From Marimonas lutisalis (GTDB lineage: Bacteria > Pseudomonadota > Alphaproteobacteria > Rhodobacterales > Rhodobacteraceae), in contig NZ_SKCI01000003.1 of assembly GCF_005434965.1 (NCBI RefSeq), positions 434,001 through 498,000 of the forward strand: a stretch of 64,000 nt of DNA, written 5' to 3'. Made by a program: the position numbers and the translations under genes. Under the pieces are notes generated by a model. That model had not been told where the DNA came from and ran no database searches. It saw nothing but the letters and a program-made list of their open reading frames with translations. Of the stretch, positions 1 through 64,000 are shown in pieces. Every line of letters begins with the position of its first letter. The first letter of the stretch is position 1.

Positions 1-670
1 AGCCTTCCGGCCCAAGCCGCGCCCGGAAGGCCTGGTCGAGGAGAACGAACGCCAGACGCTGGGCGGGCTGACCCTGGCCGAGCTGGCGCAAATTCGGCCG
101 AAACTGCGCCCGGAAAGCGCGCAGGAACAGGCCGCTGCCACCGCGGCGGCAGCGCAGGCAGCGGCCGAAGCCGAGGCCGAGGCTGAACGGCAACGCGTCG
201 AGAACGCCGCCGACGCTGCGGTGGCCGAAGCCCAGGCCGCAGCCGAGGCGCAGGACCCGACCGCAGGAGGAACCGCGCAGGCGGTGCCTGTCTCGGTCAA
301 GCCCGAAGCGCGGCCGCGGAATTTCTCGCGCATCGTGGAGCGCGCGCAGCAGGCCGATGAACGAGAGGCCACGCGCGTGGCCGCCGCGGTGCCCCGCCAG
401 CAGGCCGTGGCGCCCAGCATCCCGTCGAAATCGAACGTCGCCAAGGCCGCGACCGTGCGCAACCAGCTGAACCTGCGCAAGGTCAACCTGATCGGGGTCT
501 ATGGCAAGCCCAGTTCGCGCCGCGCCCTGGTGCGCCTGTCGAACGGGCGCTACAAGAAGGTCAAGGTCGGCGACCGGCTGGATGGTGGCCGCGTTCAGGC
601 GATCGGCGAATCCGAGTTGCGCTATTCCAAGAACGGGCGAAACGTGATCCTGCAGATGCCGCGCGGCTGA
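1..670 (+). CDS. C-terminal part of an unrecognised Ala/Glu-rich protein (5' end outside window)
   Basis: The reading frame is open from the first bases of the window to a TGA at 668-670, so only the C-terminal ~222 residues are visible. The visible part begins with two similar Pro/Arg/Lys patches (RPKPRPEG and RPKLRPES), then a long Ala/Glu/Gln-rich stretch that looks like a charged helix or linker. It ends in a compact ~70-residue domain (about residues 155-222) with alternating hydrophobic strands: NLIGVYGKPSSRRALVRLSN, then KVGDRLDGGRV. This resembles the small beta-domains at the end of pilus-assembly PilP/GspC-type proteins, but I do not assign a function. The next gene starts 12 bases downstream. 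Confidence 0.6.
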   Translation, partial: AFRPKPRPEGLVEENERQTLGGLTLAELAQIRPKLRPESAQEQAAATAAAAQAAAEAEAEAERQRVENAADAAVAEAQAAAEAQDPTAGGTAQAVPVSVKPEARPRNFSRIVERAQQADEREATRVAAAVPRQQAVAPSIPSKSNVAKAATVRNQLNLRKVNLIGVYGKPSSRRALVRLSNGRYKKVKVGDRLDGGRVQAIGESELRYSKNGRNVILQMPRG

Positions 671-682
671 CCCCGGATTGCA

Positions 683-1996
683 ATGATGGACGGGCACGAC
701 ATCTCAACCGACATCCTGGTGATCGGCGGCGGCACGGCCGGGTTTGGCGCAGCCATCGCCGCCGCGCGGCAGGGGTTTGCGACCTGTCTGATCGAGGCAG
801 GCCAGACCCCCGGCGGGGTGATGGCCTTCTGCCCCGGCATGCCGTGGGGGGCGGCCTATCCGACAGGCACGCTGATCGGCGGGCTGATGGAGGAACTGGC
901 CGGGCGGCTCATGGCCATGACGCCGCCCGCGGCCGAGGCGCGGCCCTGCACGCTGGAGAATTTCGGGCCCGAGATCATCTATGACCCCGAGATCGCGACC
1001 CTGACCATGGTCGAGATGCTGGAAGAGGCCGGGGTGCGCTTTCTTCCCGGGACCACCGCGCTTGCCCCGGTGATGGAGGGCCAGCGCATTGCCGCGGTCG
1101 AGATCGCCGACCGGCGCGGCCTGCGCCGGGTGCGGTCGAAGATCATGATCGATTGCTCGGGCGATGGCGACATCGCGGCCAAGGCCGGCGTGCCCTTTGC
1201 GCTTGGCGATGCCACGGGCGCGATGATGGGGGTTTCGCTGACCTTTTTCATGCAGGGCGCGGACTGGGACCGGGTGTTTGCCGGCAACGACCCCTATTTC
1301 ACCGGCTTTGCGGAACAGGGCGTGGCCGAGGGGCGGCTGCATCCCGACCTGGCCAAGCTTTACATGATGAAGGGGTTTCATCGGGGATCGGTGTTCTGCA
1401 ATTCGGTCGTGATCCGTGGTGTCGATGGCACTGATCCGGCCGACGTGGCCCGCGCCACCCAGGAAGGCCGCAGGCGGTGCCACGCGCTGGCGCGGTTCTT
1501 GGTGGACGCGGTGCCGGGCTTCGAGCAGGCAAGAATGACCCACCTGGGCCCCACGGTGGGCGTGCGCGAGACGCGCAAGCTGGAAGGCATGTACCGCGTC
1601 ACCGGCGCGGACCTGGCGGCAGCGCGGAAATTCCCCGACGGGATCGTGGCCTGCGACAACCCCATCGACGACGTCATGCGCACCGACAATTCCATGACCC
1701 ACGACGCGGCGCTGGGTGCGGGCGACTACTATACCATCCCGTTCCGGGCGCTGGTGCCGCAGACGGTCGAGAACCTGATGTTCGCGGGCCGGATCGTTTC
1801 GGCCGATGCCGTGGCCTTTGCCTCGGTCCGGGGGATGCCGCAATGCATGGCGATGGGCCAGGCCACGGGCACCGCCGCGGCCATGGCCATTCGCGATGCG
1901 ATCCCGGTGCAGCAGGTGGATCATGCCGCACTGGTGGCCGAGTTGCAGCGGCAGGGGCTGCGCGGACTGGGGGACGACCGGCTGGGCGGCAAATGA
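683..1996 (+). CDS. FAD-dependent oxidoreductase
   Basis: A 437-residue flavoprotein with a textbook N-terminal dinucleotide-binding motif, VIGGGTAGFGAAIAA, at about residues 11-25, and a C-terminal FAD-contacting segment (NLMFAGRIVSADAVAFASVR, about residues 358-377). Overall it resembles the FAD-dependent oxidoreductase family Pfam12831, whose members act on varied small molecules, so the substrate cannot be read from the sequence. No signal peptide or membrane segment is visible, so it is probably cytoplasmic. Start ATG 683 is followed directly by a second ATG at 686, and either could be used. It lies 12 bases after the preceding gene and converges on hpd. Confidence 0.75.
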   Translation: MMDGHDISTDILVIGGGTAGFGAAIAAARQGFATCLIEAGQTPGGVMAFCPGMPWGAAYPTGTLIGGLMEELAGRLMAMTPPAAEARPCTLENFGPEIIYDPEIATLTMVEMLEEAGVRFLPGTTALAPVMEGQRIAAVEIADRRGLRRVRSKIMIDCSGDGDIAAKAGVPFALGDATGAMMGVSLTFFMQGADWDRVFAGNDPYFTGFAEQGVAEGRLHPDLAKLYMMKGFHRGSVFCNSVVIRGVDGTDPADVARATQEGRRRCHALARFLVDAVPGFEQARMTHLGPTVGVRETRKLEGMYRVTGADLAAARKFPDGIVACDNPIDDVMRTDNSMTHDAALGAGDYYTIPFRALVPQTVENLMFAGRIVSADAVAFASVRGMPQCMAMGQATGTAAAMAIRDAIPVQQVDHAALVAELQRQGLRGLGDDRLGGK

Positions 1997-2024
1997 AAAC
2001 CCGGCCGCCACGCGGGCGGCCGGG
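1994..2024 (-). terminator. Rho-independent terminator of hpd
   Basis: A perfect 10-bp stem (CCCGGCCGCC at 2000-2009 with GGCGGCCGGG at 2015-2024) encloses a 5-base loop. On the minus strand it is followed by TTTTCATTT, the expected U-rich tail. It lies 26 bases beyond the hpd stop codon and touches the stop codon of the convergent FAD oxidoreductase gene. Confidence 0.75.
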
Positions 2025-2050
2025 CCCCCTCCTCCCCGGTCGGACCGGTC

Positions 2051-3148
2051 TTATTCCGCCGCCTGGATCTCGCCGCTTTCGATCTGTTCGCGTTCGATCG
2101 ACTCGAACAGCGCCTTGAAGTTGCCTTCGCCGAAGCCGTCATCGCCCTTGCGCTGGATAAACTCGAAGAAGATCGGGCCGATCACGGTTTTCGAGAAGAT
2201 CTGCAAGAGGATGCGGGTTTCACCGCCGCCCACCACGCCTTCGCCGTCGATCAGGATGCCGTGTTTCTTCATCCGGTCGATCGGTTCTTCGTGGTCTTTC
2301 ACGCGCTCCTTCGACATCTCGTAATAGGCGTCGTTCGGGCCCGGCATGAACTTCAGCCCGCGCGACGCGATCTCGTCGGTGCTGTCATAGATGTTCTCGG
2401 TGCCCACGGCGATATGCTGAATGCCTTCGCCGTTGTATTTCTTCAGATAGCTGACGATCTGGCCGGTTTCGCCACGGTCTTCGTTGATCGGGATGCGGAT
2501 CTTGCCGCAGGGCGAGGTGAGCGCGCGGGAAAACAGCCCGGTGAACTTGCCCTGGATATCGAAGAAGCGGATTTCGCGGAAGTTGAAGAGATCGCCGTAG
2601 AACTTGAACCACTTGTCCATGTTGCCCTTGAAGACGTTATGGGTGAGGTGGTCGAGGTAGTAGAAGCCGACGCCCGTCGGGTGGGCATTGGTGATCCAGT
2701 CAAACTCCTCGTTATAGGGCGAGGTGTCCAAATACTGATCGATGAAGTAGATCAGCGAGCCCCCGATGCCGCGGATGGCGGGCACGTCCATCGTCTTGCC
2801 GGGGCCTTCATAGGGCTCGGCGCCCATCTTCACGGCATGGTCGAAGGCGTGCTGGGCATCCACGACGCGCCAACCCATCGCCGGGGCGCAGGGGCCGTGT
2901 TCCGCGATAAAGTCGGCGGCGTGGCTGCCGGGCTCCATGTTGATCAGGTAGGAAATGTCGCCCTGCTGCCAGAGCTCGATGGCCTTGGCCTTGTGGTTGG
3001 CGACATGTTCGAACCCCATCCGGGCGAAAAGATCGCGCAGCTCCTGCGGCTCGGGGTGGGCGAATTCGACGAATTCGAACCCGTCTGTGCCGGCGGGGTT
3101 TTCATCGGAAATGGTGGCGCGGGGGGCGTCGTGCGGGAAAGGTCCCAT
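2051..3148 (-). CDS. hpd: 4-hydroxyphenylpyruvate dioxygenase
   Basis: A 365-residue, full-length HPPD. It converts 4-hydroxyphenylpyruvate plus O2 to homogentisate in tyrosine breakdown. The two vicinal-oxygen-chelate halves are clear, and the three Fe(II) ligands are in place: His167 (LDHLTH), His245 (GIQHIAVG) and Glu329 (FFEFIQRKG). The C-terminal FGEGNFKALFESIE motif, which closes the active site in this family, is present. It is transcribed away from the adjacent Lrp/AsnC gene, suggesting that regulator controls it. It ends at a strong intrinsic terminator. No other homogentisate-pathway gene lies in the window. Confidence 0.95.
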   Translation of the reverse strand: MGPFPHDAPRATISDENPAGTDGFEFVEFAHPEPQELRDLFARMGFEHVANHKAKAIELWQQGDISYLINMEPGSHAADFIAEHGPCAPAMGWRVVDAQHAFDHAVKMGAEPYEGPGKTMDVPAIRGIGGSLIYFIDQYLDTSPYNEEFDWITNAHPTGVGFYYLDHLTHNVFKGNMDKWFKFYGDLFNFREIRFFDIQGKFTGLFSRALTSPCGKIRIPINEDRGETGQIVSYLKKYNGEGIQHIAVGTENIYDSTDEIASRGLKFMPGPNDAYYEMSKERVKDHEEPIDRMKKHGILIDGEGVVGGGETRILLQIFSKTVIGPIFFEFIQRKGDDGFGEGNFKALFESIEREQIESGEIQAAE

Positions 3149-3230
3149 GATATGCGTCTCCTGTTGGTGTCCTGTTTCCTGCCTAAAATACGATCAATCG
3201 AGTGTGATTTCAGCGCGTTTTTCGGTGGCA

Positions 3231-3263
3231 ATTCTTGGAATAGCGCGCGATTTGCGCAAGAAT
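3231..3263. promoter_or_regulatory. Inverted repeat in the hpd/lrp divergent promoter region
   Basis: ATTCTTG at 3231-3237 and CAAGAAT at 3257-3263 form a perfect 7-bp inverted repeat around a 19-base spacer. It sits in the 140-bp gap between hpd (minus) and the Lrp/AsnC regulator gene (plus), 26 bases before the regulator start. Lrp/AsnC proteins commonly bind widely spaced dyads next to their own gene. This is a plausible operator, not a demonstrated one. Confidence 0.4.
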
Positions 3264-3288
3264 ATGAAAAACCACGCGGGAAACACGC

Positions 3289-3744
3289 ATGATTGACAAA
3301 ACAGATTCGCGGCTACTGGCCGAATTGCAGAAGAATGCGCACCTGACGGCACAAGAACTGGGCGAGCTTTTGAACCTGTCGGCCAGCCAGGCCGGGCGAC
3401 GGCGTCAGCGGCTGGAGGCAGCGGGGATCATCCGCAACTACTCGGCCCGGCTCGATCCGCTGAAACTGGGGTTGTCGGTGCAGGCTTTCGTGCAGGTGCA
3501 GCTGTCGACGCATAACCCCGAGCAGGCGAAAAGCTTCAACCGGCTGATCGCCACCCGCCCCGAGATCACCAGCGCCTGGACATTGACCGGAGATGCAGAC
3601 CTGTTACTTCGGATCTATACCGAGGACCTGGCGGCGCTGAACCGGCTGATTCACGAGGTGCTGCTGCCACATGAAGCGGTGAGCCGCGTGCACAGCCAGA
3701 TCGTGATGGACCAGGTCAAGGCCGACGCACCGCTGCCGATGTAA
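3289..3744 (+). CDS. Lrp/AsnC family transcriptional regulator
   Basis: A 151-residue protein with the two-part Lrp/AsnC layout: an N-terminal winged helix-turn-helix (DSRLLAELQKNAHLTAQELG, then LSASQAGRRRQRLEAAGII, about residues 6-50) and a C-terminal RAM/effector-binding domain (from about residue 65; GDADLLLRI near residue 105). These proteins usually sense amino acids and regulate neighbouring catabolic genes. Divergence from hpd, with an inverted repeat in the shared promoter, makes hpd the likely target. The antiporter gene starts 9 bases downstream and is probably co-transcribed. Confidence 0.9.
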   Translation: MIDKTDSRLLAELQKNAHLTAQELGELLNLSASQAGRRRQRLEAAGIIRNYSARLDPLKLGLSVQAFVQVQLSTHNPEQAKSFNRLIATRPEITSAWTLTGDADLLLRIYTEDLAALNRLIHEVLLPHEAVSRVHSQIVMDQVKADAPLPM

Positions 3745-3753
3745 AGGATATCC

Positions 3754-5634
3754 ATGGAAAGCTTCCTGTTCCAGGCCTCGATCTATCTTGCCGCCGCTGT
3801 TATCGCGGTGCCGATCTCGGCACGGCTGGGGCTGGGTTCGGTGCTGGGCTACCTGGCGGCCGGCATCCTGATCGGGCAGATCCCGGGCATCGGGTCGGAA
3901 ACCCAGGACCTGCAGCATTTCGCCGAATTCGGCGTGGTGATGATGCTGTTCCTGATCGGGCTTGAGCTGGAGCCCAACGCGCTGTGGAACATGCGTCACC
4001 GGCTGATCGGGCTGGGCGGCTTGCAAATCGGGCTGACCGGGTTGGCCGTGTTCGGCCTTGCCATAGCCCTGGGCCTTGATCTGGGGGCCAGCGTGGCGGT
4101 GGGCATGTTGCTGGCGCTGAGTTCGACCGCGATCGTGTTGCAGACGCTGAGCGAAAAGGGACTGATGCAGACCGGCGGCGGGCGCAGCGCGTTCTCGGTC
4201 CTGCTGACGCAGGACATCGCGGTGATCCCGATGCTGGCGATCCTGCCGCTGCTGGCGGTGCACATGCCGGTATCGCTGAACCCCGACGGCTCGATGACGC
4301 GGGGCGACGACGCGGGCGCGCATGGCGCCCATGCAACCCATTCCCTGGTCGAGGGGTTGCCGGGCTGGGGCGTCACGTTGGTGACCATCGGGATGGTCGC
4401 GGCGGTCATCCTGTTCGGCATCTACCTGACCCGCCCGCTATTCCGCTTCATCCACGCCGCGCGCCTGCGCGAGATGTACACGGCGCTGGCGCTGATGATC
4501 GTGATCGGTATCGCCTACGCGATGGTACTGGTGGGCCTGTCGCCGGCACTGGGCGCCTTCCTGGCCGGCGTTGTGCTGGCCAACAGCGAATTCCGCCACG
4601 AGCTGGAAAGCGACATCGAACCGTTCAAGGGCCTGCTGCTGGGGCTGTTCTTCATCACCGTGGGCGCGGGCATCGACTTTGGCTATTTCCTCAGCCGGCC
4701 GGCCAATATCATCGGCCTGACCTTCGCGCTGATCGCGGTGAAGGGCACGATCCTTTATTTCATCGGCCGGGCCTTTGGCCTGCGCCACCGCGATCTTTGG
4801 CTGTTCACGCTGTCGCTGGCGCAGGCCGGTGAATTCGGCTTCGTGCTGATTTCCTTCTCGCTGCAACAGAACGTGCTGCTGCCGTCGCTGGGCGAAAAAC
4901 TGTTGCTGGTCATCGCCATGTCGATGCTGATGACGCCGCTTCTGTTCATCGTTTACGAATGGCTGTCGAAACGCGCGGGCGAAGGGGCCGAGCACACGAC
5001 CCCGGACGAGATCGACGAACAGGGACCGGTGATCATCGCCGGGATCGGGCGGTTCGGGCAGATCGTTAACCGCCTGGTCCAGTCGAGCGGGTTCAAGACC
5101 GTGGTCCTGGACCATGACATGCGCACGATTCAGCTGATGCGGAAATTCGGCTTCAAGGGTTTTTTCGGAGATCCCACGCGGCCCGAGCTGCTCCATGCCG
5201 CCGGGTTGAAGGAAGCGCGCGTTCTGGTCGTTGCGCTGGATGATCCATCTGCGGCGACCCGTCTGGTCGAATATGCCCGGCGCGAGCGGCCCGACCTGCA
5301 TATCATCGCCCGCGCGCGCGACCGGCACCATGTTTTCCAGCTCTACCGCGCCGGCGCCGATGACATCGTGCGGGAAATGTTCGATTCCAGCCTGCGCGCC
5401 GGGCGCTACGTGCTGGAGAATATCGGCCTGAGCGAGTACGAGGCCGCAGCCGCCGAGCAGGCATTTTACGCCCATGACCGCGAAGCGGTGCGTGATCTTG
5501 CCCAGCTTTGGGACCCGAATATTCCCGCCGACCGGAACGAGAAATACATGGCACGCGCCCGCGAGCTGGAAAAAGAGCTGGAAATCAACCTCTTGTCGCT
5601 GCTGGACGGTGGCGACGGCGGCAGGGGCAACTAG
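3754..5634 (+). CDS. CPA2-family cation:proton antiporter with RCK (TrkA-N) domain
   Basis: A 626-residue inner-membrane protein. Residues 1 to about 410 hold some 12 hydrophobic spans of the Na+/H+ exchanger fold (KefB/KefC type, for example LGLGSVLGYLAAGILIGQIPG). A Rossmann RCK_N/TrkA-N domain starts near residue 425 (VIIAGIGRFGQIVNRLV) and would bind NAD(H) or another nucleotide to gate transport. Such proteins move K+ (or Na+) against H+ for pH and ion homeostasis. A His-rich extramembrane loop (GAHGAHATHS) lies near residue 190. AAGGA precedes the ATG by 6 bases. The stop overlaps the 3' end of convergent paaX by 4 bases. Confidence 0.88.
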   Translation: MESFLFQASIYLAAAVIAVPISARLGLGSVLGYLAAGILIGQIPGIGSETQDLQHFAEFGVVMMLFLIGLELEPNALWNMRHRLIGLGGLQIGLTGLAVFGLAIALGLDLGASVAVGMLLALSSTAIVLQTLSEKGLMQTGGGRSAFSVLLTQDIAVIPMLAILPLLAVHMPVSLNPDGSMTRGDDAGAHGAHATHSLVEGLPGWGVTLVTIGMVAAVILFGIYLTRPLFRFIHAARLREMYTALALMIVIGIAYAMVLVGLSPALGAFLAGVVLANSEFRHELESDIEPFKGLLLGLFFITVGAGIDFGYFLSRPANIIGLTFALIAVKGTILYFIGRAFGLRHRDLWLFTLSLAQAGEFGFVLISFSLQQNVLLPSLGEKLLLVIAMSMLMTPLLFIVYEWLSKRAGEGAEHTTPDEIDEQGPVIIAGIGRFGQIVNRLVQSSGFKTVVLDHDMRTIQLMRKFGFKGFFGDPTRPELLHAAGLKEARVLVVALDDPSAATRLVEYARRERPDLHIIARARDRHHVFQLYRAGADDIVREMFDSSLRAGRYVLENIGLSEYEAAAAEQAFYAHDREAVRDLAQLWDPNIPADRNEKYMARARELEKELEINLLSLLDGGDGGRGN

Positions 5635-6422
5635 GCGCTCAGCGCCCGCGTGAGGATCGCCGGATCCGGGCGGTCGAGCCGTTCGAGAAGCCGGGCGATG
5701 AGCGTCCGGGCCAGGGCGCCGGGCCAGTCACGCCCCATCAGCGCCTCGGGGCCGGGGCCGTGGCGCAGCACCAGCCGCCGCCATTGGTGCAGCGCCAGCA
5801 CGCGCAGCACCGCCCGGTCGATCGGCGCCCGGGGCACCGGCGCCTGCAGCGCCAGTTCCAGCGCATCCGACAGCGTGGCATAGGCCGCGGCCAGCTCGGC
5901 GGGGGCAAGGATCTGGCGCGCCCAGTCCGGAACCGCCCCGGGCATGGCAGCCCATGCCAGGAATGTATCGGGCACCGCGGCCGCGCCATCGGGCAGAAGC
6001 GCCGCCCGCGGCGCCAGGATAATCACATCGGGATGATCGAGCCCCTGCATCGCCTCGGCCGTGGGCGCCAGCACGATCTGCCAGCCGTCCGGAGGCGGCG
6101 CGGTGTCGCCATAGACACGCTGCGAGACCGACCGCGTCAGCGCGCGGCCATGATCGGTAAGCCCGTAGAGCGAGCTGCGCCCGTCACGTTCGGACTGGAC
6201 CCAGCCATCGCGGCGCAGCCGGTGCAGCGCCACGCGCATCGCCTCGGGCTTCATTCCCATGCCCTCGGTTAGCGCGCTGAGCACGGGGCCGGGCACGCGG
6301 GCGCCGGGGGCCGCAGACAGATCGCCCAGGATGGTCACGATCACCGACCACGTCTTGAGCGCGCCGCAATTCAGCAGCGCCGCCACAACCGGTTGAGGAG
6401 CAAAGCTTTTCCCGTCTTCCAT
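5631..6422 (-). CDS. paaX: PaaX-type transcriptional repressor of phenylacetate catabolism
   Basis: A 263-residue protein. Its N-terminal GntR-like winged helix includes VPGPVLSALTEGMGMKPEAM and ALHRLRRDGWVQSERDGRSS (about residues 40-85), followed by the PaaX effector and C-terminal domains. PaaX represses paa genes and is released by phenylacetyl-CoA. It lies downstream of paaZ on the same strand, 39 bases after it, which fits co-transcription and autoregulation through the paaZ promoter. A second regulator of TetR type sits in the divergent paa operon, so control may be dual. Confidence 0.88.
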   Translation of the reverse strand: MEDGKSFAPQPVVAALLNCGALKTWSVIVTILGDLSAAPGARVPGPVLSALTEGMGMKPEAMRVALHRLRRDGWVQSERDGRSSLYGLTDHGRALTRSVSQRVYGDTAPPPDGWQIVLAPTAEAMQGLDHPDVIILAPRAALLPDGAAAVPDTFLAWAAMPGAVPDWARQILAPAELAAAYATLSDALELALQAPVPRAPIDRAVLRVLALHQWRRLVLRHGPGPEALMGRDWPGALARTLIARLLERLDRPDPAILTRALSA

Positions 6423-6461
6423 GCGGCTTCATAGCATGAAAGACGGGCCCCGCGCCAATGC

Positions 6462-8480
6462 TCAGAACGCGTTCATCGTCAGGAGTTCGTATTCGGCCAC
6501 GATGTCGCCATCCTGGTTCGACAGGGTCACATGCCAGCGCACCTCGCCATAGTCGGGGTTGCGCGGGGTTTTCGCCTTGACCGTAAGCCGCACGCGGATC
6601 GCATCGCCCGCCTGAACCGGTTTCATGAAGCGCAGATTGTCGAGCCCTGTATTGGCCAGAACCGGGCCTTCGTTCGGCTCGACGAAGAGCCCGGCGGCGA
6701 AGCTGAGCAGAAGGTAGCCATGCGCCACCCGCCCCGGAAAGAACGGGTTCCGCTTCGCCGCGTCCTCGTCCATGTGGGCATAGAAGGTATCGCCGGTGAA
6801 ATGCGCAAAATGCTCGATGTCATCCATGGTGATCTGGCGCGCGGCGGTGTGGATCGTTTCGCCGATGGCCAGATCGCCGTATCTGCGGGTGAAGGGATGC
6901 GCGGGGCCCTTGACCTCGGCCGCGCCGGGCACCCAGCGCCCGCCGATCGCGGTCAGGATGTCGGGGCTACCCTGCACCGCGGTGCGCTGCATGTAATGCA
7001 TCACGCCGCGGATGCCCCCCAACTCCTCGCCGCCGCCGGCGCGGCCGGGACCACCATGCACCATGTGCGGCATCGGGCTGCCATGGCCGGTGCTTTCCGC
7101 CATGCTGTCGGCGTTGTTGATATAGATCCGCCCGTGCCAGGCGCCTGCGCCCAGCACCACTTGGCGCGCCACATCGCCATCGCGGGTGATAAGCGAGGTG
7201 ACAAGGCTGCCGCCGCCGCGATTGGCCAGCGCCACCGCGTGATCAAGATCGCGATAGGCCATCACGGTGGAAACCGGGCCGAAGGCCTCTGTATCGTGCA
7301 CGCGCTGCGCATTGTCGGGATCGGCGCAATGGAAAAGCAGCGGGCTGACAAAGCCGCCCTGCCCTTTCATCGGCAGATTGTCGGGATCGCCGTAAACGCG
7401 CTCGGCCTCGGCGCCAATAAGCGCGGCCTTGGCCAGAACGTCGGCCTTCTGATCCGCCGAGACCAGCGCCCCCATGCGCGTGGTCGGATCGCGCGGATCG
7501 CCGATCGGGGTTTTCGCCAGCCGCGCGCTCACCGCCTCGATCACCGGCTGGATCAGCCCGTCAGGCGTGATGATGCGGCGGATCGCGGTGCATTTCTGCC
7601 CCGCCTTTGCGGTCATCTCGCGTGCCACTTCCTTGATGAACAGGTCGAATTCAGGCGTCCCCGGCGCCACGTCCGGCCCGAGGATCGAAGCATTCAGGCT
7701 GTCCTGCTCGGCCGCGAAGCGCACCGAACTGGCAAGCAGGTTGTCATGCCCGCGCAGCCTCAGGGCGGTGGCGGCCGAGCCGGTAAAGGCCACAACGTCC
7801 TGTGCGCCCAGATGGTCGAGCATGTCGCCCAGCCCACCGGCCACGAATTGCAGCGCGCCCTCGGGCAGGAGGCCGCTTTCCAGCATCATCCTTACCGCCA
7901 GTTCGGTGACGTAACAGGTGGCCGTCGCCGGCTTCACGATCGCCGGCACACCGGCCAGGAAGGTGGGCGCCAGTTTCTCCAGCATGCCCCAGACGGGGAA
8001 ATTGAAGGCGTTGATATGCACCGCCACGCCCTGCAGCGGCGTGCAGACATGCTGCCCCAGGAAGCGGCCTTCGCGGCCCAGCTGCTCCAGGTCACCATCC
8101 AGGTAGACCTGTGCATCGGGCAGTTCGCGCCGCCCCTTCGAGGCGAAAACGAAAAGCGTGCCGATGCCGCCGTCCACGTCGATCATGTGATCGGACTGGG
8201 TCGCGCCGGTCTCGAAGGAAATATCGTAGAGCGCCTGCTTGCGCTCGTTCAGGTAGAGCGCCAGCGCCTTGAGCATCTTCGCGCGCTGGTGAAACGTCAT
8301 CGCGCGCAGGGCCGGGCCACCACGTTCGCGCGCATGGGTCAGCATCGCGCCCGCGTTCAGCGCGTCATTCCCCGCCTCGGCGATCACTTCGCCGGTGATT
8401 GCGCTGGCGATGGGCCGCGCCCCCTGTCCCGGCGCCAGCCATTTGCCTGCCACGAAACTGTTGATCTGCTGAACGCTCAT
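6462..8480 (-). CDS. paaZ: Bifunctional oxepin-CoA hydrolase / 3-oxo-5,6-dehydrosuberyl-CoA semialdehyde dehydrogenase
   Basis: 672 residues, the usual PaaZ length. The N-terminal aldehyde dehydrogenase (about 1-530) carries the catalytic region [10 protein letters not shown] with the nucleophilic Cys and the upstream Glu in FAAEQDS. The C-terminal MaoC-like hot-dog hydratase (about 545-672) contains the Asp/His pair in [11 protein letters not shown]. Together they open the oxepin-CoA ring and oxidise the resulting aldehyde. The frame extends further upstream, but ATG 8480 is chosen because GGGGGAG lies just before it and the product then begins at the normal ALDH N-terminus ([10 protein letters not shown]). 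It is divergent from paaG. Confidence 0.93.
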
Positions 8481-8511
8481 CGGCTCCCCCTTCGTCCATC
8501 CGCCCCGCTTC

Positions 8512-8554
8512 ATCTGACCGGAAATACCTCGGGGGTGTGGGGGCTGGCCCCCAC
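8512..8554. repeat. Palindromic intergenic repeat, copy 1
   Basis: The conserved head ATCTGACCGGAAATACCTCG is followed by GGGG and then a GC hairpin: GTGGGGG at 8537-8543 pairs with CCCCCAC at 8548-8554 around CTGG. A second copy with the same head (one mismatch) and a different GC hairpin lies at 24918-24967. This copy sits in the leader/promoter region of paaZ, 32-74 bases upstream of its ATG, so it may be transcribed. I recall similar sequences from other Rhodobacteraceae genomes, but that is from memory. Confidence 0.6.
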
Positions 8555-8596
8555 CTCCGCGGGTGATGCCGGGCGGGCACTCGTCTTTTATTGACC

Positions 8597-8608
8597 AACC
8601 GTTCGGTT
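8597..8608. promoter_or_regulatory. Candidate TetR-type operator between paaZ and paaG
   Basis: AACCG-TT-CGGTT is a 5-bp-arm palindrome placed in the 167-bp gap between divergent paaZ and paaG, 40 bases before the paaG ATG. Short palindromes with CCG/CGG cores of this size are typical of TetR-family operators, and a TetR gene ends the paaG operon. A related palindrome lies upstream of the third paa block at 18436. Confidence 0.4.
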
Positions 8609-8647
8609 TATGCAAGCTTTCCGACATCGCGACACGAGGGGGAGACG

Positions 8648-9433
8648 ATGAGCGACACGATTCTTGTGACAGATCACGGCACCTGGGCCGAGATCGCCCT
8701 CAACCGGCCCGACAAGCTCAATTCCTTCAATGAAGAGATGCATCACGCCCTGCGCACCGCACTCGAATCCGTGCGCGACAGCGGCAAGCGCGCCGTGCTG
8801 TTGACGGGCTCGGGGCGCGGGTTTTGCGCAGGCCAGGACCTGGGCGACCGTGACCCGCGCAAGATGGACGGTCCACCAGATTTGGGCGCGACGGTGCGCA
8901 ATTTCTGGGCGCCGCTGGTGCGTCTCATCCGTTCGCTTGAGATGCCGGTGATCTGTGCGGTCAACGGCGTGGCCGCCGGCGCGGGATCGTCGGTGGCGCT
9001 GGCCTGCGACATCGTTCTGGCCGGTGAAAGCGCGAAATTCATCCAGTCCTTTTCCAAGGTGGGCCTTATCCCCGACACCGGTGGCAGCTGGCACCTCACC
9101 CGCCTTCTGGGCGAGGCGCGCGCCAAGGCGCTGGCGATGACGGCCGAGCCGCTGCCCGCCGCTGAGGCCGCCCAATGGGGGCTGATCTGGAAGGCGCTAC
9201 CGGACGAGACGCTGATGGACGAAGCGCGCGCACTGGCCGAACGCATGTCAACCGGGCCCACGCTGGGCTATGCCCGCACCAAGCAGGCGATCGAGGCGGC
9301 GCATGTCAATTCGCTCGATGCGCAGCTCGATCTGGAGGCCCAATTCATGAAGGAATGCGGCGAAAGTGCCGACTATGCCGAAGGCGTGGGCGCCTTCCTC
9401 GACAAACGCAAGCCGGAGTTCAAGGGCCGATGA
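8648..9433 (+). CDS. paaG: 2-(1,2-epoxy-1,2-dihydrophenyl)acetyl-CoA isomerase
   Basis: A 261-residue crotonase-fold protein. It shows the oxyanion-hole regions typical of the family: GSGRGFCAGQDLGD near residue 60 and VNGVAAGAGSSVALACD near residue 105. FCAGQDLG followed by the long loop is typical of PaaG. PaaG isomerises ring-1,2-epoxyphenylacetyl-CoA to oxepin-CoA before PaaZ acts. ATG 8648 is preceded by GGGGGAG. It heads the paaG-paaI-paaK-tetR operon and overlaps paaI by ATGA. Confidence 0.92.
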   Translation: MSDTILVTDHGTWAEIALNRPDKLNSFNEEMHHALRTALESVRDSGKRAVLLTGSGRGFCAGQDLGDRDPRKMDGPPDLGATVRNFWAPLVRLIRSLEMPVICAVNGVAAGAGSSVALACDIVLAGESAKFIQSFSKVGLIPDTGGSWHLTRLLGEARAKALAMTAEPLPAAEAAQWGLIWKALPDETLMDEARALAERMSTGPTLGYARTKQAIEAAHVNSLDAQLDLEAQFMKECGESADYAEGVGAFLDKRKPEFKGR

Positions 9434-9870
9434 CCCCGAAGGAACGCGCTGAAAAATCGGCCTCCGCGATGTGGGCCGACGACAATGCCAGCAAATGGGC
9501 CGGCATGGAGATCACCAAGGTCGATGAGGGCCGCGCGGTGCTGGAACTCACGGTGGCGCCGCATCATTGCAACGGGCATGGCATCTGCCATGGCGGCGTG
9601 ACCTTCATGCTGGCCGACAGCGCCTTTGCCTTTGCCTGCAATTCGCGCAACCAGGCCACGGTGGCGCAGCACAACATCATTTCCTACCTCGCGCCGGGGC
9701 GCGAGGGCGACCGGCTGCGCGCCGAGGCGACGGAATTGTCGCTGCAGGGCCGCAGCGGAATTTACGACATCAGGGTGACCAACCAGGACGGCACGGTGAT
9801 CGCCGAGTTCCGCGGCTTTTCCCGCGCGATCCGGGGCCAGCTGTTCGAGGAAGAAGGGGAAACGCGATGA
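9430..9870 (+). CDS. paaI: Hydroxyphenylacetyl-CoA thioesterase
   Basis: A 146-residue hot-dog thioesterase of the PaaI type. The family signature NGHGICHGGVTFMLADSAFAF (about residues 46-66) contains the catalytic Asp in MLADSAFA. PaaI is thought to rescue free CoA by hydrolysing dead-end ring-hydroxylated phenylacetyl-CoA. Its start overlaps the paaG stop (ATGA), and its own stop overlaps the paaK start in the same way, so all three are likely translationally coupled. Confidence 0.92.
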   Translation: MTPKERAEKSASAMWADDNASKWAGMEITKVDEGRAVLELTVAPHHCNGHGICHGGVTFMLADSAFAFACNSRNQATVAQHNIISYLAPGREGDRLRAEATELSLQGRSGIYDIRVTNQDGTVIAEFRGFSRAIRGQLFEEEGETR

Positions 9871-11177
9871 AAGACCTGACACCGAAGAAATCCGATCTCG
9901 ACCCGATCGAGATCGCCTCGCGCGACGAGATCCAGGCGCTGCAGCTGGAGCGGCTGAAATGGTCGCTGCGCCATGCCTACGACAACGTCCCGATGTATCG
10001 CGAGCGGTTCGACGCGGCCGGTGTGCATCCCGATGACCTGAAAACCCTGTCGGATCTGGCGAAGTTTCCCTTCACCTACAAGACCGACCTGCGCGACAAC
10101 TATCCCTTCGGCCTCTTTGCCGTGCCGCGCGACCAGATCATCCGCGTGCACGCGTCCTCGGGCACGACCGGCAAGCCGACGGTGGTGGGCTATACCCAGA
10201 AAGACATCGACACCTGGGCCGACCTGGTGGCGCGCTCGATGCGCGCCAGTGGCACGCGGCCGGGCGATATCGTGCATGTGGCCTATGGCTACGGCCTCTT
10301 CACCGGGGGCCTCGGCGCGCATTACGGGGCCGAGAAGCTGGGCTGCACCGTGGTGCCGATTTCCGGCGGCATGACCGAGCGGCAGGTGACCCTGATCAAC
10401 GATTTCAAGCCCGGCACGATCATGGTGACGCCGTCCTACATGCTCAACATCCTTGAGGAATTCCAACGCCAGGGGCTGGACCCGCGGGAATGTTCGCTGG
10501 ACGTGGGCATCTTCGGGGCCGAACCCTGGACCAACGCGATGCGGAGCGAGGTGGAACAGGCCTTCGACATGCATGCGGTCGATATCTATGGCCTTTCCGA
10601 GGTGATGGGCCCCGGCGTGGCCAATGAATGCGTCGAGACCAAGGACGGGCTGCATATCTGGGAAGATCATTTCTATCCCGAGATCATCAACCCCGAGACC
10701 GGCGAGGTGGTCGAGGATGGCGAGATGGGCGAGTTGGTGTTCACCACGCTGACCAAGGAAGGCCTGCCGATGATCCGGTACCGCACCCGCGATCTGACCC
10801 GCCTTCTGCCCGGCACCGCGCGCAGCATGCGGCGGATGGAGAAGATCACCGGGCGCAGCGACGACATGATCATCCTACGCGGCGTCAACGTCTTTCCAAC
10901 CCAGATCGAGGAACAGCTGATGAAATGCGCGGGCCTTTCCCCGCATTTCCAGATCGAGCTGGCCAAGAAAGACCGGATGGACGCGATGATCGTGCATGTG
11001 GAATGCACCCCCGAGCAGGCCAGCGATGACGCCCGCGCGGCCAGCGCGAAGGAACTGGCGCATCACATCAAGTCGGTTGTGGGCGTCTCGACAAAGATCG
11101 AGGTTCATGGCGAAGGCGGGGTCGAGCGCAGCCAGGGCAAGGCGCGCCGCGTCGTCGACAACCGCCCGAAGGAGTGA
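9867..11177 (+). CDS. paaK: Phenylacetate-CoA ligase
   Basis: 436 residues, standard PaaK length. The AMP-binding loop is ASSGTTGKPTVVGYT (about residues 93-107), with later adenylate-forming motifs YGLSEVMGPGV and YRTRDLTR. It activates phenylacetate to phenylacetyl-CoA with ATP, the entry step of the pathway and the source of the inducer. The frame is open well upstream through paaI, but ATG 9867 follows GGAAACGCG and overlaps the paaI stop by ATGA. The TetR gene follows after 3 bases. Confidence 0.94.
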   Translation: MKDLTPKKSDLDPIEIASRDEIQALQLERLKWSLRHAYDNVPMYRERFDAAGVHPDDLKTLSDLAKFPFTYKTDLRDNYPFGLFAVPRDQIIRVHASSGTTGKPTVVGYTQKDIDTWADLVARSMRASGTRPGDIVHVAYGYGLFTGGLGAHYGAEKLGCTVVPISGGMTERQVTLINDFKPGTIMVTPSYMLNILEEFQRQGLDPRECSLDVGIFGAEPWTNAMRSEVEQAFDMHAVDIYGLSEVMGPGVANECVETKDGLHIWEDHFYPEIINPETGEVVEDGEMGELVFTTLTKEGLPMIRYRTRDLTRLLPGTARSMRRMEKITGRSDDMIILRGVNVFPTQIEEQLMKCAGLSPHFQIELAKKDRMDAMIVHVECTPEQASDDARAASAKELAHHIKSVVGVSTKIEVHGEGGVERSQGKARRVVDNRPKE

Positions 11178-11180
11178 GCC

Positions 11181-11777
11181 TTGGCCCGGACGATTGCGAA
11201 AGACCACGGCGAGAAGCGCGCGCAGATCCTGAAATCGGCGGCGAAAGTTTTTGCCGACCAGGGGTTTGACCGCGCCTCCATGGCCATGCTGGCACGCGAA
11301 TGCGGGATCTCGAAGGCCAATATCTATCACTATTACGACAGCAAGGATGCGCTGCTTTACGATCTGCTGGACAATTACCTGAGCAACCTGCGCGATCGCA
11401 TCTGCGCGATCACGCCCGACGGCAAATCGCCCGAGGACGCGCTGCGCGAGATCGTTCTCGAGGTGCTCTTGGCCTACCAGGGCGCGGATGACGAGCACCG
11501 GGTGCAGAGCGCGGGCCTTGCCGCCCTGCCCGAGGAACAGCAGAAAGTGCTGAAATCCTATCAGCGCGACATGGTGGGCCACATGGCCGCCGTTCTGGCG
11601 CGGATCGCGCCCGAGCGGTTCGACGGCCACCCGGCGAAACTGCGCGCGGCCACCATGTCGGTCTTCGGGATGCTGAACTGGTTCTACATGTGGAACCCCG
11701 GCGCCGACGAAGCTGCCCGGCGCGACTATGCCAGGCTGGTCAGCGACCTGACACTGGGCGGCCTGCAGACGCTATAG
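11181..11777 (+). CDS. TetR/AcrR family regulator, probably of the paa genes
   Basis: 198 residues. The N-terminal TetR helix-turn-helix is complete: RAQILKSAAKVFADQGFD, then SMAMLARECGISKANIYHYY (about residues 13-54). The C-terminal ligand domain is variable, as usual. The start codon is TTG at 11181, with AAGGAG at 11169-11174, 6 bases upstream. It is the last gene of the paaG-paaI-paaK operon, 3 bases after paaK. By position it is comparable to PaaR-type regulators that respond to phenylacetyl-CoA. Candidate operators lie at 8597 and 18436. Confidence 0.85.
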   Translation: MARTIAKDHGEKRAQILKSAAKVFADQGFDRASMAMLARECGISKANIYHYYDSKDALLYDLLDNYLSNLRDRICAITPDGKSPEDALREIVLEVLLAYQGADDEHRVQSAGLAALPEEQQKVLKSYQRDMVGHMAAVLARIAPERFDGHPAKLRAATMSVFGMLNWFYMWNPGADEAARRDYARLVSDLTLGGLQTL

Positions 11778-11824
11778 GCTGCCGCCCGGCATCCCATCCA
11801 TCTCGGCCAATTTCCGCCGCCCGA

Positions 11825-11883
11825 TTGGCGACGGACCGGTGTGCTGCCTACGTAATACGGGCACGGAAAACGCCCCTAGGGGC
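11825..11883 (+). promoter_or_regulatory. Candidate promoter and palindromic leader of the small secreted protein gene
   Basis: TTGGCG at 11825-11830 and TACGTAAT from 11849 are separated by 18 bases, a reasonable sigma-70-like pair. Downstream, GCCCCTAGGGGC at 11872-11883 is a perfect 12-bp palindrome in what would be the 5' leader, 22 bases before the ATG at 11906. The gene is therefore likely transcribed separately from the preceding paaGIK-tetR operon. Confidence 0.35.
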
Positions 11884-11905
11884 AGCGCAAAAGAGGATGA
11901 TCGAG

Positions 11906-12241
11906 ATGAAACGGATTGCACTTGCCACGGCACTTGTCACCACGGCCGCAATCGCCGCGCCCGCGGCGCAGGCCGACCCGGCCTTCGGTTTCGGCCTCAC
12001 TTACGTCTTTGGCGGCGGGCAAAGCGACGTCGCCTTTGGCGCAAAGGTGTTCTCGGATGACACGCCGCAGGACGGGGTTGTCTCGCTCGGGCTCGACTAC
12101 AAGATCGGCTCGAACAGCCTGCGCCCGAATATCGGCGCGGCCTACCTGGACAATGATGTCTACGGCGATGTGAACATCGGGTATGACATCGGCGCCGGCG
12201 CCGTCGATTTCGGCCTCGGCGTGGGTGGCTGGGGCAACTAG
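11906..12241 (+). CDS. Small secreted protein, paralogue 1
   Basis: 111 residues with a clear Sec signal peptide: a basic start (MKRIA), a hydrophobic Ala/Thr core and an AQA cleavage site near residue 21. The mature part is Gly/Asp-rich with repeated short strands (FGFGLTYVFGGGQ, VSLGLDYKIGSNSLRPNIGAAY, VDFGLGVGGWGN). It could be a small beta-structured periplasmic or outer-membrane protein. I do not recognise the family. ATG 11906 is preferred over ATG 11897 because AGAGGA lies at the right distance. A diverged paralogue follows directly. No known link to phenylacetate metabolism despite the location. Confidence 0.7.
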   Translation: MKRIALATALVTTAAIAAPAAQADPAFGFGLTYVFGGGQSDVAFGAKVFSDDTPQDGVVSLGLDYKIGSNSLRPNIGAAYLDNDVYGDVNIGYDIGAGAVDFGLGVGGWGN

Positions 12242-12272
12242 GCGCACGCGCCTGACCGCAGGTCCGATTGCA

Positions 12273-12307
12273 CCCGGGCGGCGGGCCCGTCAGGGCCGCC
12301 GTCCGGG
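12273..12307. terminator. Strong hairpin after small secreted protein 1
   Basis: A 15-bp stem with one bulged G and one G-T pair closes on the loop GTCA (left arm from 12273, right arm to 12307). It begins 31 bases after the stop of the first small secreted protein and precedes its paralogue. No T-run follows, so it may act as a Rho-assisted terminator or an RNA-stabilising hairpin. Confidence 0.4.
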
Positions 12308-12373
12308 GCTATTCCTGCGAAACGATCACGTTTTCGGATAAGTTTACTAATATTTGAAAATGATGAGAGTTTT

Positions 12374-12816
12374 GTGAGGAGAAAGCTTCTTTTCCCGTCC
12401 TCGCGGCGACATCCTTCATTCTTCCTTCGGCGGCACTCAGCGACCCCTCTTTTGGCTTTGGCATAACGATCACCACCGGGGGCGATGTTGCACGGGGCGC
12501 ACGTATCTTTTCGACCGACAAACCAGAATCCGGTGCGCTGTCGGTGGGTCTCGATTACAAGCTGAATTCGGGAACGTTGCGGCCCAATGCCAGCGTGGCG
12601 TATCTTGATCGTGACGTCTATGTCGATTTCAGCGTGGGCTTTGATCCACAGATCCGAGGGATCGATTTCGGGTTCGGCATCGGCGGTCTGGGCGGCATGA
12701 CCACCCCGGCCCCCGCAGCAGGCGGCGCGATCGTCACGACGCCGACCACACCGACGACCCCCACCATACCGACAACGCCAACCACGCTGACAACACCGAC
12801 AACCGACGCGTCGTGA
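12374..12816 (+). CDS. Small secreted protein, paralogue 2, with apparent -1 frame change in the signal peptide (possible pseudogene)
   Basis: The mature part (from about 12418 to the TGA at 12814-12816) aligns with the preceding gene: DPSFGFGITI, SVGLDYKLNSGTLRPNASVAYLDRDVY and GIDFGFGIGGLGG match its DPAFGFG, SLGLDYKIGSNSLRPNIGAAYLDNDVY and AVDFGLGVGG. That frame has no ATG/GTG/TTG between the stop at 12364 and an internal GTG at 12544. A plausible start, GTG 12374, gives MRRKLLFP in another frame. A -1 shift at TTTCCCG (12391-12397) then yields a good signal peptide ending SAALS. So it is either a one-base lesion or programmed slippage. The C-terminus is a Thr/Pro repeat tail absent from paralogue 1. 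It converges on the next gene. Confidence 0.5.
12736..12804 (+). repeat. Thr-Thr-Pro coding tandem repeat
   Basis: About seven imperfect 9-base units encode a tail of the form TTPTTPTTPTIPTTP followed by TTLTTPTT at the end of small secreted protein 2. Codon choice varies between units, which suggests selection for the peptide rather than very recent slippage. Thr/Pro tails of this type often act as extended extracellular linkers. Confidence 0.7.
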
Positions 12817-12823
12817 TCCCGGC

Positions 12824-13579
12824 TCAGCCTGACTGAAGGCCCTGACGCGACAGCGCGCTGCCGGCGCGCTCTTCCCATGTGTTGCGCAGGTCCGCGTTGG
12901 GCGTGTGGCGCAGGCCCATGGATTTGAGCGCCTCGAAACGCTCCGGGTTGCCAATGCCGAAACTGGCAGCAACCCGGGGCCACCAGTATTCAACGCTGGC
13001 CTGCAGGCTGTCGCCCTGCCCTTCGGAGATCAGCCGTTCGATGCCTTCCTCGGCCAGTTCGGCATGGCGGGCCTCGACCGGTGCGATGGCGCGGAAGGCC
13101 TCGGCCAGTGGTTGATAGCTGACGCGCTTGAATTCCTCCATCTGCACGCCGACGGCCCGCCCCATCAGCAGGTTCATCACCACCGCATCGCCCCAGCCTG
13201 CCAGCGGGTAGTTGAAGACGGCAAGCCGCATGTCATGTTCGGTGCGGCTGGCACCGATATCGGCATCGCGGTCCAGCCGCGCAGTCCAGGGGTGATGATT
13301 GGCGTAACGCGCGGTATCGGCCCCGAATTCACCCATGAGTTTCAACACCTTGTCGGCATTGTCGGTCTTTTCCAGCACGATCTTGGCGGCGGCAATCCGT
13401 TCCTTGATACCGGGGCCCGCGTTGATCGCATCGGCAAAGCCCGCAGCGCCGGCCAGTTCGCTGTCGACGAAAGTGGCCATCAGCTTTAGCAGCTCGGCGC
13501 GATAGCGCGGCGGCACATTGGCCGGGCTGGTCAGCTTGCCACCCTGCGCCAGGTAGTCGGTAAGGTTCATCTCGTCCAT
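12824..13579 (-). CDS. Ferritin-like protein of the PaaA/PaaC family, extra member of the paa operon
   Basis: 251 residues, last gene of the minus-strand paa operon, 10 bases after paaE. The helical pattern matches the phenylacetic acid catabolic (PaaA/PaaC) family. Glu is kept in VDSELAGAAG (compare PaaA HSEIVGQ), and an EXXH is kept in PVEARHAELAEEG. Where PaaA has its first EXXH (DEAGH), this protein reads LEKTD, so a histidine ligand is apparently replaced by Asp. Its role is unknown: a degenerate monooxygenase subunit, a scaffold, or a separate oxygenase. ATG 13579 is chosen over an upstream frame extension because GAGGGCGG precedes it and the upstream part overlaps paaE. Confidence 0.72.
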   Translation of the reverse strand: MDEMNLTDYLAQGGKLTSPANVPPRYRAELLKLMATFVDSELAGAAGFADAINAGPGIKERIAAAKIVLEKTDNADKVLKLMGEFGADTARYANHHPWTARLDRDADIGASRTEHDMRLAVFNYPLAGWGDAVVMNLLMGRAVGVQMEEFKRVSYQPLAEAFRAIAPVEARHAELAEEGIERLISEGQGDSLQASVEYWWPRVAASFGIGNPERFEALKSMGLRHTPNADLRNTWEERAGSALSRQGLQSG

Positions 13580-13589
13580 GCTTCCGCCC

Positions 13590-14657
13590 TCACTGATCGT
13601 AGTCGACGACAACGCGGTCGGTGACCGGGAAGGACTGGCATGACAGCACATAGCCCTTCTCGACCTCGTAATCCTCGAGCGCGTGGTTGGCGACCATCTC
13701 GACCTCGCCCTCGATCACGCGGCAGCGGCAGGTCGAGCAGACGCCCGCCTTGCAGGCATAGGGCGCGTCCATCGCGTTTTCGCGCGCGGCGTCCAGAACC
13801 GTCATGTCCTTCGCGGCCGTGATCGTCTGGGTGGAGCCGTCGAGGGTAATGGCGATCTCGGCCTGGTTGGCCTTCTTGCCCGCCTCTTTCGACACCACCT
13901 TGCGTTTCAGCCGCCCGGGCTGGGCGCTGGCGAACAGTTCGAACTTGATCTGCGCATCGTCAAGGCCGTGATCGCGCAGCGCCTTGGCGATGCCCAGCAT
14001 CATCGGCTCGGGGCCGCAGATGAAGGCCGTGTCGATATGCTGAATGTCGATCCAGGTCCGGAAGAGCTGTGCGCATTTCTCCTCGGTCACCATGCCGGTG
14101 AAAAGGTCGATTTCCTGCGCATCCTGTTCCAGCACATGGATCACGGACAGCCGGCCAAGGTATTGGTTTTTCAGGTCTTCCAGTTCTTCGCGGAACATGA
14201 TCGTGGCCACACCCTTGTTGGCGTAGACCAGCGTGAAGGTGGATTTCGGCTCGACCGCGAGCGTGGTCTTGATAAGCGACAGGACCGGCGTGATGCCCGA
14301 CCCGCCGGCAAAGCCGAGGTAGTTGTTTTCATTCGCCGGATCGAGCGGGGTGAAGAACCCGCCCATCGGCTCCATCGCCTGAAGCGTGTCGCCCACCGCC
14401 AGCTCTTCGTTGGCCCAGGTGCTGAACGCCCCGCCCTCGACCCGCTTGATGCCGACCTGCAGCCTGCCCTCGGTCTTGCCCGAGCAGATCGAGTAGGAGC
14501 GGCGCAACTCCTCGCCATCGAAATCACGGCGGAAGGTCAGGTACTGGCCTTGGGTGAAATCGAAGGCCGCCGGGTCATCGGGTTCGAGCGTGAGGACCAC
14601 CGCGTCGCGGATGGTGCGGTGAATGTCGGTGACTTTCAGGTCGTGGAAGCGCGCCAT
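13590..14657 (-). CDS. paaE: Phenylacetyl-CoA epoxidase reductase subunit
   Basis: 355 residues, normal for PaaE. The N-terminal ferredoxin-reductase half binds FAD (LRRSYSICSGKTEGRLQVGIK) and NAD(P)H (YLGFAGGSGITPVLSLIKT). The C-terminal plant-type 2Fe-2S domain carries CKAGVCSTCRCRV plus a distal Cys in VLSCQSFP. It passes electrons from NADPH to the PaaABC oxygenase. ATG 14657 starts the conserved MARFHDLKV. The gene lies 11 bases after paaD. Confidence 0.94.
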   Translation of the reverse strand: MARFHDLKVTDIHRTIRDAVVLTLEPDDPAAFDFTQGQYLTFRRDFDGEELRRSYSICSGKTEGRLQVGIKRVEGGAFSTWANEELAVGDTLQAMEPMGGFFTPLDPANENNYLGFAGGSGITPVLSLIKTTLAVEPKSTFTLVYANKGVATIMFREELEDLKNQYLGRLSVIHVLEQDAQEIDLFTGMVTEEKCAQLFRTWIDIQHIDTAFICGPEPMMLGIAKALRDHGLDDAQIKFELFASAQPGRLKRKVVSKEAGKKANQAEIAITLDGSTQTITAAKDMTVLDAARENAMDAPYACKAGVCSTCRCRVIEGEVEMVANHALEDYEVEKGYVLSCQSFPVTDRVVVDYDQ

Positions 14658-14668
14658 GTGCGGTCTCC

Positions 14669-15127
14669 TCAGATGCACTTGAAGTAGTCGAAGGGTTCGA
14701 GACAGTCCTTGCAGCGCCACTGCGCCTTGCACGGGGTCGAACCGAACTCGGATATGCGTTCAAGATGGGTGCCGCCGCAATGCGGGCAGCGTTCGGGGCC
14801 TTTGGTGGGGCTGGGCGGGGCGATGCCGTAGTCTTCCAGCTTTTCGCGCCCCTTCTCGGTCAGCCAGTCGGTGGTCCAGGCCGGGGACAGCTGGCGTTTC
14901 AATTCCAGCTTCTCGATGCCGTGGTCGCGCAGGGCCTTTTCGATCTCGAAATTGATCACGCTGGTGGCCGGGCAGCCGGAATAGGTGGGCGTCACGGTGA
15001 CCTGCAGCGTATCACCCTGCCATTCCACATCCCGGATGATGCCCAGGTCGACCAGGGAAATCACCGGGATTTCCGGGTCGGGCACCTGGTCGAGCCAGTC
15101 CCAGATCTCGTCCACGCGCGGCTGCAT
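14669..15127 (-). CDS. paaD: Phenylacetyl-CoA epoxidase maturation protein PaaD
   Basis: 152 residues. An N-terminal MIP18/DUF59-type domain (DPEIPVISLVDLGIIRDVEW, then VTPTYSGCPATSVI) is followed by a Cys-rich C-terminal zinc-binding tail with CPHCGG and CKDC pairs and a final Cys. PaaD is thought to help assemble metal centres of the epoxidase rather than catalyse. It is called PaaJ in some nomenclatures. It sits between paaC and paaE in the conserved order. Confidence 0.92.
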   Translation of the reverse strand: MQPRVDEIWDWLDQVPDPEIPVISLVDLGIIRDVEWQGDTLQVTVTPTYSGCPATSVINFEIEKALRDHGIEKLELKRQLSPAWTTDWLTEKGREKLEDYGIAPPSPTKGPERCPHCGGTHLERISEFGSTPCKAQWRCKDCLEPFDYFKCI

Positions 15128-15133
15128 CTAACC

Positions 15134-15892
15134 CTACCAGGTCGCGCCCGGATAGGCGCGTTGCAGCCATTGCATGGTGCTCAGGATATGGCCCAGATGT
15201 TCCGTGTGCATGCGGCCCGTGCGCCCGCCGGCATGGGCAAAGCGGTCATCGGGGATGCTCAGCGTTGCCTCGGCCATGACTTGCGCCAGCCTGGCGTCGT
15301 AGGCATCGCGAAGCGAGGCCGGATCGGGCGCAATGCCCGCCTTGGCCATCGCCGCGTCCACGGCATCGCTTTCGAACATCTCGCCCACATAGGGGTAAAG
15401 ATAATCCAGCGCTGCCTGCATCCGCTGGTGGCTTTCCTCGGTCCCGTCGCCCAGGCCGATCACCGTGTCGCCCGAGCGTTCGACGTGATAGGCCACTTCC
15501 TTGCTGGCCTTCTCGGCGATCTCGGCGACGCGCGCATCGCTCGATTCCTTGAGGGCGCCCAGCATCAGCTCCTGCCAGGCGTCGAACAGGAATTGCCGCA
15601 TCAGCGTCTGGCCGAAATCGCCATTGGGCAGTTCGACCAGCAGAACGTTGCGGAAATCCCAGGCGTCGCGCAGGAACGCGAGGTCGTCGGCCGAGCGGCC
15701 CTGCCCTTCCACCTCGCCGGCAAGGCCGAGCCACAGCTGGGTCTGGCCAATGAGGTCAAGCGCGGTATTGGCCAGCGCGATATCCTCCTCCAGCACCGGC
15801 GAATGGCCGCACCATTCCGACACCCGGTGGCCCAGGATCAGGGTGTTGTCCCCCATCCGGCACAGGAATTCGAAAAGATCGGCGCTCATCAC
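15134..15892 (-). CDS. paaC: Phenylacetyl-CoA epoxidase structural subunit PaaC
   Basis: 252 residues, ferritin-like and all-helical, with typical PaaC segments LFEFLCRMGDNTLILGHRVSEW and KEVAYHVERSGDTVIGLGDG. In the family PaaC lacks the complete di-iron ligand set and stabilises catalytic PaaA in the PaaABC complex. Its ATG overlaps the paaB stop by 4 bases, and paaD follows after 6 bases. Confidence 0.94.
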   Translation of the reverse strand: MMSADLFEFLCRMGDNTLILGHRVSEWCGHSPVLEEDIALANTALDLIGQTQLWLGLAGEVEGQGRSADDLAFLRDAWDFRNVLLVELPNGDFGQTLMRQFLFDAWQELMLGALKESSDARVAEIAEKASKEVAYHVERSGDTVIGLGDGTEESHQRMQAALDYLYPYVGEMFESDAVDAAMAKAGIAPDPASLRDAYDARLAQVMAEATLSIPDDRFAHAGGRTGRMHTEHLGHILSTMQWLQRAYPGATW

Positions 15893-16173
15893 ATCGCCCC
15901 CACGTCATCGGGAATGTCGAAGAAGGTGGGATGGCGGTAGATCTTCGATTCCGAGGGTTCGAACATCGGGCCTTTTTCGCCGGGGTTGGTGGCGGTGATA
16001 TGCTTGGCCTCGACCACCCAGATCGACACACCTTCGTTGCGGCGGGTATAGACATCGCGCGCGTTCTTCACGGCCATTTCCGCGTCCGGCGCATGAAGCG
16101 AGCCGACATGGCGATGGCTGAGGCCATGCTGGCCACGGATGAAGACTTCCCACAGGGGCCATTCGTTTTTCAT
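15889..16173 (-). CDS. paaB: Phenylacetyl-CoA epoxidase subunit PaaB
   Basis: 94 residues, the standard size. The sequence EWPLWEVFIRGQHGLSHRHV at the N-terminus is highly characteristic of PaaB, the small subunit that bridges PaaAC pairs in the multicomponent epoxidase. It lies 12 bases after paaA and overlaps paaC by 4. Confidence 0.95.
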   Translation of the reverse strand: MKNEWPLWEVFIRGQHGLSHRHVGSLHAPDAEMAVKNARDVYTRRNEGVSIWVVEAKHITATNPGEKGPMFEPSESKIYRHPTFFDIPDDVGAM

Positions 16174-16185
16174 ATCCTTAGCTCC

Positions 16186-17178
16186 TTACTCGGCCGCGAC
16201 CTTGCGGGCCGCACGCTTGCGTGCATGCGCCAACAATCCGTCACGCACCCATTTGCCGTCTTCCCAGGCTTGCACGCGGGCGTTCATGCGTTCTGTGTTG
16301 CAGGGGCCCTTGCCCTTGAGAACATTGAAGAACTCGGTCCAGTCGGGCTCCGAGAAATCGTAGCCGCCCTTTTCCTCGTTCCATTTCAGGTTCTCGTCGG
16401 GGATGGTCAGCCCGAGATATTCGGCCTGCGGCACGGTCTGGTCAACGAAGCGCTGGCGCAGTTCGTCATTCGAGTCGATCTTGATCTTCCAGGCCATCGA
16501 CTGCGCGCTGTGCACGCTTTCCTTATCCGAGGGGCCGAACATCATCAGCGACGGATACCAGAAGCGATTGAGCGCATCCTGCGCCATTTTCTTCTGCGCC
16601 TCGGTGCCCTGCGCCATCTTCATCATGATGTCGTAGCCCTGCCGTTGGTGGAAACTTTCCTCCTTGCAGATGCGGATCATCGCGCGGCTGTAGGGGCCAT
16701 AAGAGGTGCGCTGCAGCGGCACCTGGTTCATGATCGCGGCCCCATCAACCAGCCAGCCCACCGCGCCGATATCGGCCCAGTTCAGCGTGGGATAATTGAA
16801 GATCGAGGAATATTTCATCTTGCCCGACAGCAGGTCCTCGGTCAGTTCGTCGCGGGAAATGCCCAGCGTTTCGGCGGCGCAGTAAAGGTAGAGGCCATGG
16901 CCCGCCTCGTCCTGCACCTTGGCGAGCAGGATCGCCTTGCGCTCAAGCGTGGGCGCGCGGGTGATCCAGTTGCCCTCGGGCAGCTGGCCGACGATTTCCG
17001 AATGCGCGTGCTGGCCGATCTGCCGGATCAGCGTGGCACGGTAATCGTCGGGCATCCAATCCTTCGGCTCGATCTTGATGTCGGCGTCGATCCTGTCCTG
17101 AAAGGCCGCCTCCTCGGGGGTCATGTCGTCCCGGGATTTGACGCCGGTTCCGGCGGTCTTGATCATCTGTGCATACAT
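16186..17178 (-). CDS. paaA: Phenylacetyl-CoA epoxidase catalytic subunit PaaA
   Basis: 330 residues. It is the di-iron oxygenase subunit that epoxidises phenylacetyl-CoA. Both EXXH ligand motifs are present ([14 protein letters not shown] near residue 105 and [12 protein letters not shown] near residue 170), with the partner Glu in [12 protein letters not shown]. Transcribed after the thiolase gene (14-base gap) and before paaB. Confidence 0.95.
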
Positions 17179-17192
17179 CTTTGGCTCCTCCC

Positions 17193-18398
17193 TCAGACGC
17201 GTTCAAGGATCAGCGCGGCACCCTGGCCCACGCCCACGCACATGGTGCAGAGCGCATAGCGCCCGCCCGTGCGTTTAAGTTGATAGGCCGCCGTGAGCAC
17301 CAGGCGCGCGCCCGACATGCCCAGCGGATGGCCGATGGCGATCGCCCCGCCATTGGGGTTAACATGGGGGGCCGCATCGGGCACGCCAAGGGCGCGCAGC
17401 GTGGCAAGGCCCTGGCTGGCGAAGGCTTCGTTCAGCTCGATCACGTCCATTTCGCCGATGTTCAGCCCTGCCCGGCGCAGCACCTTCTGGCTGGCGGGCA
17501 CGGGGCCGATGCCCATCACTCGCGGCTCCACCCCGGCGGCGGACATGGCGACGATGCGGGCCATCGGCTCCAGCCCGTTTTTCTTGGCCGCCTCTTCGTT
17601 GGCAATAAGCAGCGCCGCGGCCCCGTCATTGACGCCGCTCGCGTTACCGGCGGTCACGGTCTTCTCGGGCCCGTTCACGCCTTTCAGCCTGGCCAGTTGC
17701 GCCGCATCCGTGCCCGGGCGCGGATGTTCGTCTGTATCGACGATGATCGGATCGCCCTTGCGCTGCGGCACGGTGACGGGCGTGATTTCATCCTTGAAGA
17801 CGCCCGCCTTGCGCGCCGCTTCCCAGCGGGCCTGGCTGCGGGCGGCGAAGGCATCCTGGTCCTCGCGGCTGACATGGTAGTCTTCGGCGACGTTGTCGGC
17901 GGTCTGCGGCATCGAGTCGATGCCGTACTGCGCCTCCATCTTCGGGTTCACGAAGCGCCAGCCGATCGTCGTGTCATAGACCGCGTTCGACCGGCTGAAG
18001 GCGCTCGTGGCCTTTGGCATCACGAAGGGCGCACGCGACATCGATTCCACGCCGCCGGCGATCGCCATGTCGTAATCGCCCGCCCGGATGGCGCGCGAAA
18101 CGGTGCCCACGGCATCGAGCCCCGAGGCGCAGAGCCGGTTGATCGTGGCGCCCGGCACATCGACCGGCAGGCCAGCCAGAAGTGCGGCCATGCGCGCCAC
18201 GTTGCGGTTATCCTCGCCCGCCTGGTTGGCGCTGCCATAAACCACGTCATCGAGCCTGGCCCAGTCCACATCCGGGTTGCGCGCCATCAGCGCGGCAATC
18301 GGGATCGCCGCCAGATCGTCGGTGCGAACCGAGCTGAGCGCGCCGCCATAGCGGCCAATGGGCGTTCGCGTGGCGTCGCAGATAAAGGCTTGGGTCAC
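17193..18398 (-). CDS. paaJ: 3-oxoadipyl-CoA / 3-oxo-5,6-dehydrosuberyl-CoA thiolase
   Basis: 401-residue thiolase. Catalytic features are intact: nucleophilic Cys in [12 protein letters not shown] (about residue 90), the [12 protein letters not shown] motif, His in [11 protein letters not shown] and the second Cys in [10 protein letters not shown]. It performs the two thiolytic steps of the pathway, giving acetyl-CoA and finally succinyl-CoA. It is also called PcaF. It is the first gene of the minus-strand paa operon, so the upstream gap (18399-18527) should hold the operon promoter. No paaF or paaH homologue is adjacent; the crotonase at 19660 is a weak candidate for paaF. Confidence 0.9.
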
Positions 18399-18435
18399 GT
18401 GTCTCTCCTGTTCTATCGGGGATTACGGATAATAC

Positions 18436-18451
18436 CCGACCGCATGGTCGG
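18436..18451. promoter_or_regulatory. Candidate TetR-type operator upstream of the thiolase-paaABCDE operon
   Basis: CCGACC at 18436-18441 and GGTCGG at 18446-18451 form a perfect 6-bp-arm inverted repeat with a 4-base centre. It lies 38 bases upstream of the thiolase start, among AT-richer bases suitable for a promoter. It resembles the CCG/CGG palindrome at 8597-8608 before paaG. Both may be sites for the TetR regulator at 11181. Confidence 0.42.
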
Positions 18452-18527
18452 TGATACGGATGGAAACGATTCGAAGCAAGTTTTTTCGTTACTTCGAAAA
18501 CGTATTCGCGGCGCAATATGTAACATG

Positions 18528-19646
18528 TCAGTCCAGCGGCCCGGTCTGGTAAAGCCGCACCTTGAGTCCCCCATGCGCCACCGGGGGGCCCGGCGGCAGG
18601 AACGGAAGATCGGTCGCCCTGGCCAGGCCGCCCTCGCTCGTGATGATGCCGACACGCCAGCCGGAAAACCGCTCGCGCAGGACCTGGCCCAGGGTGGCGT
18701 GCAGCGCGTAAAGCAGCTTCTTGTTGCCAATGCGGGCGCCGTAGGGCGGGTTGACGATGACCAGCCCCGGCGGTCCGTCGGGGCGTTTCAGCTCGGCGAT
18801 GGGTTGCTGTTCGAAGGCGGTTAACGCCCCCACCCCGGCGCGCTCGGCATTGGCGCGGGCATTCTGCACCGCGCCGGCATCACGGTCATAACCGTGGAAC
18901 ACGATGTCAGGCGTCGTTGCCGTCGCGAGCGCTGCGCCGCGCAGATCGGCATAGGCCCCGGCATCGAAGGCGGCAAATTGCATGAAGGCGAACTCGCGGT
19001 CGCGTCCGGGCGGCAGATGCGCGGCGATCTCGGCCGCTTCGATCGGGAAGGTGCCCGAGCCGCACATCGGGTCGATCACCGGCTCGGTCCCCGTAAAGCC
19101 GCATTGCCGCAGGAACAGCGCCGCCAGCGTCTCGCGCATCGGCGCCTTGCCCACGGCGGCCTTGTGGCCGCGACGGTGCAGCGGCTCGCCCGAGGTGTCG
19201 AGGCTGATGGTGCAGAGATCATCCTCGATTCGCACCATCACCCGCAGTTCGGCCTTGGGCGAGATCGGCGCGCCCAGTGTCTCGGCGATCGCGCGTTCGA
19301 CGCGCTGTGCGGCGGCACGATCGTGGTAGATGCGCGATTTGCGGCAGGTCGCCTCGACCCGCACGGGCACGTCGGGGCGCAACACCGCGGCCCAGTCGAA
19401 CTTGCGCGCGCGTTTATCAAGCTGGGCCAGGTGCATGGCGCGAAACGCGCCGACCCGCACCAGCACGCGCGCCGCCCCGCGCAGCACCAGGTTGGCGCGC
19501 CAGACCTCGGGCCAGCCGCCCGTGATCGCGACGCCGCTGCCGGGCACCACCCGGGGCGATGCGAAACTGGCCTCGGCCACCTCGTCGCGCAGCGCGGTTT
19601 CCAGCCCCGGCGCGACGGACAGGAAAATCTCGAACCCGGTTTCCAT
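18528..19646 (-). CDS. THUMP-domain class I SAM-dependent RNA methyltransferase (RlmL-like)
   Basis: About 372 residues. The N-terminal ferredoxin-like/THUMP region leads into a Rossmann methyltransferase with the SAM motif DPMCGSGTFPIEAAEIAA and catalytic NPPYG in VIVNPPYGARIGNKK. NPPY-type enzymes methylate the exocyclic amine of guanine or adenine in RNA. It corresponds to the RlmL half of E. coli RlmKL (23S rRNA m2G), without the fused RlmK half. Start ATG 19646 begins METGFEIFLS; ATGs at 19655 and 19670 are alternatives. It lies 13 bases after the enoyl-CoA hydratase gene. Confidence 0.85.
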   Translation of the reverse strand: METGFEIFLSVAPGLETALRDEVAEASFASPRVVPGSGVAITGGWPEVWRANLVLRGAARVLVRVGAFRAMHLAQLDKRARKFDWAAVLRPDVPVRVEATCRKSRIYHDRAAAQRVERAIAETLGAPISPKAELRVMVRIEDDLCTISLDTSGEPLHRRGHKAAVGKAPMRETLAALFLRQCGFTGTEPVIDPMCGSGTFPIEAAEIAAHLPPGRDREFAFMQFAAFDAGAYADLRGAALATATTPDIVFHGYDRDAGAVQNARANAERAGVGALTAFEQQPIAELKRPDGPPGLVIVNPPYGARIGNKKLLYALHATLGQVLRERFSGWRVGIITSEGGLARATDLPFLPPGPPVAHGGLKVRLYQTGPLD

Positions 19647-19659
19647 GCGCCCCATCCCG

Positions 19660-20451
19660 TCAGATGTCATCGAAATCGCCGTGCCGGCCCTTGCCGCCGG
19701 CAAAACGCGCGGCCCCGGCCGCGCCTTCGGCGCGGACCATGTCCTTGCTGCCCGCCCATTCATGGCGCAGCGCCTCGCGCAGGCCAAGCCCCGCCTGCCC
19801 GCGGGCCGAAGCGCGATCGGCCCTGAGGCAGCCCTGCGGGAAGCGCGCGATCCCGTGGGCCATTTCCTCGGCCCGGGCGCGGGCGCTGCCATCGGGCTCC
19901 ACGTATTCGCAGAGCCCGATGCGCAACGCTTCTTCGGCCCCGACCTTGCGACCGGTCAGGATCAGGTCCATCGCGCGCCCCTCGCCCACCAGCCGTGGCA
20001 GGCGCACGGTGCCCCCGTCGATCAGCGGCACGCCCCAGCGCCGGCAATAGACGCCCATGAAGGCGCTTTCGGCCATAACCCGCATGTCGGCCCAGATCGC
20101 CAGCTCCATGCCACCGGCCACCGCCGGCCCCTCGACAGCGGCAATCACCGGCTTCGACAGTTCCAGCCGCGACGGCCCCATCGGGCCGATCACATCGCCG
20201 GTTTCGGGAAACGCCAGCGCCTCCCAGGCCTCGCCCTCGGAAAGCGCGGCGACCTGTTTCAGGTCCCAACCCGCGCAGAACGCACCGCCTTCGCCCCAGA
20301 ACACGGCCACATGCGCGGCCTCGTCGGCCTCGAAGTCGAGAAACGCCTGATAGAGCGCGCGGGCATGGGCCACGTCCATCGCGTTACGCGCCTCGGGGCG
20401 GCTGTGGATCACCGTCCAGACGGCGCCCGTTTTCTCGATCCTGACCGGCAT
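19660..20451 (-). CDS. Enoyl-CoA hydratase/isomerase (crotonase) family protein
   Basis: A 263-residue crotonase. FWGEGGAFCAGWDLKQ and VEGPAVAGGMELAIWADMRV give the two oxyanion-hole regions. The exact acyl-CoA substrate is not readable. It could supply the hydratase step missing from the paa cluster, but it resembles general-purpose crotonases more than PaaF. ATG 20451 is preceded by GGGGAGG. The C-terminus (GKGRHGDFDDI) is short and charged. Confidence 0.85.
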   Translation of the reverse strand: MPVRIEKTGAVWTVIHSRPEARNAMDVAHARALYQAFLDFEADEAAHVAVFWGEGGAFCAGWDLKQVAALSEGEAWEALAFPETGDVIGPMGPSRLELSKPVIAAVEGPAVAGGMELAIWADMRVMAESAFMGVYCRRWGVPLIDGGTVRLPRLVGEGRAMDLILTGRKVGAEEALRIGLCEYVEPDGSARARAEEMAHGIARFPQGCLRADRASARGQAGLGLREALRHEWAGSKDMVRAEGAAGAARFAGGKGRHGDFDDI

Positions 20452-20550
20452 ATGTGCCTCCCCTGCCCGCGAAATGTCTTCTTTGCCGCAAATTCGCAAA
20501 GAAGCGGTGCAATTTCTGCCCCTTTCTTGCATTAAACGCAGCGTCACGCT

Positions 20551-22581
20551 TTGAAATTCGCACACCCCCGCCCGGAGGCCCCCATTTCGACCCTGCCCCA
20601 CCCCGCCTATCGCCCGGAAATCGACGGGCTGCGCATGATCGCCGTTCTGGCGGTGGTGCTGTATCATTTCGGCGTGCCGGGGTTGCCGGGGGGCTTTACC
20701 GGGGTCGATGTGTTCTTCGTGATCTCGGGCTTCCTGATCGGTGGTATCCTGTGGCGTGACCTGACCGAAAACGACAGGCTGCACCTTGGCCGGTTCTATA
20801 TCCGCCGGGTGAAGCGCCTGGCGCCGGCTTATTTCGCCATGGCAGCGGTCACATCGCTTTTCGCCTTTGCGATCTTCCTGCCGTTCGAATATCGCGAATT
20901 CGGCAAATCCCTGATCGCGGCCACGCTTTACCTGTCAAACGTGCTGTTCTGGCGTGGCGAGGGGTATTTCGACATCGGCGCCGACAACAAGGCGCTGCTG
21001 CATACCTGGTCGCTATCGGTGGAAGAGCAGTTCTACATCGCGCTGCCGATCCTGATCCTGCTGCTGAAATTTTCACGCCCGCTGCTGATCTGGACGTTGA
21101 TCGTGGCCTTTGCGGGGTCGCTGGCGGCCTCGGTCGCGCTGACGCCCGGCAGCCAGACAACCACCTTCTACCTGTTTCCCTTCCGTGCCTGGGAGCTTCT
21201 GGCGGGCGTGCTCCTGGCGATCTACGGCCAGTCGCGCGGCGCCACCTGGGCCTATCACGCGGCGCTCAGCTGGCTGGGCCTTGCGCTGGTGCTGGCGGGC
21301 ATTCTTTTCATTCGGCCCCAGGGTTTTCCCGGGTGGCAGGCGATCCTGCCCGCGCTCGGCACCGCGCTCCTGATCGCGAACGGCAAGCAGGCCAACCCGG
21401 TCAACCATGTGCTTTCGATGCGCCTGCCGGTGTTCTTCGGCAAGATCTCCTATTCGCTCTATCTCTGGCACTGGCCGGTCCTGGTGCTGTCGAAATACTG
21501 GCGCGATGGCTATTCCGGCTGGAGCGAAACCGCGGGATGGATGGCGCTCGCGCTGGTGCTGTCGATCCTGTCCTGGTGGCTGGTCGAAACCCCGTTCCGC
21601 CGGGTCGAGGGCGCGCGCGGCAAGAACGTGCTGGTGATCCTCGTGGCGTGCAGCCTGGCGATGTTCGCCATCGGCTGGAGCGCCTATGCACGCGACGGGA
21701 TGCCCGAGCGGTTCGGCCCCGATGTGCGCCCGCATATCAGCGCCTCGGCGGATTTCCTGCAGGATACCAGCCGCTGCGCGCCCGTGCCGGAAGGACCGCT
21801 CGAAGGGCTGGAGCTCTGCGTGATCGGCCCCACAGGCCCGCCCCGCGTCGTCATCTGGGGCGATAGCCACCTGCGCGCGCTGATGGACGGGCTGGGGCAA
21901 CTGGCGCAGGAAACCGGAACGCCCGGCGTGATTTACTGGCACGCGGGCTGCATGCCGCTGGTCGGCGTCGACAAGAGCGAAAGCTATGCCACCCCCGCCG
22001 AGGATGCCGCCTGCACGCGGGACAAGGCCCGGATGTTCAAGGCGCTGCCGACGTTTGACAAGGCCCAGAGCATCATCCTGGTCGGGCGCTGGTCCTATTA
22101 TGTCGAAGGCCGCGGAACCGGTGCCGGTACCGGCGACACGATCACGCTTTCGGGCTATGATGGTGCCGACAACGCCGAGGTGTTCCGACGCGGATGGGAG
22201 GCGACGCTGCCGGTTCTGGAAGAAAACTTCGACAACATCCACGTGCTGCGTCAGGTGCCCGAGATCGTGTCCTACGACAGCCGCGAGGTTGCCCGGCGCC
22301 TGGCCCATGGCCGGCTGTCCCCCTCTGCCGCCCCGACCAGCATTTCACGCAAGAAGGCCGAGGCCCGAGCGGCCCGCGCCGAAGCGGTCTTTGCCCCCGC
22401 CGCCCAGGCCGGGCGGATTACCGTGATCGACCCATGGCCGCGGCTTTGCGATGTCGGCGGGTGCTACGCGCTCGAGGGCCCCGTGGGCCGCTATTTCGAC
22501 AACAACCACCTGACCAACACGGCCGCACGGCAGATCCGTGATCTGTTCGCCCCCGCCTTCCGCGGCGAGGCCCCGCAATGA
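20551..22581 (+). CDS. OafA/YrhL-type membrane acyltransferase with C-terminal SGNH domain
   Basis: About 676 residues. The N-terminal acyltransferase-3 domain (about 20-350) starts with the diagnostic YRPEIDGLRMIAVLAVVLYH and has about 10-11 membrane spans; FFVISGFLIGG and HTWSLSVEEQFY are family motifs. A periplasmic SGNH domain follows (GDSH near residue 435, DNNHLT near 650). Such proteins O-acetylate surface polysaccharides. The start is uncertain: TTG 20551 has no clear ribosome site, whereas GGAGG lies just before an in-frame ATT at 20584. It overlaps the GMC oxidoreductase by 4 bases. Confidence 0.88.
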   Translation: MKFAHPRPEAPISTLPHPAYRPEIDGLRMIAVLAVVLYHFGVPGLPGGFTGVDVFFVISGFLIGGILWRDLTENDRLHLGRFYIRRVKRLAPAYFAMAAVTSLFAFAIFLPFEYREFGKSLIAATLYLSNVLFWRGEGYFDIGADNKALLHTWSLSVEEQFYIALPILILLLKFSRPLLIWTLIVAFAGSLAASVALTPGSQTTTFYLFPFRAWELLAGVLLAIYGQSRGATWAYHAALSWLGLALVLAGILFIRPQGFPGWQAILPALGTALLIANGKQANPVNHVLSMRLPVFFGKISYSLYLWHWPVLVLSKYWRDGYSGWSETAGWMALALVLSILSWWLVETPFRRVEGARGKNVLVILVACSLAMFAIGWSAYARDGMPERFGPDVRPHISASADFLQDTSRCAPVPEGPLEGLELCVIGPTGPPRVVIWGDSHLRALMDGLGQLAQETGTPGVIYWHAGCMPLVGVDKSESYATPAEDAACTRDKARMFKALPTFDKAQSIILVGRWSYYVEGRGTGAGTGDTITLSGYDGADNAEVFRRGWEATLPVLEENFDNIHVLRQVPEIVSYDSREVARRLAHGRLSPSAAPTSISRKKAEARAARAEAVFAPAAQAGRITVIDPWPRLCDVGGCYALEGPVGRYFDNNHLTNTAARQIRDLFAPAFRGEAPQ

Positions 22582-24152
22582 GCCGCGCCCTGGCCGACAG
22601 GCATTGGGACGTCATCGTCATCGGCACCGGGATCGGCGGCGGCACTGCCGGCCGCGCCCTGGCCGAAGCAGGACTGAAGGTGCTTTTCGTCGAAAAGGGT
22701 CCGGCAGGGCACCGCGCCGAACAGACCCCGCTCGACCATGAGATCTTCGTGCCCGAGGCGCGCGCGGCCCGCGGCTTCTGGCCCGCGCAGATGCGCGCAA
22801 GGGTGGATGGCCGCGAGGCGCGTTTCTTCGCGCCCCTGGGGGCGGGTGTCGGCGGATCCTCGGTGTTCTATGCCGCCACTCTGGAACGGCCCGAGCCGCA
22901 TGATCTCGATCACTCCGAGGATCGCCCGCACCCGACCGGCGGCTGGCCCGTCTCCTGGGCCGCCTTCACCCCCTGGCTTGATCGCGCGCAGGCGCTCTAC
23001 CAGGTGCATGGCGCGCCCGATCCGCTGTCCGGCACGCCCTGCCCGAACCTCGGCCCGCCCCGGCCGCTGTCGCCCGGGGATGCGATCATCACCGAAAGGC
23101 TGCGCAGGAACGGGCTGCACCCCTACGCGCTGCATTCGGCCATCGCGCACCTGCCGGGCTGCGCCGAATGCCTGGGCTTCAAATGCCCGCGCGCCTGCAA
23201 GATGGACGGGCGCTCGGCCGGGGTGGAGCCGGCGCTGGCCACCGGCAATGCTGCCCTGCTCGACCGGTGCGAGGTCACCCGCCTTCTGGGCGACGGCAGG
23301 CGCATCACCGGGATCGAGGCCTGTCGCGACGGTGAGATTCTGATGCTGAAGGCCGGTCACGTGCTGCTGGCGGGCGGCGCCTTCGGCTCGCCCCGGCTCT
23401 GCCTCGCCTCGGCCTCCGAGGCGTTTCCGCAGGGCGTCGCGAACACCAGCGGCCTGGTCGGCCGGGGCCTGATGTTCCACCTCAACGAAATGTTCGCGAT
23501 CTGGCCCGGCGGCGATGATCCCACGCCGTCGAAATCCGTCGGCCTGCGCGATCTCTATTGGCGCGACGGCCATCGGCTGGGCATGGTGCAGGCGATGGGC
23601 GTCGCCGCCTCCTACGGGGAAATCGCGTGGTACCTGCGCGGCCTCGTCGAACGCTCGGCACTGGCGCGCGTCCCCGGCGCGGCGGGCCTGACCCGCCTTC
23701 CCGCCGCCATCGCCGCCCGGATGCTGGGCACCGCGAAAATCTTCGTCGGCCTGCTCGAAGACCTACCCTATGACGAAAACCGCGTGCTGCCGCCCGAGCC
23801 GGGCAGCGACGAGATCGCCATCGCCTATACCCTCCACGATGAACTGAAAGCGCGCCGCCGCCTCTTCAGGCGCGAGATTTCGCGTGCCTTCCGCGGGCAA
23901 CGACGGATGTTCCTGACGCGCTGGCCGGAATTGAACTATGGCCATCCCTCGGGCACGATGCGTTTCGGCGACGATCCGGCTCGCGCGGTGCTGCGCGGCG
24001 ACGGGCGGGCGCATGGGCTGGCCAATCTCTGGGGGGCGGATGCGGGCTATTTCCCCAGCTCGATGGGGGTGAACCCATCGCTCAGCATCGCGGCGCAGGC
24101 GCTGCGGGTGGCCGACGCGATCGTGAAGGAGGGCGGACATGGCGCGCAATGA
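22578..24152 (+). CDS. GMC-family FAD oxidoreductase
   Basis: 524 residues. The N-terminal FAD motif is VIVIGTGIGGGTAGRALAEAG. The C-terminal GMC region includes HPSGTMRFGDD and NLWGADAGYFPSSMGVNPSL, with the HP and N of the usual active-site pair. GMC enzymes oxidise alcohols or sugars. It overlaps the acyltransferase stop by ATGA and the SDR start by 14 bases. The three genes therefore look like one operon for modifying a carbohydrate or lipid substrate. Confidence 0.85.
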   Translation: MSRALADRHWDVIVIGTGIGGGTAGRALAEAGLKVLFVEKGPAGHRAEQTPLDHEIFVPEARAARGFWPAQMRARVDGREARFFAPLGAGVGGSSVFYAATLERPEPHDLDHSEDRPHPTGGWPVSWAAFTPWLDRAQALYQVHGAPDPLSGTPCPNLGPPRPLSPGDAIITERLRRNGLHPYALHSAIAHLPGCAECLGFKCPRACKMDGRSAGVEPALATGNAALLDRCEVTRLLGDGRRITGIEACRDGEILMLKAGHVLLAGGAFGSPRLCLASASEAFPQGVANTSGLVGRGLMFHLNEMFAIWPGGDDPTPSKSVGLRDLYWRDGHRLGMVQAMGVAASYGEIAWYLRGLVERSALARVPGAAGLTRLPAAIAARMLGTAKIFVGLLEDLPYDENRVLPPEPGSDEIAIAYTLHDELKARRRLFRREISRAFRGQRRMFLTRWPELNYGHPSGTMRFGDDPARAVLRGDGRAHGLANLWGADAGYFPSSMGVNPSLSIAAQALRVADAIVKEGGHGAQ

Positions 24153-24906
24153 CGAACGGCTGATATCGGGCGTGGCGCTGGTCACCGGCGCGGGCGGCGG
24201 GCTCGGCCGGGAACTGGCCCGCGCGCTCTCCGCACGCGGCCTGCGCGTGGCCGCCCTGGGACGCGACGAGAACGCCCTGGCCCAGACGGCCGACAACGAG
24301 GGCCGGATCACCCCGATCTTGGCGGATGTGAGCGATTTCAACAGCTTGCGCAGCGCATTCACAGCGGCTGACCGGCTCGGCCCCTTGACCCTGCTGATCA
24401 ACAATGCCGCCACCTATCCCCGCCGCGATATCCTCGATGAAAGCCCCGAAAGCTTCATGGCAACGGTCAACACCAACCTCGGCGGCACGCTCGCGGCCTC
24501 GCGCCTCGCGCTCGACCGGATGGTGGAAACCGGCTTCGGCCGCATCCTCAACGTGGCCACCTTCGCCGATCTGCACCCGCTGCCCGCGTCTTCGGCCTAT
24601 TCTGTCTCCAAGGGGGCCGCCCGCATCCTGACTCGCGCGCTGGTGGCCGACCTGGCAGACCGGTTTCCCGATATCGTGATGTCCGACTGGATGCCGGGAA
24701 TGCTGGCCACGCGCATGGGCATCCCGGACGGGCTCGACCCCGCCCAATCCGCGCAATGGGGGGTGGAACTGGCGCTCTGGCATGATCGCACGCTCACCGG
24801 CACGACCTTCGAGCAGGCGCAGGAAATCCCGCCTCCGCGCGGTCTCAAATCCCGCCTCAAGGATCGCCTTTGGGGCCGCCGCGTCACGCCGCGCCGCCTC
24901 GACTGA
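24139..24906 (+). CDS. Short-chain dehydrogenase/reductase
   Basis: 255 residues with the classical SDR features: TGAGGGLGRELA (cofactor loop, about 15-26), NNAATY near residue 92, and the catalytic SAYSVSKGAA (Tyr-x-x-x-Lys, near residue 155). It probably interconverts an alcohol and ketone with NAD(P)H. It is the last gene of the acyltransferase-GMC-SDR operon and is followed by a palindromic repeat that may end transcription. Confidence 0.85.
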   Translation: MARNDERLISGVALVTGAGGGLGRELARALSARGLRVAALGRDENALAQTADNEGRITPILADVSDFNSLRSAFTAADRLGPLTLLINNAATYPRRDILDESPESFMATVNTNLGGTLAASRLALDRMVETGFGRILNVATFADLHPLPASSAYSVSKGAARILTRALVADLADRFPDIVMSDWMPGMLATRMGIPDGLDPAQSAQWGVELALWHDRTLTGTTFEQAQEIPPPRGLKSRLKDRLWGRRVTPRRLD

Positions 24907-24917
24907 TCCGGCCCTTT

Positions 24918-24967
24918 ATCTGACCCGAAATACCTCGGGGAGCGCGAGGGGCAACGCCCCTCGCTCC
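24918..24967. repeat. Palindromic intergenic repeat, copy 2 (likely terminator)
   Basis: The head ATCTGACCCGAAATACCTCG is followed by GGGG and a hairpin whose arms (from 24939 and to 24967) pair over 12 bp with a 2-base bulge around the loop AAC. It fills the 66-bp gap between the convergent SDR and WecG-type genes. The head differs by one base from copy 1 at 8512, while the hairpin stem differs but is again GC-rich. That pattern fits a repeat family under structural constraint. Confidence 0.65.
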
Positions 24968-24972
24968 TGCGC

Positions 24973-25731
24973 CTACCGCGCGCGCAGACGCGCGAGAACC
25001 GCGCGCAGCGAATGGCCGGGCAGGATGGCAAAGCACTTCGCATAGCGCGGACCCAGCCGCACGGGCGCCGACAGCATGCGCCACGCCCATTCCATCGCGA
25101 TCGCGCGCACCCATTTCGGCGCCCGCCGCTGCTCGCCCGACAGGAAATCCAGCCCCGCCCCGATCGAGGCAAAGCCGAGCTCGGGTGCCACCGCGCGCCC
25201 GCGCGCAGCCAGCATCTCCTGCTTGGGCGCGCCCAGCGCCAGGAACACCAGCCGCGCCCCCGAGGCGCGCACCTCTTCCAACACCTCGTCGGCCCCCGCG
25301 CCCGACGGATCGAACCCCATCGGCGGCGCGATCCGCGCCACGATCTCCAGCCCCGGCACCGCCGACTGCATCGCCTGCGCCGCGGCCGAAAGGCTCGCCT
25401 CGGTCGAACCGACAAATCCGACCTTCACGCCCTCTTCGGCCGCCAGCCGCGCCAGCGGCATCACCATGTCAGAGCCGGGCACGAGCCGCACCGGCCGCCC
25501 GGCCAGCCGCGACAGCCAGACGATCGGGTTGCCATCGGCCACCACGAAATCCTGCGCCTGGTAGGCGGCGCGGAACCCCGCATCGCTGCGCAGTTTCACC
25601 AGGTGATCGAGGTTGATCGTCGCCAGCGCAAACCCCTCGCCCGCGCGAAATCGCGCGCGCACGGCCTGCTGCAATGCCGCGGCATCGGGCAAGTTCACCG
25701 AAATCGTCGCGTCCGAAACCCTGAAATCCAC
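24973..25731 (-). CDS. WecG/TagA/CpsF-family glycosyltransferase
   Basis: 252 residues. The family hallmarks are present: FVVADGNPIVWLSRLAGRPV (about 75-94), LVPGSDM, LALGAPKQEML and the C-terminal RAPKWVRAIAMEWAWRM. These enzymes add N-acetylmannosaminuronic acid or ManNAc-type sugars to a lipid-linked GlcNAc early in surface glycan assembly. The start is GTG at 25731 with AAAGGGA upstream. It diverges from the Gfo/Idh gene across a 229-bp gap that is AT-richer than its surroundings and probably carries both promoters. Confidence 0.88.
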   Translation of the reverse strand: MDFRVSDATISVNLPDAAALQQAVRARFRAGEGFALATINLDHLVKLRSDAGFRAAYQAQDFVVADGNPIVWLSRLAGRPVRLVPGSDMVMPLARLAAEEGVKVGFVGSTEASLSAAAQAMQSAVPGLEIVARIAPPMGFDPSGAGADEVLEEVRASGARLVFLALGAPKQEMLAARGRAVAPELGFASIGAGLDFLSGEQRRAPKWVRAIAMEWAWRMLSAPVRLGPRYAKCFAILPGHSLRAVLARLRAR

Positions 25732-25960
25732 GTTTGTCCCTTTGCTGCAGCCTGTGCTGGAAACCTGCACGTTTTCATGGCAAAAACCCAGAAAAATCCC
25801 GATATTCCGGGCACCTGCCCCAGTATTGACACCTTTCCATGCTCTGAAGGCGCGCGACTGAGATGACAAGAGCCAAGAGGCAACCCGGCATGCCATCTGC
25901 GCCCCGCTGTCCCGCCCGGCCCCCGTGCCGGACCATCCCGCATGCCCCCGGGGGCGTGCG

Positions 25961-27082
25961 ATGAGTTCGGTCGTGCTCATAGGGTGCGGTTTCGTGGCCG
26001 ATCTCTACATGGCGGGGCTGGCCCGTTTTCCCGGCCTGCGCATCGTCGGCGCCCATGACCGCGATGCCGCGCGGCTCGCCGCCTTTACCCGGCATTGGGG
26101 CATCGCGGCCTTCGACACGCTGGAACAGGCGTTCGACAATCTGCCCGCCGATGGGCTGGTGCTGAACCTCACCAACCCGGGCTCTCATTACGATATCAAC
26201 GCCGCCGCCCTGTCTGCCGGGCATCACGTGTTCTGCGAAAAGCCGATGGCGCTGTCGCTGGAACAGGCAAAAACGCTTGCAGCGCAGGCCGGCGCGGCGG
26301 GGCTGCAACTGGCCTCGGCGCCGTCCTCTGTGCTGGGCGAGGCGGCGCAGATGCTGGCCCGCGCCGTGCGCGAGGGTGTCGCGGGCACGCCCCGGCTGGT
26401 CTATGCCGAACTTGACGACGGGTTCATCCCGCAGGCCCCGGTGCAGGACTGGATCAGCGAGAGCGGCGCGCCCTGGCCCTTTGAGGACGAGTTTCGCACC
26501 GGCTGCACGCTGGAACATGCAGGCTATTACCTCAGCTGGCTGATCAACATGTTCGGTCCCGTCCACCGGGTGATTGCCGCCAGTGCCGAACTGCTGCCCG
26601 ACAAGCTGGGCGTGACAGGCGGCGCGCCCGATTTCTCGGTCGCGACGCTGTTTTTCGAGGATGGCCCGCCCGCGCGGCTGACCTGCTCCATCGCCGCGCC
26701 GCATGATCACCGCATCCGGGTGATCGGTGACGCGGGCGTACTGGCCGTGAACGAGGCGTGGAACAACGCGGCGGCTGTGAAATTCCACCGCCGCCTGCGC
26801 CTGCGCCGCCGGTTGCTGGAACATCCCATCGGCCGCCGGATCAGGCCCACGGGCCCCACCCACCCCAAGGTGAAACGCCGTGGCGCGGCAGCGATGAACT
26901 TCGCCCTTGGCCCGGCCGAGATGTGCGCGGCGATCGCCGCCGGCCGCCCAAGCCGCCTTGCCGGGGATTTCGCGCTGCACCTGACCGAGGTCACGCTGGC
27001 GATCCAGAATGCAGGCACGCAAGGCGCGGTCGAGATCGAAACCCGCTGCGACAAGCCGGAGCCGATGCCATGGGCGCGCTGA
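25961..27082 (+). CDS. Gfo/Idh/MocA-family NAD(P)-dependent oxidoreductase
   Basis: 373 residues. N-terminal Rossmann motif VVLIGCGFVADLYMAGLA, then the family catalytic motif CEKPMALS (about 96-103). Members oxidise or reduce sugars and sugar nucleotides. ATG 25961 follows GGGGGCG. The gene overlaps the epimerase gene downstream by 13 bases. The same domain pair recurs fused in one protein at 30279. Confidence 0.85.
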   Translation: MSSVVLIGCGFVADLYMAGLARFPGLRIVGAHDRDAARLAAFTRHWGIAAFDTLEQAFDNLPADGLVLNLTNPGSHYDINAAALSAGHHVFCEKPMALSLEQAKTLAAQAGAAGLQLASAPSSVLGEAAQMLARAVREGVAGTPRLVYAELDDGFIPQAPVQDWISESGAPWPFEDEFRTGCTLEHAGYYLSWLINMFGPVHRVIAASAELLPDKLGVTGGAPDFSVATLFFEDGPPARLTCSIAAPHDHRIRVIGDAGVLAVNEAWNNAAAVKFHRRLRLRRRLLEHPIGRRIRPTGPTHPKVKRRGAAAMNFALGPAEMCAAIAAGRPSRLAGDFALHLTEVTLAIQNAGTQGAVEIETRCDKPEPMPWAR

Positions 27083-28040
27083 CGATCCTTGTCACCGGCG
27101 CGGGCGGCTTCATCGGGCGCGAGGTGGTCGAAACCGCGCTGGCGCGCGGCCACGGCGTACGCGCGCTGGTGCGCCGGAACTGTTCGGACTTTGGCGGCAT
27201 CGACGGGTTGGAATGCATCGCCTTCGACCTGGCCGACGACGCCGGCGCGTTGGACAACGCGCTGCGGGGCGTGGATGCGGTGATCCACTGCGCCGCCGCG
27301 ATGGGCGGCGATGACGCGGCGATGCAGCGCGATACCGTGGCCCCCACCCGCGCGCTGGTGCGTGCACTCAAGGCGGCAAAGCCCCAGCCGCGGCTGGTGC
27401 TGGTCAGCTCGATCGCCGTTTACGCGCCCGACGCCCTGCCCGAGATGGCCACGATCGACGAAAACACCCCGCTTGAGGAATTTCCCGAAGGCCGAGACGC
27501 CTACACCCGCGCCAAACTGGCGCAGGAGGCGGCGGTGCGCGGCTCGGGCCTCTCGGGCTGGATCGCGCGGCCCGGGGCGGTCTATGGGCCGGGTCGCGTG
27601 TGGAACGCTCATCTGGGCCCGAAAATCGGCCCCGTCCTGCTGCGGCTGGGGCGCGAGGGGCAGATTCCGCTGATCTCGGTTGCCGGTTGCGCCGAGGCGC
27701 TGGTGCGCGCGGCCGAAACGCCGCCACCGGTGCGTGGCATGCGGGCGGTGAACCTGGTCGATGACGATCTGCCCGACCGCGAACGCTTTCTTCTGGCCCT
27801 GGGCCGCACCGCGCCGGGCCTGATCGTGCCGGTGGGCTGGCGGCTCTTCGACCGGTTGGCCGGGCTTTTCACCCGCTTTCCCGGTCTGGCGCGCCGCATG
27901 CCCGGCCTTCTGCGCCCGGGGCCGCTGCGCGCGCGCATGCGGCCCGCCACATATTCCAACGCCCGCGCCCGGGCCGAATTGAAATGGCACTCGGCGCAAC
28001 CCTTCGAAAACGCGATGCGCCATGCGCTGAGGGGGCCGGC

Positions 28041-28044
<4 letters not shown>
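27070..28044 (+). CDS. NAD-dependent epimerase/dehydratase (extended SDR)
   Basis: 324 residues. LVTGAGGFIGREVVETALARG is the NAD-binding start, and YTRAK supplies the catalytic Tyr/Lys pair near residue 152. It probably acts on a nucleotide sugar for the polysaccharide locus. ATG 27070 overlaps the preceding Gfo/Idh gene, and the stop overlaps the next glycosyltransferase by ATGA. The coupling of these genes fits a polysaccharide sugar-synthesis and transfer operon. Confidence 0.83.
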
Positions 28045-29284
<1,240 letters not shown>

Positions 29285-29288
<4 letters not shown>

Positions 29289-30268
29289 CGCGCACCCCCT
29301 CGACCATCGGCGCCGTCGTGATCGGGCGCAACGAAGGCCAGCGGCTGATCAACTGCCTTGCCTCGATGCAGGGCGAGGCCGCGCGCCTCGTCTATGTCGA
29401 CTCGGGCTCGACCGATGGCTCGGTCGAAGAGGCCCGCAAGGCGGGCGCCGAGGTGGTCGAGCTCGACACCACCGAGCCCTTTACGGCGGCGCGGGCGCGC
29501 AACGCGGGCTTTGCCGCGCTGACGGCGGATGCCGAGCCCCCCGACTACGTGCAGTTCGTCGATGGCGACTGCACGCTGGAACCCGGCTGGCTGACCCATG
29601 CCGCCAAGGCGCTGGACGACACGCCGGATATCGGCATCATCACCGGCTGGCGCGCCGAGATCGACCCGAAAGCCAGTGTTTACAACGAGATGTGCGACTA
29701 TGAATGGCATCGCCCCGCCGGCGATATCGAGGCCTGCGGCGGCGACATGATGGTGCGGCGCGACCTCTTTGCTCGCCTCGGCGGCTTCAATCCCAAGGTC
29801 ATCGCGGCCGAGGATGACGAGCTGTGCGTGCGGGTGCGCAAGGCGGGTTTTCGCGTGCACCGCCTGCCCATCCCAATGACCCATCACGACGCGGCGATGT
29901 TCTCCTTCGGCCAATGGTGGCAGCGCGCGATCCGCTCGGGCCACGGCTTTGCCCAGGTGGGCGATCTCCATCCCACCCACTTCATCAAGGAACGCCGCCG
30001 CGTTTGGCTCTACGGCGCGGTGCTGCCGTTTCTCTTCATCGTCGGCGCCGTGATGTCGCTGCCCCTGCTGCTCGTCGTGCTGGGACTTTACGCGCTGTCC
30101 TATGTCCGAACCGTCAGGGGCCTGCGCAGAACCGGCCTGCCGCTGAAGAATTCGCTCCACCATTCGGTGCTTCTGTTCCTGTCCAAGTTCCCGAACCTGG
30201 TTGGCACGATGCGCTACTGGAAGCGCAAGCGGCGCGGCTGGGACATGGAAATCATCGAGTACAAGTAA
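29285..30268 (+). CDS. Glycosyltransferase family 2, membrane-anchored
   Basis: 327 residues, GT-A fold. AVVIGRNEGQRLINCLASM at the start, DxD-type QFVDGDCTLEPGW near residue 95, and EDDELCVRVRKAGF as the acceptor/ED motif. A hydrophobic hairpin around residues 240-275 should anchor it to the inner membrane. It overlaps the preceding GT4 by 4 bases and is followed after 10 bases by the fused oxidoreductase-epimerase. Confidence 0.9.
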
Positions 30269-30278
30269 GGATCTGACA

Positions 30279-32363
30279 ATGGCAAAGACACGGGTTGGCA
30301 TCATCGGCGCGGGCTATATCGCAAGCTGGCACGCCGACGCCCTGCGCGCCACCAAGGGCGCGGCGCTCACCGCCGTCTGCGATGCCTCGGCCAGCGCCGC
30401 CGAAGGTTTTGCCGCTGCCTATGGCCTTCAGGCCTTTACCGATCTCGGGGACATGCTGGCCGCCGACGTAGTGGATGCGGTGCATATCCTGACGCCGCCC
30501 AACCTGCACCACGCGCTGGCCCTGCAATGCATCGCGGCCGGTCTGCACGTGGTCGTGGAAAAACCCGTCGCTATGAGTGCTGCCGAAACCCGCGAGATGG
30601 CCGAGGCCGCGCAGGCGCGCGGCGTCACCTTCGCCGCCGGGCACAATTTCCTGGGCATTCCCGCCTACCAGCGGCTGAAAACCGCGCTGGCCCGGGGCCG
30701 GCTGGGCCGGGTTTCGACCGCCGAGATCACCTGGGCCTTCCCGCTGGGCCCCTTGCGCGCCGGGCCCTATGGCATCTGGCTGATGCGCGAGAGCCGCAAC
30801 CTCCTGCTGGAGCTCGGGCCGCATCTTTACGCCTTCATGACCGATCTCTTCGGCCCGGCGGAAATCCTGCACCTGGAAACCGCCAAGGAAATCGCCCTGC
30901 CCGGCGGCGGCACGAGGCCGCAATCCTGGCGCGTCACGGCGCTCGCCGGCGATGTCGACGTGCTGATTACACTCAGCCTGGTGGAAACGCATGATGACCG
31001 CTCGGTGGTGCTGCGCGGCTCTTCGGGGATGGCGCGGCTGGATTATGCCAACGACACGCTGACCATCGCCGCGCCCAACACCTCGGACCTGGTGCTGAAC
31101 CCGCTGCGCGCCGAACTGGGGCAAGGCTGGGCGCATCTGCGCGAAGGGGTGCGCAACGCCGCGGTGCAACTCACCTCGCTCAACCAGAAATCGCCCTATG
31201 GTCAATCGTTTCGGGGGCTGTGCGCGGCGGTTTATGGCGCGATCGCCGAAAACCGGCCGGTGGATGCACGGTTTTCCGGCGAAAGCGTGGTGCAGGTGAT
31301 GGAGGGGATCGACGCCACGCTCGCTCATCTGCGGCCCGATCCGCCGTTGAAAAAACCCAAGGGAACGCCCAAACCCGACGTGATGGTGATCGGCGGCACC
31401 GGCTTCATTGGCCGGGCGCTGACACGCGCATTGGTGGCGCGCGGCCATGATGTGCGGGTGCTGTCGCGCGGGCGCACCGGCCCGTTCGACGACATCGCCA
31501 ACCACGTCGAAACCGTGGGCGCCTCGCTCTACGACGAAGATGCCCTGCGCGAGGCCATGACCGGCATCAAGCACGTCTACAACCTTGCGAAATCAATGGA
31601 CAAAACCTGGGAGGCCGCGCTGGAGAACGATGTCGGCGTGAGCCTGCGCATCGCCCGGGCCGCGCGCGATGCGGGCGTGGAACGGCTCGTCTATACCGGC
31701 ACCATCGCCTCCTACGACATGTCGGATCCGGGTCAGACCATCACCGAAGATACCGATTTCGGCGATCTGGAAGAACGCAACATCTATGCCCGCTCCAAGG
31801 CGGAATGCGAACGCCGGCTGATGGAGATGAACGGCGACGGGATCGAGATCGTCGTCGCCCGGCCCGGCATCGTGGTGGGCGAAGGCGGCCCCCTGCAGCA
31901 CTGGGGCATTGGCCGCTGGCACGGCGCGGGGGCGGTGAAGATCTGGGGCCATGGCCGCAACATCCTGCCTTTCGTTCTGATCGGGGACTGCGCCGATGGC
32001 CTGGTGCGCATGATCGAGGTCGAAGAGGCCGCCGGCCAGAGCTTCAACCTGGTGGGCGAACCAATGCTCTCGGCCCGCGGCTACTTCGATGCGATCCATG
32101 ATGCGCTCGGGGCACGCATCCGCGTTTCGCCCGGGCCGCTCTGGGCCTTTTTCGCGGCCGACGCGGTGAAATTCTTCCTCAAAACTCGCGTCCTGCGCCG
32201 CAAGGGCCTGTCGCGCCCGTCGCTCAAAGACTGGAAAAGCCGCGCGCATTTCTCGCCCTTCGAGAATGCCCGCCCCAAGACCGTGCTGGGCTGGCAGCCC
32301 GAAACCGACCGCGCGCGGTTCATCGACGCGGCGATTACCCGCGCCAACCTGATGGGGTTCTGA
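30279..32363 (+). CDS. Fusion: Gfo/Idh oxidoreductase + NAD-dependent epimerase/dehydratase
   Basis: 694 residues. The first half (1 to about 350) is Gfo/Idh/MocA: VGIIGAGYIASWHADALRA and VEKPVAMSA. A short Pro/Lys linker (PPLKKPKGTPKP) leads to an extended SDR (about 365-690) with VMVIGGTGFIGRALTRALVARG and catalytic YARSK. Both NAD sites look intact. The split version of the same pair lies 3 kb upstream in this operon, so the fused protein may do a consecutive oxidation and epimerisation or dehydration on one sugar. ATG 30279 is chosen because the upstream frame overlaps the preceding gene. Confidence 0.85.
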   Translation: MAKTRVGIIGAGYIASWHADALRATKGAALTAVCDASASAAEGFAAAYGLQAFTDLGDMLAADVVDAVHILTPPNLHHALALQCIAAGLHVVVEKPVAMSAAETREMAEAAQARGVTFAAGHNFLGIPAYQRLKTALARGRLGRVSTAEITWAFPLGPLRAGPYGIWLMRESRNLLLELGPHLYAFMTDLFGPAEILHLETAKEIALPGGGTRPQSWRVTALAGDVDVLITLSLVETHDDRSVVLRGSSGMARLDYANDTLTIAAPNTSDLVLNPLRAELGQGWAHLREGVRNAAVQLTSLNQKSPYGQSFRGLCAAVYGAIAENRPVDARFSGESVVQVMEGIDATLAHLRPDPPLKKPKGTPKPDVMVIGGTGFIGRALTRALVARGHDVRVLSRGRTGPFDDIANHVETVGASLYDEDALREAMTGIKHVYNLAKSMDKTWEAALENDVGVSLRIARAARDAGVERLVYTGTIASYDMSDPGQTITEDTDFGDLEERNIYARSKAECERRLMEMNGDGIEIVVARPGIVVGEGGPLQHWGIGRWHGAGAVKIWGHGRNILPFVLIGDCADGLVRMIEVEEAAGQSFNLVGEPMLSARGYFDAIHDALGARIRVSPGPLWAFFAADAVKFFLKTRVLRRKGLSRPSLKDWKSRAHFSPFENARPKTVLGWQPETDRARFIDAAITRANLMGF

Positions 32364-32386
32364 TGCGAAATAATGGACAATCGTCC

Positions 32387-32425
32387 TATTTTGGCCCCAT
32401 TTTTCTGCTTCAAGGGGACAAAATA
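32387..32425. promoter_or_regulatory. Inverted repeat upstream of the CpsD-like kinase gene
   Basis: TATTTTGGCCCC at 32387-32398 and GGGGACAAAATA at 32414-32425 pair over 12 bp with one mismatch around 15 bases. A small GGAC/GTCC repeat lies just before it. It sits 127-165 bases before the kinase gene and 24 bases after the previous operon, so it could be a terminator stem or a regulator binding site. No T-run follows. Confidence 0.4.
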
Positions 32426-32551
32426 CGGGCAAGAACCCCGGCGCGCCCCTATGTAGGGCCTGTGTCGGAGCAAGGCAGGACAAAGACGTGAACGGCAACA
32501 GCAGAGCGATGCAGGTCGGTCGGCGGGCGCTCTCCGGTTCGGGGGGCGGCC

Positions 32552-33838
32552 ATGTCTGACAACCAACCCCTGACGCGCAAGTCGCGCCGCCGTCTGGACC
32601 CGGCCGAACGAGACCGCCTGATCGCCGAAATCGCCGAGGCCTCCAGCATCGACGAGACCGTTACACACTTGCGCCAACTGGTCGGCGTGCCCCACGTCAC
32701 CGCCGACGAAGAAGCCGCGGCAGAGATCGAAGCCGAAAACGCGGCCCTTGTGCCGGAGAGCCCCGACGCGCTGTGGACGACGGACGCCTTCGATGACGAG
32801 GCGGACTCGCTTCTGGACGATGAAGAGGCAGAACCCGCCTTCGACTATGCTGAAGAGCCGCGCCACGCCCCGGCCCATCCCACCGCGCCGGACGCTATCG
32901 GCGACGTTTTCCCGGCGGAATCCGGCTTGGACATGTCTCGCGAGATGGCGGAACCCGCTGCCGAGCCGGAAACCCCGGCCGAGATCGAGACACCCGCAGC
33001 ACCGGAGCATGAGCCCCAGTCGATTGCCGAAGCTGAACCCGCACCGGAACCTCAAGCCGTTGCCGAGGACATGCCCTCGCCCTTTGACGAGGACACCCCG
33101 ATGCCGGGCCACGGCTGGGACAGGCTGGCTTCGATCCCGGTGGATGCGCGCCACCTGGAACGCAACCTGATCATCACCGCCAGCCGCCATGATCCCGCGC
33201 ACGGCGCTTTCGACGTGTTGCGCACCCGGCTGGTGCAGACCCTTCTCGAGAATAACTGGCGCCGCGTGGCCATCACCTCGCCCACGCGCGATTGCGGCAA
33301 GACCTTCACCGCGACAAACCTGGCCATTTCGCTGTCGCGCTATGAAAACAACCGCACGATGCTGATGGACATGGACATGCGCAACCCGTCGCTGGCCAAT
33401 GTGCTGGGCGCGTCCGACGTGGGCAGCATGGGTGATTTCCTGCAGGGCAGCGTTCCGGTCACAGACCATTTCAAGCGCCTCGGCCGCAACGCCCTCAATA
33501 TCGGTTCGAACCTCGCCGTCGCCATGAATGACCGGGTCGAACCTTATGCAGCCGAGCTGTTGCAGGACCCGATGACAGCCAGCGTGCTGGAACGGATGAT
33601 GGACGAGCTTGACCCCGACATCGTGCTTTACGACCTGCCCCCGGCCCTGGCCTTCGACGACGTCATCGCCTTCAAGGGGCAGTTCGACGGGGTGCTGATG
33701 GTCGTCGGCGGTGGATTGACCCGGGCCGAGGAGGTGCGCGAGGTCATGCGTCGGCTGGGAGATGACGTACCACTCCTGGGCGTGGTCCTGAACCAGGCCG
33801 AGGGCGAGGATTCGCGCGGCTACACCTACGGCTACTAG
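32552..33838 (+). CDS. CpsD/CapB-type polysaccharide tyrosine-kinase-like ATPase
   Basis: 428 residues. The N-terminal ~200 residues are acidic and Glu/Pro/Ala-rich without a membrane span. A P-loop ATPase follows: Walker A-like ITSPTRDCGKTFTATNLA near residues 238-255, Walker A' MLMDMDMRNPSL, and Walker B-like IVLYDLPPALAFDD. The C-terminus GYTYGY provides the Tyr cluster that bacterial tyrosine kinases autophosphorylate. With Wzz-type chain-length proteins, such kinases control polymer length and export. The Wzz gene is here but convergent rather than in the same operon. Confidence 0.83.
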   Translation: MSDNQPLTRKSRRRLDPAERDRLIAEIAEASSIDETVTHLRQLVGVPHVTADEEAAAEIEAENAALVPESPDALWTTDAFDDEADSLLDDEEAEPAFDYAEEPRHAPAHPTAPDAIGDVFPAESGLDMSREMAEPAAEPETPAEIETPAAPEHEPQSIAEAEPAPEPQAVAEDMPSPFDEDTPMPGHGWDRLASIPVDARHLERNLIITASRHDPAHGAFDVLRTRLVQTLLENNWRRVAITSPTRDCGKTFTATNLAISLSRYENNRTMLMDMDMRNPSLANVLGASDVGSMGDFLQGSVPVTDHFKRLGRNALNIGSNLAVAMNDRVEPYAAELLQDPMTASVLERMMDELDPDIVLYDLPPALAFDDVIAFKGQFDGVLMVVGGGLTRAEEVREVMRRLGDDVPLLGVVLNQAEGEDSRGYTYGY

Positions 33839-33842
33839 GCTG

Positions 33843-33858
33843 GGGCGCCACGGCGCCC
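33843..33858. terminator. Hairpin between convergent kinase and Wzz genes
   Basis: GGGCGC at 33843-33848 and GCGCCC at 33853-33858 form a 6-bp GC stem with loop CACG in the 22-bp gap between the convergent CpsD-like and Wzz genes. It may act on both strands, but lacks a T-run. Confidence 0.4.
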
Positions 33859-33860
33859 GG

Positions 33861-35171
33861 TCAGGCCCCGGTGGCCCTGCGCGCTACCCCCTGCAACAAT
33901 GCCCCGGCGAAATCCCGGATCAACTGCCACCCGGCCGAGGCCAGTGCCACCAGCGCCACCAGGACCGCGATGGTGATCAACCACCGGCGGCGGCGTTTCT
34001 GAGGCGTCGTCAGGTTGGGGATGGCAACGACGGCCTTCACGTTCAGTTCGCGCTCCAGCTGCGCCCGGGTGCGAATGACCGGGTTCATCATTTCCAGCAG
34101 GAACGCCAGGCCGAGACCCAGGACACCGCTCAAGGCCGCGCCCATCGCGGCCTTTTTCTTGCGGCTGCCTGAAACAGGGTTCTCGGGAACCAGCGCGCTT
34201 TCCAGCACCTCGATCCGCTCGAACTGCTGCTGGCTTTCCAGCACCTGGCCCATCTCGGCCTCGGTCGCGCGGCGGGTGATGACGCTGTATTCATCCTGCA
34301 GCTGTTCCAACTGCCGCGTCAGAACGCCGAACTGACGATCAATTTCCGGCGCACTGGCAATCGCATCCTCGATCTCGGCGATCCGCGTGTTGATCAGGGC
34401 GCGCTGCTCTTCCAGCAGGGCGCCCTGACGCTCGATCACCTCGGCGCGCTGGCGCGTGCGCGTCGCCTCCAGCTCGATCAGCTGTTGCTCGATATCCAGA
34501 AGCGTGCTGCGCAGCGTGCCCATTTCATCGCGCTGCGCCGTGATGCCCGCCGGCAGGTAGGCCGAGTTCTGTTCCTTGAACGCCGCGAGCCGCGCTTCCA
34601 GCGCCGCCATCTCGGCTTCGACCCGCTGCGCTTCGGACTGGTAGAACTCGAGGTTCTGCAGCGCCACGCTCGAGCGCCGCTCACGGTTCAGGCTGACCAG
34701 CTGCGACAGGAATTCATTGGCAACCGCCGCCGCGGTTTCAGGATTGGGATGGGTGACGGAAATCATCATGCCCGTGGGCACGCGCTGCGCACCGAAAGCC
34801 GCGGTCGGATCGGTGATCTGGGTGATTCTCACGGATTCGCGCAGCTGCGCCACCTTCAGGCTCAGCGACAGGTCGGTTTCACTGAACAGGCGGAAGCCGT
34901 CAATCAGGCCGATCAGGTTGTCGCGCGCCATCAGTTGCTGTTCCAGCAGACGCAGGCGGTGGTCGATGGTGGTTCCCCCGGTCGGGCTGGCGGCCGGATC
35001 ATTGATCGTGGGCGTTTCGATCTGCGCCACCGCGGTCGCCTCGTAAACGCGCGGCTGGTTCAGCGTCCACCAGACGGAAAAGGCGCTGCCCAGCATCACC
35101 ACAGCGATGATCAGCATGGCGCGCCGGCGCACCATGTTCAGGAAATCTCCAACCGACTGAATCTGGCTCAT
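33861..35171 (-). CDS. Wzz-type polysaccharide chain-length determinant / co-polymerase
   Basis: 436 residues. N-terminal membrane span (AMLIIAVVMLGSAFSVWW, about 18-35), a large periplasmic region with long heptad-like helices (about 170-300, many Glu/Gln/Arg), and a second span near the C-terminus (LITIAVLVALVALASAGW). The conserved Pro-x2-P near the second span is approximated by VPENPVSGS. It should set the length of the exported polymer together with the CpsD-like kinase, which is encoded convergently. Upstream 250 bases carry no gene and must hold the promoter. Confidence 0.87.
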   Translation of the reverse strand: MSQIQSVGDFLNMVRRRAMLIIAVVMLGSAFSVWWTLNQPRVYEATAVAQIETPTINDPAASPTGGTTIDHRLRLLEQQLMARDNLIGLIDGFRLFSETDLSLSLKVAQLRESVRITQITDPTAAFGAQRVPTGMMISVTHPNPETAAAVANEFLSQLVSLNRERRSSVALQNLEFYQSEAQRVEAEMAALEARLAAFKEQNSAYLPAGITAQRDEMGTLRSTLLDIEQQLIELEATRTRQRAEVIERQGALLEEQRALINTRIAEIEDAIASAPEIDRQFGVLTRQLEQLQDEYSVITRRATEAEMGQVLESQQQFERIEVLESALVPENPVSGSRKKKAAMGAALSGVLGLGLAFLLEMMNPVIRTRAQLERELNVKAVVAIPNLTTPQKRRRRWLITIAVLVALVALASAGWQLIRDFAGALLQGVARRATGA

Positions 35172-35365
35172 CGTCCAAACTCCGTAACCTTGGCGAAATT
35201 CCCTGCCCCCGCAGGAATTTGGCTGAAAAGTTCGATACCCGCGTGCGTATCAGGTTCGCACGGGCAGCCAGCTCTGCCTCGGCGGATATGTGTCCTAACT
35301 TAGGCGATCTGCCCCATTTTCGCCATGGTTTTCACAAATTAGCCAGAAACACTGCGTTTCCGCCC

Positions 35366-35385
35366 AGGCGACAGAGAAATCGCCT
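35366..35385. terminator. Weak hairpin downstream of the PPTase gene
   Basis: AGGCGA and TCGCCT pair around 8 bases in the 249-bp gap between the phosphopantetheinyl transferase stop and the Wzz start. The minus strand carries no T-run after it, so this is a weak candidate for the end of the PKS-NRPS operon. The rest of the gap is AT-rich and should include the Wzz promoter. Confidence 0.25.
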
Positions 35386-35420
35386 GTGGAAAACTCATTT
35401 TATTGTTTTTTATGAAAGTA

Positions 35421-36104
35421 TTACCGCAGGATCATCACGCTATGGATGATCGTGCCGTGCCAGTCGATCTGCCCGTCCAGCGTCTCTCCGGCGCAAAACG
35501 GCGCCTGGTGATCCAGGAAACGGGCCCGGAATCGCCGGCCGGGAAGGTCGATATCCACCTGCAAATCCGCGAAATCCAACATTTTTCTGGTAATCGGGAA
35601 CTGCAGTTTGTAGGCGCATTCCTTGGCGGAAAATATCAGCCGCGCCGCCCACATCCGGCGCTCCGGGGCGAGACGGTCGATCCACGCCCGTTCGGCCGGC
35701 AGACAGACCATCGGCAACACCTCGCGCGGCAGGTTGGTATTGTCTTCCAGGTCGATGGCCACGGCGCGCAGATCCGCCCCCCGCGCCACCAGGGCGGCAC
35801 AGCCGCCATTGCAATGCGAAATCGACCCGATCAGCCCGTCCGGCCAGACCGGCGCCCGGTTGGCCTCCATCGTCACCGGCGCGGCCAGGTGGCCCAGCGC
35901 CTCCATCGCCCGGTGCGCGGCGCGCCGCCCGGCGGCAAACTCGGCCCGGCGTTTGGGCACCGCGCGGGCCACCGCGGCGGCCTCGGCGGCAAAAAGGCCG
36001 GCATCGCCCGCCGACGGATCCTCGACCGCGACGGCAACCTCGCCGGGCAGGACCGCGCCAAGCGCGGCCTCGAGCTGGTCTAGGACTCCGCTATCAAGCG
36101 CCAT
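35421..36104 (-). CDS. 4'-phosphopantetheinyl transferase (EntD/Sfp type)
   Basis: 227 residues. The family motifs are all visible: GLIGSISHCNG (substrate loop), AIDLEDN (Mg2+-binding Asp/Glu) and LIFSAKECAYKLQFP (the W/F-S-x-K-E-x-x-Y-K motif). It attaches phosphopantetheine from CoA to carrier-protein serines. It starts 2 bases after the NRPS stop on the same strand, so it very likely activates the ACP (Ser1797) and PCP (Ser1433) of this operon. It is closer to EntD-type than AcpS-type enzymes. Confidence 0.9.
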   Translation of the reverse strand: MALDSGVLDQLEAALGAVLPGEVAVAVEDPSAGDAGLFAAEAAAVARAVPKRRAEFAAGRRAAHRAMEALGHLAAPVTMEANRAPVWPDGLIGSISHCNGGCAALVARGADLRAVAIDLEDNTNLPREVLPMVCLPAERAWIDRLAPERRMWAARLIFSAKECAYKLQFPITRKMLDFADLQVDIDLPGRRFRARFLDHQAPFCAGETLDGQIDWHGTIIHSVMILR

Positions 36105-36106
36105 GT

Positions 36107-39100
36107 TCAGGTCCTCGCCATCCGGCGCCTGGCGCGCATTTCACGGCGTCGCGACATGGTATCGTCGCGTGGCGCCTGCGCTGCTGCGGCGTCCGGTCCG
36201 GGTGCGGCCGCCGGGCGCGTCTCCGCGCCCCCGGCCCCGGCCAGTTCGCGCACCCGCGCGGCCAACCCCTCCAGCGTCGGGAAGCGGAAGATATCGGTGA
36301 TCGCCAGCCGCGGCACCGCACAGCGCTCGCGGATCTCGCGGTGCGCCTGCACCGCCAGCAGCGAATGCCCGCCCAGGTCAAAGAAACTGTCGCGCGCGCC
36401 GATCCCGTCAACCCCCAGAACATGGGCCCAAACGGCAGCGATCTGTGCCTCGATGCTGTCGCCGGTCTGCCCCACTGGGGCCGCCGCCGCGCGCGTCGGC
36501 GCCACCTGCATCGGCGCCGGCAGCGCCTTGCGGTCGACCTTCTTGTTCGGCGTCAGTGGAAAGTCCTCCAGCCGCACGAAATGGCTAGGCACCATGAAGT
36601 CGGGCAGGTCGCGGCCCAGCGTCGCCTTCAGCGCGGCCTCATCGGGCGCACGGTCCGACAGCAGGTAGGCCACCAGCCGCACATCGCCGGGCGTGTCTTC
36701 GCGCGCCATCACCACAGCCTGACGGATGCCGGGCTGTTCGTGCAGGCGGGTTTCGATCTCGCCCAGCTCGATCCGATAGCCGCGCAGCTTCACCTGGTGG
36801 TCGGCCCGGCCCAGGAAATCCAGCTTGCCATCGGCGCGCCAGCGCACCAGGTCGCCGGTGCGATACATCCGGCCCCCATGATAGGGGTTCTCGACGAACC
36901 GCTCTGCCGTCAGCGCCGCGCGCTGCCAGTATCCGCGCGTCACGCCGGCACCGCCGATAAACAGCTCGCCGGGCACGCCCACCGGCACAGGCTGCATGTC
37001 CGCGTCCAGAACATAGACCTGCGTGTTGGCGATCGGCGTGCCGATATTGACCACTCCTTCGCCCGGCCCGGCGGTTTCCGTGGTCGACCAGATCGTCGTT
37101 TCGGTCGGGCCATACATGTTCTCGATTCTGGCATCGGTGACCCGGCTGAAATCTTCCACCAGGTTGCCCGGCAGCGCCTCGCCCCCGATCATCAGGTGTT
37201 TCACCCGGCCCAGCGCCATGCGCGATTCCTCGTTCATCGCGATCATCCGGGCCAGGCTGGGGGTGCATTGCAGGTGGCTGACGCCGTGGCGCACGATCTG
37301 CGCCGCGATAGAGAAATCATCCTCGGCCATGCCCTCTGCCAGGTTCGCGCGCCGGTGCACCTCGGCCAGGCGCGGCAGGCTTTCAAGCACCAGGTCCGGC
37401 TCGATGCCATAATCGATCAGGCAGCCGATCTCGGTCACCCCGATCCGTTTGAGTTGTTCGACCCGATCCAGGCAATCCTCGACCGTGCCGAACAGGCCGG
37501 AATCCTCGAAATAGCGCAGGAAGGCGAACTCGAGGATCCCCTCCAGGTCCTCCTCGGTCAGCGTGTCGAGGTCCAGCTCGAACGGGTTGTCCACGCCCTT
37601 GGGCCGTTTGAAGGCCGGGAAGGTCCAGGCATATTGCTTGATCAGCACCGCCGCCGCACCCAGGTAATCCTTCATCGGTCCGCGGGCGATGTCGCGCGCC
37701 TTTTCGCGCGTCTCGTCCACATAGGTGTGCAGCATCAGCGTGACGTTGAAATCCTCGGGGTCATGCCCGTTGTCGCGCAGCGCCTGGTGGTAGATCCCGA
37801 TCTTCTCGCCCACCTCGTCGATCGACTGGCCCAGCAGGTGGGTCAGCACGTTGGCCCCGATCTCGCCCGCCTCTTTCCAGGTCTGCGGATTGCCCGCGAT
37901 GGTCAGCCAGATCGGCAGTTCCTTCGACACCGGGCGCGGCTGGGTCAGCACCGCGCAGTCCTTGCCACTGCCGTTGGGAAATTCCACCGTCTCGCCGCGC
38001 CAGAGCGCGCGCAGCTTTTCGATCGTGTCGAACATCGCCGTCTTGTTGTTGGGCGGCGCGTTTTCCGGGCGCAGGACGAAATCATCGGGCTGCCAGCCGC
38101 TGGCGATGCCCAGCCCCGCGCGCCCCTCGGTCAGATTGTCGATCACCGCCCAGTCCTCGGCGATGCGCAGCGGATGGTGCAGCGGCGCCACGCAAGAGCC
38201 TGAGCGCACGGAAATATTCTGCGTCACCGCCGCCACCGCGGCGCCGGTCACCGCCGGGTTCGGATAGGGCCCGCCGAAGGCCGCGAAATGCCGCTCGGGC
38301 GTCCAGACCGCGGAAAACCCGTTGGCATCAGCGAATTTCGCGCCTTCCAGCAGCATCCGGTATTTCTGCTTGCCCGGGCCGTCATCATTGCCCCAGTAGA
38401 ACAGCCCAAACTCCATGCCCTTGCCGGTCATCGCGATCCGGCCCTGGCTGACCAGCGTGCGGTTTTCGTCGCCCGACAAGACCAGCTTGAACCCGCGCGC
38501 CAGCGTCCAGAAGAGCTCGAGCACCGAGATATCGAAGGAAAGCGAGGTGACGGCCAGCCAGACGCTGCCATCCTCGTGCGGGATACGCCCGTCCATGCCG
38601 GTAAAGAAATTCGACACATTTCGATGTTCGACCATCACGCCCTTGGGCTTGCCGGTCGAGCCGGAGGTATAGATCAGATAGGCCAGGTCCTCGCCGCGCA
38701 CGCCGCTTGCAACATTGTCTTCGGGCGCCTTGGCCAGCCGCGGATCGGCATCCAGCACCAGCCGCGCCGCGCGCCCCTCGGGCAGTTGCCCGGCAATGGC
38801 CTGCGTGGTCACGATCACCGGGGCGCCGCTGTCCTCGACATAAAGCTTGATGCGATCGGCGGGGTAATTCGGATCGAGCGGCACATAGGCGCCCCCCGCC
38901 TTCAGGATACCCAGCGCCCCCACCAGCAGATGGGCGGAACGTTCGGTCGCCAGCCCCACCAACGTGCCGGGTGTCACGCCCATATCCCGCAGCACATGCG
39001 CCACGCGGTTGGCCCGCGCATTCAGCTCGGCATAGCTCAGGCTTTCGCCTTCGAAGACCAGCGCGGTCGCCGCGGGCGTGCGTGCCACCTGCGCCTCGAA

Positions 39101-40660
39101 CGCCTGGTGGATGCAAAGCGCGGGGTCATAGGCGGTTTCCGTGGCGTTCCAGCCGTTCAGCACCAGCTCGCGCTCGGCTTCGGGTAGTACCGGCAGATCG
39201 GCGGGCGCCATATGGGCCGCGCCGTCGATCCCGGCCAGGTGTTCCAGACGCTTCGCCCACAACAGCGCCAGCGCCTCGCTGGCCCGGCGGCCATCATAGT
39301 GGATCGCCTCGGGCGTGATCGTCAGGGCCGTGCCGTCGATCAGACCACCATTGTCGGCCAGCCCGATCTGCGGCATTTGGATCAGGCCGATATCGCGGTC
39401 ACGCGCCTGAAGATCCAGCGCGAAGCACGGGAATTCGCGTGCTTTTTCCAGTTCGTCGCCCGCCCTTAACGGCACCCAGCGGCTGGCATAGCCCGGGGCC
39501 GGTTCCGCGCCGGGCGCGGCATAGGCCAGGTCGGCCACGCCATGTTCGGCCAGCGCGGCGGCCAGACCGGCCGCGAGTGTCAGAACCGCGTCGCCCTGCA
39601 GCCCGGTGGCCAGCGGCACCTGGCCCGCCGCGCCCTGTGCGCCACCGCCCGCGATCTCGGCCGGCGCCAGCGCACGCAGGCGCGCGCGCCAAAGTTCATC
39701 GCCGCGCGCCGCCTGGGCCATTGCCTTGTCCAGCCGCGCGCGCGTCTCTTCGTCAGGCGAGGCCAGCACATCGCCTTCGGCCACCAGCGCGGGCAGCACC
39801 ACGTCGCCGCCGCAGATCGCCGTTACGCCCTGCAAGACCACCGGCACCGTCGCCGTCGCCACGCGAATGGCGCTGTCGTCCACATCCAGCACCGTGCCCG
39901 GCACCGCCTGCGGCGCGGGCTCGCGCGGGATGCGCGCGCCTGAGACCAGCAGAACCTGCCCGCCCGCCTCGATCTTGGGCGCGCTCAGCGGGTTCCAGTA
40001 AGGCCCGTGATCCAGCGCGCGCACCATGCGCAGGATCTCGTCCGCGGGTTTGGCGAAATCGATCCTTGCGGCTGCTTCGGGCCGTTTCAGCCGGCCGAAA
40101 TAGCTGCGCTGGCCCAGGTCCTGCCCCGTCACCGGCACCTCGGCGCGCGACAGCTTCTCCAGCACCGCCCCGAACGAGCCGATGGCGGCCTCGTAGCACT
40201 TGGTGTTCAACGTCAGCGCGGTATCGGCCTCGGTGATGTCGAACATCACCTGCTCGATGATCCCGCCGGTGTCGGCCTTGGCCTCGATCATGTGCCAGGT
40301 GATGCCGTGCTTCCGCTCCCCGTTCATCTGCGCCCAAACCGGCGCGTTCAGCCCGGCATAGGCGGGCAGCGGGCCATCGTGGAAATTCACTGCCCCGCGT
40401 TTCGGCAGGGCCAGAACCGCATCGGGCAGCATGTCGAGATTGGCAATCGACAAGAGCCAGTCATGCGGCCGATCGGCCAGCCGTTCGGCCAGCCCCGCGC
40501 CGGGCGCGATCACCGGTAGGCCGCGGCCCTCGGCCCAGCCCGCGATGTCGGGGTTGCGTGTCACCACCGCCGCCAGCCGGTGACCGGCCTCAAGCAGCTT
40601 TTCGCTGCACTGGATGGCCAGGCTTTCGTTGCCGATGACGATCATGGTTTGCGCAGACAT
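36107..40660 (-). CDS. NRPS: formyltransferase - adenylation (with inserted luciferase-like monooxygenase) - PCP
   Basis: 1517 residues. Residues 1 to about 300 are a methionyl-tRNA-formyltransferase-like domain with catalytic Asn92, His94 (NFHDGPLPAYAG) and Asp130 (KADTGGII). A short stretch at 440-480 looks like the end of a condensation domain. The adenylation domain begins near 515 (YTSGSTGKPKG at 664) and is interrupted after A4 (SFDISVLE) by a flavin-dependent luciferase-like monooxygenase (about 748-1100; FGLFYWGND, GIASGWQPDDF). It resumes before A5 (NMYGPTETT, 1181) and ends at NKKVDR (1372). PCP 1400-1475, Ser1433 in LGGHS. The pocket reads D710-I-L-Q-M-G-M-I-W-K1374, close to the glycine code. 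No thioesterase. ATG 40660 overlaps the GT2 stop. Confidence 0.92.
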   Translation of the reverse strand: MSAQTMIVIGNESLAIQCSEKLLEAGHRLAAVVTRNPDIAGWAEGRGLPVIAPGAGLAERLADRPHDWLLSIANLDMLPDAVLALPKRGAVNFHDGPLPAYAGLNAPVWAQMNGERKHGITWHMIEAKADTGGIIEQVMFDITEADTALTLNTKCYEAAIGSFGAVLEKLSRAEVPVTGQDLGQRSYFGRLKRPEAAARIDFAKPADEILRMVRALDHGPYWNPLSAPKIEAGGQVLLVSGARIPREPAPQAVPGTVLDVDDSAIRVATATVPVVLQGVTAICGGDVVLPALVAEGDVLASPDEETRARLDKAMAQAARGDELWRARLRALAPAEIAGGGAQGAAGQVPLATGLQGDAVLTLAAGLAAALAEHGVADLAYAAPGAEPAPGYASRWVPLRAGDELEKAREFPCFALDLQARDRDIGLIQMPQIGLADNGGLIDGTALTITPEAIHYDGRRASEALALLWAKRLEHLAGIDGAAHMAPADLPVLPEAERELVLNGWNATETAYDPALCIHQAFEAQVARTPAATALVFEGESLSYAELNARANRVAHVLRDMGVTPGTLVGLATERSAHLLVGALGILKAGGAYVPLDPNYPADRIKLYVEDSGAPVIVTTQAIAGQLPEGRAARLVLDADPRLAKAPEDNVASGVRGEDLAYLIYTSGSTGKPKGVMVEHRNVSNFFTGMDGRIPHEDGSVWLAVTSLSFDISVLELFWTLARGFKLVLSGDENRTLVSQGRIAMTGKGMEFGLFYWGNDDGPGKQKYRMLLEGAKFADANGFSAVWTPERHFAAFGGPYPNPAVTGAAVAAVTQNISVRSGSCVAPLHHPLRIAEDWAVIDNLTEGRAGLGIASGWQPDDFVLRPENAPPNNKTAMFDTIEKLRALWRGETVEFPNGSGKDCAVLTQPRPVSKELPIWLTIAGNPQTWKEAGEIGANVLTHLLGQSIDEVGEKIGIYHQALRDNGHDPEDFNVTLMLHTYVDETREKARDIARGPMKDYLGAAAVLIKQYAWTFPAFKRPKGVDNPFELDLDTLTEEDLEGILEFAFLRYFEDSGLFGTVEDCLDRVEQLKRIGVTEIGCLIDYGIEPDLVLESLPRLAEVHRRANLAEGMAEDDFSIAAQIVRHGVSHLQCTPSLARMIAMNEESRMALGRVKHLMIGGEALPGNLVEDFSRVTDARIENMYGPTETTIWSTTETAGPGEGVVNIGTPIANTQVYVLDADMQPVPVGVPGELFIGGAGVTRGYWQRAALTAERFVENPYHGGRMYRTGDLVRWRADGKLDFLGRADHQVKLRGYRIELGEIETRLHEQPGIRQAVVMAREDTPGDVRLVAYLLSDRAPDEAALKATLGRDLPDFMVPSHFVRLEDFPLTPNKKVDRKALPAPMQVAPTRAAAAPVGQTGDSIEAQIAAVWAHVLGVDGIGARDSFFDLGGHSLLAVQAHREIRERCAVPRLAITDIFRFPTLEGLAARVRELAGAGGAETRPAAAPGPDAAAAQAPRDDTMSRRREMRARRRMART

Positions 40661-41673
40661 CACGATTTTCCTTCCCGCAGGGCGGCCTTGCCGCCCGGTT
40701 TGCCGCCGCGTGCCCCCGGCGCGGCAAAAAGTGCCTTCAGGTCGTGGGCGATCAGGTGCCGCAGGAAATGCGGCGGATCGACCAGCCCGCGCCGCTGCAG
40801 CAGCGACCGCAGGCGATAGAACAGGCCCCCCGCCACATGCGCCAGCGTCGCCAGCGCGGCATAGGCGCGCCCGTGGTTCTTCACGAAGTAGTGCCACCGG
40901 CTGTTCAGCCAGTATTCCGGAATCCGGTCCCAGGCCTTCATGCCCGTGCTGACCGAACCGATATGCGTGACCCGGCTTTCCACCACGTAATGCGTGGGCC
41001 AGCCCGCCAGCGCGGCGCGGCGGCACAGGTCGGTTTCTTCGAAATAGAGGAAAAACGTCTCGTCGAAGAGCCCGATCTCATCCAGCACCCCGGCCCGCAT
41101 CATCATGCTGGCGCCTGCCAGCCAGTCGACCGCGCCGCTCTGATCGGGCACCGGCAGCGGCACCACGTGATCGGCCAGCATCCGCGTCACCGGACCGAAC
41201 CGGATCGCGCCTTCCAACTCGCTCAGCACCCCGGGAAAGCGGAAAGCAGTGACATGCGTGTCCTGTTCCGGCCCATGTATATAGCTGCCCGCGAACCCGA
41301 CCTTGGGATGACGCTCCAGATAGTCCAGAAGGTGGCGGATCGCGCCGTCGTCGGGAAAGGCGTCGGAGTTCAGGATATAGTAGAAATCGGGTGTCGTGCC
41401 GTCACTCATTCCCGCACGGATGCCGAAATTCATCCCTGCGCCGAACCCGCCATTGCGCCCCGATTGCAGCACCCGCACCTTCTTGTCGGTCTCGGCCCAG
41501 CCCTTCTGTGCTACGCCCTGCTGCAAGGTTTCGAACGACCCGTCACCGCTGTCATTGTCGACGATCACCAGCTCGCCCTCGATCCCCTCCATCTCGCGCA
41601 GCGCGGCCTCGGCCGCCTCCAGCGTCATCGCGGCGGTGCGATAGTTCAGGATGATGGTCAGAACCCGTGCCAT
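40660..41673 (-). CDS. Glycosyltransferase family 2 (rhamnosyltransferase-like) within the PKS-NRPS operon
   Basis: 337 residues, GT-A fold. TIILNYRTAAMTLEAAEAAL and ELVIVDNDSGDGS at the start, NGGFGAGMNFGIR, the DxD-like YYILNSDAFPDDG, and LFDETFFLYFEETDLCRRA as the ED-rich catalytic segment; this pattern is common in WbbL-type rhamnosyltransferases. It starts 3 bases after the PKS stop and overlaps the NRPS start by ATGA, so it is translated together with both megasynthases. That suggests the peptide-polyketide product or its carrier lipid is glycosylated, but the gene may simply belong to the polysaccharide pathway. Confidence 0.87.
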   Translation of the reverse strand: MARVLTIILNYRTAAMTLEAAEAALREMEGIEGELVIVDNDSGDGSFETLQQGVAQKGWAETDKKVRVLQSGRNGGFGAGMNFGIRAGMSDGTTPDFYYILNSDAFPDDGAIRHLLDYLERHPKVGFAGSYIHGPEQDTHVTAFRFPGVLSELEGAIRFGPVTRMLADHVVPLPVPDQSGAVDWLAGASMMMRAGVLDEIGLFDETFFLYFEETDLCRRAALAGWPTHYVVESRVTHIGSVSTGMKAWDRIPEYWLNSRWHYFVKNHGRAYAALATLAHVAGGLFYRLRSLLQRRGLVDPPHFLRHLIAHDLKALFAAPGARGGKPGGKAALREGKS

Positions 41674-41676
41674 ACC

Positions 41677-44600
41677 CTACTCCGCCGCATGCGGCTTCAG
41701 CGGAAGTGCTGCCACCCGCGCGGCCCGCGCCGCCGGGTTCTCGGCATCCTCGATCGCGCGTTTCATCCGCGCGGCCAGAACCCGCACATTGGGCTCCAGC
41801 ACCATGGAATCGTGATCGCCCGGCACCTCGACCACCTCGACCAGCGGCGCATATGGCGTCCAGTCGTTGTCATGGGTGACATAGGCGCGCTCCGAGTTGA
41901 CCCAGCGGCCCTCGCCCACCTGCCACTTGCCCACAAGCGGCGGCCGGAACAGCGCCAGCGGCCCATCCCAGGGTTTCAGCTCGTATTGCGCCACCGCGCC
42001 CAGGAAGGCCTGTTCGATCGCGGTGTTGTGGAACGCGGTCTCGGTGGCCTCGGCGGGCGCGGCCACCGGCGCGCGGCGTTTCTCAATTTCCCAGCGGACG
42101 CGGCGCGCCAGCCATGTGAACGGATAGGCAAAGCCGCCCGCCTTCAATTCCTGCAGCTGGATGCGCAGCCGGTCCCCGCCGCTCAGCGGGCGGCGCTGCG
42201 GCAGCGGCGTGTCCAGCATCACCAGCATCGCCACCTCGTCGCCCGCCGCCTTCAGCTGCTGGGCGATTTCATAGGCGATGATGCCGCCGCCGGAAAACCC
42301 GCCCAGCATATAGGGCCCCTTGGGTTGCACCTGGCGGATCTCAACCAGGTAATCGCGCGCGGCCTCGGGGATGGTGCGGTGCGGTTCGTCTTCGCCGTAA
42401 AGGCCACGGGCCTGCAGGCCATAGAAGGGACGATCGGTGCCCAACAGATGCGCCAGGTGCCGCAGGTTCAGCACGTTGCCGAACATCCCCGCCACCAGGA
42501 AGAAGGGCCGCCGCGGCCCGCCTTCACCGGCATGCATCGGCACGATATGGGTGAACCGCCGTTCCGGGCTTTTCGGCACGTCGCCGGCCGGGGCACCACC
42601 TTCGCTCTCGGCGCTGACCCCTTCGGCGGCGATCATTTCCGCACATTTGCGAATGGTCGGCGCCTCGAACAGCACCGAGATCGGGAAATCCACGTCCCAG
42701 GTTTTCTTCACCTGCGCAAAGAGCCGCACGGCGATCAGGGAATGCCCGCCCAGATCAAAGAAATTGTCCTCGGCGCCCACCTGTTCCACGCCCAGAAGCG
42801 CGCTCCAGAACTGCGCCAGCTTCTGCTCGATCGCCCCCTCGGGCGGCACGTAATCATTGTCCAGATCCGGCCGCTGGAAGGTCTGCGCCTCGCCCTCCTC
42901 GGCGCCGGTATCGGCGGCCTGGCGGATCAGGTCATGCAGGTCGAGCGAGGAGACCACCACCTGGCTTGCGCCCATGCCCAGCGCGCGCAGGAACGCCTCG
43001 GCGCCTTCCTCGGGGCGAATGCCCTGGCCCAGGTTGTGGCGCAGGCGCTCCTCGGCGGGCGAAAGCGGGCGGTTGGCCTGCGTGTCGGGGAATTCCAGGT
43101 CCCTGGCCGATGGCTCGGGGATCAGACGCGCGTCCGCCTCGATCCGCCGGATCGAGAAATTGTGCACCTCGACGCAGACATTGCCCTGCGCGTCGCAGAT
43201 CGTGATATCGAAACTGGCCGCGCCCGCCGCGGCGCGGTTTTCGCCCGCGTTGCGCACCCAGCTGACAACCTCGCCCGGCAGCGGGCGGAACACCCGCACC
43301 GCGCCGTAGGACACAGGCACCCATAGATGCGACGGCTCATAGCCCTCAATCAGTTCCATCGCCCAGCCGGTGCCCAGGTCCATCAGGCCCGGCGAGAGGC
43401 GATAGCCCTCCTCGCGCAGCGCCTCGGGCAGGCGCAGCCGGGCCACGCCTTCCCCGTCGCCCAGCGCCGTACGGGTCAGAACCCGCCAATGCGCGCCGAA
43501 ATTCAGATGCGCCTCCTGCGGGCTGCGCAGCGTGCGGCCCGGCTCGGCCTCGCGCTCCGCGCCACAACGCGCCTCGAGCGTGGCCAGGTCCACCGGATCC
43601 GGCGCGGCCATCGGCAGGATCGCCAACGTCGCCTGTGCGTTGGTCTCGAACCCGTGCCGCTCGTCCACGGTGCGGGCCGATTGCACGTTCATCGCGTATC
43701 CCAGATCATCACGGCGCAGGGTCACCCGCATTTCGCGCGGCGCATGATCGCTGACATCCAGCGGGCGCAGGAAATATAGGTCCCGTATCTCGAACGGCCC
43801 GGTTTCCCCTTGCGCCTCAAGGGCTTGCGCCGCGATTTCCAGATAGCCGGTGCCGGGCAGCAACGCCTCGTTCTCGGCCGTGCGATGCTCGCCCACCACC
43901 CAATGCGCGGTGGACAGCTCGGTCTTGAAAAGGCGGTTGCCGTCACGGTCGAAGGTCGCCGCGTCCAGAAGCGGCGGATCAACCTGATGCTCACTCTGGT
44001 CGGGCTCCTCCTGCCCCACGCCCAGCGCATCGGCGGCCATGCCGACCTCGGCCCAGATGCCCCAGTTGATGGCCACGACGCGCGTCTTGTCGTCCGCGCG
44101 GGACTTGGCATAGGCGTTCAGGTATTCGTTTGCCGCCACGTAATCGACCTGCCCCACCGGCGCCGTCACGGTGGACGAGGATGAAAACAGCACCATGAAA
44201 TCCAGGGAACCATCCGGGAATAGCTGGTCCAGAACCTGCGTGCCATGGATTTTCGGCGTGAACACGTCCTCGACCGTCATCGGCGATTTCGCCAGCAGCG
44301 GCTCATCCGCGATGACGCCGGCGGCATGGATCACCCCGTTGACCGGGCCAAAGCGCATCTGCACCTGCTCCAGCGCACCGCGCATCTCCTCCACGTTCGA
44401 CACGTCGGCGGCGACAACCATCACCTGCCCGCCCAGCGATTCCAGCTTTTCGACCGCGGCAATCCGCCTCGCGGTGGCGTCATGCGCGCCGAACCGGCGG
44501 GCATAGCCCTCCCATTCGTCACGCGGCGGCAGCGGCGTACGCGCCATCAGCACGATCCGCGCATGGCTCTCGCGCACCAGCCGCTCGGCCAGGGTCAGCC

Positions 44601-47600
44601 CGATGCCGCCGAACCCGCCGGTGATCAGGTAAACGCCCTCCTGTCGCAGCGCGACAGGCGCCGCGCCCTCGGCCTCCAGCGCCTTCGGCCGGAACACCTG
44701 TTCATAGCGCCGCGCCCCGCGCAGCGCCGCCACGGCGCTGGCCGGTTTCGCGAATATCTCTTCCAGAACCCGCTCGGCCAACTCCGACAGGTCGGCGGTG
44801 CCCCGGCGCGGAACCTCGGGCAATTGCAGGTCCAGCGTTGTCACCGTGACGCCCGGCAATTCACGCGGGATCACCCGCGCCGGGCCCTGCATGGTCAGCT
44901 TCTCCGGATACTCCAGCGTCTCGCCCTTCACCTGGGCCGCGCCGGTGGTGAAACAGGTGATATGCACGCCGGGCCATTCCGCCCCGGCCATCGCCTGCGC
45001 CAGGAACATCAGCGAATAAAAGCCCTGTTCCTGGTTGCGATGGAAGAAAGACGATCCGGGGCGATGCTCCTCGCCCCGTGTCACCAGCCAGAAATGCGCG
45101 ATCCGCGTCGGCACCCAGTCCTTCGCACCCAGCGCCGCGATCAGCGCGTCATAGCCTTCGCGCCCGCGTTCGGGGCTCAGGACATAACCGCCCTCGCCAT
45201 CCGGGCCAAAGGCATCGCCTGCCCGCACGGTCATCACATCCTGGCCCGCCGCGCGCAGCCGATCCACCGCCGCCCGGCCCAGCCCGGTGTCATCGACAAA
45301 GACCAACCAGCGTTCCCGAGGCGCATCCGTCAGTGTGCTGACATCCACGTCGCAATCCGCCGCCACCGGCTTCCACGCGGGCACATAGCCCCAGTCCTCC
45401 AGGACATCCGTGCGCATCAAATGCGTCGGCACCGCCTCGGCGCCGCGCGCCTCGCCGGGTTCGATGAAATAGGGTTTGCGCTGGAAGGCATGGCCGGGCA
45501 GCACCACGCGGTTGCGCCGCGCCGCGCCCCAGATCTGGCTCCAGTCGAAATCGCCGCCCATGGCCCAGACCCGGCCCAGCTGCGCGATGAAATATTCGTC
45601 ATCCGGCATGTGGTCATCCGGGTGGCGCAGGGCTGAAATCACCTGCTCGCGATGCACGTCCGGGTGCTGGGCGGCAAGCGAAGACAATGCCTTGCCCGGC
45701 CCCATCTCGATGTAGATCCGCTCGCGCCGCGCGCTCAGCCGGTCGATGCAATCGGCAAAGAGCACCGTGCCGCGCAGATGCGCCACCCAGTAATCGGGGT
45801 CGGTCGCCTGTTCGGGCGTGATTTCCTGCCCCGTCCGGTTCGAGATGAACGGGATCCGCGGCGGATTGAGCGGGATCGCCCGCAGGTAATCGCCAAAACG
45901 CGACAGGATCGGCTCAAGCATCCGGGAATGCGCGGCAATGTCGATCTGGATGCGCTGACAGTCGATGTCCTGCGCCTCCAGCCGTTGCTGCAGGTCGTCC
46001 AGCGCCGCCTGTGGGCCACTGGCCACGCTCAGCCCCGGCGCATTCACGCCGGCCAGGTCCAGGTCATCGCCCAGATGCGCCTTCAACTCTTCGGCCGGCA
46101 ATGAGACCGACAGCATGCCACCCGCCGGCACCGTATCAAAGAGCGTGCCGCGCAGATGCACCAACCCGATGCAATCCTCGAAACTCATCACGCCAGCCAG
46201 GCAGGCCGCCGTGTTCTCGCCCATCGAATGGCCAACCAGCACGTCCGGCGCCACACCCCAGCTCATCCACAGCTGCGCCAGCGCGTATTCGGTGATCATG
46301 ATCAGCGGCAGTTGCACCGACGGGCGCTTCAGCGCCGCGTCCGCCGCCGCCTCCTGGCCCTCTTCGGGCAGCCACAGCGCTTTCAGGTCATAGTCGAGCC
46401 GCGGTTGCAGCACCTCAAGGCCCCGGTCCATCCACTCGGCAAAGACCGGCTCGGTCTCGTACAGATCGCGGGCCATGCCGGCATATTGCGCCCCGCCGCC
46501 CGGAAACATGAACACGGTATCGGGCCGGTCGCCCGCCACCGCATGGGTAAACACCCGGCGCGGATCGTTTTCTTCCAGCATATCAGCGGCTTGGACTGCG
46601 TTCTCCGCCACCAGAACGCGGCGTTTCTCGAATGCGCGACGGCCTTCTTTCAGCGTCCAGGCGACATCGGCCAGCGGCTCGTCGGGGTTGGCGCGCAGAT
46701 GCGCCGCCAGCCGCTTCGCACCCTCGTCCAGCGCCGCCTTCGAGCGCGCCGACAGAACCAGCAACTGGAACGGCCAATCGCTTTCTTCGCTGGCCGCGCG
46801 CTCGGGCGCTTCCTCCAGCACCACATGCGCATTGGTGCCGCCCACGCCCAGGCTGTTCACACCCGCCCGGCGCGGCCCCTTGCGCCGGCCCCAGGGCGTC
46901 AGCGTGTCGTTCACCCGGAACGGCGAATGCTCGAAATCGATCGTCGGGTTCGGGCTCTCGTATCCCAGCGATGGCGGCATCTGCCTGTGATGCAGCGCCA
47001 GCGAGGTCTTGATCAGGCTCGCCACCCCGGCAGCCGTGTCCAGGTGGCCGATATTGGTTTTCACCGATCCGATCCGGCAATACCCGGTCTCATTCGTGGT
47101 CCGGCGGAATGCCTCGGTCAGGGCGGCCACCTCGATCGGGTCGCCCAGGTAGGTGCCGGTGCCGTGGCATTCCACGTAATCCACCGTGTCGGCGGGCACC
47201 TCTGCAATCGCCTGCGCCTCGGCCACGGCGGCCGCCTGCCCGTCCACGCTGGGCGCCAGGTACCCGGCCTTGGCCGCGCCGTCATTGTTGACCGCGCTGC
47301 CCTTGATCACAGCCCAGATGTGATCGCCATCGGCGATCGCATCCTCCAGCCGGCGCAGCACCACCGCACCCGCACCCGATCCGAACACCGTGCCCTCGGC
47401 GCGGGCGTCGAACGCGTGGCAATGGCCGTCGGGCGACAGGATCTCGCCCTCCTTGTAGACATAGCCATGCCCCTGCGGCAGCTCGATCGTCACGCCGCCC
47501 GCGATCGCCATGTCGCATTCGCCATTCAGCAGCGCCTGCGCCGCGTAGTGCGTCGCCACCAGCGAGGTGGAACAGGCCGTCTGCAGCGAAATCGACGGGC

Positions 47601-48129
47601 CTTTCAGGTCGAACACGTGGCTCACCCGGGTCGACAGGAAATCCTTGTCATTGCCCGTGTGACGCAACAGGAACATCCCCACCTGGTCCACCAGGTCGGG
47701 GTTCGAACAGATGTTGAAATAGAAATAGCTGCCCATCCCGCAGCCCGCGAACACCCCGATGGGGCCATCGACGTTTTCCGGCACATGGCCCGCGTTCTCG
47801 AACGCCTCCCAGGCCACTTCCAGGAACTGCCGGTGCTGCGGGTCAAGGATCGCGCTTTCCTTGGGGCTGAACCCGAAAAACTCGCCGTCGAAATACTCGA
47901 ACCGGTCCAGAAGCGCGGCATGGGGCACGTAATCGGGACGGTTCAGCAGCGCCTCGGACACGCCCGCCTCGCGCATCTCCTCGGCGCTCAGCCTGCGAAT
48001 GGATTCGACGCCATCGCGCAGGTTTTGCCAATACTCGCCAATCGTCGCCGCACCCGGAAGATGCGCCGCCATGCCGACGATCGCGATATCGTTCTCGCCG
48101 GGCGTAAGGGGTTCGCCGCTTTGCGTCAT
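41677..48129 (-). CDS. Type I polyketide synthase, one module: KS-AT-KR-DH-ACP-TE
   Basis: 2150 residues. KS (about 12-440): Cys186 in TACSTS, His322 in HGTGT, His362 in NIGH. AT (about 535-830): Ser635 in GHSMGE, His734 in IAAHSRM, more like malonyl than methylmalonyl AT. KR (about 910-1370): NADPH loop ITGGFGGIG at 1169, Tyr1330 and Asn1334. Hot-dog DH (about 1400-1660): His1415 and Asp1584, but the usual HxxxGxxxxP is altered (HRTAENEALLP). ACP 1765-1835, Ser1797. TE (1855-2125): Ser1946 in GFSGGG, Asp1973, His2106. DH lies after KR, the reverse of the common order. ATG 48129 is preferred over TTG 48132. It is the first gene of the PKS-GT2-NRPS-PPTase operon. Confidence 0.93.
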   Translation of the reverse strand: MTQSGEPLTPGENDIAIVGMAAHLPGAATIGEYWQNLRDGVESIRRLSAEEMREAGVSEALLNRPDYVPHAALLDRFEYFDGEFFGFSPKESAILDPQHRQFLEVAWEAFENAGHVPENVDGPIGVFAGCGMGSYFYFNICSNPDLVDQVGMFLLRHTGNDKDFLSTRVSHVFDLKGPSISLQTACSTSLVATHYAAQALLNGECDMAIAGGVTIELPQGHGYVYKEGEILSPDGHCHAFDARAEGTVFGSGAGAVVLRRLEDAIADGDHIWAVIKGSAVNNDGAAKAGYLAPSVDGQAAAVAEAQAIAEVPADTVDYVECHGTGTYLGDPIEVAALTEAFRRTTNETGYCRIGSVKTNIGHLDTAAGVASLIKTSLALHHRQMPPSLGYESPNPTIDFEHSPFRVNDTLTPWGRRKGPRRAGVNSLGVGGTNAHVVLEEAPERAASEESDWPFQLLVLSARSKAALDEGAKRLAAHLRANPDEPLADVAWTLKEGRRAFEKRRVLVAENAVQAADMLEENDPRRVFTHAVAGDRPDTVFMFPGGGAQYAGMARDLYETEPVFAEWMDRGLEVLQPRLDYDLKALWLPEEGQEAAADAALKRPSVQLPLIMITEYALAQLWMSWGVAPDVLVGHSMGENTAACLAGVMSFEDCIGLVHLRGTLFDTVPAGGMLSVSLPAEELKAHLGDDLDLAGVNAPGLSVASGPQAALDDLQQRLEAQDIDCQRIQIDIAAHSRMLEPILSRFGDYLRAIPLNPPRIPFISNRTGQEITPEQATDPDYWVAHLRGTVLFADCIDRLSARRERIYIEMGPGKALSSLAAQHPDVHREQVISALRHPDDHMPDDEYFIAQLGRVWAMGGDFDWSQIWGAARRNRVVLPGHAFQRKPYFIEPGEARGAEAVPTHLMRTDVLEDWGYVPAWKPVAADCDVDVSTLTDAPRERWLVFVDDTGLGRAAVDRLRAAGQDVMTVRAGDAFGPDGEGGYVLSPERGREGYDALIAALGAKDWVPTRIAHFWLVTRGEEHRPGSSFFHRNQEQGFYSLMFLAQAMAGAEWPGVHITCFTTGAAQVKGETLEYPEKLTMQGPARVIPRELPGVTVTTLDLQLPEVPRRGTADLSELAERVLEEIFAKPASAVAALRGARRYEQVFRPKALEAEGAAPVALRQEGVYLITGGFGGIGLTLAERLVRESHARIVLMARTPLPPRDEWEGYARRFGAHDATARRIAAVEKLESLGGQVMVVAADVSNVEEMRGALEQVQMRFGPVNGVIHAAGVIADEPLLAKSPMTVEDVFTPKIHGTQVLDQLFPDGSLDFMVLFSSSSTVTAPVGQVDYVAANEYLNAYAKSRADDKTRVVAINWGIWAEVGMAADALGVGQEEPDQSEHQVDPPLLDAATFDRDGNRLFKTELSTAHWVVGEHRTAENEALLPGTGYLEIAAQALEAQGETGPFEIRDLYFLRPLDVSDHAPREMRVTLRRDDLGYAMNVQSARTVDERHGFETNAQATLAILPMAAPDPVDLATLEARCGAEREAEPGRTLRSPQEAHLNFGAHWRVLTRTALGDGEGVARLRLPEALREEGYRLSPGLMDLGTGWAMELIEGYEPSHLWVPVSYGAVRVFRPLPGEVVSWVRNAGENRAAAGAASFDITICDAQGNVCVEVHNFSIRRIEADARLIPEPSARDLEFPDTQANRPLSPAEERLRHNLGQGIRPEEGAEAFLRALGMGASQVVVSSLDLHDLIRQAADTGAEEGEAQTFQRPDLDNDYVPPEGAIEQKLAQFWSALLGVEQVGAEDNFFDLGGHSLIAVRLFAQVKKTWDVDFPISVLFEAPTIRKCAEMIAAEGVSAESEGGAPAGDVPKSPERRFTHIVPMHAGEGGPRRPFFLVAGMFGNVLNLRHLAHLLGTDRPFYGLQARGLYGEDEPHRTIPEAARDYLVEIRQVQPKGPYMLGGFSGGGIIAYEIAQQLKAAGDEVAMLVMLDTPLPQRRPLSGGDRLRIQLQELKAGGFAYPFTWLARRVRWEIEKRRAPVAAPAEATETAFHNTAIEQAFLGAVAQYELKPWDGPLALFRPPLVGKWQVGEGRWVNSERAYVTHDNDWTPYAPLVEVVEVPGDHDSMVLEPNVRVLAARMKRAIEDAENPAARAARVAALPLKPHAAE

Positions 48130-48268
48130 CAAGATTCACTCGTCCCGGGTCCAAGACAGTTGGAACCGGTTCTTACATACAAATAAGGTCATATTAGGGC
48201 GATTTCCCAAGTTTTCGGCTATTTTTATTGGCTTGGCCCTGCGCAATAGCGCCATATTTCAGCAACAT

Positions 48269-49636
48269 TCAGCCCGCGCCTGCCCCCGCCAGGGCAGAAA
48301 TGGAATCGGCGTTCACCCAGAAGGCCAGCGCAATGAGCGCAAGGCCAGCCAGTGCCAGCGCCCCGTCATGCAGCCGGTCCCAGGCCCCTGTCGCCCTGCT
48401 CAGCCAGATCACCACCGGATAGACCGCCAGCATCGCGATCCCCTGCCCGATCAGCGCGCCGAACAGGCCCGCCAGTTCCAGCCCGGCATAAAGGCAGATC
48501 ACCATCAGCACCGCCTTCGACGCCGCGAGAACGAAGAACCGCTTGCTGTCGCCCGCGGCCAGCGCCGCCTGGTCATAGGTCAGCGCGATGATCTGCGGCA
48601 CCTGCATGCAGGCGATCACCACCGTCACCGCGCCCGCCATCGCATAGCGCGGATCATACAGCAGATCGACGATCCACACCCCGCCCAGCGCCAGGATCGC
48701 CAGCAGGATCAGAAGCGCGCCCGACACCGCAAAGCGCATCTTGCGCAGCCGCGCGAAATTCTCGGCACTCTGGCCCGGCGGCCATTCGCGGTAGATCGGG
48801 ATCAGGATCCGACGCACCAGGACGCCCCCCATCAAGAGCGGGAACGAGGCCAGGAAAAACCCGATATTGTAGACCCCGAACTGATCCAGCGGCAGGTATT
48901 TCCCGATCAGGAGCTTGTCGGCCTGCGTCAGCAGAAACCCCGCCACCGTGCTCAGGAAGATCCATTTGCCGAAATTGATCAGCTCATCCGCCGCCCGCCG
49001 TTCCCAGCGGAACCGGTTCCGCACCCCGGGCAAAAGCGCCGTGTAGATCACCAGCTGCGCCGCCGCCCCGATCACCCCCGAAATGACCAGCGCCCAGACC
49101 GATTGCCACCACCAGGCAAGGATGATCGCGGCCAGAATCCCGATCACCTGATTGAAGATATCAAGCGCGGTCAGCCGCCCCACCCGCAAATGCCGTTGCG
49201 CCGTGTCCATCCGCGTCGGGTTGAACCCGGTCAAAATCAGCGTCAGCGCCGATACCGGCAGCATCACGGCGAGCTCCGGCACCTCGTAAAGCAGCGACAC
49301 CGGATAGGCGATGGCGCAGGCCACGGCAAAAAGGCTAAACCCCCGCATCACCTGGATCGTCCAGGCGGTGTTCAGGAAATCCTTGTCGTCGCCGCGCTCC
49401 GATTGCATGATCGCGGGCGTCACGCCCACATCGGAGAACTGGTTCAGACCCATCAGGAAAACGGTGATCAGCGCCATCATCCCGAACGCCTCGGGAAACA
49501 GCAGCCGCGTCAGGATCAGGTTCGAGACGAGCCGCAGGCCCTGGCTCGTGCCAAAGCCGAACACGGTCAGCCCGGCGCTGCGCACCGCACGCGCCAGAAC
49601 GCTTTCGCCGCCCAGGATGCGCGCGGCAAGGGTCAT
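48269..49636 (-). CDS. Wzx-type oligosaccharide flippase (polysaccharide biosynthesis family)
   Basis: 455 residues, about 12-14 predicted membrane spans, of the MATE/MVF-like polysaccharide transporter family. RSAGLTVFGFGTSQGLRLVSN and FGMMALITVFLMGLNQFSDVG are typical of the N-terminus. It should flip undecaprenyl-linked repeat units across the inner membrane. It overlaps the upstream GT2 stop by 4 bases. A 139-bp gap separates it from the PKS, so the PKS operon may have its own promoter. Confidence 0.87.
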   Translation of the reverse strand: MTLAARILGGESVLARAVRSAGLTVFGFGTSQGLRLVSNLILTRLLFPEAFGMMALITVFLMGLNQFSDVGVTPAIMQSERGDDKDFLNTAWTIQVMRGFSLFAVACAIAYPVSLLYEVPELAVMLPVSALTLILTGFNPTRMDTAQRHLRVGRLTALDIFNQVIGILAAIILAWWWQSVWALVISGVIGAAAQLVIYTALLPGVRNRFRWERRAADELINFGKWIFLSTVAGFLLTQADKLLIGKYLPLDQFGVYNIGFFLASFPLLMGGVLVRRILIPIYREWPPGQSAENFARLRKMRFAVSGALLILLAILALGGVWIVDLLYDPRYAMAGAVTVVIACMQVPQIIALTYDQAALAAGDSKRFFVLAASKAVLMVICLYAGLELAGLFGALIGQGIAMLAVYPVVIWLSRATGAWDRLHDGALALAGLALIALAFWVNADSISALAGAGAG

Positions 49637-50490
49637 CGTCCGCGGCTCCAGCCCTCGTCGCCTTTCAGTTTCGTCGCCAGCGCCACGCCGGCATAAACGG
49701 CGAAACTGGGCGGGTTGCGCAGGAACAAGAGCAGCTTGCCCAAGATGCCCAGCGCCGGCTTGTCATCGTTGCGCGCCAGTTGCGGATATGTGCCCAGCAC
49801 CTCGCGCACCCCGGCATCCTGCCGCGCGCGCACCTTCACCAGGTTCGCCCAGCCCTCGACGAGCGGCCAGTCATAGGTGGCCGCGACGGCCACGCGTTCC
49901 TTGGGGGAAAACAGCAGCCGCACGAACGTGTCGTCGGAAATGATGTTCGGGAATTGCTTCCAGCGCCGCCGCCCTTCGCCGTTCACCGCGAAGAACCCGC
50001 AGCCGGGCACGCCCTGCGTCATGAACGGCACGCGCGCGTAAGTCTGCGCATAAAGCTTTGAAATGGCAGATCGCGGCGGCGCGATGTTCACGCGCCCGCT
50101 GACATAGGCCGGGCGATTGATGCGCAATGCGCGGCCCACCTGGTCCAGAAGCGGTTTCGATACCACCACGTCGGCATCCAGGTAAGCGCGCGAGCGGAAT
50201 TTCGCGTTCCGGTCGCCCTCGTTCAGCGCCGCGGGCTTGCTGCCCTTGGCCAGCTCCAACACCTTGAAATCCCAGCCCATCGCCGCAAACCCCCGCGCAT
50301 AACCACGCGCCATGCCCGCGGTATCGTCGGAACAACCATTGGCCACCACGATCACCTCGACCGGCATCGGCAACGGGATCGAGCCCGACCCCGCCCCGGG
50401 CTTCGGATCCGAGGCCAGGATCGCCTTCAGGCAGCGCCCGATCAGTGCTGCTTCGTTACTGGCTGGAATGATGATGCTCAGCCCCGGCAT
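49633..50490 (-). CDS. Glycosyltransferase family 2
   Basis: 285 residues. LSIIIPASNEAALIGRCLKAIL and the metal-binding SRAYLDADVVVSKPLLDQVG identify GT2, with ISDDTFVRLLFS as the later acidic motif. A hydrophobic C-terminal stretch (ILGKLLLFLRNPPSFAVYAGV) may associate with the membrane. ATG 50490 is the conserved start; the frame is open further but without GT2 features. It is coupled to the flippase gene and diverges from the GT4 gene at 50595. Confidence 0.85.
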   Translation of the reverse strand: MPGLSIIIPASNEAALIGRCLKAILASDPKPGAGSGSIPLPMPVEVIVVANGCSDDTAGMARGYARGFAAMGWDFKVLELAKGSKPAALNEGDRNAKFRSRAYLDADVVVSKPLLDQVGRALRINRPAYVSGRVNIAPPRSAISKLYAQTYARVPFMTQGVPGCGFFAVNGEGRRRWKQFPNIISDDTFVRLLFSPKERVAVAATYDWPLVEGWANLVKVRARQDAGVREVLGTYPQLARNDDKPALGILGKLLLFLRNPPSFAVYAGVALATKLKGDEGWSRGR

Positions 50491-50594
50491 GTCACGCACC
50501 CCCCAGCCAAGGCTTGCCCTGCACGGCCCTCTCGGTGCAGGGTCGCAGCGCGCCACTGCACGGCGCGTCCCGATTGCTGGAATCAAGTGTCAAA

Positions 50595-51812
50595 GTGAAA
50601 GCCCGCTTCGTGCCCAAACCAACAAAAATTGGCATCCTGATACCTCAATTCCCGGGTCAAACCCATATTTTCTTCTGGCGCGAGATCCTTGAACTGGAAA
50701 AAATGGGCGTCAATGTGACGCTTTTTAGCACCAGGCCGCCCCCACCGGGATTAATTTCGCATGACTGGTCGGACGAGGCGATCGCGCGCACCATCTATCT
50801 GGGCGATCTGTCGCCCGGCAACGCGGCACTGGCCCTGCCGCGCCTGCCCCTGGCCGCGCTCTGGCGCGACCTGCGCCGCGAACCGCGCGCCTTTGCCCGC
50901 GACGTGCTGATTTCCCTGCCCGCTGCGCGCCGGCTGGCGCAGGAGTCCCGCGCGCGCGGCATCACCCATGTGCACGCCCATTCCTGCGGGCGCGCGGCGC
51001 TGATCTGCGCGCTGGCCAACCGGATCTGGGGGCTCGACTATTCGCTTACCCTGCACGGGCCGTTGTCGGATTACGGCCCCGGCCAGGGCTTCAAATGGCG
51101 CCATGCCGCCTTCGGCACCGTCATCACCCGCAAGCTCACCGCCGAACTCCGCCGCGACCTGGGGCAGGACCTGCCCGATCGGCTCTACCTACAGCCCATG
51201 GGCGTCGATACCGACGTTCTCAGCCGCGATGCGCCCTATGCCCCACCTCAACCGGGTGGCCCGCTGCGCATCTTCTCCTGCGGGCGCCTCAACGTGGTGA
51301 AGGGCCATCAGGACCTGATGCAGGCCGTGCGCCATTTGCGCGATGCGGGCATCGACGCGCGGCTTGAAATCGCCGGCGAAGACGATGCCGGCGGCGATGG
51401 GTTCCATGTCGAATTGCAGGCCGATCTCGAACGGCTGGGGCTGGGCGAACACGCCACGCTCCTGGGCGCGATCGACGCAGGCGCGGTACGCGAGCGCCTT
51501 CAGCACGCGCATCTCTTCGTGCTGGCGAGCTGGCACGAACCGCTGGGCGTGGCCTATATGGAGGCGATGTCGATGGGCGTGCCCACCATCGGTACCGATG
51601 CCGGCGGTGTGCCCGAACTCATCACCCCGGGCCGCGATGGCATTCTCGTGCCGCCCAAGGACCCGGAAACACTGGCCGGCGCCATCGGCGAACTGGCGTC
51701 TGATCCGGAACGCCTGACCGCGCTATCGGCCGCCGGCCGCGCCCGGATCGTCGAAGGGTTTTCCTCGGCCCGCGGAGCGCAGACCCTGGTCGAGGGGATC
51801 TCCGCGGCCTAG
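50595..51812 (+). CDS. Glycosyltransferase family 4
   Basis: About 405 residues, GT-B. IGILIPQFPGQTHIFFWREIL near the N-terminus and IFSCGRLNVVKGHQDLMQAV plus LFVLASWHEPLGVAYMEAMS in the donor domain are typical of colanic-acid-type GT4s. The start is taken as GTG 50595; GTG 50610 is possible. It diverges from the GT2-flippase pair, and its stop overlaps the convergent large secreted protein gene by 4 bases. Confidence 0.85.
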   Translation: MKARFVPKPTKIGILIPQFPGQTHIFFWREILELEKMGVNVTLFSTRPPPPGLISHDWSDEAIARTIYLGDLSPGNAALALPRLPLAALWRDLRREPRAFARDVLISLPAARRLAQESRARGITHVHAHSCGRAALICALANRIWGLDYSLTLHGPLSDYGPGQGFKWRHAAFGTVITRKLTAELRRDLGQDLPDRLYLQPMGVDTDVLSRDAPYAPPQPGGPLRIFSCGRLNVVKGHQDLMQAVRHLRDAGIDARLEIAGEDDAGGDGFHVELQADLERLGLGEHATLLGAIDAGAVRERLQHAHLFVLASWHEPLGVAYMEAMSMGVPTIGTDAGGVPELITPGRDGILVPPKDPETLAGAIGELASDPERLTALSAAGRARIVEGFSSARGAQTLVEGISAA

Positions 51813-54736
51813 TCAGGCAGGTCCAGCCAGTACACCCGGCCATCCTCGCCCTCGAATTCAAGCTTCTCGATGGCGCGCAGCGCATGCACCTCGGGGCCAC
51901 GGATCGCCAGAAGCCGCGCGCCCTGCATGGCAAAGCGGTAATCATCGCGCCGCCCCGGCAGAACCGCGATGTCCACGCCATCGCCGCCATGCAACGCGTC
52001 ACCGCCACCGTGGCTGACCAACCGGTCATCGCCCGGGCCCGCCAGCAGGATGTCCTCTTCCGCCGTGCCTTCGATCTCACCCTCGCCCTGCCGCAGCACG
52101 CCATGCAGAAACGCACCCGGATCGCGCGCGCGCCCCTTGGGCCCCCGCGCGTTGACTGCCATCAGAACGTCCCAGCGCGGATTGTCGTCCTGCAGGTGGC
52201 GCAAGGCGCCCCAGCTGCCGAACTGGCTGGGCGGGGCCACGTCGACGAAAGCATTGAACATCTGCCCGCCGACATCGCGCCAGGCGTCCAGCAATTCGCC
52301 GTAAAGTGCCGCCATTTCAGGGCTGTAGTTGAAAGCGTTGAAAAACGCCGTCAGCTCGGCATCGCCGCTGGCGCGGCCATGGCCCACCGCGTGGGTGCCG
52401 CCCTCGTACATGGTCAGCTCCAGCCCGTTGCGCGCCGCCACCGCGCGGTGATAGGGCCACAGCGTCTCGGTCAGCTCGCTCAGCGATCCCTCGCGCACGG
52501 CCTGGGCCGCGCGCGGAATGGCGCGCTCGAAACGCACCGGCGCAATCGCCGCCTCCAGCGCCTTGCGCTGCAATCCTTCCTGCCGTGCCGCCGCCTCGGC
52601 GATCTCGACGCTCTCGGCGATCCAGCGGCGGGTGTCCTCCAGGCGGCCCTCCTCGCCGTCGCCCAGCTCGAACCCAAAATAGCCCGACACGGCATAGGCA
52701 TCGAAATGCGCCGCCGGACGCAGGTTCACCTGGCCATCCTCGGCCACCCAGAGCGGCGCCTCCATGAACGGCTCTTCCAGCCCCATCCAGCCGGTATGCA
52801 CCCCCATCACCCGCACCAGCCGCGCGGCATCCGGGCCCGCGAATACGCCGCCCCAGGCGCGCATCACCTGCGCCGCGCGCATGCCGGCAAACTGCATCCA
52901 GGCATCGTCGCCCGCTTGTACGCCCCAGCGCAGGCGCGCCTGCTCGCCCGCCCAACGCGCCTGCGGAAAAGTATAGTTCCAAAGCTCGTTGGAATATTCG
53001 ACATAGACCTTGAGACGCGGGTCCAGATGGTCACGCACATACCCGGCGAACTGCCCGGCAAAATCGTCGCCGGCCAGGTGCGGCATGCAGAACCACGGGT
53101 CCGCCCCGATCCGGTTGGCCAGATCCACCATCACCTCGAGCGGCACGCCGCGCCAGCCATAGGAAAAATCGCCCCGCGTCGGGCGGTTGTCCCAGCCGGT
53201 CACCGGCGATCCGTTGGTCAGCATCCAGTCCATGAAGCGGATGCCGCGCAGATCCGCGATCCGCGCGATCCAGTCGGGGTTGAAGGTCACGCCCAGCTCG
53301 TGCAGGGCGACATGATCCTCGTGCACAACCTCGATGTTGCGGATCGGGTTGCCGGCCTCGGTCGCGGTGATGGCCAGCGCCACCAGCCCCTCGCCGGGCG
53401 TATAGCTGAACCAGGCCTCGCGCGCCGCTTCGTCCATCTGCACCCGGCGCAGCCGCCCGGTGATCTTCAGGCCGCCCTCGCCCTCCCAGCGCACCCGGTA
53501 GCGCCCAGCGAGGCCCGTCGCCGCCTCGGGCTGATCGGTCAGGATGAAGGCCTCGATCCGGTCCACCCCCGGCGGCAGCGCCTTGGGCCAGCCGCTTTCG
53601 TCCAGATACCCGCCCTCGGCCAGGCGGGCCGCATCCCACGCGCCCCAGTCGGCGCCTTCATGGCCCACCCAGGGCCGGGCGGTCTTCATCACGTCGATGA
53701 ACGGGTGTTGCGTCGACCAGTCGGCGATCCCGTTCAACCCCATCGCAAGCGACGGGTTGTCGAGCCCCACCGCCGCGCCGCCCTGCGCTGCCGCTGCCGC
53801 CACGACCGGCTGCGTCGCGGGCGCCGCCCCGGCGGCGGCTTTCTCCTGCACGCCCAGCGCCCCGGATATCCGCGCCACCGTGCCGGGCCAGTCCTCGCGC
53901 ACCGCCGCATGGATCGTCTCGGGCAGGCTCAGCCCCGTCGGCGCGGGCTCTCCGTAAAGCGCCTGGTAGAGCACGGCAGCGGCGAGAAGATAGGTCGTCG
54001 GCGTGCCATGCGGCGCATCGTCGAGATAGAAAACCTCGGCCGGCAACTGCGCCAGCGGCTCGGCGCTCATCAGCTCCGACAGCACACGCGCCACCGGCAC
54101 CAGCCGGATGTCGTGGCGCGGCCGCGCCTCCTGCAGCTGCGCCACGAAATCCTCGTACCAGCGGTGATAGGCGCCGCGGTTATAGCCGTGATACTTGGCC
54201 AGCCCGTCGCGCGCCGGCGGAAAGCGGTCGGCCACGCCCGCCATCTCGGCCCAGCCTTCATAGACCAGAAGCGGCGTATCGTGGCCATGCTGCTCGATCA
54301 GTCCCAGCATCGCCGACAGCGGCGAAGCGCCATCGGGATTGTCCCCGTCATAGGGCCGGTCCGGGGCCTGGTACTGGATGAAATTCGCGGTATTGACGAT
54401 GATCGCGTCGAACCCGGCCTCGGCAAACGGCGTGCGATCGCGGTTCCAGGCGCCCTTCACCTCGCGGAACGACCAGTTGGCAAGCGGTTTGCCGGGACGC
54501 GCGAAATCGCGCAAGAAACCCCATTGCCCGTCGGCGGCAAACCCGTGCCCGCCGGCCCGCGCCATCAGCGCCAGCCAATGCGGCACGGTGGTTTCGTCAC
54601 TGTCGCTCAGGTGATGGATAAGCGAATTGCCGAAGAAATAGACCTTGCGGTCGGCGGCCCCTGCGGCGCGCGGCCCCGCCGCCAACATCGCCACCAGAAC
54701 CGCCAGCTGCACCAGACCCCGACCCAGATTTTTCAT
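51809..54736 (-). CDS. Large secreted protein: SGNH-like domain, glycoside-hydrolase-like domain, RTX repeats
   Basis: 975 residues. A Sec signal peptide (MKNLGRGLVQLAVLVAMLAA, cleavage near AGA at 27). Residues ~30-290 begin VYFFGNSLIHH and include LDDAPHGTPTTY, resembling an SGNH-type hydrolase. An Ala-rich linker (~300-320) leads to a long TIM-barrel-like region with VYVEYSNELWNYTF near residue 580; the NE pair is reminiscent of clan GH-A glycosidases. The C-terminus (~860-910) has RTX-like Ca2+-binding units (GPGDDRL, GGGDALHGGDGVDIAVL). It likely cuts or edits the extracellular polysaccharide. Having both a Sec signal and RTX repeats is unusual. ATG 54736 follows GGGAG. Confidence 0.75.
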   Translation of the reverse strand: MKNLGRGLVQLAVLVAMLAAGPRAAGAADRKVYFFGNSLIHHLSDSDETTVPHWLALMARAGGHGFAADGQWGFLRDFARPGKPLANWSFREVKGAWNRDRTPFAEAGFDAIIVNTANFIQYQAPDRPYDGDNPDGASPLSAMLGLIEQHGHDTPLLVYEGWAEMAGVADRFPPARDGLAKYHGYNRGAYHRWYEDFVAQLQEARPRHDIRLVPVARVLSELMSAEPLAQLPAEVFYLDDAPHGTPTTYLLAAAVLYQALYGEPAPTGLSLPETIHAAVREDWPGTVARISGALGVQEKAAAGAAPATQPVVAAAAAQGGAAVGLDNPSLAMGLNGIADWSTQHPFIDVMKTARPWVGHEGADWGAWDAARLAEGGYLDESGWPKALPPGVDRIEAFILTDQPEAATGLAGRYRVRWEGEGGLKITGRLRRVQMDEAAREAWFSYTPGEGLVALAITATEAGNPIRNIEVVHEDHVALHELGVTFNPDWIARIADLRGIRFMDWMLTNGSPVTGWDNRPTRGDFSYGWRGVPLEVMVDLANRIGADPWFCMPHLAGDDFAGQFAGYVRDHLDPRLKVYVEYSNELWNYTFPQARWAGEQARLRWGVQAGDDAWMQFAGMRAAQVMRAWGGVFAGPDAARLVRVMGVHTGWMGLEEPFMEAPLWVAEDGQVNLRPAAHFDAYAVSGYFGFELGDGEEGRLEDTRRWIAESVEIAEAAARQEGLQRKALEAAIAPVRFERAIPRAAQAVREGSLSELTETLWPYHRAVAARNGLELTMYEGGTHAVGHGRASGDAELTAFFNAFNYSPEMAALYGELLDAWRDVGGQMFNAFVDVAPPSQFGSWGALRHLQDDNPRWDVLMAVNARGPKGRARDPGAFLHGVLRQGEGEIEGTAEEDILLAGPGDDRLVSHGGGDALHGGDGVDIAVLPGRRDDYRFAMQGARLLAIRGPEVHALRAIEKLEFEGEDGRVYWLDLPD

Positions 54737-54858
54737 GCGGAACTCCCTGCCCGACCACACCTCGACTGTTGCGGTTTTGTGCTTTTCTTGCAAGGGTCTG
54801 GCCATCACGGGGGCGTCATTTCGCCCGTCCCCGCGCAACAGCCCGGAGACGACCACAG

Positions 54859-55353
54859 ATGAGCGATAGCGATGTTTCGGCCACCGTGCCCGACTGGTCG
54901 CGCGAGACGGTCCAGCGCTTCTGGGACCCGGGGCGCAAACTGCTGCGATCGATCCGCCGTTACCAGGCGGCAAGGGCGCGCGGCGGGCCGCTGGGGCGCC
55001 TGGCGGCGAAATACTGGGTGCTGGTGCACTGGTTCTGGTCGCTCGTCACCCAGAGCGAGCTGCATCTGAACACCGAGATCGGTGGGGGGCTGCGGCTGAC
55101 TCACCCGACCGGCATCATCGTCCACCCCGAGGCGAAAATCGGCCCCAACTGCATGATTTTCCACCAGGTCACCCTGGCCGGACCGGTGGAACTGGGCGGC
55201 CATGTCGACGTCGGCGCGGGCGCAAAGCTGATCGGGCCGCTGCGCGTGGGCGATCACGCGCGGATCGGTGCGAATGCCGTGGTCACCCGCGACGTGCCCG
55301 CCGGCGCCACCGTGGCCGGCATTCCCGCCCGCATCATTTCCGACAGTGACTGA
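54859..55353 (+). CDS. Serine O-acetyltransferase-like hexapeptide acyltransferase
   Basis: 164 residues. The C-terminal left-handed beta-helix shows hexapeptide repeats (IIVHPEAKIGPNCMIFHQVTLAG, then IGPLRVGDHARIGANAVVTRDVPAGATVAGIPARI) with the CysE-like catalytic His in HPTGIIVH. The N-terminal domain is far shorter than in true CysE, so a role in acetylating a polysaccharide sugar is more likely than cysteine synthesis. GGAG lies somewhat far (about 12 bases) from the ATG. Confidence 0.83.
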   Translation: MSDSDVSATVPDWSRETVQRFWDPGRKLLRSIRRYQAARARGGPLGRLAAKYWVLVHWFWSLVTQSELHLNTEIGGGLRLTHPTGIIVHPEAKIGPNCMIFHQVTLAGPVELGGHVDVGAGAKLIGPLRVGDHARIGANAVVTRDVPAGATVAGIPARIISDSD

Positions 55354-55414
55354 GGCAGGGGTTGCGCCGGCTGCGCCGTCGCGGCGGGGTCACCTTGGAT
55401 GAGGCTGAGGCCCG

Positions 55415-56698
55415 TCAGTCGAACGGCGCGGGTTTCGCGGCCCGGCCCAGGACCCAGTCATAGACCTCCCGCACCTGCCCGGCCTTGCGCGCCCAGGTGA
55501 ATTTCTCCTCGACCCGCGCGCGCGCCGCGGCCGCCAGCGGGGCCAGCCCGGCCGGATCGGCGGCGCAGCGACCAAGCTCGGCGCGAAACGCCGCGACGAT
55601 CTCGGCTCGCGACCCGATCGGCACCTTGAGGCCCCAGTCCGGCCGCACCAGTTCGCCCGGGCCGGCATAGTCGACAATGAGCGGCACCAGCCCCAGCGCC
55701 ATCGCCTCGAGCACGACGCCACCGCCGAACTCGCGCACCGAGGGGAAACTGAGCAGGTGGCAGCCCGACATCACCGACTGCACCTTGTCATGCGCCACCC
55801 ATCCATGAAACGTGACCGCGTCCGCGATACCTTCGCGCGCGGCAAACTCCTTGAGCCCGGCCAGCATCGGACCATCGCCGATCATCTCGAGCTGCATGCG
55901 TCCCGCGCGCAGCAGCGGCAGCGCCGCCTCGAGCAGCATGTCGGGCCCCTTGTAGGGCACCATGCGGCCGACGAAACAGGCGCGCAGAACATCGTTCTCC
56001 GGCGCGGCCAGCTGCGAGAACCGGGCCGGATCGACCGCGTTTTCGGGGATGTAGACGCATTTGCCCCGGTGGCGCGCGGGGATCTCGGAGAGCGTATGGC
56101 ACGATCCGGCGATGATCGCGGCCGCGTGGCGCAGCGTGGTCCCGCGGCCCGGCAGCGCCTTGTAGGCGCCGCGCAGGTAGCTCAGCCATTCCCGCTCGCG
56201 CCGCCGCTCGGCGTCGAAGCCGCGCGGCCAGGGCACGCCGCCATTCAATGGCCCCATCACGAAGGGCACGCCGGCACGCGCGCATCGGCCCGCCAGCGGA
56301 GAGCTGATCGTGGGCGAGAGCGGCGTAACCCGGTGGACGAGATCATAGCGCCCGGCGCGGATATCCGGCCCGAAACGGCGCCAGACCAGTCGCTCGAAAT
56401 AGGGGTAGGAGAGCGCCGAGACCGCCTGCACCATGGTCCAGCCCTTGCCCTGCCCCATGCGCAGAACTTCGCCCAGTTTCCACATCGGCCGGGCAAAGGC
56501 CTCGCTGTCGATGGCGGTAAAGGTTTCGCCCTCCACCTCGCCCGCGCGCTGGAATGCCTCGCGGTTGCGCACCTGGGTCACGATATGCACATCCGCCACC
56601 CCGCGCAGCGCGGTTGACAGCGACCAGCCCACCAGCGGCACGCTCACCCATTCGGGGTTCGCCGCTTCGGCGATGACAAGGACACGCGGTTTTTCCAT
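55415..56698 (-). CDS. Glycosyltransferase family 4
   Basis: 427 residues, GT-B. RVLVIAEAANPEWVSVPLVGWS at the N-terminus, ACFVGRMVPYKGPDMLLEAALPLL as the donor-domain start, and SFPSVREFGGGVVLEAMALGLVPLI as the E-x7-E motif. It lies 3 bases after the Wzy-like polymerase gene on the same strand, so the two are co-transcribed. Confidence 0.87.
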   Translation of the reverse strand: MEKPRVLVIAEAANPEWVSVPLVGWSLSTALRGVADVHIVTQVRNREAFQRAGEVEGETFTAIDSEAFARPMWKLGEVLRMGQGKGWTMVQAVSALSYPYFERLVWRRFGPDIRAGRYDLVHRVTPLSPTISSPLAGRCARAGVPFVMGPLNGGVPWPRGFDAERRREREWLSYLRGAYKALPGRGTTLRHAAAIIAGSCHTLSEIPARHRGKCVYIPENAVDPARFSQLAAPENDVLRACFVGRMVPYKGPDMLLEAALPLLRAGRMQLEMIGDGPMLAGLKEFAAREGIADAVTFHGWVAHDKVQSVMSGCHLLSFPSVREFGGGVVLEAMALGLVPLIVDYAGPGELVRPDWGLKVPIGSRAEIVAAFRAELGRCAADPAGLAPLAAAARARVEEKFTWARKAGQVREVYDWVLGRAAKPAPFD

Positions 56699-56701
56699 GA
56701 C

Positions 56702-58087
56702 TCACATCACCGATTGCAGCGCCGCCTTGCGGCACCTGCTGCGCAGGCCTTCGCCCTCAAGATATCCCAGAAGCGCCCCCGACATCAGCCATGTCAGCGT
56801 GGTGATCGTGGCATTGGGCAAGAGATCGAAGAGGTTGAAGGCAAGGATCAGCGACAATGGACCCAGCCAGGGCGACAGTACCCTGGGGTCGCGCAGGTTG
56901 AAACTGCGGGCCGCGAGGATGTAGAGCGGCCAGGCCAGCAGTGCGAACTCGGCGAAGAAACCGACCCAGCCGAACACGCCGATGGTGATCACCCAGCGGC
57001 CGTCGGTCACCGTCAGGATCTGCCCCGAGACGGGATCCAGGATATGGTTGCGCCCCCAGCTGCCCCATCCGAACACCGGCTTTTCATAGGCGCGGTCCAT
57101 CAGGATGTCCTCGTTATGGAACCGGAATTCCAGCGAAGCGGCGCGATCCGGGTCGATGCTGGCGGCCTGGCTCAGCAGGAAATCGGTCGGAATGAGGCCG
57201 TTGCCCTTGAGCACCGGATAGGCGATCGCCAGGAACGCCAGCAGGGCGGCCACGCGGAACTGCAGCATCTTGCTGCCAAACAGGATCAGCGGCACCAGGA
57301 CCAGCGAATAGGCGATCGAGGCCACCGATTTGCACAGCACCAGAACCGCCCAGAGATAGGCCGTGCCGACCATCAGGTAGCCCTTGTTCTTGCTCGCACT
57401 TTCGCGAAACAGCGCCGCCGCGGCCGCCACCACCATCAGCGCGAAAAACGCCACCCACAGCCCGTGATACAGGAACACGATGGGCCGGAAACCGCCAAAC
57501 CGCACCATCTGGTCGAAGACGTGCTGGAAATAGCCGTAGATCCAGATATTGAGCTGCGGGCTCAGCCGCACCTCGATCAGCATCAGCACCGAATAGACCA
57601 GCCCCGTCGCCACCAGCGCGATCAGCAGATCCCTATGGTCGTCTTCACCTGTCAGGAAACTGCGCGCCAGCACGAAGGGCATCAGCAGCATCGCCTGGTT
57701 CACCATCAGCGCGGCCGCCTCAATCAGGCGCAGCCCGGGCAGGCCGACCGCGCCATAGGAAACCGGCTCGCCATTGGTCAGCACCGTGGCCAGCGGGCTG
57801 AGCACGAAAATCGCCATCAGGATCCGTGCCACGGTCGAGCGCGGGAAAATCTGCAGATCGCGCCCGCGCATTGCCAGCACCACCAGGAACGCGCTGATCG
57901 ACGGCAGCGTTTCCTTAGAAAGGGGCGGCATCAGCGGAAAGTCGAACACCGCCGGCGGTGGCGGCAGAAAGAGATAAGCCAGCAGCAACGACCAGATCAC
58001 CGCGCGCCCGATATCGAGACGGCGGAAAATCACGATCGTCATCAGCGGCCAGGCGGCCAGCACCAGATAGGCGAGCGTATTCGGCAT
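56702..58087 (-). CDS. O-antigen ligase/polymerase-like membrane protein (Wzy-like)
   Basis: 461 residues with about 11 membrane spans and a large extracytoplasmic loop around residues 320-370 (FRFHNEDILMDRAYEKPVFGWGSWGRNH). That loop pattern, with GWG and nearby charged residues, matches the O-antigen ligase/exopolysaccharide polymerase superfamily. It should polymerise flipped repeat units in a Wzx/Wzy/Wzz system, with the flippase at 48269 and Wzz at 33861. Transcribed divergently from the GT4 gene at 58263 across a 175-bp gap. Confidence 0.8.
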   Translation of the reverse strand: MPNTLAYLVLAAWPLMTIVIFRRLDIGRAVIWSLLLAYLFLPPPPAVFDFPLMPPLSKETLPSISAFLVVLAMRGRDLQIFPRSTVARILMAIFVLSPLATVLTNGEPVSYGAVGLPGLRLIEAAALMVNQAMLLMPFVLARSFLTGEDDHRDLLIALVATGLVYSVLMLIEVRLSPQLNIWIYGYFQHVFDQMVRFGGFRPIVFLYHGLWVAFFALMVVAAAAALFRESASKNKGYLMVGTAYLWAVLVLCKSVASIAYSLVLVPLILFGSKMLQFRVAALLAFLAIAYPVLKGNGLIPTDFLLSQAASIDPDRAASLEFRFHNEDILMDRAYEKPVFGWGSWGRNHILDPVSGQILTVTDGRWVITIGVFGWVGFFAEFALLAWPLYILAARSFNLRDPRVLSPWLGPLSLILAFNLFDLLPNATITTLTWLMSGALLGYLEGEGLRSRCRKAALQSVM

Positions 58088-58262
58088 GAATGGGTTTCGA
58101 ACCCCGGCTGCTCATCAACTTGCCCAATCCTATCAGTGATTTAGCCGGCTGTCCTGTTCTTCCTTCCCATTTGTCACGGAATGGCCAACAATTCCCCGAA
58201 TTCTGGCCTACTGGGGCTGGTTTGTTTCCGGTCATCGCAATTTGCAGGGTGCCACCGCCAAG

Positions 58263-59438
58263 ATGAGTTCCGAACGCCCGCTGAAAATCGCCTATCTGTG
58301 CGACATCAGCCCCGAACACGCGCAGCCCTACTCGGGCGGCAACGCGCGCATTTTCGGTGCGCTCTCGGATCATGCCGATCTGACGATCCTGCCGCAAAGC
58401 TGGGGCCTGGCCGAGCCCACCCGACGCGCGATATATGCGCTGTCGGATGCCGCGCAGCTCAGGCTGCGCTGGCGGGCGCATCTGGCGCTGGCCCGCATCA
58501 TCGCGGCACCGCTCAACCGCCAGCTGGCCGAAGGCGGATTCGATGTGGTTTTCGGCGCCTATGCCTTCCAGTCGATGTCACGCATCGCGCCGCCGCCCGG
58601 CACGCTCAGCGTCTTCACCTCGGACGCCACGCCAACCGTCTACAAACGCTCGGAAATCGGGCAGAGCTTCGGCTCGTCCTGGGTCTCGCGGCAGTTGCTC
58701 GATCCGCTGACATTGCGGGCCGAGCGGCGCATCTTCAACGCCACCGACCTGCTCCTGTGGCCGTCGGACTGGCTGAAATCCCGGGCCGATGCGCTCTATG
58801 ACCTGCCCAGCGGCAAAGCCCATGTCCTGCCCTGGGGCGCGAATGTCGCTGATCCGGGCCCCGGCGCCGCGCCGCCCGCGCCGGGGCCCGGCGCGCCGCT
58901 GCATCTGCTGGTCGTGGCGCGTGACTGGTTTGCCAAGGGCGGGCCGGTGGCCTTCGACACCATGCAGGCATTGCGCGCCCGTGGCCTCGACGCCCGGCTG
59001 ACGGTGATCGGCTGCACCCCGCCCGATTTCCACCTGAACGAACAGGTCACCCTGCTCGGCCCGCTCGACAAGTCCGACCCGGACCAGGCCCGGCGCTTTG
59101 ACGCAGCTATGCGGGCGGCGCATTTCCTGGTCCAGCCCAGCTTCGAAAGCTACGGCTTCGCCTTCTGCGAAGCCTCGGCCTTCGGCCTGCCGTCACTGTG
59201 CCTGGATGTCGGTGGCGTGCCGGTGCGCGACGGCATCAACGGCCGTGCCCTGCCCAAAGAGTCAACGCCGTCGGATTTCGCCGATGTGGTGATGGGGTAT
59301 GCCGCCGATCCCGCCGCCTATGACGCGCTGCGCCAGACCGCGCGGCGCGAATACGAAACCCGGCTCAACTGGCGTGCCTGGGCGGGTGCGGCCATTGCGG
59401 TCATGCGGGAAAAACTGGCGGAAAAACGCGCTCAGTAA
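58263..59438 (+). CDS. Glycosyltransferase family 4
   Basis: 391 residues. KIAYLCDISPEHAQPYSGGNAR at the start, LLVVARDWFAKGGPVAFDTM and LVQPSFESYGFAFCEASAFGLPSLC in the donor domain. It differs from the other GT4s here in having a short Pro/Ala/Gly linker (PGPGAAPPAPGPGAP) before the donor domain. ATG 58263 begins MSSERPLK; the frame also has an upstream TTG. Its stop overlaps the convergent sugar-transferase gene by 7 bases. Confidence 0.85.
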   Translation: MSSERPLKIAYLCDISPEHAQPYSGGNARIFGALSDHADLTILPQSWGLAEPTRRAIYALSDAAQLRLRWRAHLALARIIAAPLNRQLAEGGFDVVFGAYAFQSMSRIAPPPGTLSVFTSDATPTVYKRSEIGQSFGSSWVSRQLLDPLTLRAERRIFNATDLLLWPSDWLKSRADALYDLPSGKAHVLPWGANVADPGPGAAPPAPGPGAPLHLLVVARDWFAKGGPVAFDTMQALRARGLDARLTVIGCTPPDFHLNEQVTLLGPLDKSDPDQARRFDAAMRAAHFLVQPSFESYGFAFCEASAFGLPSLCLDVGGVPVRDGINGRALPKESTPSDFADVVMGYAADPAAYDALRQTARREYETRLNWRAWAGAAIAVMREKLAEKRAQ

Positions 59439-60121
59439 CCGGTGCCGCGCAGCATCACTTTCACCGTGGCGGCCAGCACGCGCAGGTCGGTCATCAGCGA
59501 CATCTGCCGGAAATAGTTCGTGTCATAGACCGCGCGCTCGGAAAACGAGGTCTCGTTGCGCTCGCTCACCTGCCAGAACCCGGTGATGCCCGGGCGCATC
59601 TCGTAATAGGCAGCCCCGGGATAGAGATCCTTCTGCTCAACCATCATCGGGCGCGGTCCCACGATCGACATGTCACCCAGCAGCACGTTGAGCAGTTGCG
59701 GCAGCTCGTCGAGCGAGCTCTTGCGGATGAACTGGCCAAAGACGGTGATCCGCGGATCGGCCTTGAGCTTCTGCGTCCGGTCCCACTCGGCCCGCGCCTC
59801 GGGATTGCGCGCCAGGTAGGACTCCAGCACCTCATCCGCCCCGGCCACCATCGAACGCAGCTTGAACATCCGGAATTGCCGGCCATTGCGGCCCAGCCTT
59901 TTCTGTACGTAAATAGGTGAACGTCCATCCAGCGCGATGATCGCCGTGAGCGGCAGCAGGATCGCGATCGTAGGTACAGCCGCGATCAGGACGATCATGA
60001 TATCCAGCGCCCGCTTCACGCCTCTACGATAGGCCGCCCGCCCGCGCTGGGCCGGTAACTCCGCATCGACCAGCCGTTTCAGCTTGCCGACATCGAATGT
60101 CTCACTCGTGCGTTGGCTCAC
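59432..60121 (-). CDS. ExoY-type undecaprenyl-phosphate sugar-1-phosphate transferase
   Basis: 229 residues. One N-terminal membrane span (IMIVLIAAVPTIAILLPLTAIIA) followed by the cytoplasmic bacterial sugar transferase domain: SPIYVQKRLGRNGRQFRMFKLRSM, then SSLDELPQLLNVLLGDMSIVGPRP. It is the short form lacking the extra spans of WbaP. It should load the first sugar phosphate onto undecaprenyl phosphate. Start GTG 60121 is chosen because GGGGAAAATATC precedes it; the ATG at 60151 has no ribosome site. Confidence 0.88.
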   Translation of the reverse strand: MSQRTSETFDVGKLKRLVDAELPAQRGRAAYRRGVKRALDIMIVLIAAVPTIAILLPLTAIIALDGRSPIYVQKRLGRNGRQFRMFKLRSMVAGADEVLESYLARNPEARAEWDRTQKLKADPRITVFGQFIRKSSLDELPQLLNVLLGDMSIVGPRPMMVEQKDLYPGAAYYEMRPGITGFWQVSERNETSFSERAVYDTNYFRQMSLMTDLRVLAATVKVMLRGTGY

Positions 60122-61135
60122 GATATTTTCCCCAAGTGGCGCGCGATACATGCGCAGGCAACAAGCACCAAATTCCCTTCCCCGCCCCACACGGACAGGC
60201 CACCGCAAAAGCATGCGGTTTGTCTTTCGCTCTCTACTAACCAATTGGCAGCAGGGCCGTTTTTTCCCTTCGTAAACGCCGCATTACGAACCTGCGGTCG
60301 TTTCCGGTCCCGCCCCTGACAGGCCTTATCGCGACAGCCCCTTACGCGATTTCGGCATGGTCGTGTTGCCAGCTCTTGGACAAATTCATGTTACGCCCTG
60401 CGCTACCTTTCCGTCAATTCGGCAAAAATCCGCTCAACCTATGAGCGATGGCCCCTGGCCCGTGCGGAAGACTGTCTCGCGATGGTCTCGACAATCTTTG
60501 CCTTCCTGGCCCATGCGCCCGGTGCAACGCAGCCCTCTGCGCCCGCGCCCCGCGCACCATGCAGCCACCCAAAAGATTGATGCACACGCAGAAACAATAA
60601 AGGGGGAAATTTCCAAGATTGGCGTCACAAGAAACAGTCGCGCAGTATTTTTCCCCTAAACACCTAAATTCGCACAAGAATTCTACGGCCTTCGGCGCCG
60701 CATCCGGTGGATGTTTTCGGTGCATAGCTCACCACTTTCAGCATGCATCGCCCCCTGCTTGCTGCACCGCCGCGAACATTCCAGCTGCCATCGACCCGAC
60801 ACGCCCCGGGCGAGTGCCCGCGATATCCGGCTGCGCTTCTGCCAGCCCATTCTCCCGGATTTTCCGGAAAATCGATTCGCCTTTTAACCAGATTTTGCCG
60901 AATCACTGCCGCCTTTCCGCCGCATTTCGCGCTTCCTTCGCAGCGCTCCTGCCGCGCGGTGCGAAATCCATGCCGAAATACGCCTGTCCGGCCCGGTTTT
61001 CCGTGGGCAGGCCCGTTTCCCGGGTTTATCCGCTGGTCTGCGTCAACTAATCATTTGGAACTTGCGGTGTTAACCGCTTAACTTATCGTCATATGCAAAT
61101 ATAAAGATACCAAAGCTGAAAAACAGGGCATGAAC
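60122..61135. other. 1-kb region without a recognisable gene
   Basis: Between the ExoY-type gene (minus) and soeA (plus) I find no frame with convincing protein features: the frames present are short, Arg/Ser/Pro-rich and overlap on several frames. The region is less GC-rich than its surroundings, has T-runs near 60258 and A-runs near 60597, and a perfect palindrome GATTTTCCGGAAAATC at 60858-60873. It must hold two divergent promoters; it could also encode a small RNA, but I cannot support one. Confidence 0.55.
61064..61082. promoter_or_regulatory. Repeat element just upstream of soeA
   Basis: GCGGT and ACCGC form a 5-bp inverted repeat (61064-61077), and TTAAC occurs twice as a direct repeat (61070-61074 and 61078-61082). 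An AT-rich stretch with ATATAAAG follows about 20 bases later, 34 bases before the soeA ATG. This is a reasonable place for an operator and promoter; the regulator is unknown. Confidence 0.3.
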
Positions 61136-63970
61136 ATGACTGATACGAAGGTGGCGCCGCGCCCCTCCCCCAAGGTTTCGGACGAGGTGCGCAAGACGAC
61201 ATGCTACATGTGCGCGTGCAGATGCGGCATCAACGTCCACCTCGAGAACGGCAAGGTCAAATATATCGAGGGCAACCGCGATCACCCGGTCAACCAGGGT
61301 GTGCTCTGTGCCAAGGGCTCGGCCGGCATCATGCAGCATTACGCCCCCTCGCGCCTGCGCAAGCCCCTCAAACGCACCGGCCCCCGCGGCTCGGGCGAGT
61401 TTCAGGAGATCAGCTGGGACGAGGCCTACGAGATCGCCGCGGGCTGGCTTGCTCCCCTGCGTGAAACCGCGCCGGAGAAACTGGCCTTCTTCACCGGCCG
61501 CGACCAGTCGCAATCCTTCACATCCTTCTGGGCCCAGGCCTTCGGTACTCCGAACTATGCCGCGCATGGCGGCTTCTGCTCGGTCAACATGGCCGCCGCT
61601 GGCATCTACACGATGGGCGGCGCCTTCTGGGAATTCGGTCAGCCCGACTGGGACCGCACGAAACTCTTCATGATCTTCGGCGTGGCCGAGGACCACGACA
61701 GCAACCCGATCAAGATCGGCATCGGCAAGATGAAGGGCAATGGCGGCCGCGTCATCGGCGTGAACCCGATCCGATCGGGCTACAACGCCGTGGCCGACGA
61801 CTGGATCGGCATCACGCCCGGCACCGACGCGCTCTTCATCCTCGCGATGATCCACGAGTTGCTGAAGGCCGGCAAGGTCGACCTGAACTATCTCAGCCGC
61901 TACACCAACGCGGGCTTTTTGGTGAACGACAATCCCGACGATGCCGATTACGGCCTTTTCCTGCGCGACAAGGACGGCACACCCCAGGTGATCGATCGCG
62001 CCACCGGCAAACCGGCCAAGTATGACAAGAAAGGCGTGAAGCCGGACCTCGCCGCGCACCTGCGCAAGGGCGGCGTCACCTACAAGCCCGCCTTCCAGCT
62101 GCTGGCCGAGAAATACCTCGATGACGCCTATGCGCCCGAAAAGATCGCCGATCAGTGCGGGCTGAGCGCGCAGAAGATCAAGGCCACCGCCGCCGAACTG
62201 GCCCGTGTCGCCTTTGAAGAGGAAATCACCCTCGATGTCGAATGGACCGACTGGAAGGGCGAAAAACACAAGACGATGACGGGCCGCCCCGTCTCCTTCC
62301 ACGCGATGCGCGGAATCTCGGCCCACTCCAACGGCTTCCAGACCTGCCGCGCGCTGCACATCCTGCAGATCCTGCTGGGTTCGGTCGAGGTGCCCGGCGG
62401 CTTCCGCTTCAAGCCGCCCTACCCCAAACCGCCCGAGGCGCACCCCAAACCGCATGCGGGCGTGCAACCCGGCAAACCGCTCGACGGGCCTCACCTGGGC
62501 TATCCGCTGGGCCCGGAACACCTCCTCATCAACGAAGACGGCTCGGCCAAGCGTATCGACAAGGCCTATACCTGGGAAAACCCGTTCTCGGCGCATGGCC
62601 TGATGCACATGGTCATCTCCAACGCCTACGCGGGGGATCCCTACAAGATCGACACGCTCTTCATGTACATGGCCAACATGGCCTGGAACTCGACGATGAA
62701 CACGTCCGAGGTCATCAAGATGCTGACCGACAAGGACGAAAACGGCGACTACGTGATCCCGCATTTCATCTATTCCGATGCCTACAGCTCGGAAACCGTG
62801 GCCTATGCCGATCTCGTGCTGCCCGATACCACCTACCTGGAACGGCACGACTGCATCAGCCTGCTCGACCGCCCGATCTGCGAGGCCGAGGCCGCCGCCG
62901 ATAGCATCCGCTGGCCAGTGGTCGAGCCGGATCGCGACGTGAAAGGCTTCCAGTCGGCGCTTTGCGATCTGGGGGCCAAGCTGGGCCTGCCCGGTTTTGT
63001 CAACGACGACGGCAGCCAGAAATACGCCGACTACGCCGATTACATCCAGAACCACGAACGCCGCCCCGGCGTCGGCCCCCTCGCGGGTTTCCGTGGCCCC
63101 AACGGCGACAAGAACGGCCGCGGAGAGCCGAACCCCAACCAGATCCAGGCCTATATCGACAACGGCGGATTCTGGATCAACCACATCCCGGAAAATGCCC
63201 AGTTCTACAAACCCTGGAACCAGCATTACCAGGATTGGGCGGTGGAAATCGGCCTCTTCGACGCCGCCGCGCCCTACGTGTTCAACCTCTACCTCGAACC
63301 GATGCGCAAATTGCAGCGCGCGGCCGAAGGCCACGGCGACATCCAGCCGCCCGATCACCTGCGTGACCGCGTGAAAGCCACGATGACCCCCCTGCCCGAA
63401 TGGTATGAACCGTTCGAGGAGGCCGCCGTAAACAAGGACGAATACCCGATCCACGCCCTCACCCAGCGCCCGATGCACATGTATCACTCCTGGGGCTCGC
63501 AGAACGCGTGGCTGCGCCAGATCACCGGCGTGAACAAGCTCTACATCCCCGGCAAGATCTGGGACGAGAAGGGCTTTACCGAAGAGGAGAACTGGGCCTA
63601 CGTCACCTCGACCCATGGCAAGATCAAGTGCCAGGTCGCCCGGATGGACGCGCTCAACGAAAACACCGTCTGGACCTGGAACGCCATCGGCAAGAAGCGC
63701 GGCGCCTGGGCGCTCAGCGAGGATGCGCAAGAGGCCACCAAGGGCTTCCTGCTCAACCACCTCATCAACGAACTCTTGCCGCCCAAGGGCGATGGCCGCC
63801 GCTGGGCCAACTCCGATCCCGTCACCGGCCAGGCTGCCTGGTTCGATCTGCGGGTGAAGATCGAAAAGGCCCCACCGGGCGAACACGTATCCGAGCCGGC
63901 CCTGCCGGCCTCGAAATCGCCGGTGGGCCAGGGCCCCAAAGACATCGCCTACGGGGAGGAGTTCAAATGA
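61136..63970 (+). CDS. soeA: Molybdopterin oxidoreductase catalytic subunit, probably sulfite dehydrogenase (quinone) SoeA
   Basis: 944 residues. The N-terminal 4Fe-4S site is Cys23-x2-Cys26-x3-Cys30 with Cys58 in GVLCAKG. Cys148 in HGGFCSVNMA is a plausible Mo ligand. Domains of the complex iron-sulfur molybdoenzyme family follow to the C-terminus (DYVIPHFIYSDAYSSETVAYADLVLP in the middle). There is no twin-arginine signal, so the enzyme faces the cytoplasm, which fits SoeA rather than periplasmic Phs/Psr/Ttr relatives. SoeA oxidises sulfite to sulfate and passes electrons to quinone through SoeB and SoeC. ATG 61136 is preferred because AGGG lies 7 bases upstream. It overlaps the next gene by ATGA. 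Confidence 0.72.
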   Translation: MTDTKVAPRPSPKVSDEVRKTTCYMCACRCGINVHLENGKVKYIEGNRDHPVNQGVLCAKGSAGIMQHYAPSRLRKPLKRTGPRGSGEFQEISWDEAYEIAAGWLAPLRETAPEKLAFFTGRDQSQSFTSFWAQAFGTPNYAAHGGFCSVNMAAAGIYTMGGAFWEFGQPDWDRTKLFMIFGVAEDHDSNPIKIGIGKMKGNGGRVIGVNPIRSGYNAVADDWIGITPGTDALFILAMIHELLKAGKVDLNYLSRYTNAGFLVNDNPDDADYGLFLRDKDGTPQVIDRATGKPAKYDKKGVKPDLAAHLRKGGVTYKPAFQLLAEKYLDDAYAPEKIADQCGLSAQKIKATAAELARVAFEEEITLDVEWTDWKGEKHKTMTGRPVSFHAMRGISAHSNGFQTCRALHILQILLGSVEVPGGFRFKPPYPKPPEAHPKPHAGVQPGKPLDGPHLGYPLGPEHLLINEDGSAKRIDKAYTWENPFSAHGLMHMVISNAYAGDPYKIDTLFMYMANMAWNSTMNTSEVIKMLTDKDENGDYVIPHFIYSDAYSSETVAYADLVLPDTTYLERHDCISLLDRPICEAEAAADSIRWPVVEPDRDVKGFQSALCDLGAKLGLPGFVNDDGSQKYADYADYIQNHERRPGVGPLAGFRGPNGDKNGRGEPNPNQIQAYIDNGGFWINHIPENAQFYKPWNQHYQDWAVEIGLFDAAAPYVFNLYLEPMRKLQRAAEGHGDIQPPDHLRDRVKATMTPLPEWYEPFEEAAVNKDEYPIHALTQRPMHMYHSWGSQNAWLRQITGVNKLYIPGKIWDEKGFTEEENWAYVTSTHGKIKCQVARMDALNENTVWTWNAIGKKRGAWALSEDAQEATKGFLLNHLINELLPPKGDGRRWANSDPVTGQAAWFDLRVKIEKAPPGEHVSEPALPASKSPVGQGPKDIAYGEEFK

Positions 63971-64000
63971 CCACCCTACCCACCTCGACCGAAAAGAAAC
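63967..64000 (+). CDS. soeB: Start of the next gene, probably iron-sulfur subunit soeB (3' end outside window)
   Basis: ATG 63967 overlaps the soeA stop (ATGA) after GGGGAGG, and the frame MTTLPTSTEKK stays open to the window end. Only 11 codons are visible. The assignment as the 4Fe-4S ferredoxin-like subunit rests solely on the usual soeA-soeB-soeC order. Confidence 0.45.
   Translation, partial: MTTLPTSTEKK

Follow-up and report, generated by a model that had tools for sequence, protein, structure and literature searches.

A PKS-NRPS gene block in a Wzx/Wzy-type polysaccharide locus of Rhodobacteraceae and its possible role in polymer acylation

Within a polysaccharide locus of a 4.32-Mb Rhodobacteraceae-type genome lie four minus-strand genes, nearly without gaps and in the order polyketide synthase (PKS), family 2 glycosyltransferase (here GT2*), non-ribosomal peptide synthetase (NRPS) and Sfp-type phosphopantetheinyl transferase (PPTase). 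Domain content, residue conservation, the coupling of the genes and their co-inheritance with polysaccharide genes were computed directly. We propose, with a probability of roughly one half, that these genes form a dedicated assembly line of two proteins within the Wzx/Wzy pathway, the acyl product of which would be put on the repeat unit and exported with the polymer.

A four-gene block among polysaccharide genes

The window, i.e. the whole stretch of 64,000 nucleotides that was analysed, corresponds to positions 434001-498000 of contig 8, and carries the block at 35421-48129 (window numbering throughout):

35421-36104, minus strand: Sfp-type 4'-phosphopantetheinyl transferase (profile match)
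36107-40663 (or from 40660), minus strand: NRPS initiation module (Pfam/NCBIfam, AlphaFold model)
40660-41673, minus strand: GT2* glycosyltransferase, between PKS and NRPS (Pfam)
41677-48129, minus strand: one-module PKS (Pfam/NCBIfam)

These coordinates agree with an earlier note on this DNA, as do the 3-base gap between PKS and GT2* and the 2-base spacing between NRPS and PPTase. The ATGA overlap that the note had given for the GT2*/NRPS junction proved incorrect: the two genes meet either at TGATG with an ATG start (1 base in common) or at GTGA with a GTG start (4-base overlap). The PKS start is the ATG at 48129, with a TTG one codon upstream. Chance open reading frames were ruled out by the Pfam matches and the conserved catalytic residues. 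A simple promoter scan of the two gaps flanking the block gave no match, and a terminator scan of the same gaps returned one terminator-like match (35362-35344), which is about chance level.

Polysaccharide genes span about 20.5 to 60.2 kb of the window:

20551-33838, plus strand: left part of the locus, with AT3-SGNH O-acyltransferase, GMC oxidoreductase, SDR, Gfo/Idh/MocA, epimerase, GT4 and GT2 genes
24973-25980, minus strand: WecG/TagA/CpsF glycosyltransferase
32552-33838, plus strand: tyrosine autokinase-like (CpsD/EpsG) protein
33861-35171, minus strand: Wzz-like chain-length determinant (TIGR03007, 115 bits, below cut-off)
48269-49636, minus strand: Wzx-type flippase (PF13440/PF01943)
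49633-50586, minus strand: a further GT2 glycosyltransferase (GT2b), overlapping the flippase gene
50514-59438: right part of the locus, with GT4 genes and a 1054-aa hydrolase-like protein
56702-58087, minus strand: putative Wzy polymerase, hydrophobic and without a family match, named from context and co-occurrence with the block
59432-60244, minus strand: WbaP-like undecaprenyl-phosphate sugar phosphotransferase (PF02397)

The window thus contains a Wzx/Wzy-type set, comprising an initiating sugar phosphotransferase, a flippase, a chain-length protein and several glycosyltransferases. Flippase and Wzz genes do flank the block as previously described, the former assigned by Pfam and the latter by the sub-cut-off TIGR03007 match. 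Since GT2b and Wzx lie upstream on the same strand as the block, the transcript may exceed the four genes.

Several neighbours deserve mention in their own right. The 1054-aa protein (51809-54973) lacks any Pfam or NCBIfam match and recurs in many related loci; by eye its start is of the SGNH type, its middle resembles a glycoside hydrolase and its end looks RTX-like. Possibly it is an enzyme secreted to trim or modify the polymer. At 30201-32363, a Gfo/Idh/MocA oxidoreductase is fused to an NAD-dependent epimerase/dehydratase (720 aa), an arrangement conserved in window-type loci. The cassette of AT3-SGNH acyltransferase, GMC oxidoreductase and SDR (20551-24906), conserved in many such loci, might acylate or oxidise the polymer further. 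Adjoining the polysaccharide locus is a phenylacetate degradation cluster (6462-18398) with an aldehyde dehydrogenase-MaoC fusion, PaaA/PaaC-type proteins, a thiolase, a ligase and a TetR protein.

Domains and predicted chemistry of the assembly line

The two large proteins are built as follows (residue numbers, except for the gene segment):

PKS: KS 14-445, AT 540-816, KR about 912-1362, DH 1387-1669, ACP 1770-1834, TE from 1878 (Pfam/NCBIfam)
NRPS: formyltransferase (F) about 1-283, predicted half condensation domain about 285-515, A 522-735 and 1109-1381, monooxygenase about 751-1102, PCP 1407-1471
37358-38410, minus strand: segment of the NRPS gene for the inserted luciferase-like monooxygenase (TIGR04020)

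The PKS is a one-module enzyme, as had been noted before, with the domain order KS-AT-KR-DH-ACP-TE. For the NRPS, the formyltransferase, A and PCP domains of the earlier description are present, but two parts had been overlooked. One is a complete monooxygenase domain of the MupA/Atu3671 type (TIGR04020, 473.5 bits versus a cut-off of 244.45) that splits the A domain between motifs A4 and A5 and rules out an ordinary F-A-PCP module. The other is the stretch between F and A, for which the AlphaFold model (pLDDT 93) matches condensation domains; judged by this model it is a half condensation (C) domain, and not the unfamiliar additional domain that had been considered at this position.

The assembly line appears to be intact. 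Among 63 NRPS and 72 PKS relatives, the catalytic residues of F, PCP, KS, AT, KR, DH, ACP and TE are nearly always retained, and the core W, R and H of the monooxygenase are kept in 62 of 64 aligned sequences, missing only where the domain is deleted. In Paracoccus marcusii (13607-14623 of its locus), the formyltransferase is annotated as a gene of its own upstream of an A-monooxygenase-PCP gene.

Among the NRPS relatives, both the F active site (N-H-D) and the A-domain code are conserved. The latter reads D-I-L-Q-M-G-M-I-W-K in the window and DILQ(M/L/F/Y)GMIW plus the motif A10 lysine in the relatives, with free variation at position 299 only. A survey of A domains lists DILQLGMIWK as common to four glycine domains that bear a MOX monooxygenase (PMC12283262). 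As the window code differs from this by a single residue, glycine is the predicted substrate.

Four PP-binding carriers were found in the genome, namely those of the PKS and the NRPS and two small ACPs, and the PKS and NRPS are its sole megasynthases. The PPTase of the block is the genome's sole Sfp-type enzyme, the one other PF01648 match being a small AcpS-like frame on contig 9. This bears out the view that the block has a dedicated PPTase. The PKS begins with its KS, and the genome is without any other starter module.

Co-occurrence with polysaccharide genes across genomes

Counted at ≥ 45% identity and leaving out a separate megasynthase in genome G143, the NRPS occurred in 71 of 198 Rhodobacteraceae genomes, about a third of the sampled genera; these genomes were chosen one per genus, which lowers dependence by descent but leaves some of it. 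The putative Wzy was found in 74 of the 198, with 67 genomes having both genes, 4 the NRPS only and 7 Wzy only (Fisher p 2e-39). Polysaccharide genes (Wzx, Wzz, Wzy-like, WecG, sugar transferase or glycosyltransferase) flanked the block in 19 of 20 sampled neighbourhoods, the one miss being the different megasynthase of G143, and likewise in 39 of 39 further neighbourhoods in which the contig reached past the block. Two layouts recur: one resembles the window, and in the other Wzy-like, WecG and GT2 genes lie immediately upstream of the PKS. The 19 test loci gave 5-11 matches to the polysaccharide proteins of the window, and ten unrelated NRPS loci from the same family, taken for comparison, gave 0-2. 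Pairwise distances, uncorrected for species descent, correlated at 0.86 for PKS-NRPS and 0.80 for PKS-Wzx. Collectively, the tie to the polysaccharide locus that had been suggested from the window holds in co-occurrence, neighbourhood and control comparisons.

Named examples of the block in polysaccharide loci are Ruegeria conchae, Ruegeria sp. SCSIO 43209, Parasedimentitalea marina and Paracoccus marcusii. At a strict threshold, a search of 190 genomes across the class recovered the NRPS in the same family only. PKS, NRPS and PPTase also lie in polysaccharide loci of Aminobacter sp. MSH1 and Shinella zoogloeoides, and NRPS plus PKS within those of Novosphingobium and Hyphomicrobium. One genome (G125) has a second PKS and NRPS copy in an exosortase (EpsH)-type polysaccharide locus, and XrtD is found near the block of R. 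conchae. In Aliiroseovarius sp. M344 an NRPS relative sits beside a long NRPS/PKS gene and VPLPA-CTERM and XrtD exosortase genes; this surface system is a different one, though perhaps related.

In almost every block-bearing polysaccharide locus of Rhodobacteraceae, GT2* is placed between PKS and NRPS (62 aligned relatives). It was present in 66 of the 198 genomes, all of them NRPS-positive (66 both, 5 NRPS only, 0 GT2* only; Fisher p 4e-47), and marks the polysaccharide-bound form of the block within this family. Its distances, again uncorrected for species descent, correlated with those of Wzx (0.85) and PKS (0.75), and less with those of WecG (0.38) and GT2a (0.29), which are other glycosyltransferases of the locus; this tracking of Wzx and PKS fits addition of the group before the flippase step. 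The AlphaFold model of GT2* (pLDDT 93) has a GT-A fold, and the fold search returned general GT-A matches with no pointer to donor or acceptor.

That GT2* sits between the two megasynthase genes, and was not found without them in 198 genomes, could also mean that it glycosylates the acyl product, the neighbouring machinery then flipping or secreting a conjugate that stays separate from the polymer. We regard such a glycosylated small molecule as quite unlikely, because the putative Wzy, chain-length and phosphoglycosyltransferase genes are kept in the same locus, as for a polymer, and because GT2* resembles an ordinary GT-A enzyme.

Some genomes carry the pair elsewhere. In the Rhodobacteraceae genome G184, PKS, NRPS and PPTase, lacking GT2*, lie amid MttB-like, glutamine-synthetase-like and other unrelated genes; four further NRPS-positive genomes are without GT2*, and their assemblies are fragmentary there. 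In two PKS-rich Acidobacteriota (Acanthopleuribacter pedis and a Holophagae genome), the stretches read around NRPS and PKS contain no polysaccharide genes, and in a planctomycete the two genes are on separate contigs with no polysaccharide genes within reach. These cases indicate that the PKS-NRPS pair can serve without a polymer. The complete four-gene block was not found away from polysaccharide genes in the related genomes; only the GT2*-less versions of G184 and the Acidobacteriota are so placed.

The same cases speak for a free small molecule as the product, be it a signal, a metallophore or an antibiotic, with no more than shared regulation linking it to the polysaccharide; it might be a signal for matrix production or a compound retained in the matrix. 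The TE would be able to release a free acid, and relatives with the A-monooxygenase-PCP order are found in other natural-product-like clusters (Nostoc, Streptomyces). We nonetheless consider a free product unlikely: the block is found inside polysaccharide loci in dozens of genera and several orders, the partner coupled to it is a glycosyltransferase, and genes for an efflux pump, a receptor, a regulator or resistance were not observed to accompany it.

Degraded versions bear on how the steps are linked. In genome G084 the NRPS lacks the monooxygenase, and the PKS lacks all of its DH as well as the KR tyrosine; F, A, PCP, KS, AT, ACP and TE are intact. In G096 the losses comprise the monooxygenase, KR tyrosine, DH histidine, F residues and PCP serine, and an in-frame stop interrupts the PKS, so that this assembly line is decaying. 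These two cases, which are perhaps related, point to a chemical link between the oxidation and the KR/DH steps. In a third genome (G009), otherwise well assembled, PKS and NRPS are broken by frame changes, through sequencing error or decay.

Proposed pathway, known systems and implications

A KS-AT-KR-DH module performs one extension, followed by reduction and dehydration. In the pathway that we propose, the PPTase would activate the carriers of both NRPS and PKS. The NRPS would then load glycine, which the F domain would N-formylate, and the inserted flavin monooxygenase would at some stage oxidise the glycine alpha carbon; breakdown of an alpha-hydroxylated formylglycine may also occur. The PKS would extend the acyl unit with one malonyl and carry out reduction (KR) and dehydration (DH), after which the TE would free a C4-type formamido acid or pass it to an acceptor. 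This acceptor is most probably a sugar within the lipid-linked repeat unit, one that GT2* adds or recognises. The exported polymer would thus bear the acyl group. Glycine as starter, the order of steps, the product and its attachment are what we infer from the domains and their context. F domains are reported to act on the PCP-bound amino acid (PMC4504003). The very small formylated amino-acid/polyketide unit envisaged earlier is backed by the domain content and the glycine code. No acyltransferase fit to install the group was common to every locus, and the transfer step would rest on the TE or an unseen enzyme.

Conglobatin CongA and oxazolomycin OzmO likewise feed a PKS from an F-A(Gly)-PCP initiation module (PMC4504003). 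In contrast to both, the window line has a single PKS module, an A domain that houses a monooxygenase, a half C domain and a polysaccharide context; no oxazole-forming cyclodehydratase (CongE/OzmP) was among the Pfam-scanned genes at 20.5-64 kb. A domains with a MupA/Atu3671 (MOX) insert share the TIGR04020 domain and a near-identical glycine code with the window NRPS. The MOX of PMC12283262 cleaves glycine to leave a terminal amide, whereas the window module starts a chain after a formyltransferase.

Type I PKS genes are known in capsule clusters (PMC3908369), and for the RkpA/WcbR type it has been proposed that the product anchors or primes the polysaccharide as a terminal acceptor. Such a role is very unlikely here: the predicted product is far too short for a lipid role, the PF02397 sugar phosphotransferase of the usual undecaprenyl route is present, and no ABC capsule exporter was found among the scanned window genes. 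Compared by description, RkpA/WcbR resemble our PKS as type I enzymes in a surface-polysaccharide cluster; the window differs in its Wzx/Wzy-type locus, NRPS partner, TE and PPTase.

Acylation of the repeat unit, as we favour, has a parallel in the O-antigen locus of Flavobacterium psychrophilum, in which wfpC-G are thought to make a polyketide-like 3,5-dihydroxyhexanoyl group that is put on an amino sugar (PMC6519341). In that locus the type II enzymes are discrete, the ACP is free and the transferase is PglD-like, with neither NRPS nor formyl-glycine, whereas the window PKS is one type I protein. An oxopyrrolidine acid on an amino sugar has also been described (PMC3210612). The claim that a megasynthase product as polysaccharide decoration would be new was overstated, given the precedents of capsule-locus PKSs and O-antigen acyl groups (PMC3908369, PMC6519341). 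Within the open-access literature, which is not the whole literature, we found no report linking such a PKS-NRPS pair to a polysaccharide; a PKS and an NRPS of Phaeobacter inhibens (Inhi_1972 and Inhi_1974, by number one gene apart) are listed without function (PMC4062626). Formylglycine-started lines, monooxygenase inserts, capsule-locus PKSs and polyketide-like O-antigen acyl groups are each known, and it is their combination that we did not find described in that literature.

Tentatively, and somewhat short of an even bet, we extend this reading beyond the window: the NRPS-PKS pair may be a regular component of an alphaproteobacterial polysaccharide pathway and, in many marine genera, equip the repeat unit with a formylglycine-derived, flavin-oxidised acyl group prior to export. 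Genome mining takes such clusters for orphan secondary metabolites and seeks free compounds. Were the product built into a polymer, such a search would miss a whole class present in about one-third of the sampled Rhodobacteraceae genera. Our data suggest that the polymer carries an unusual chemical decoration, which, if true, would tie assembly-line enzymology to the biofilm and surface chemistry of bacteria living on algae and particles.
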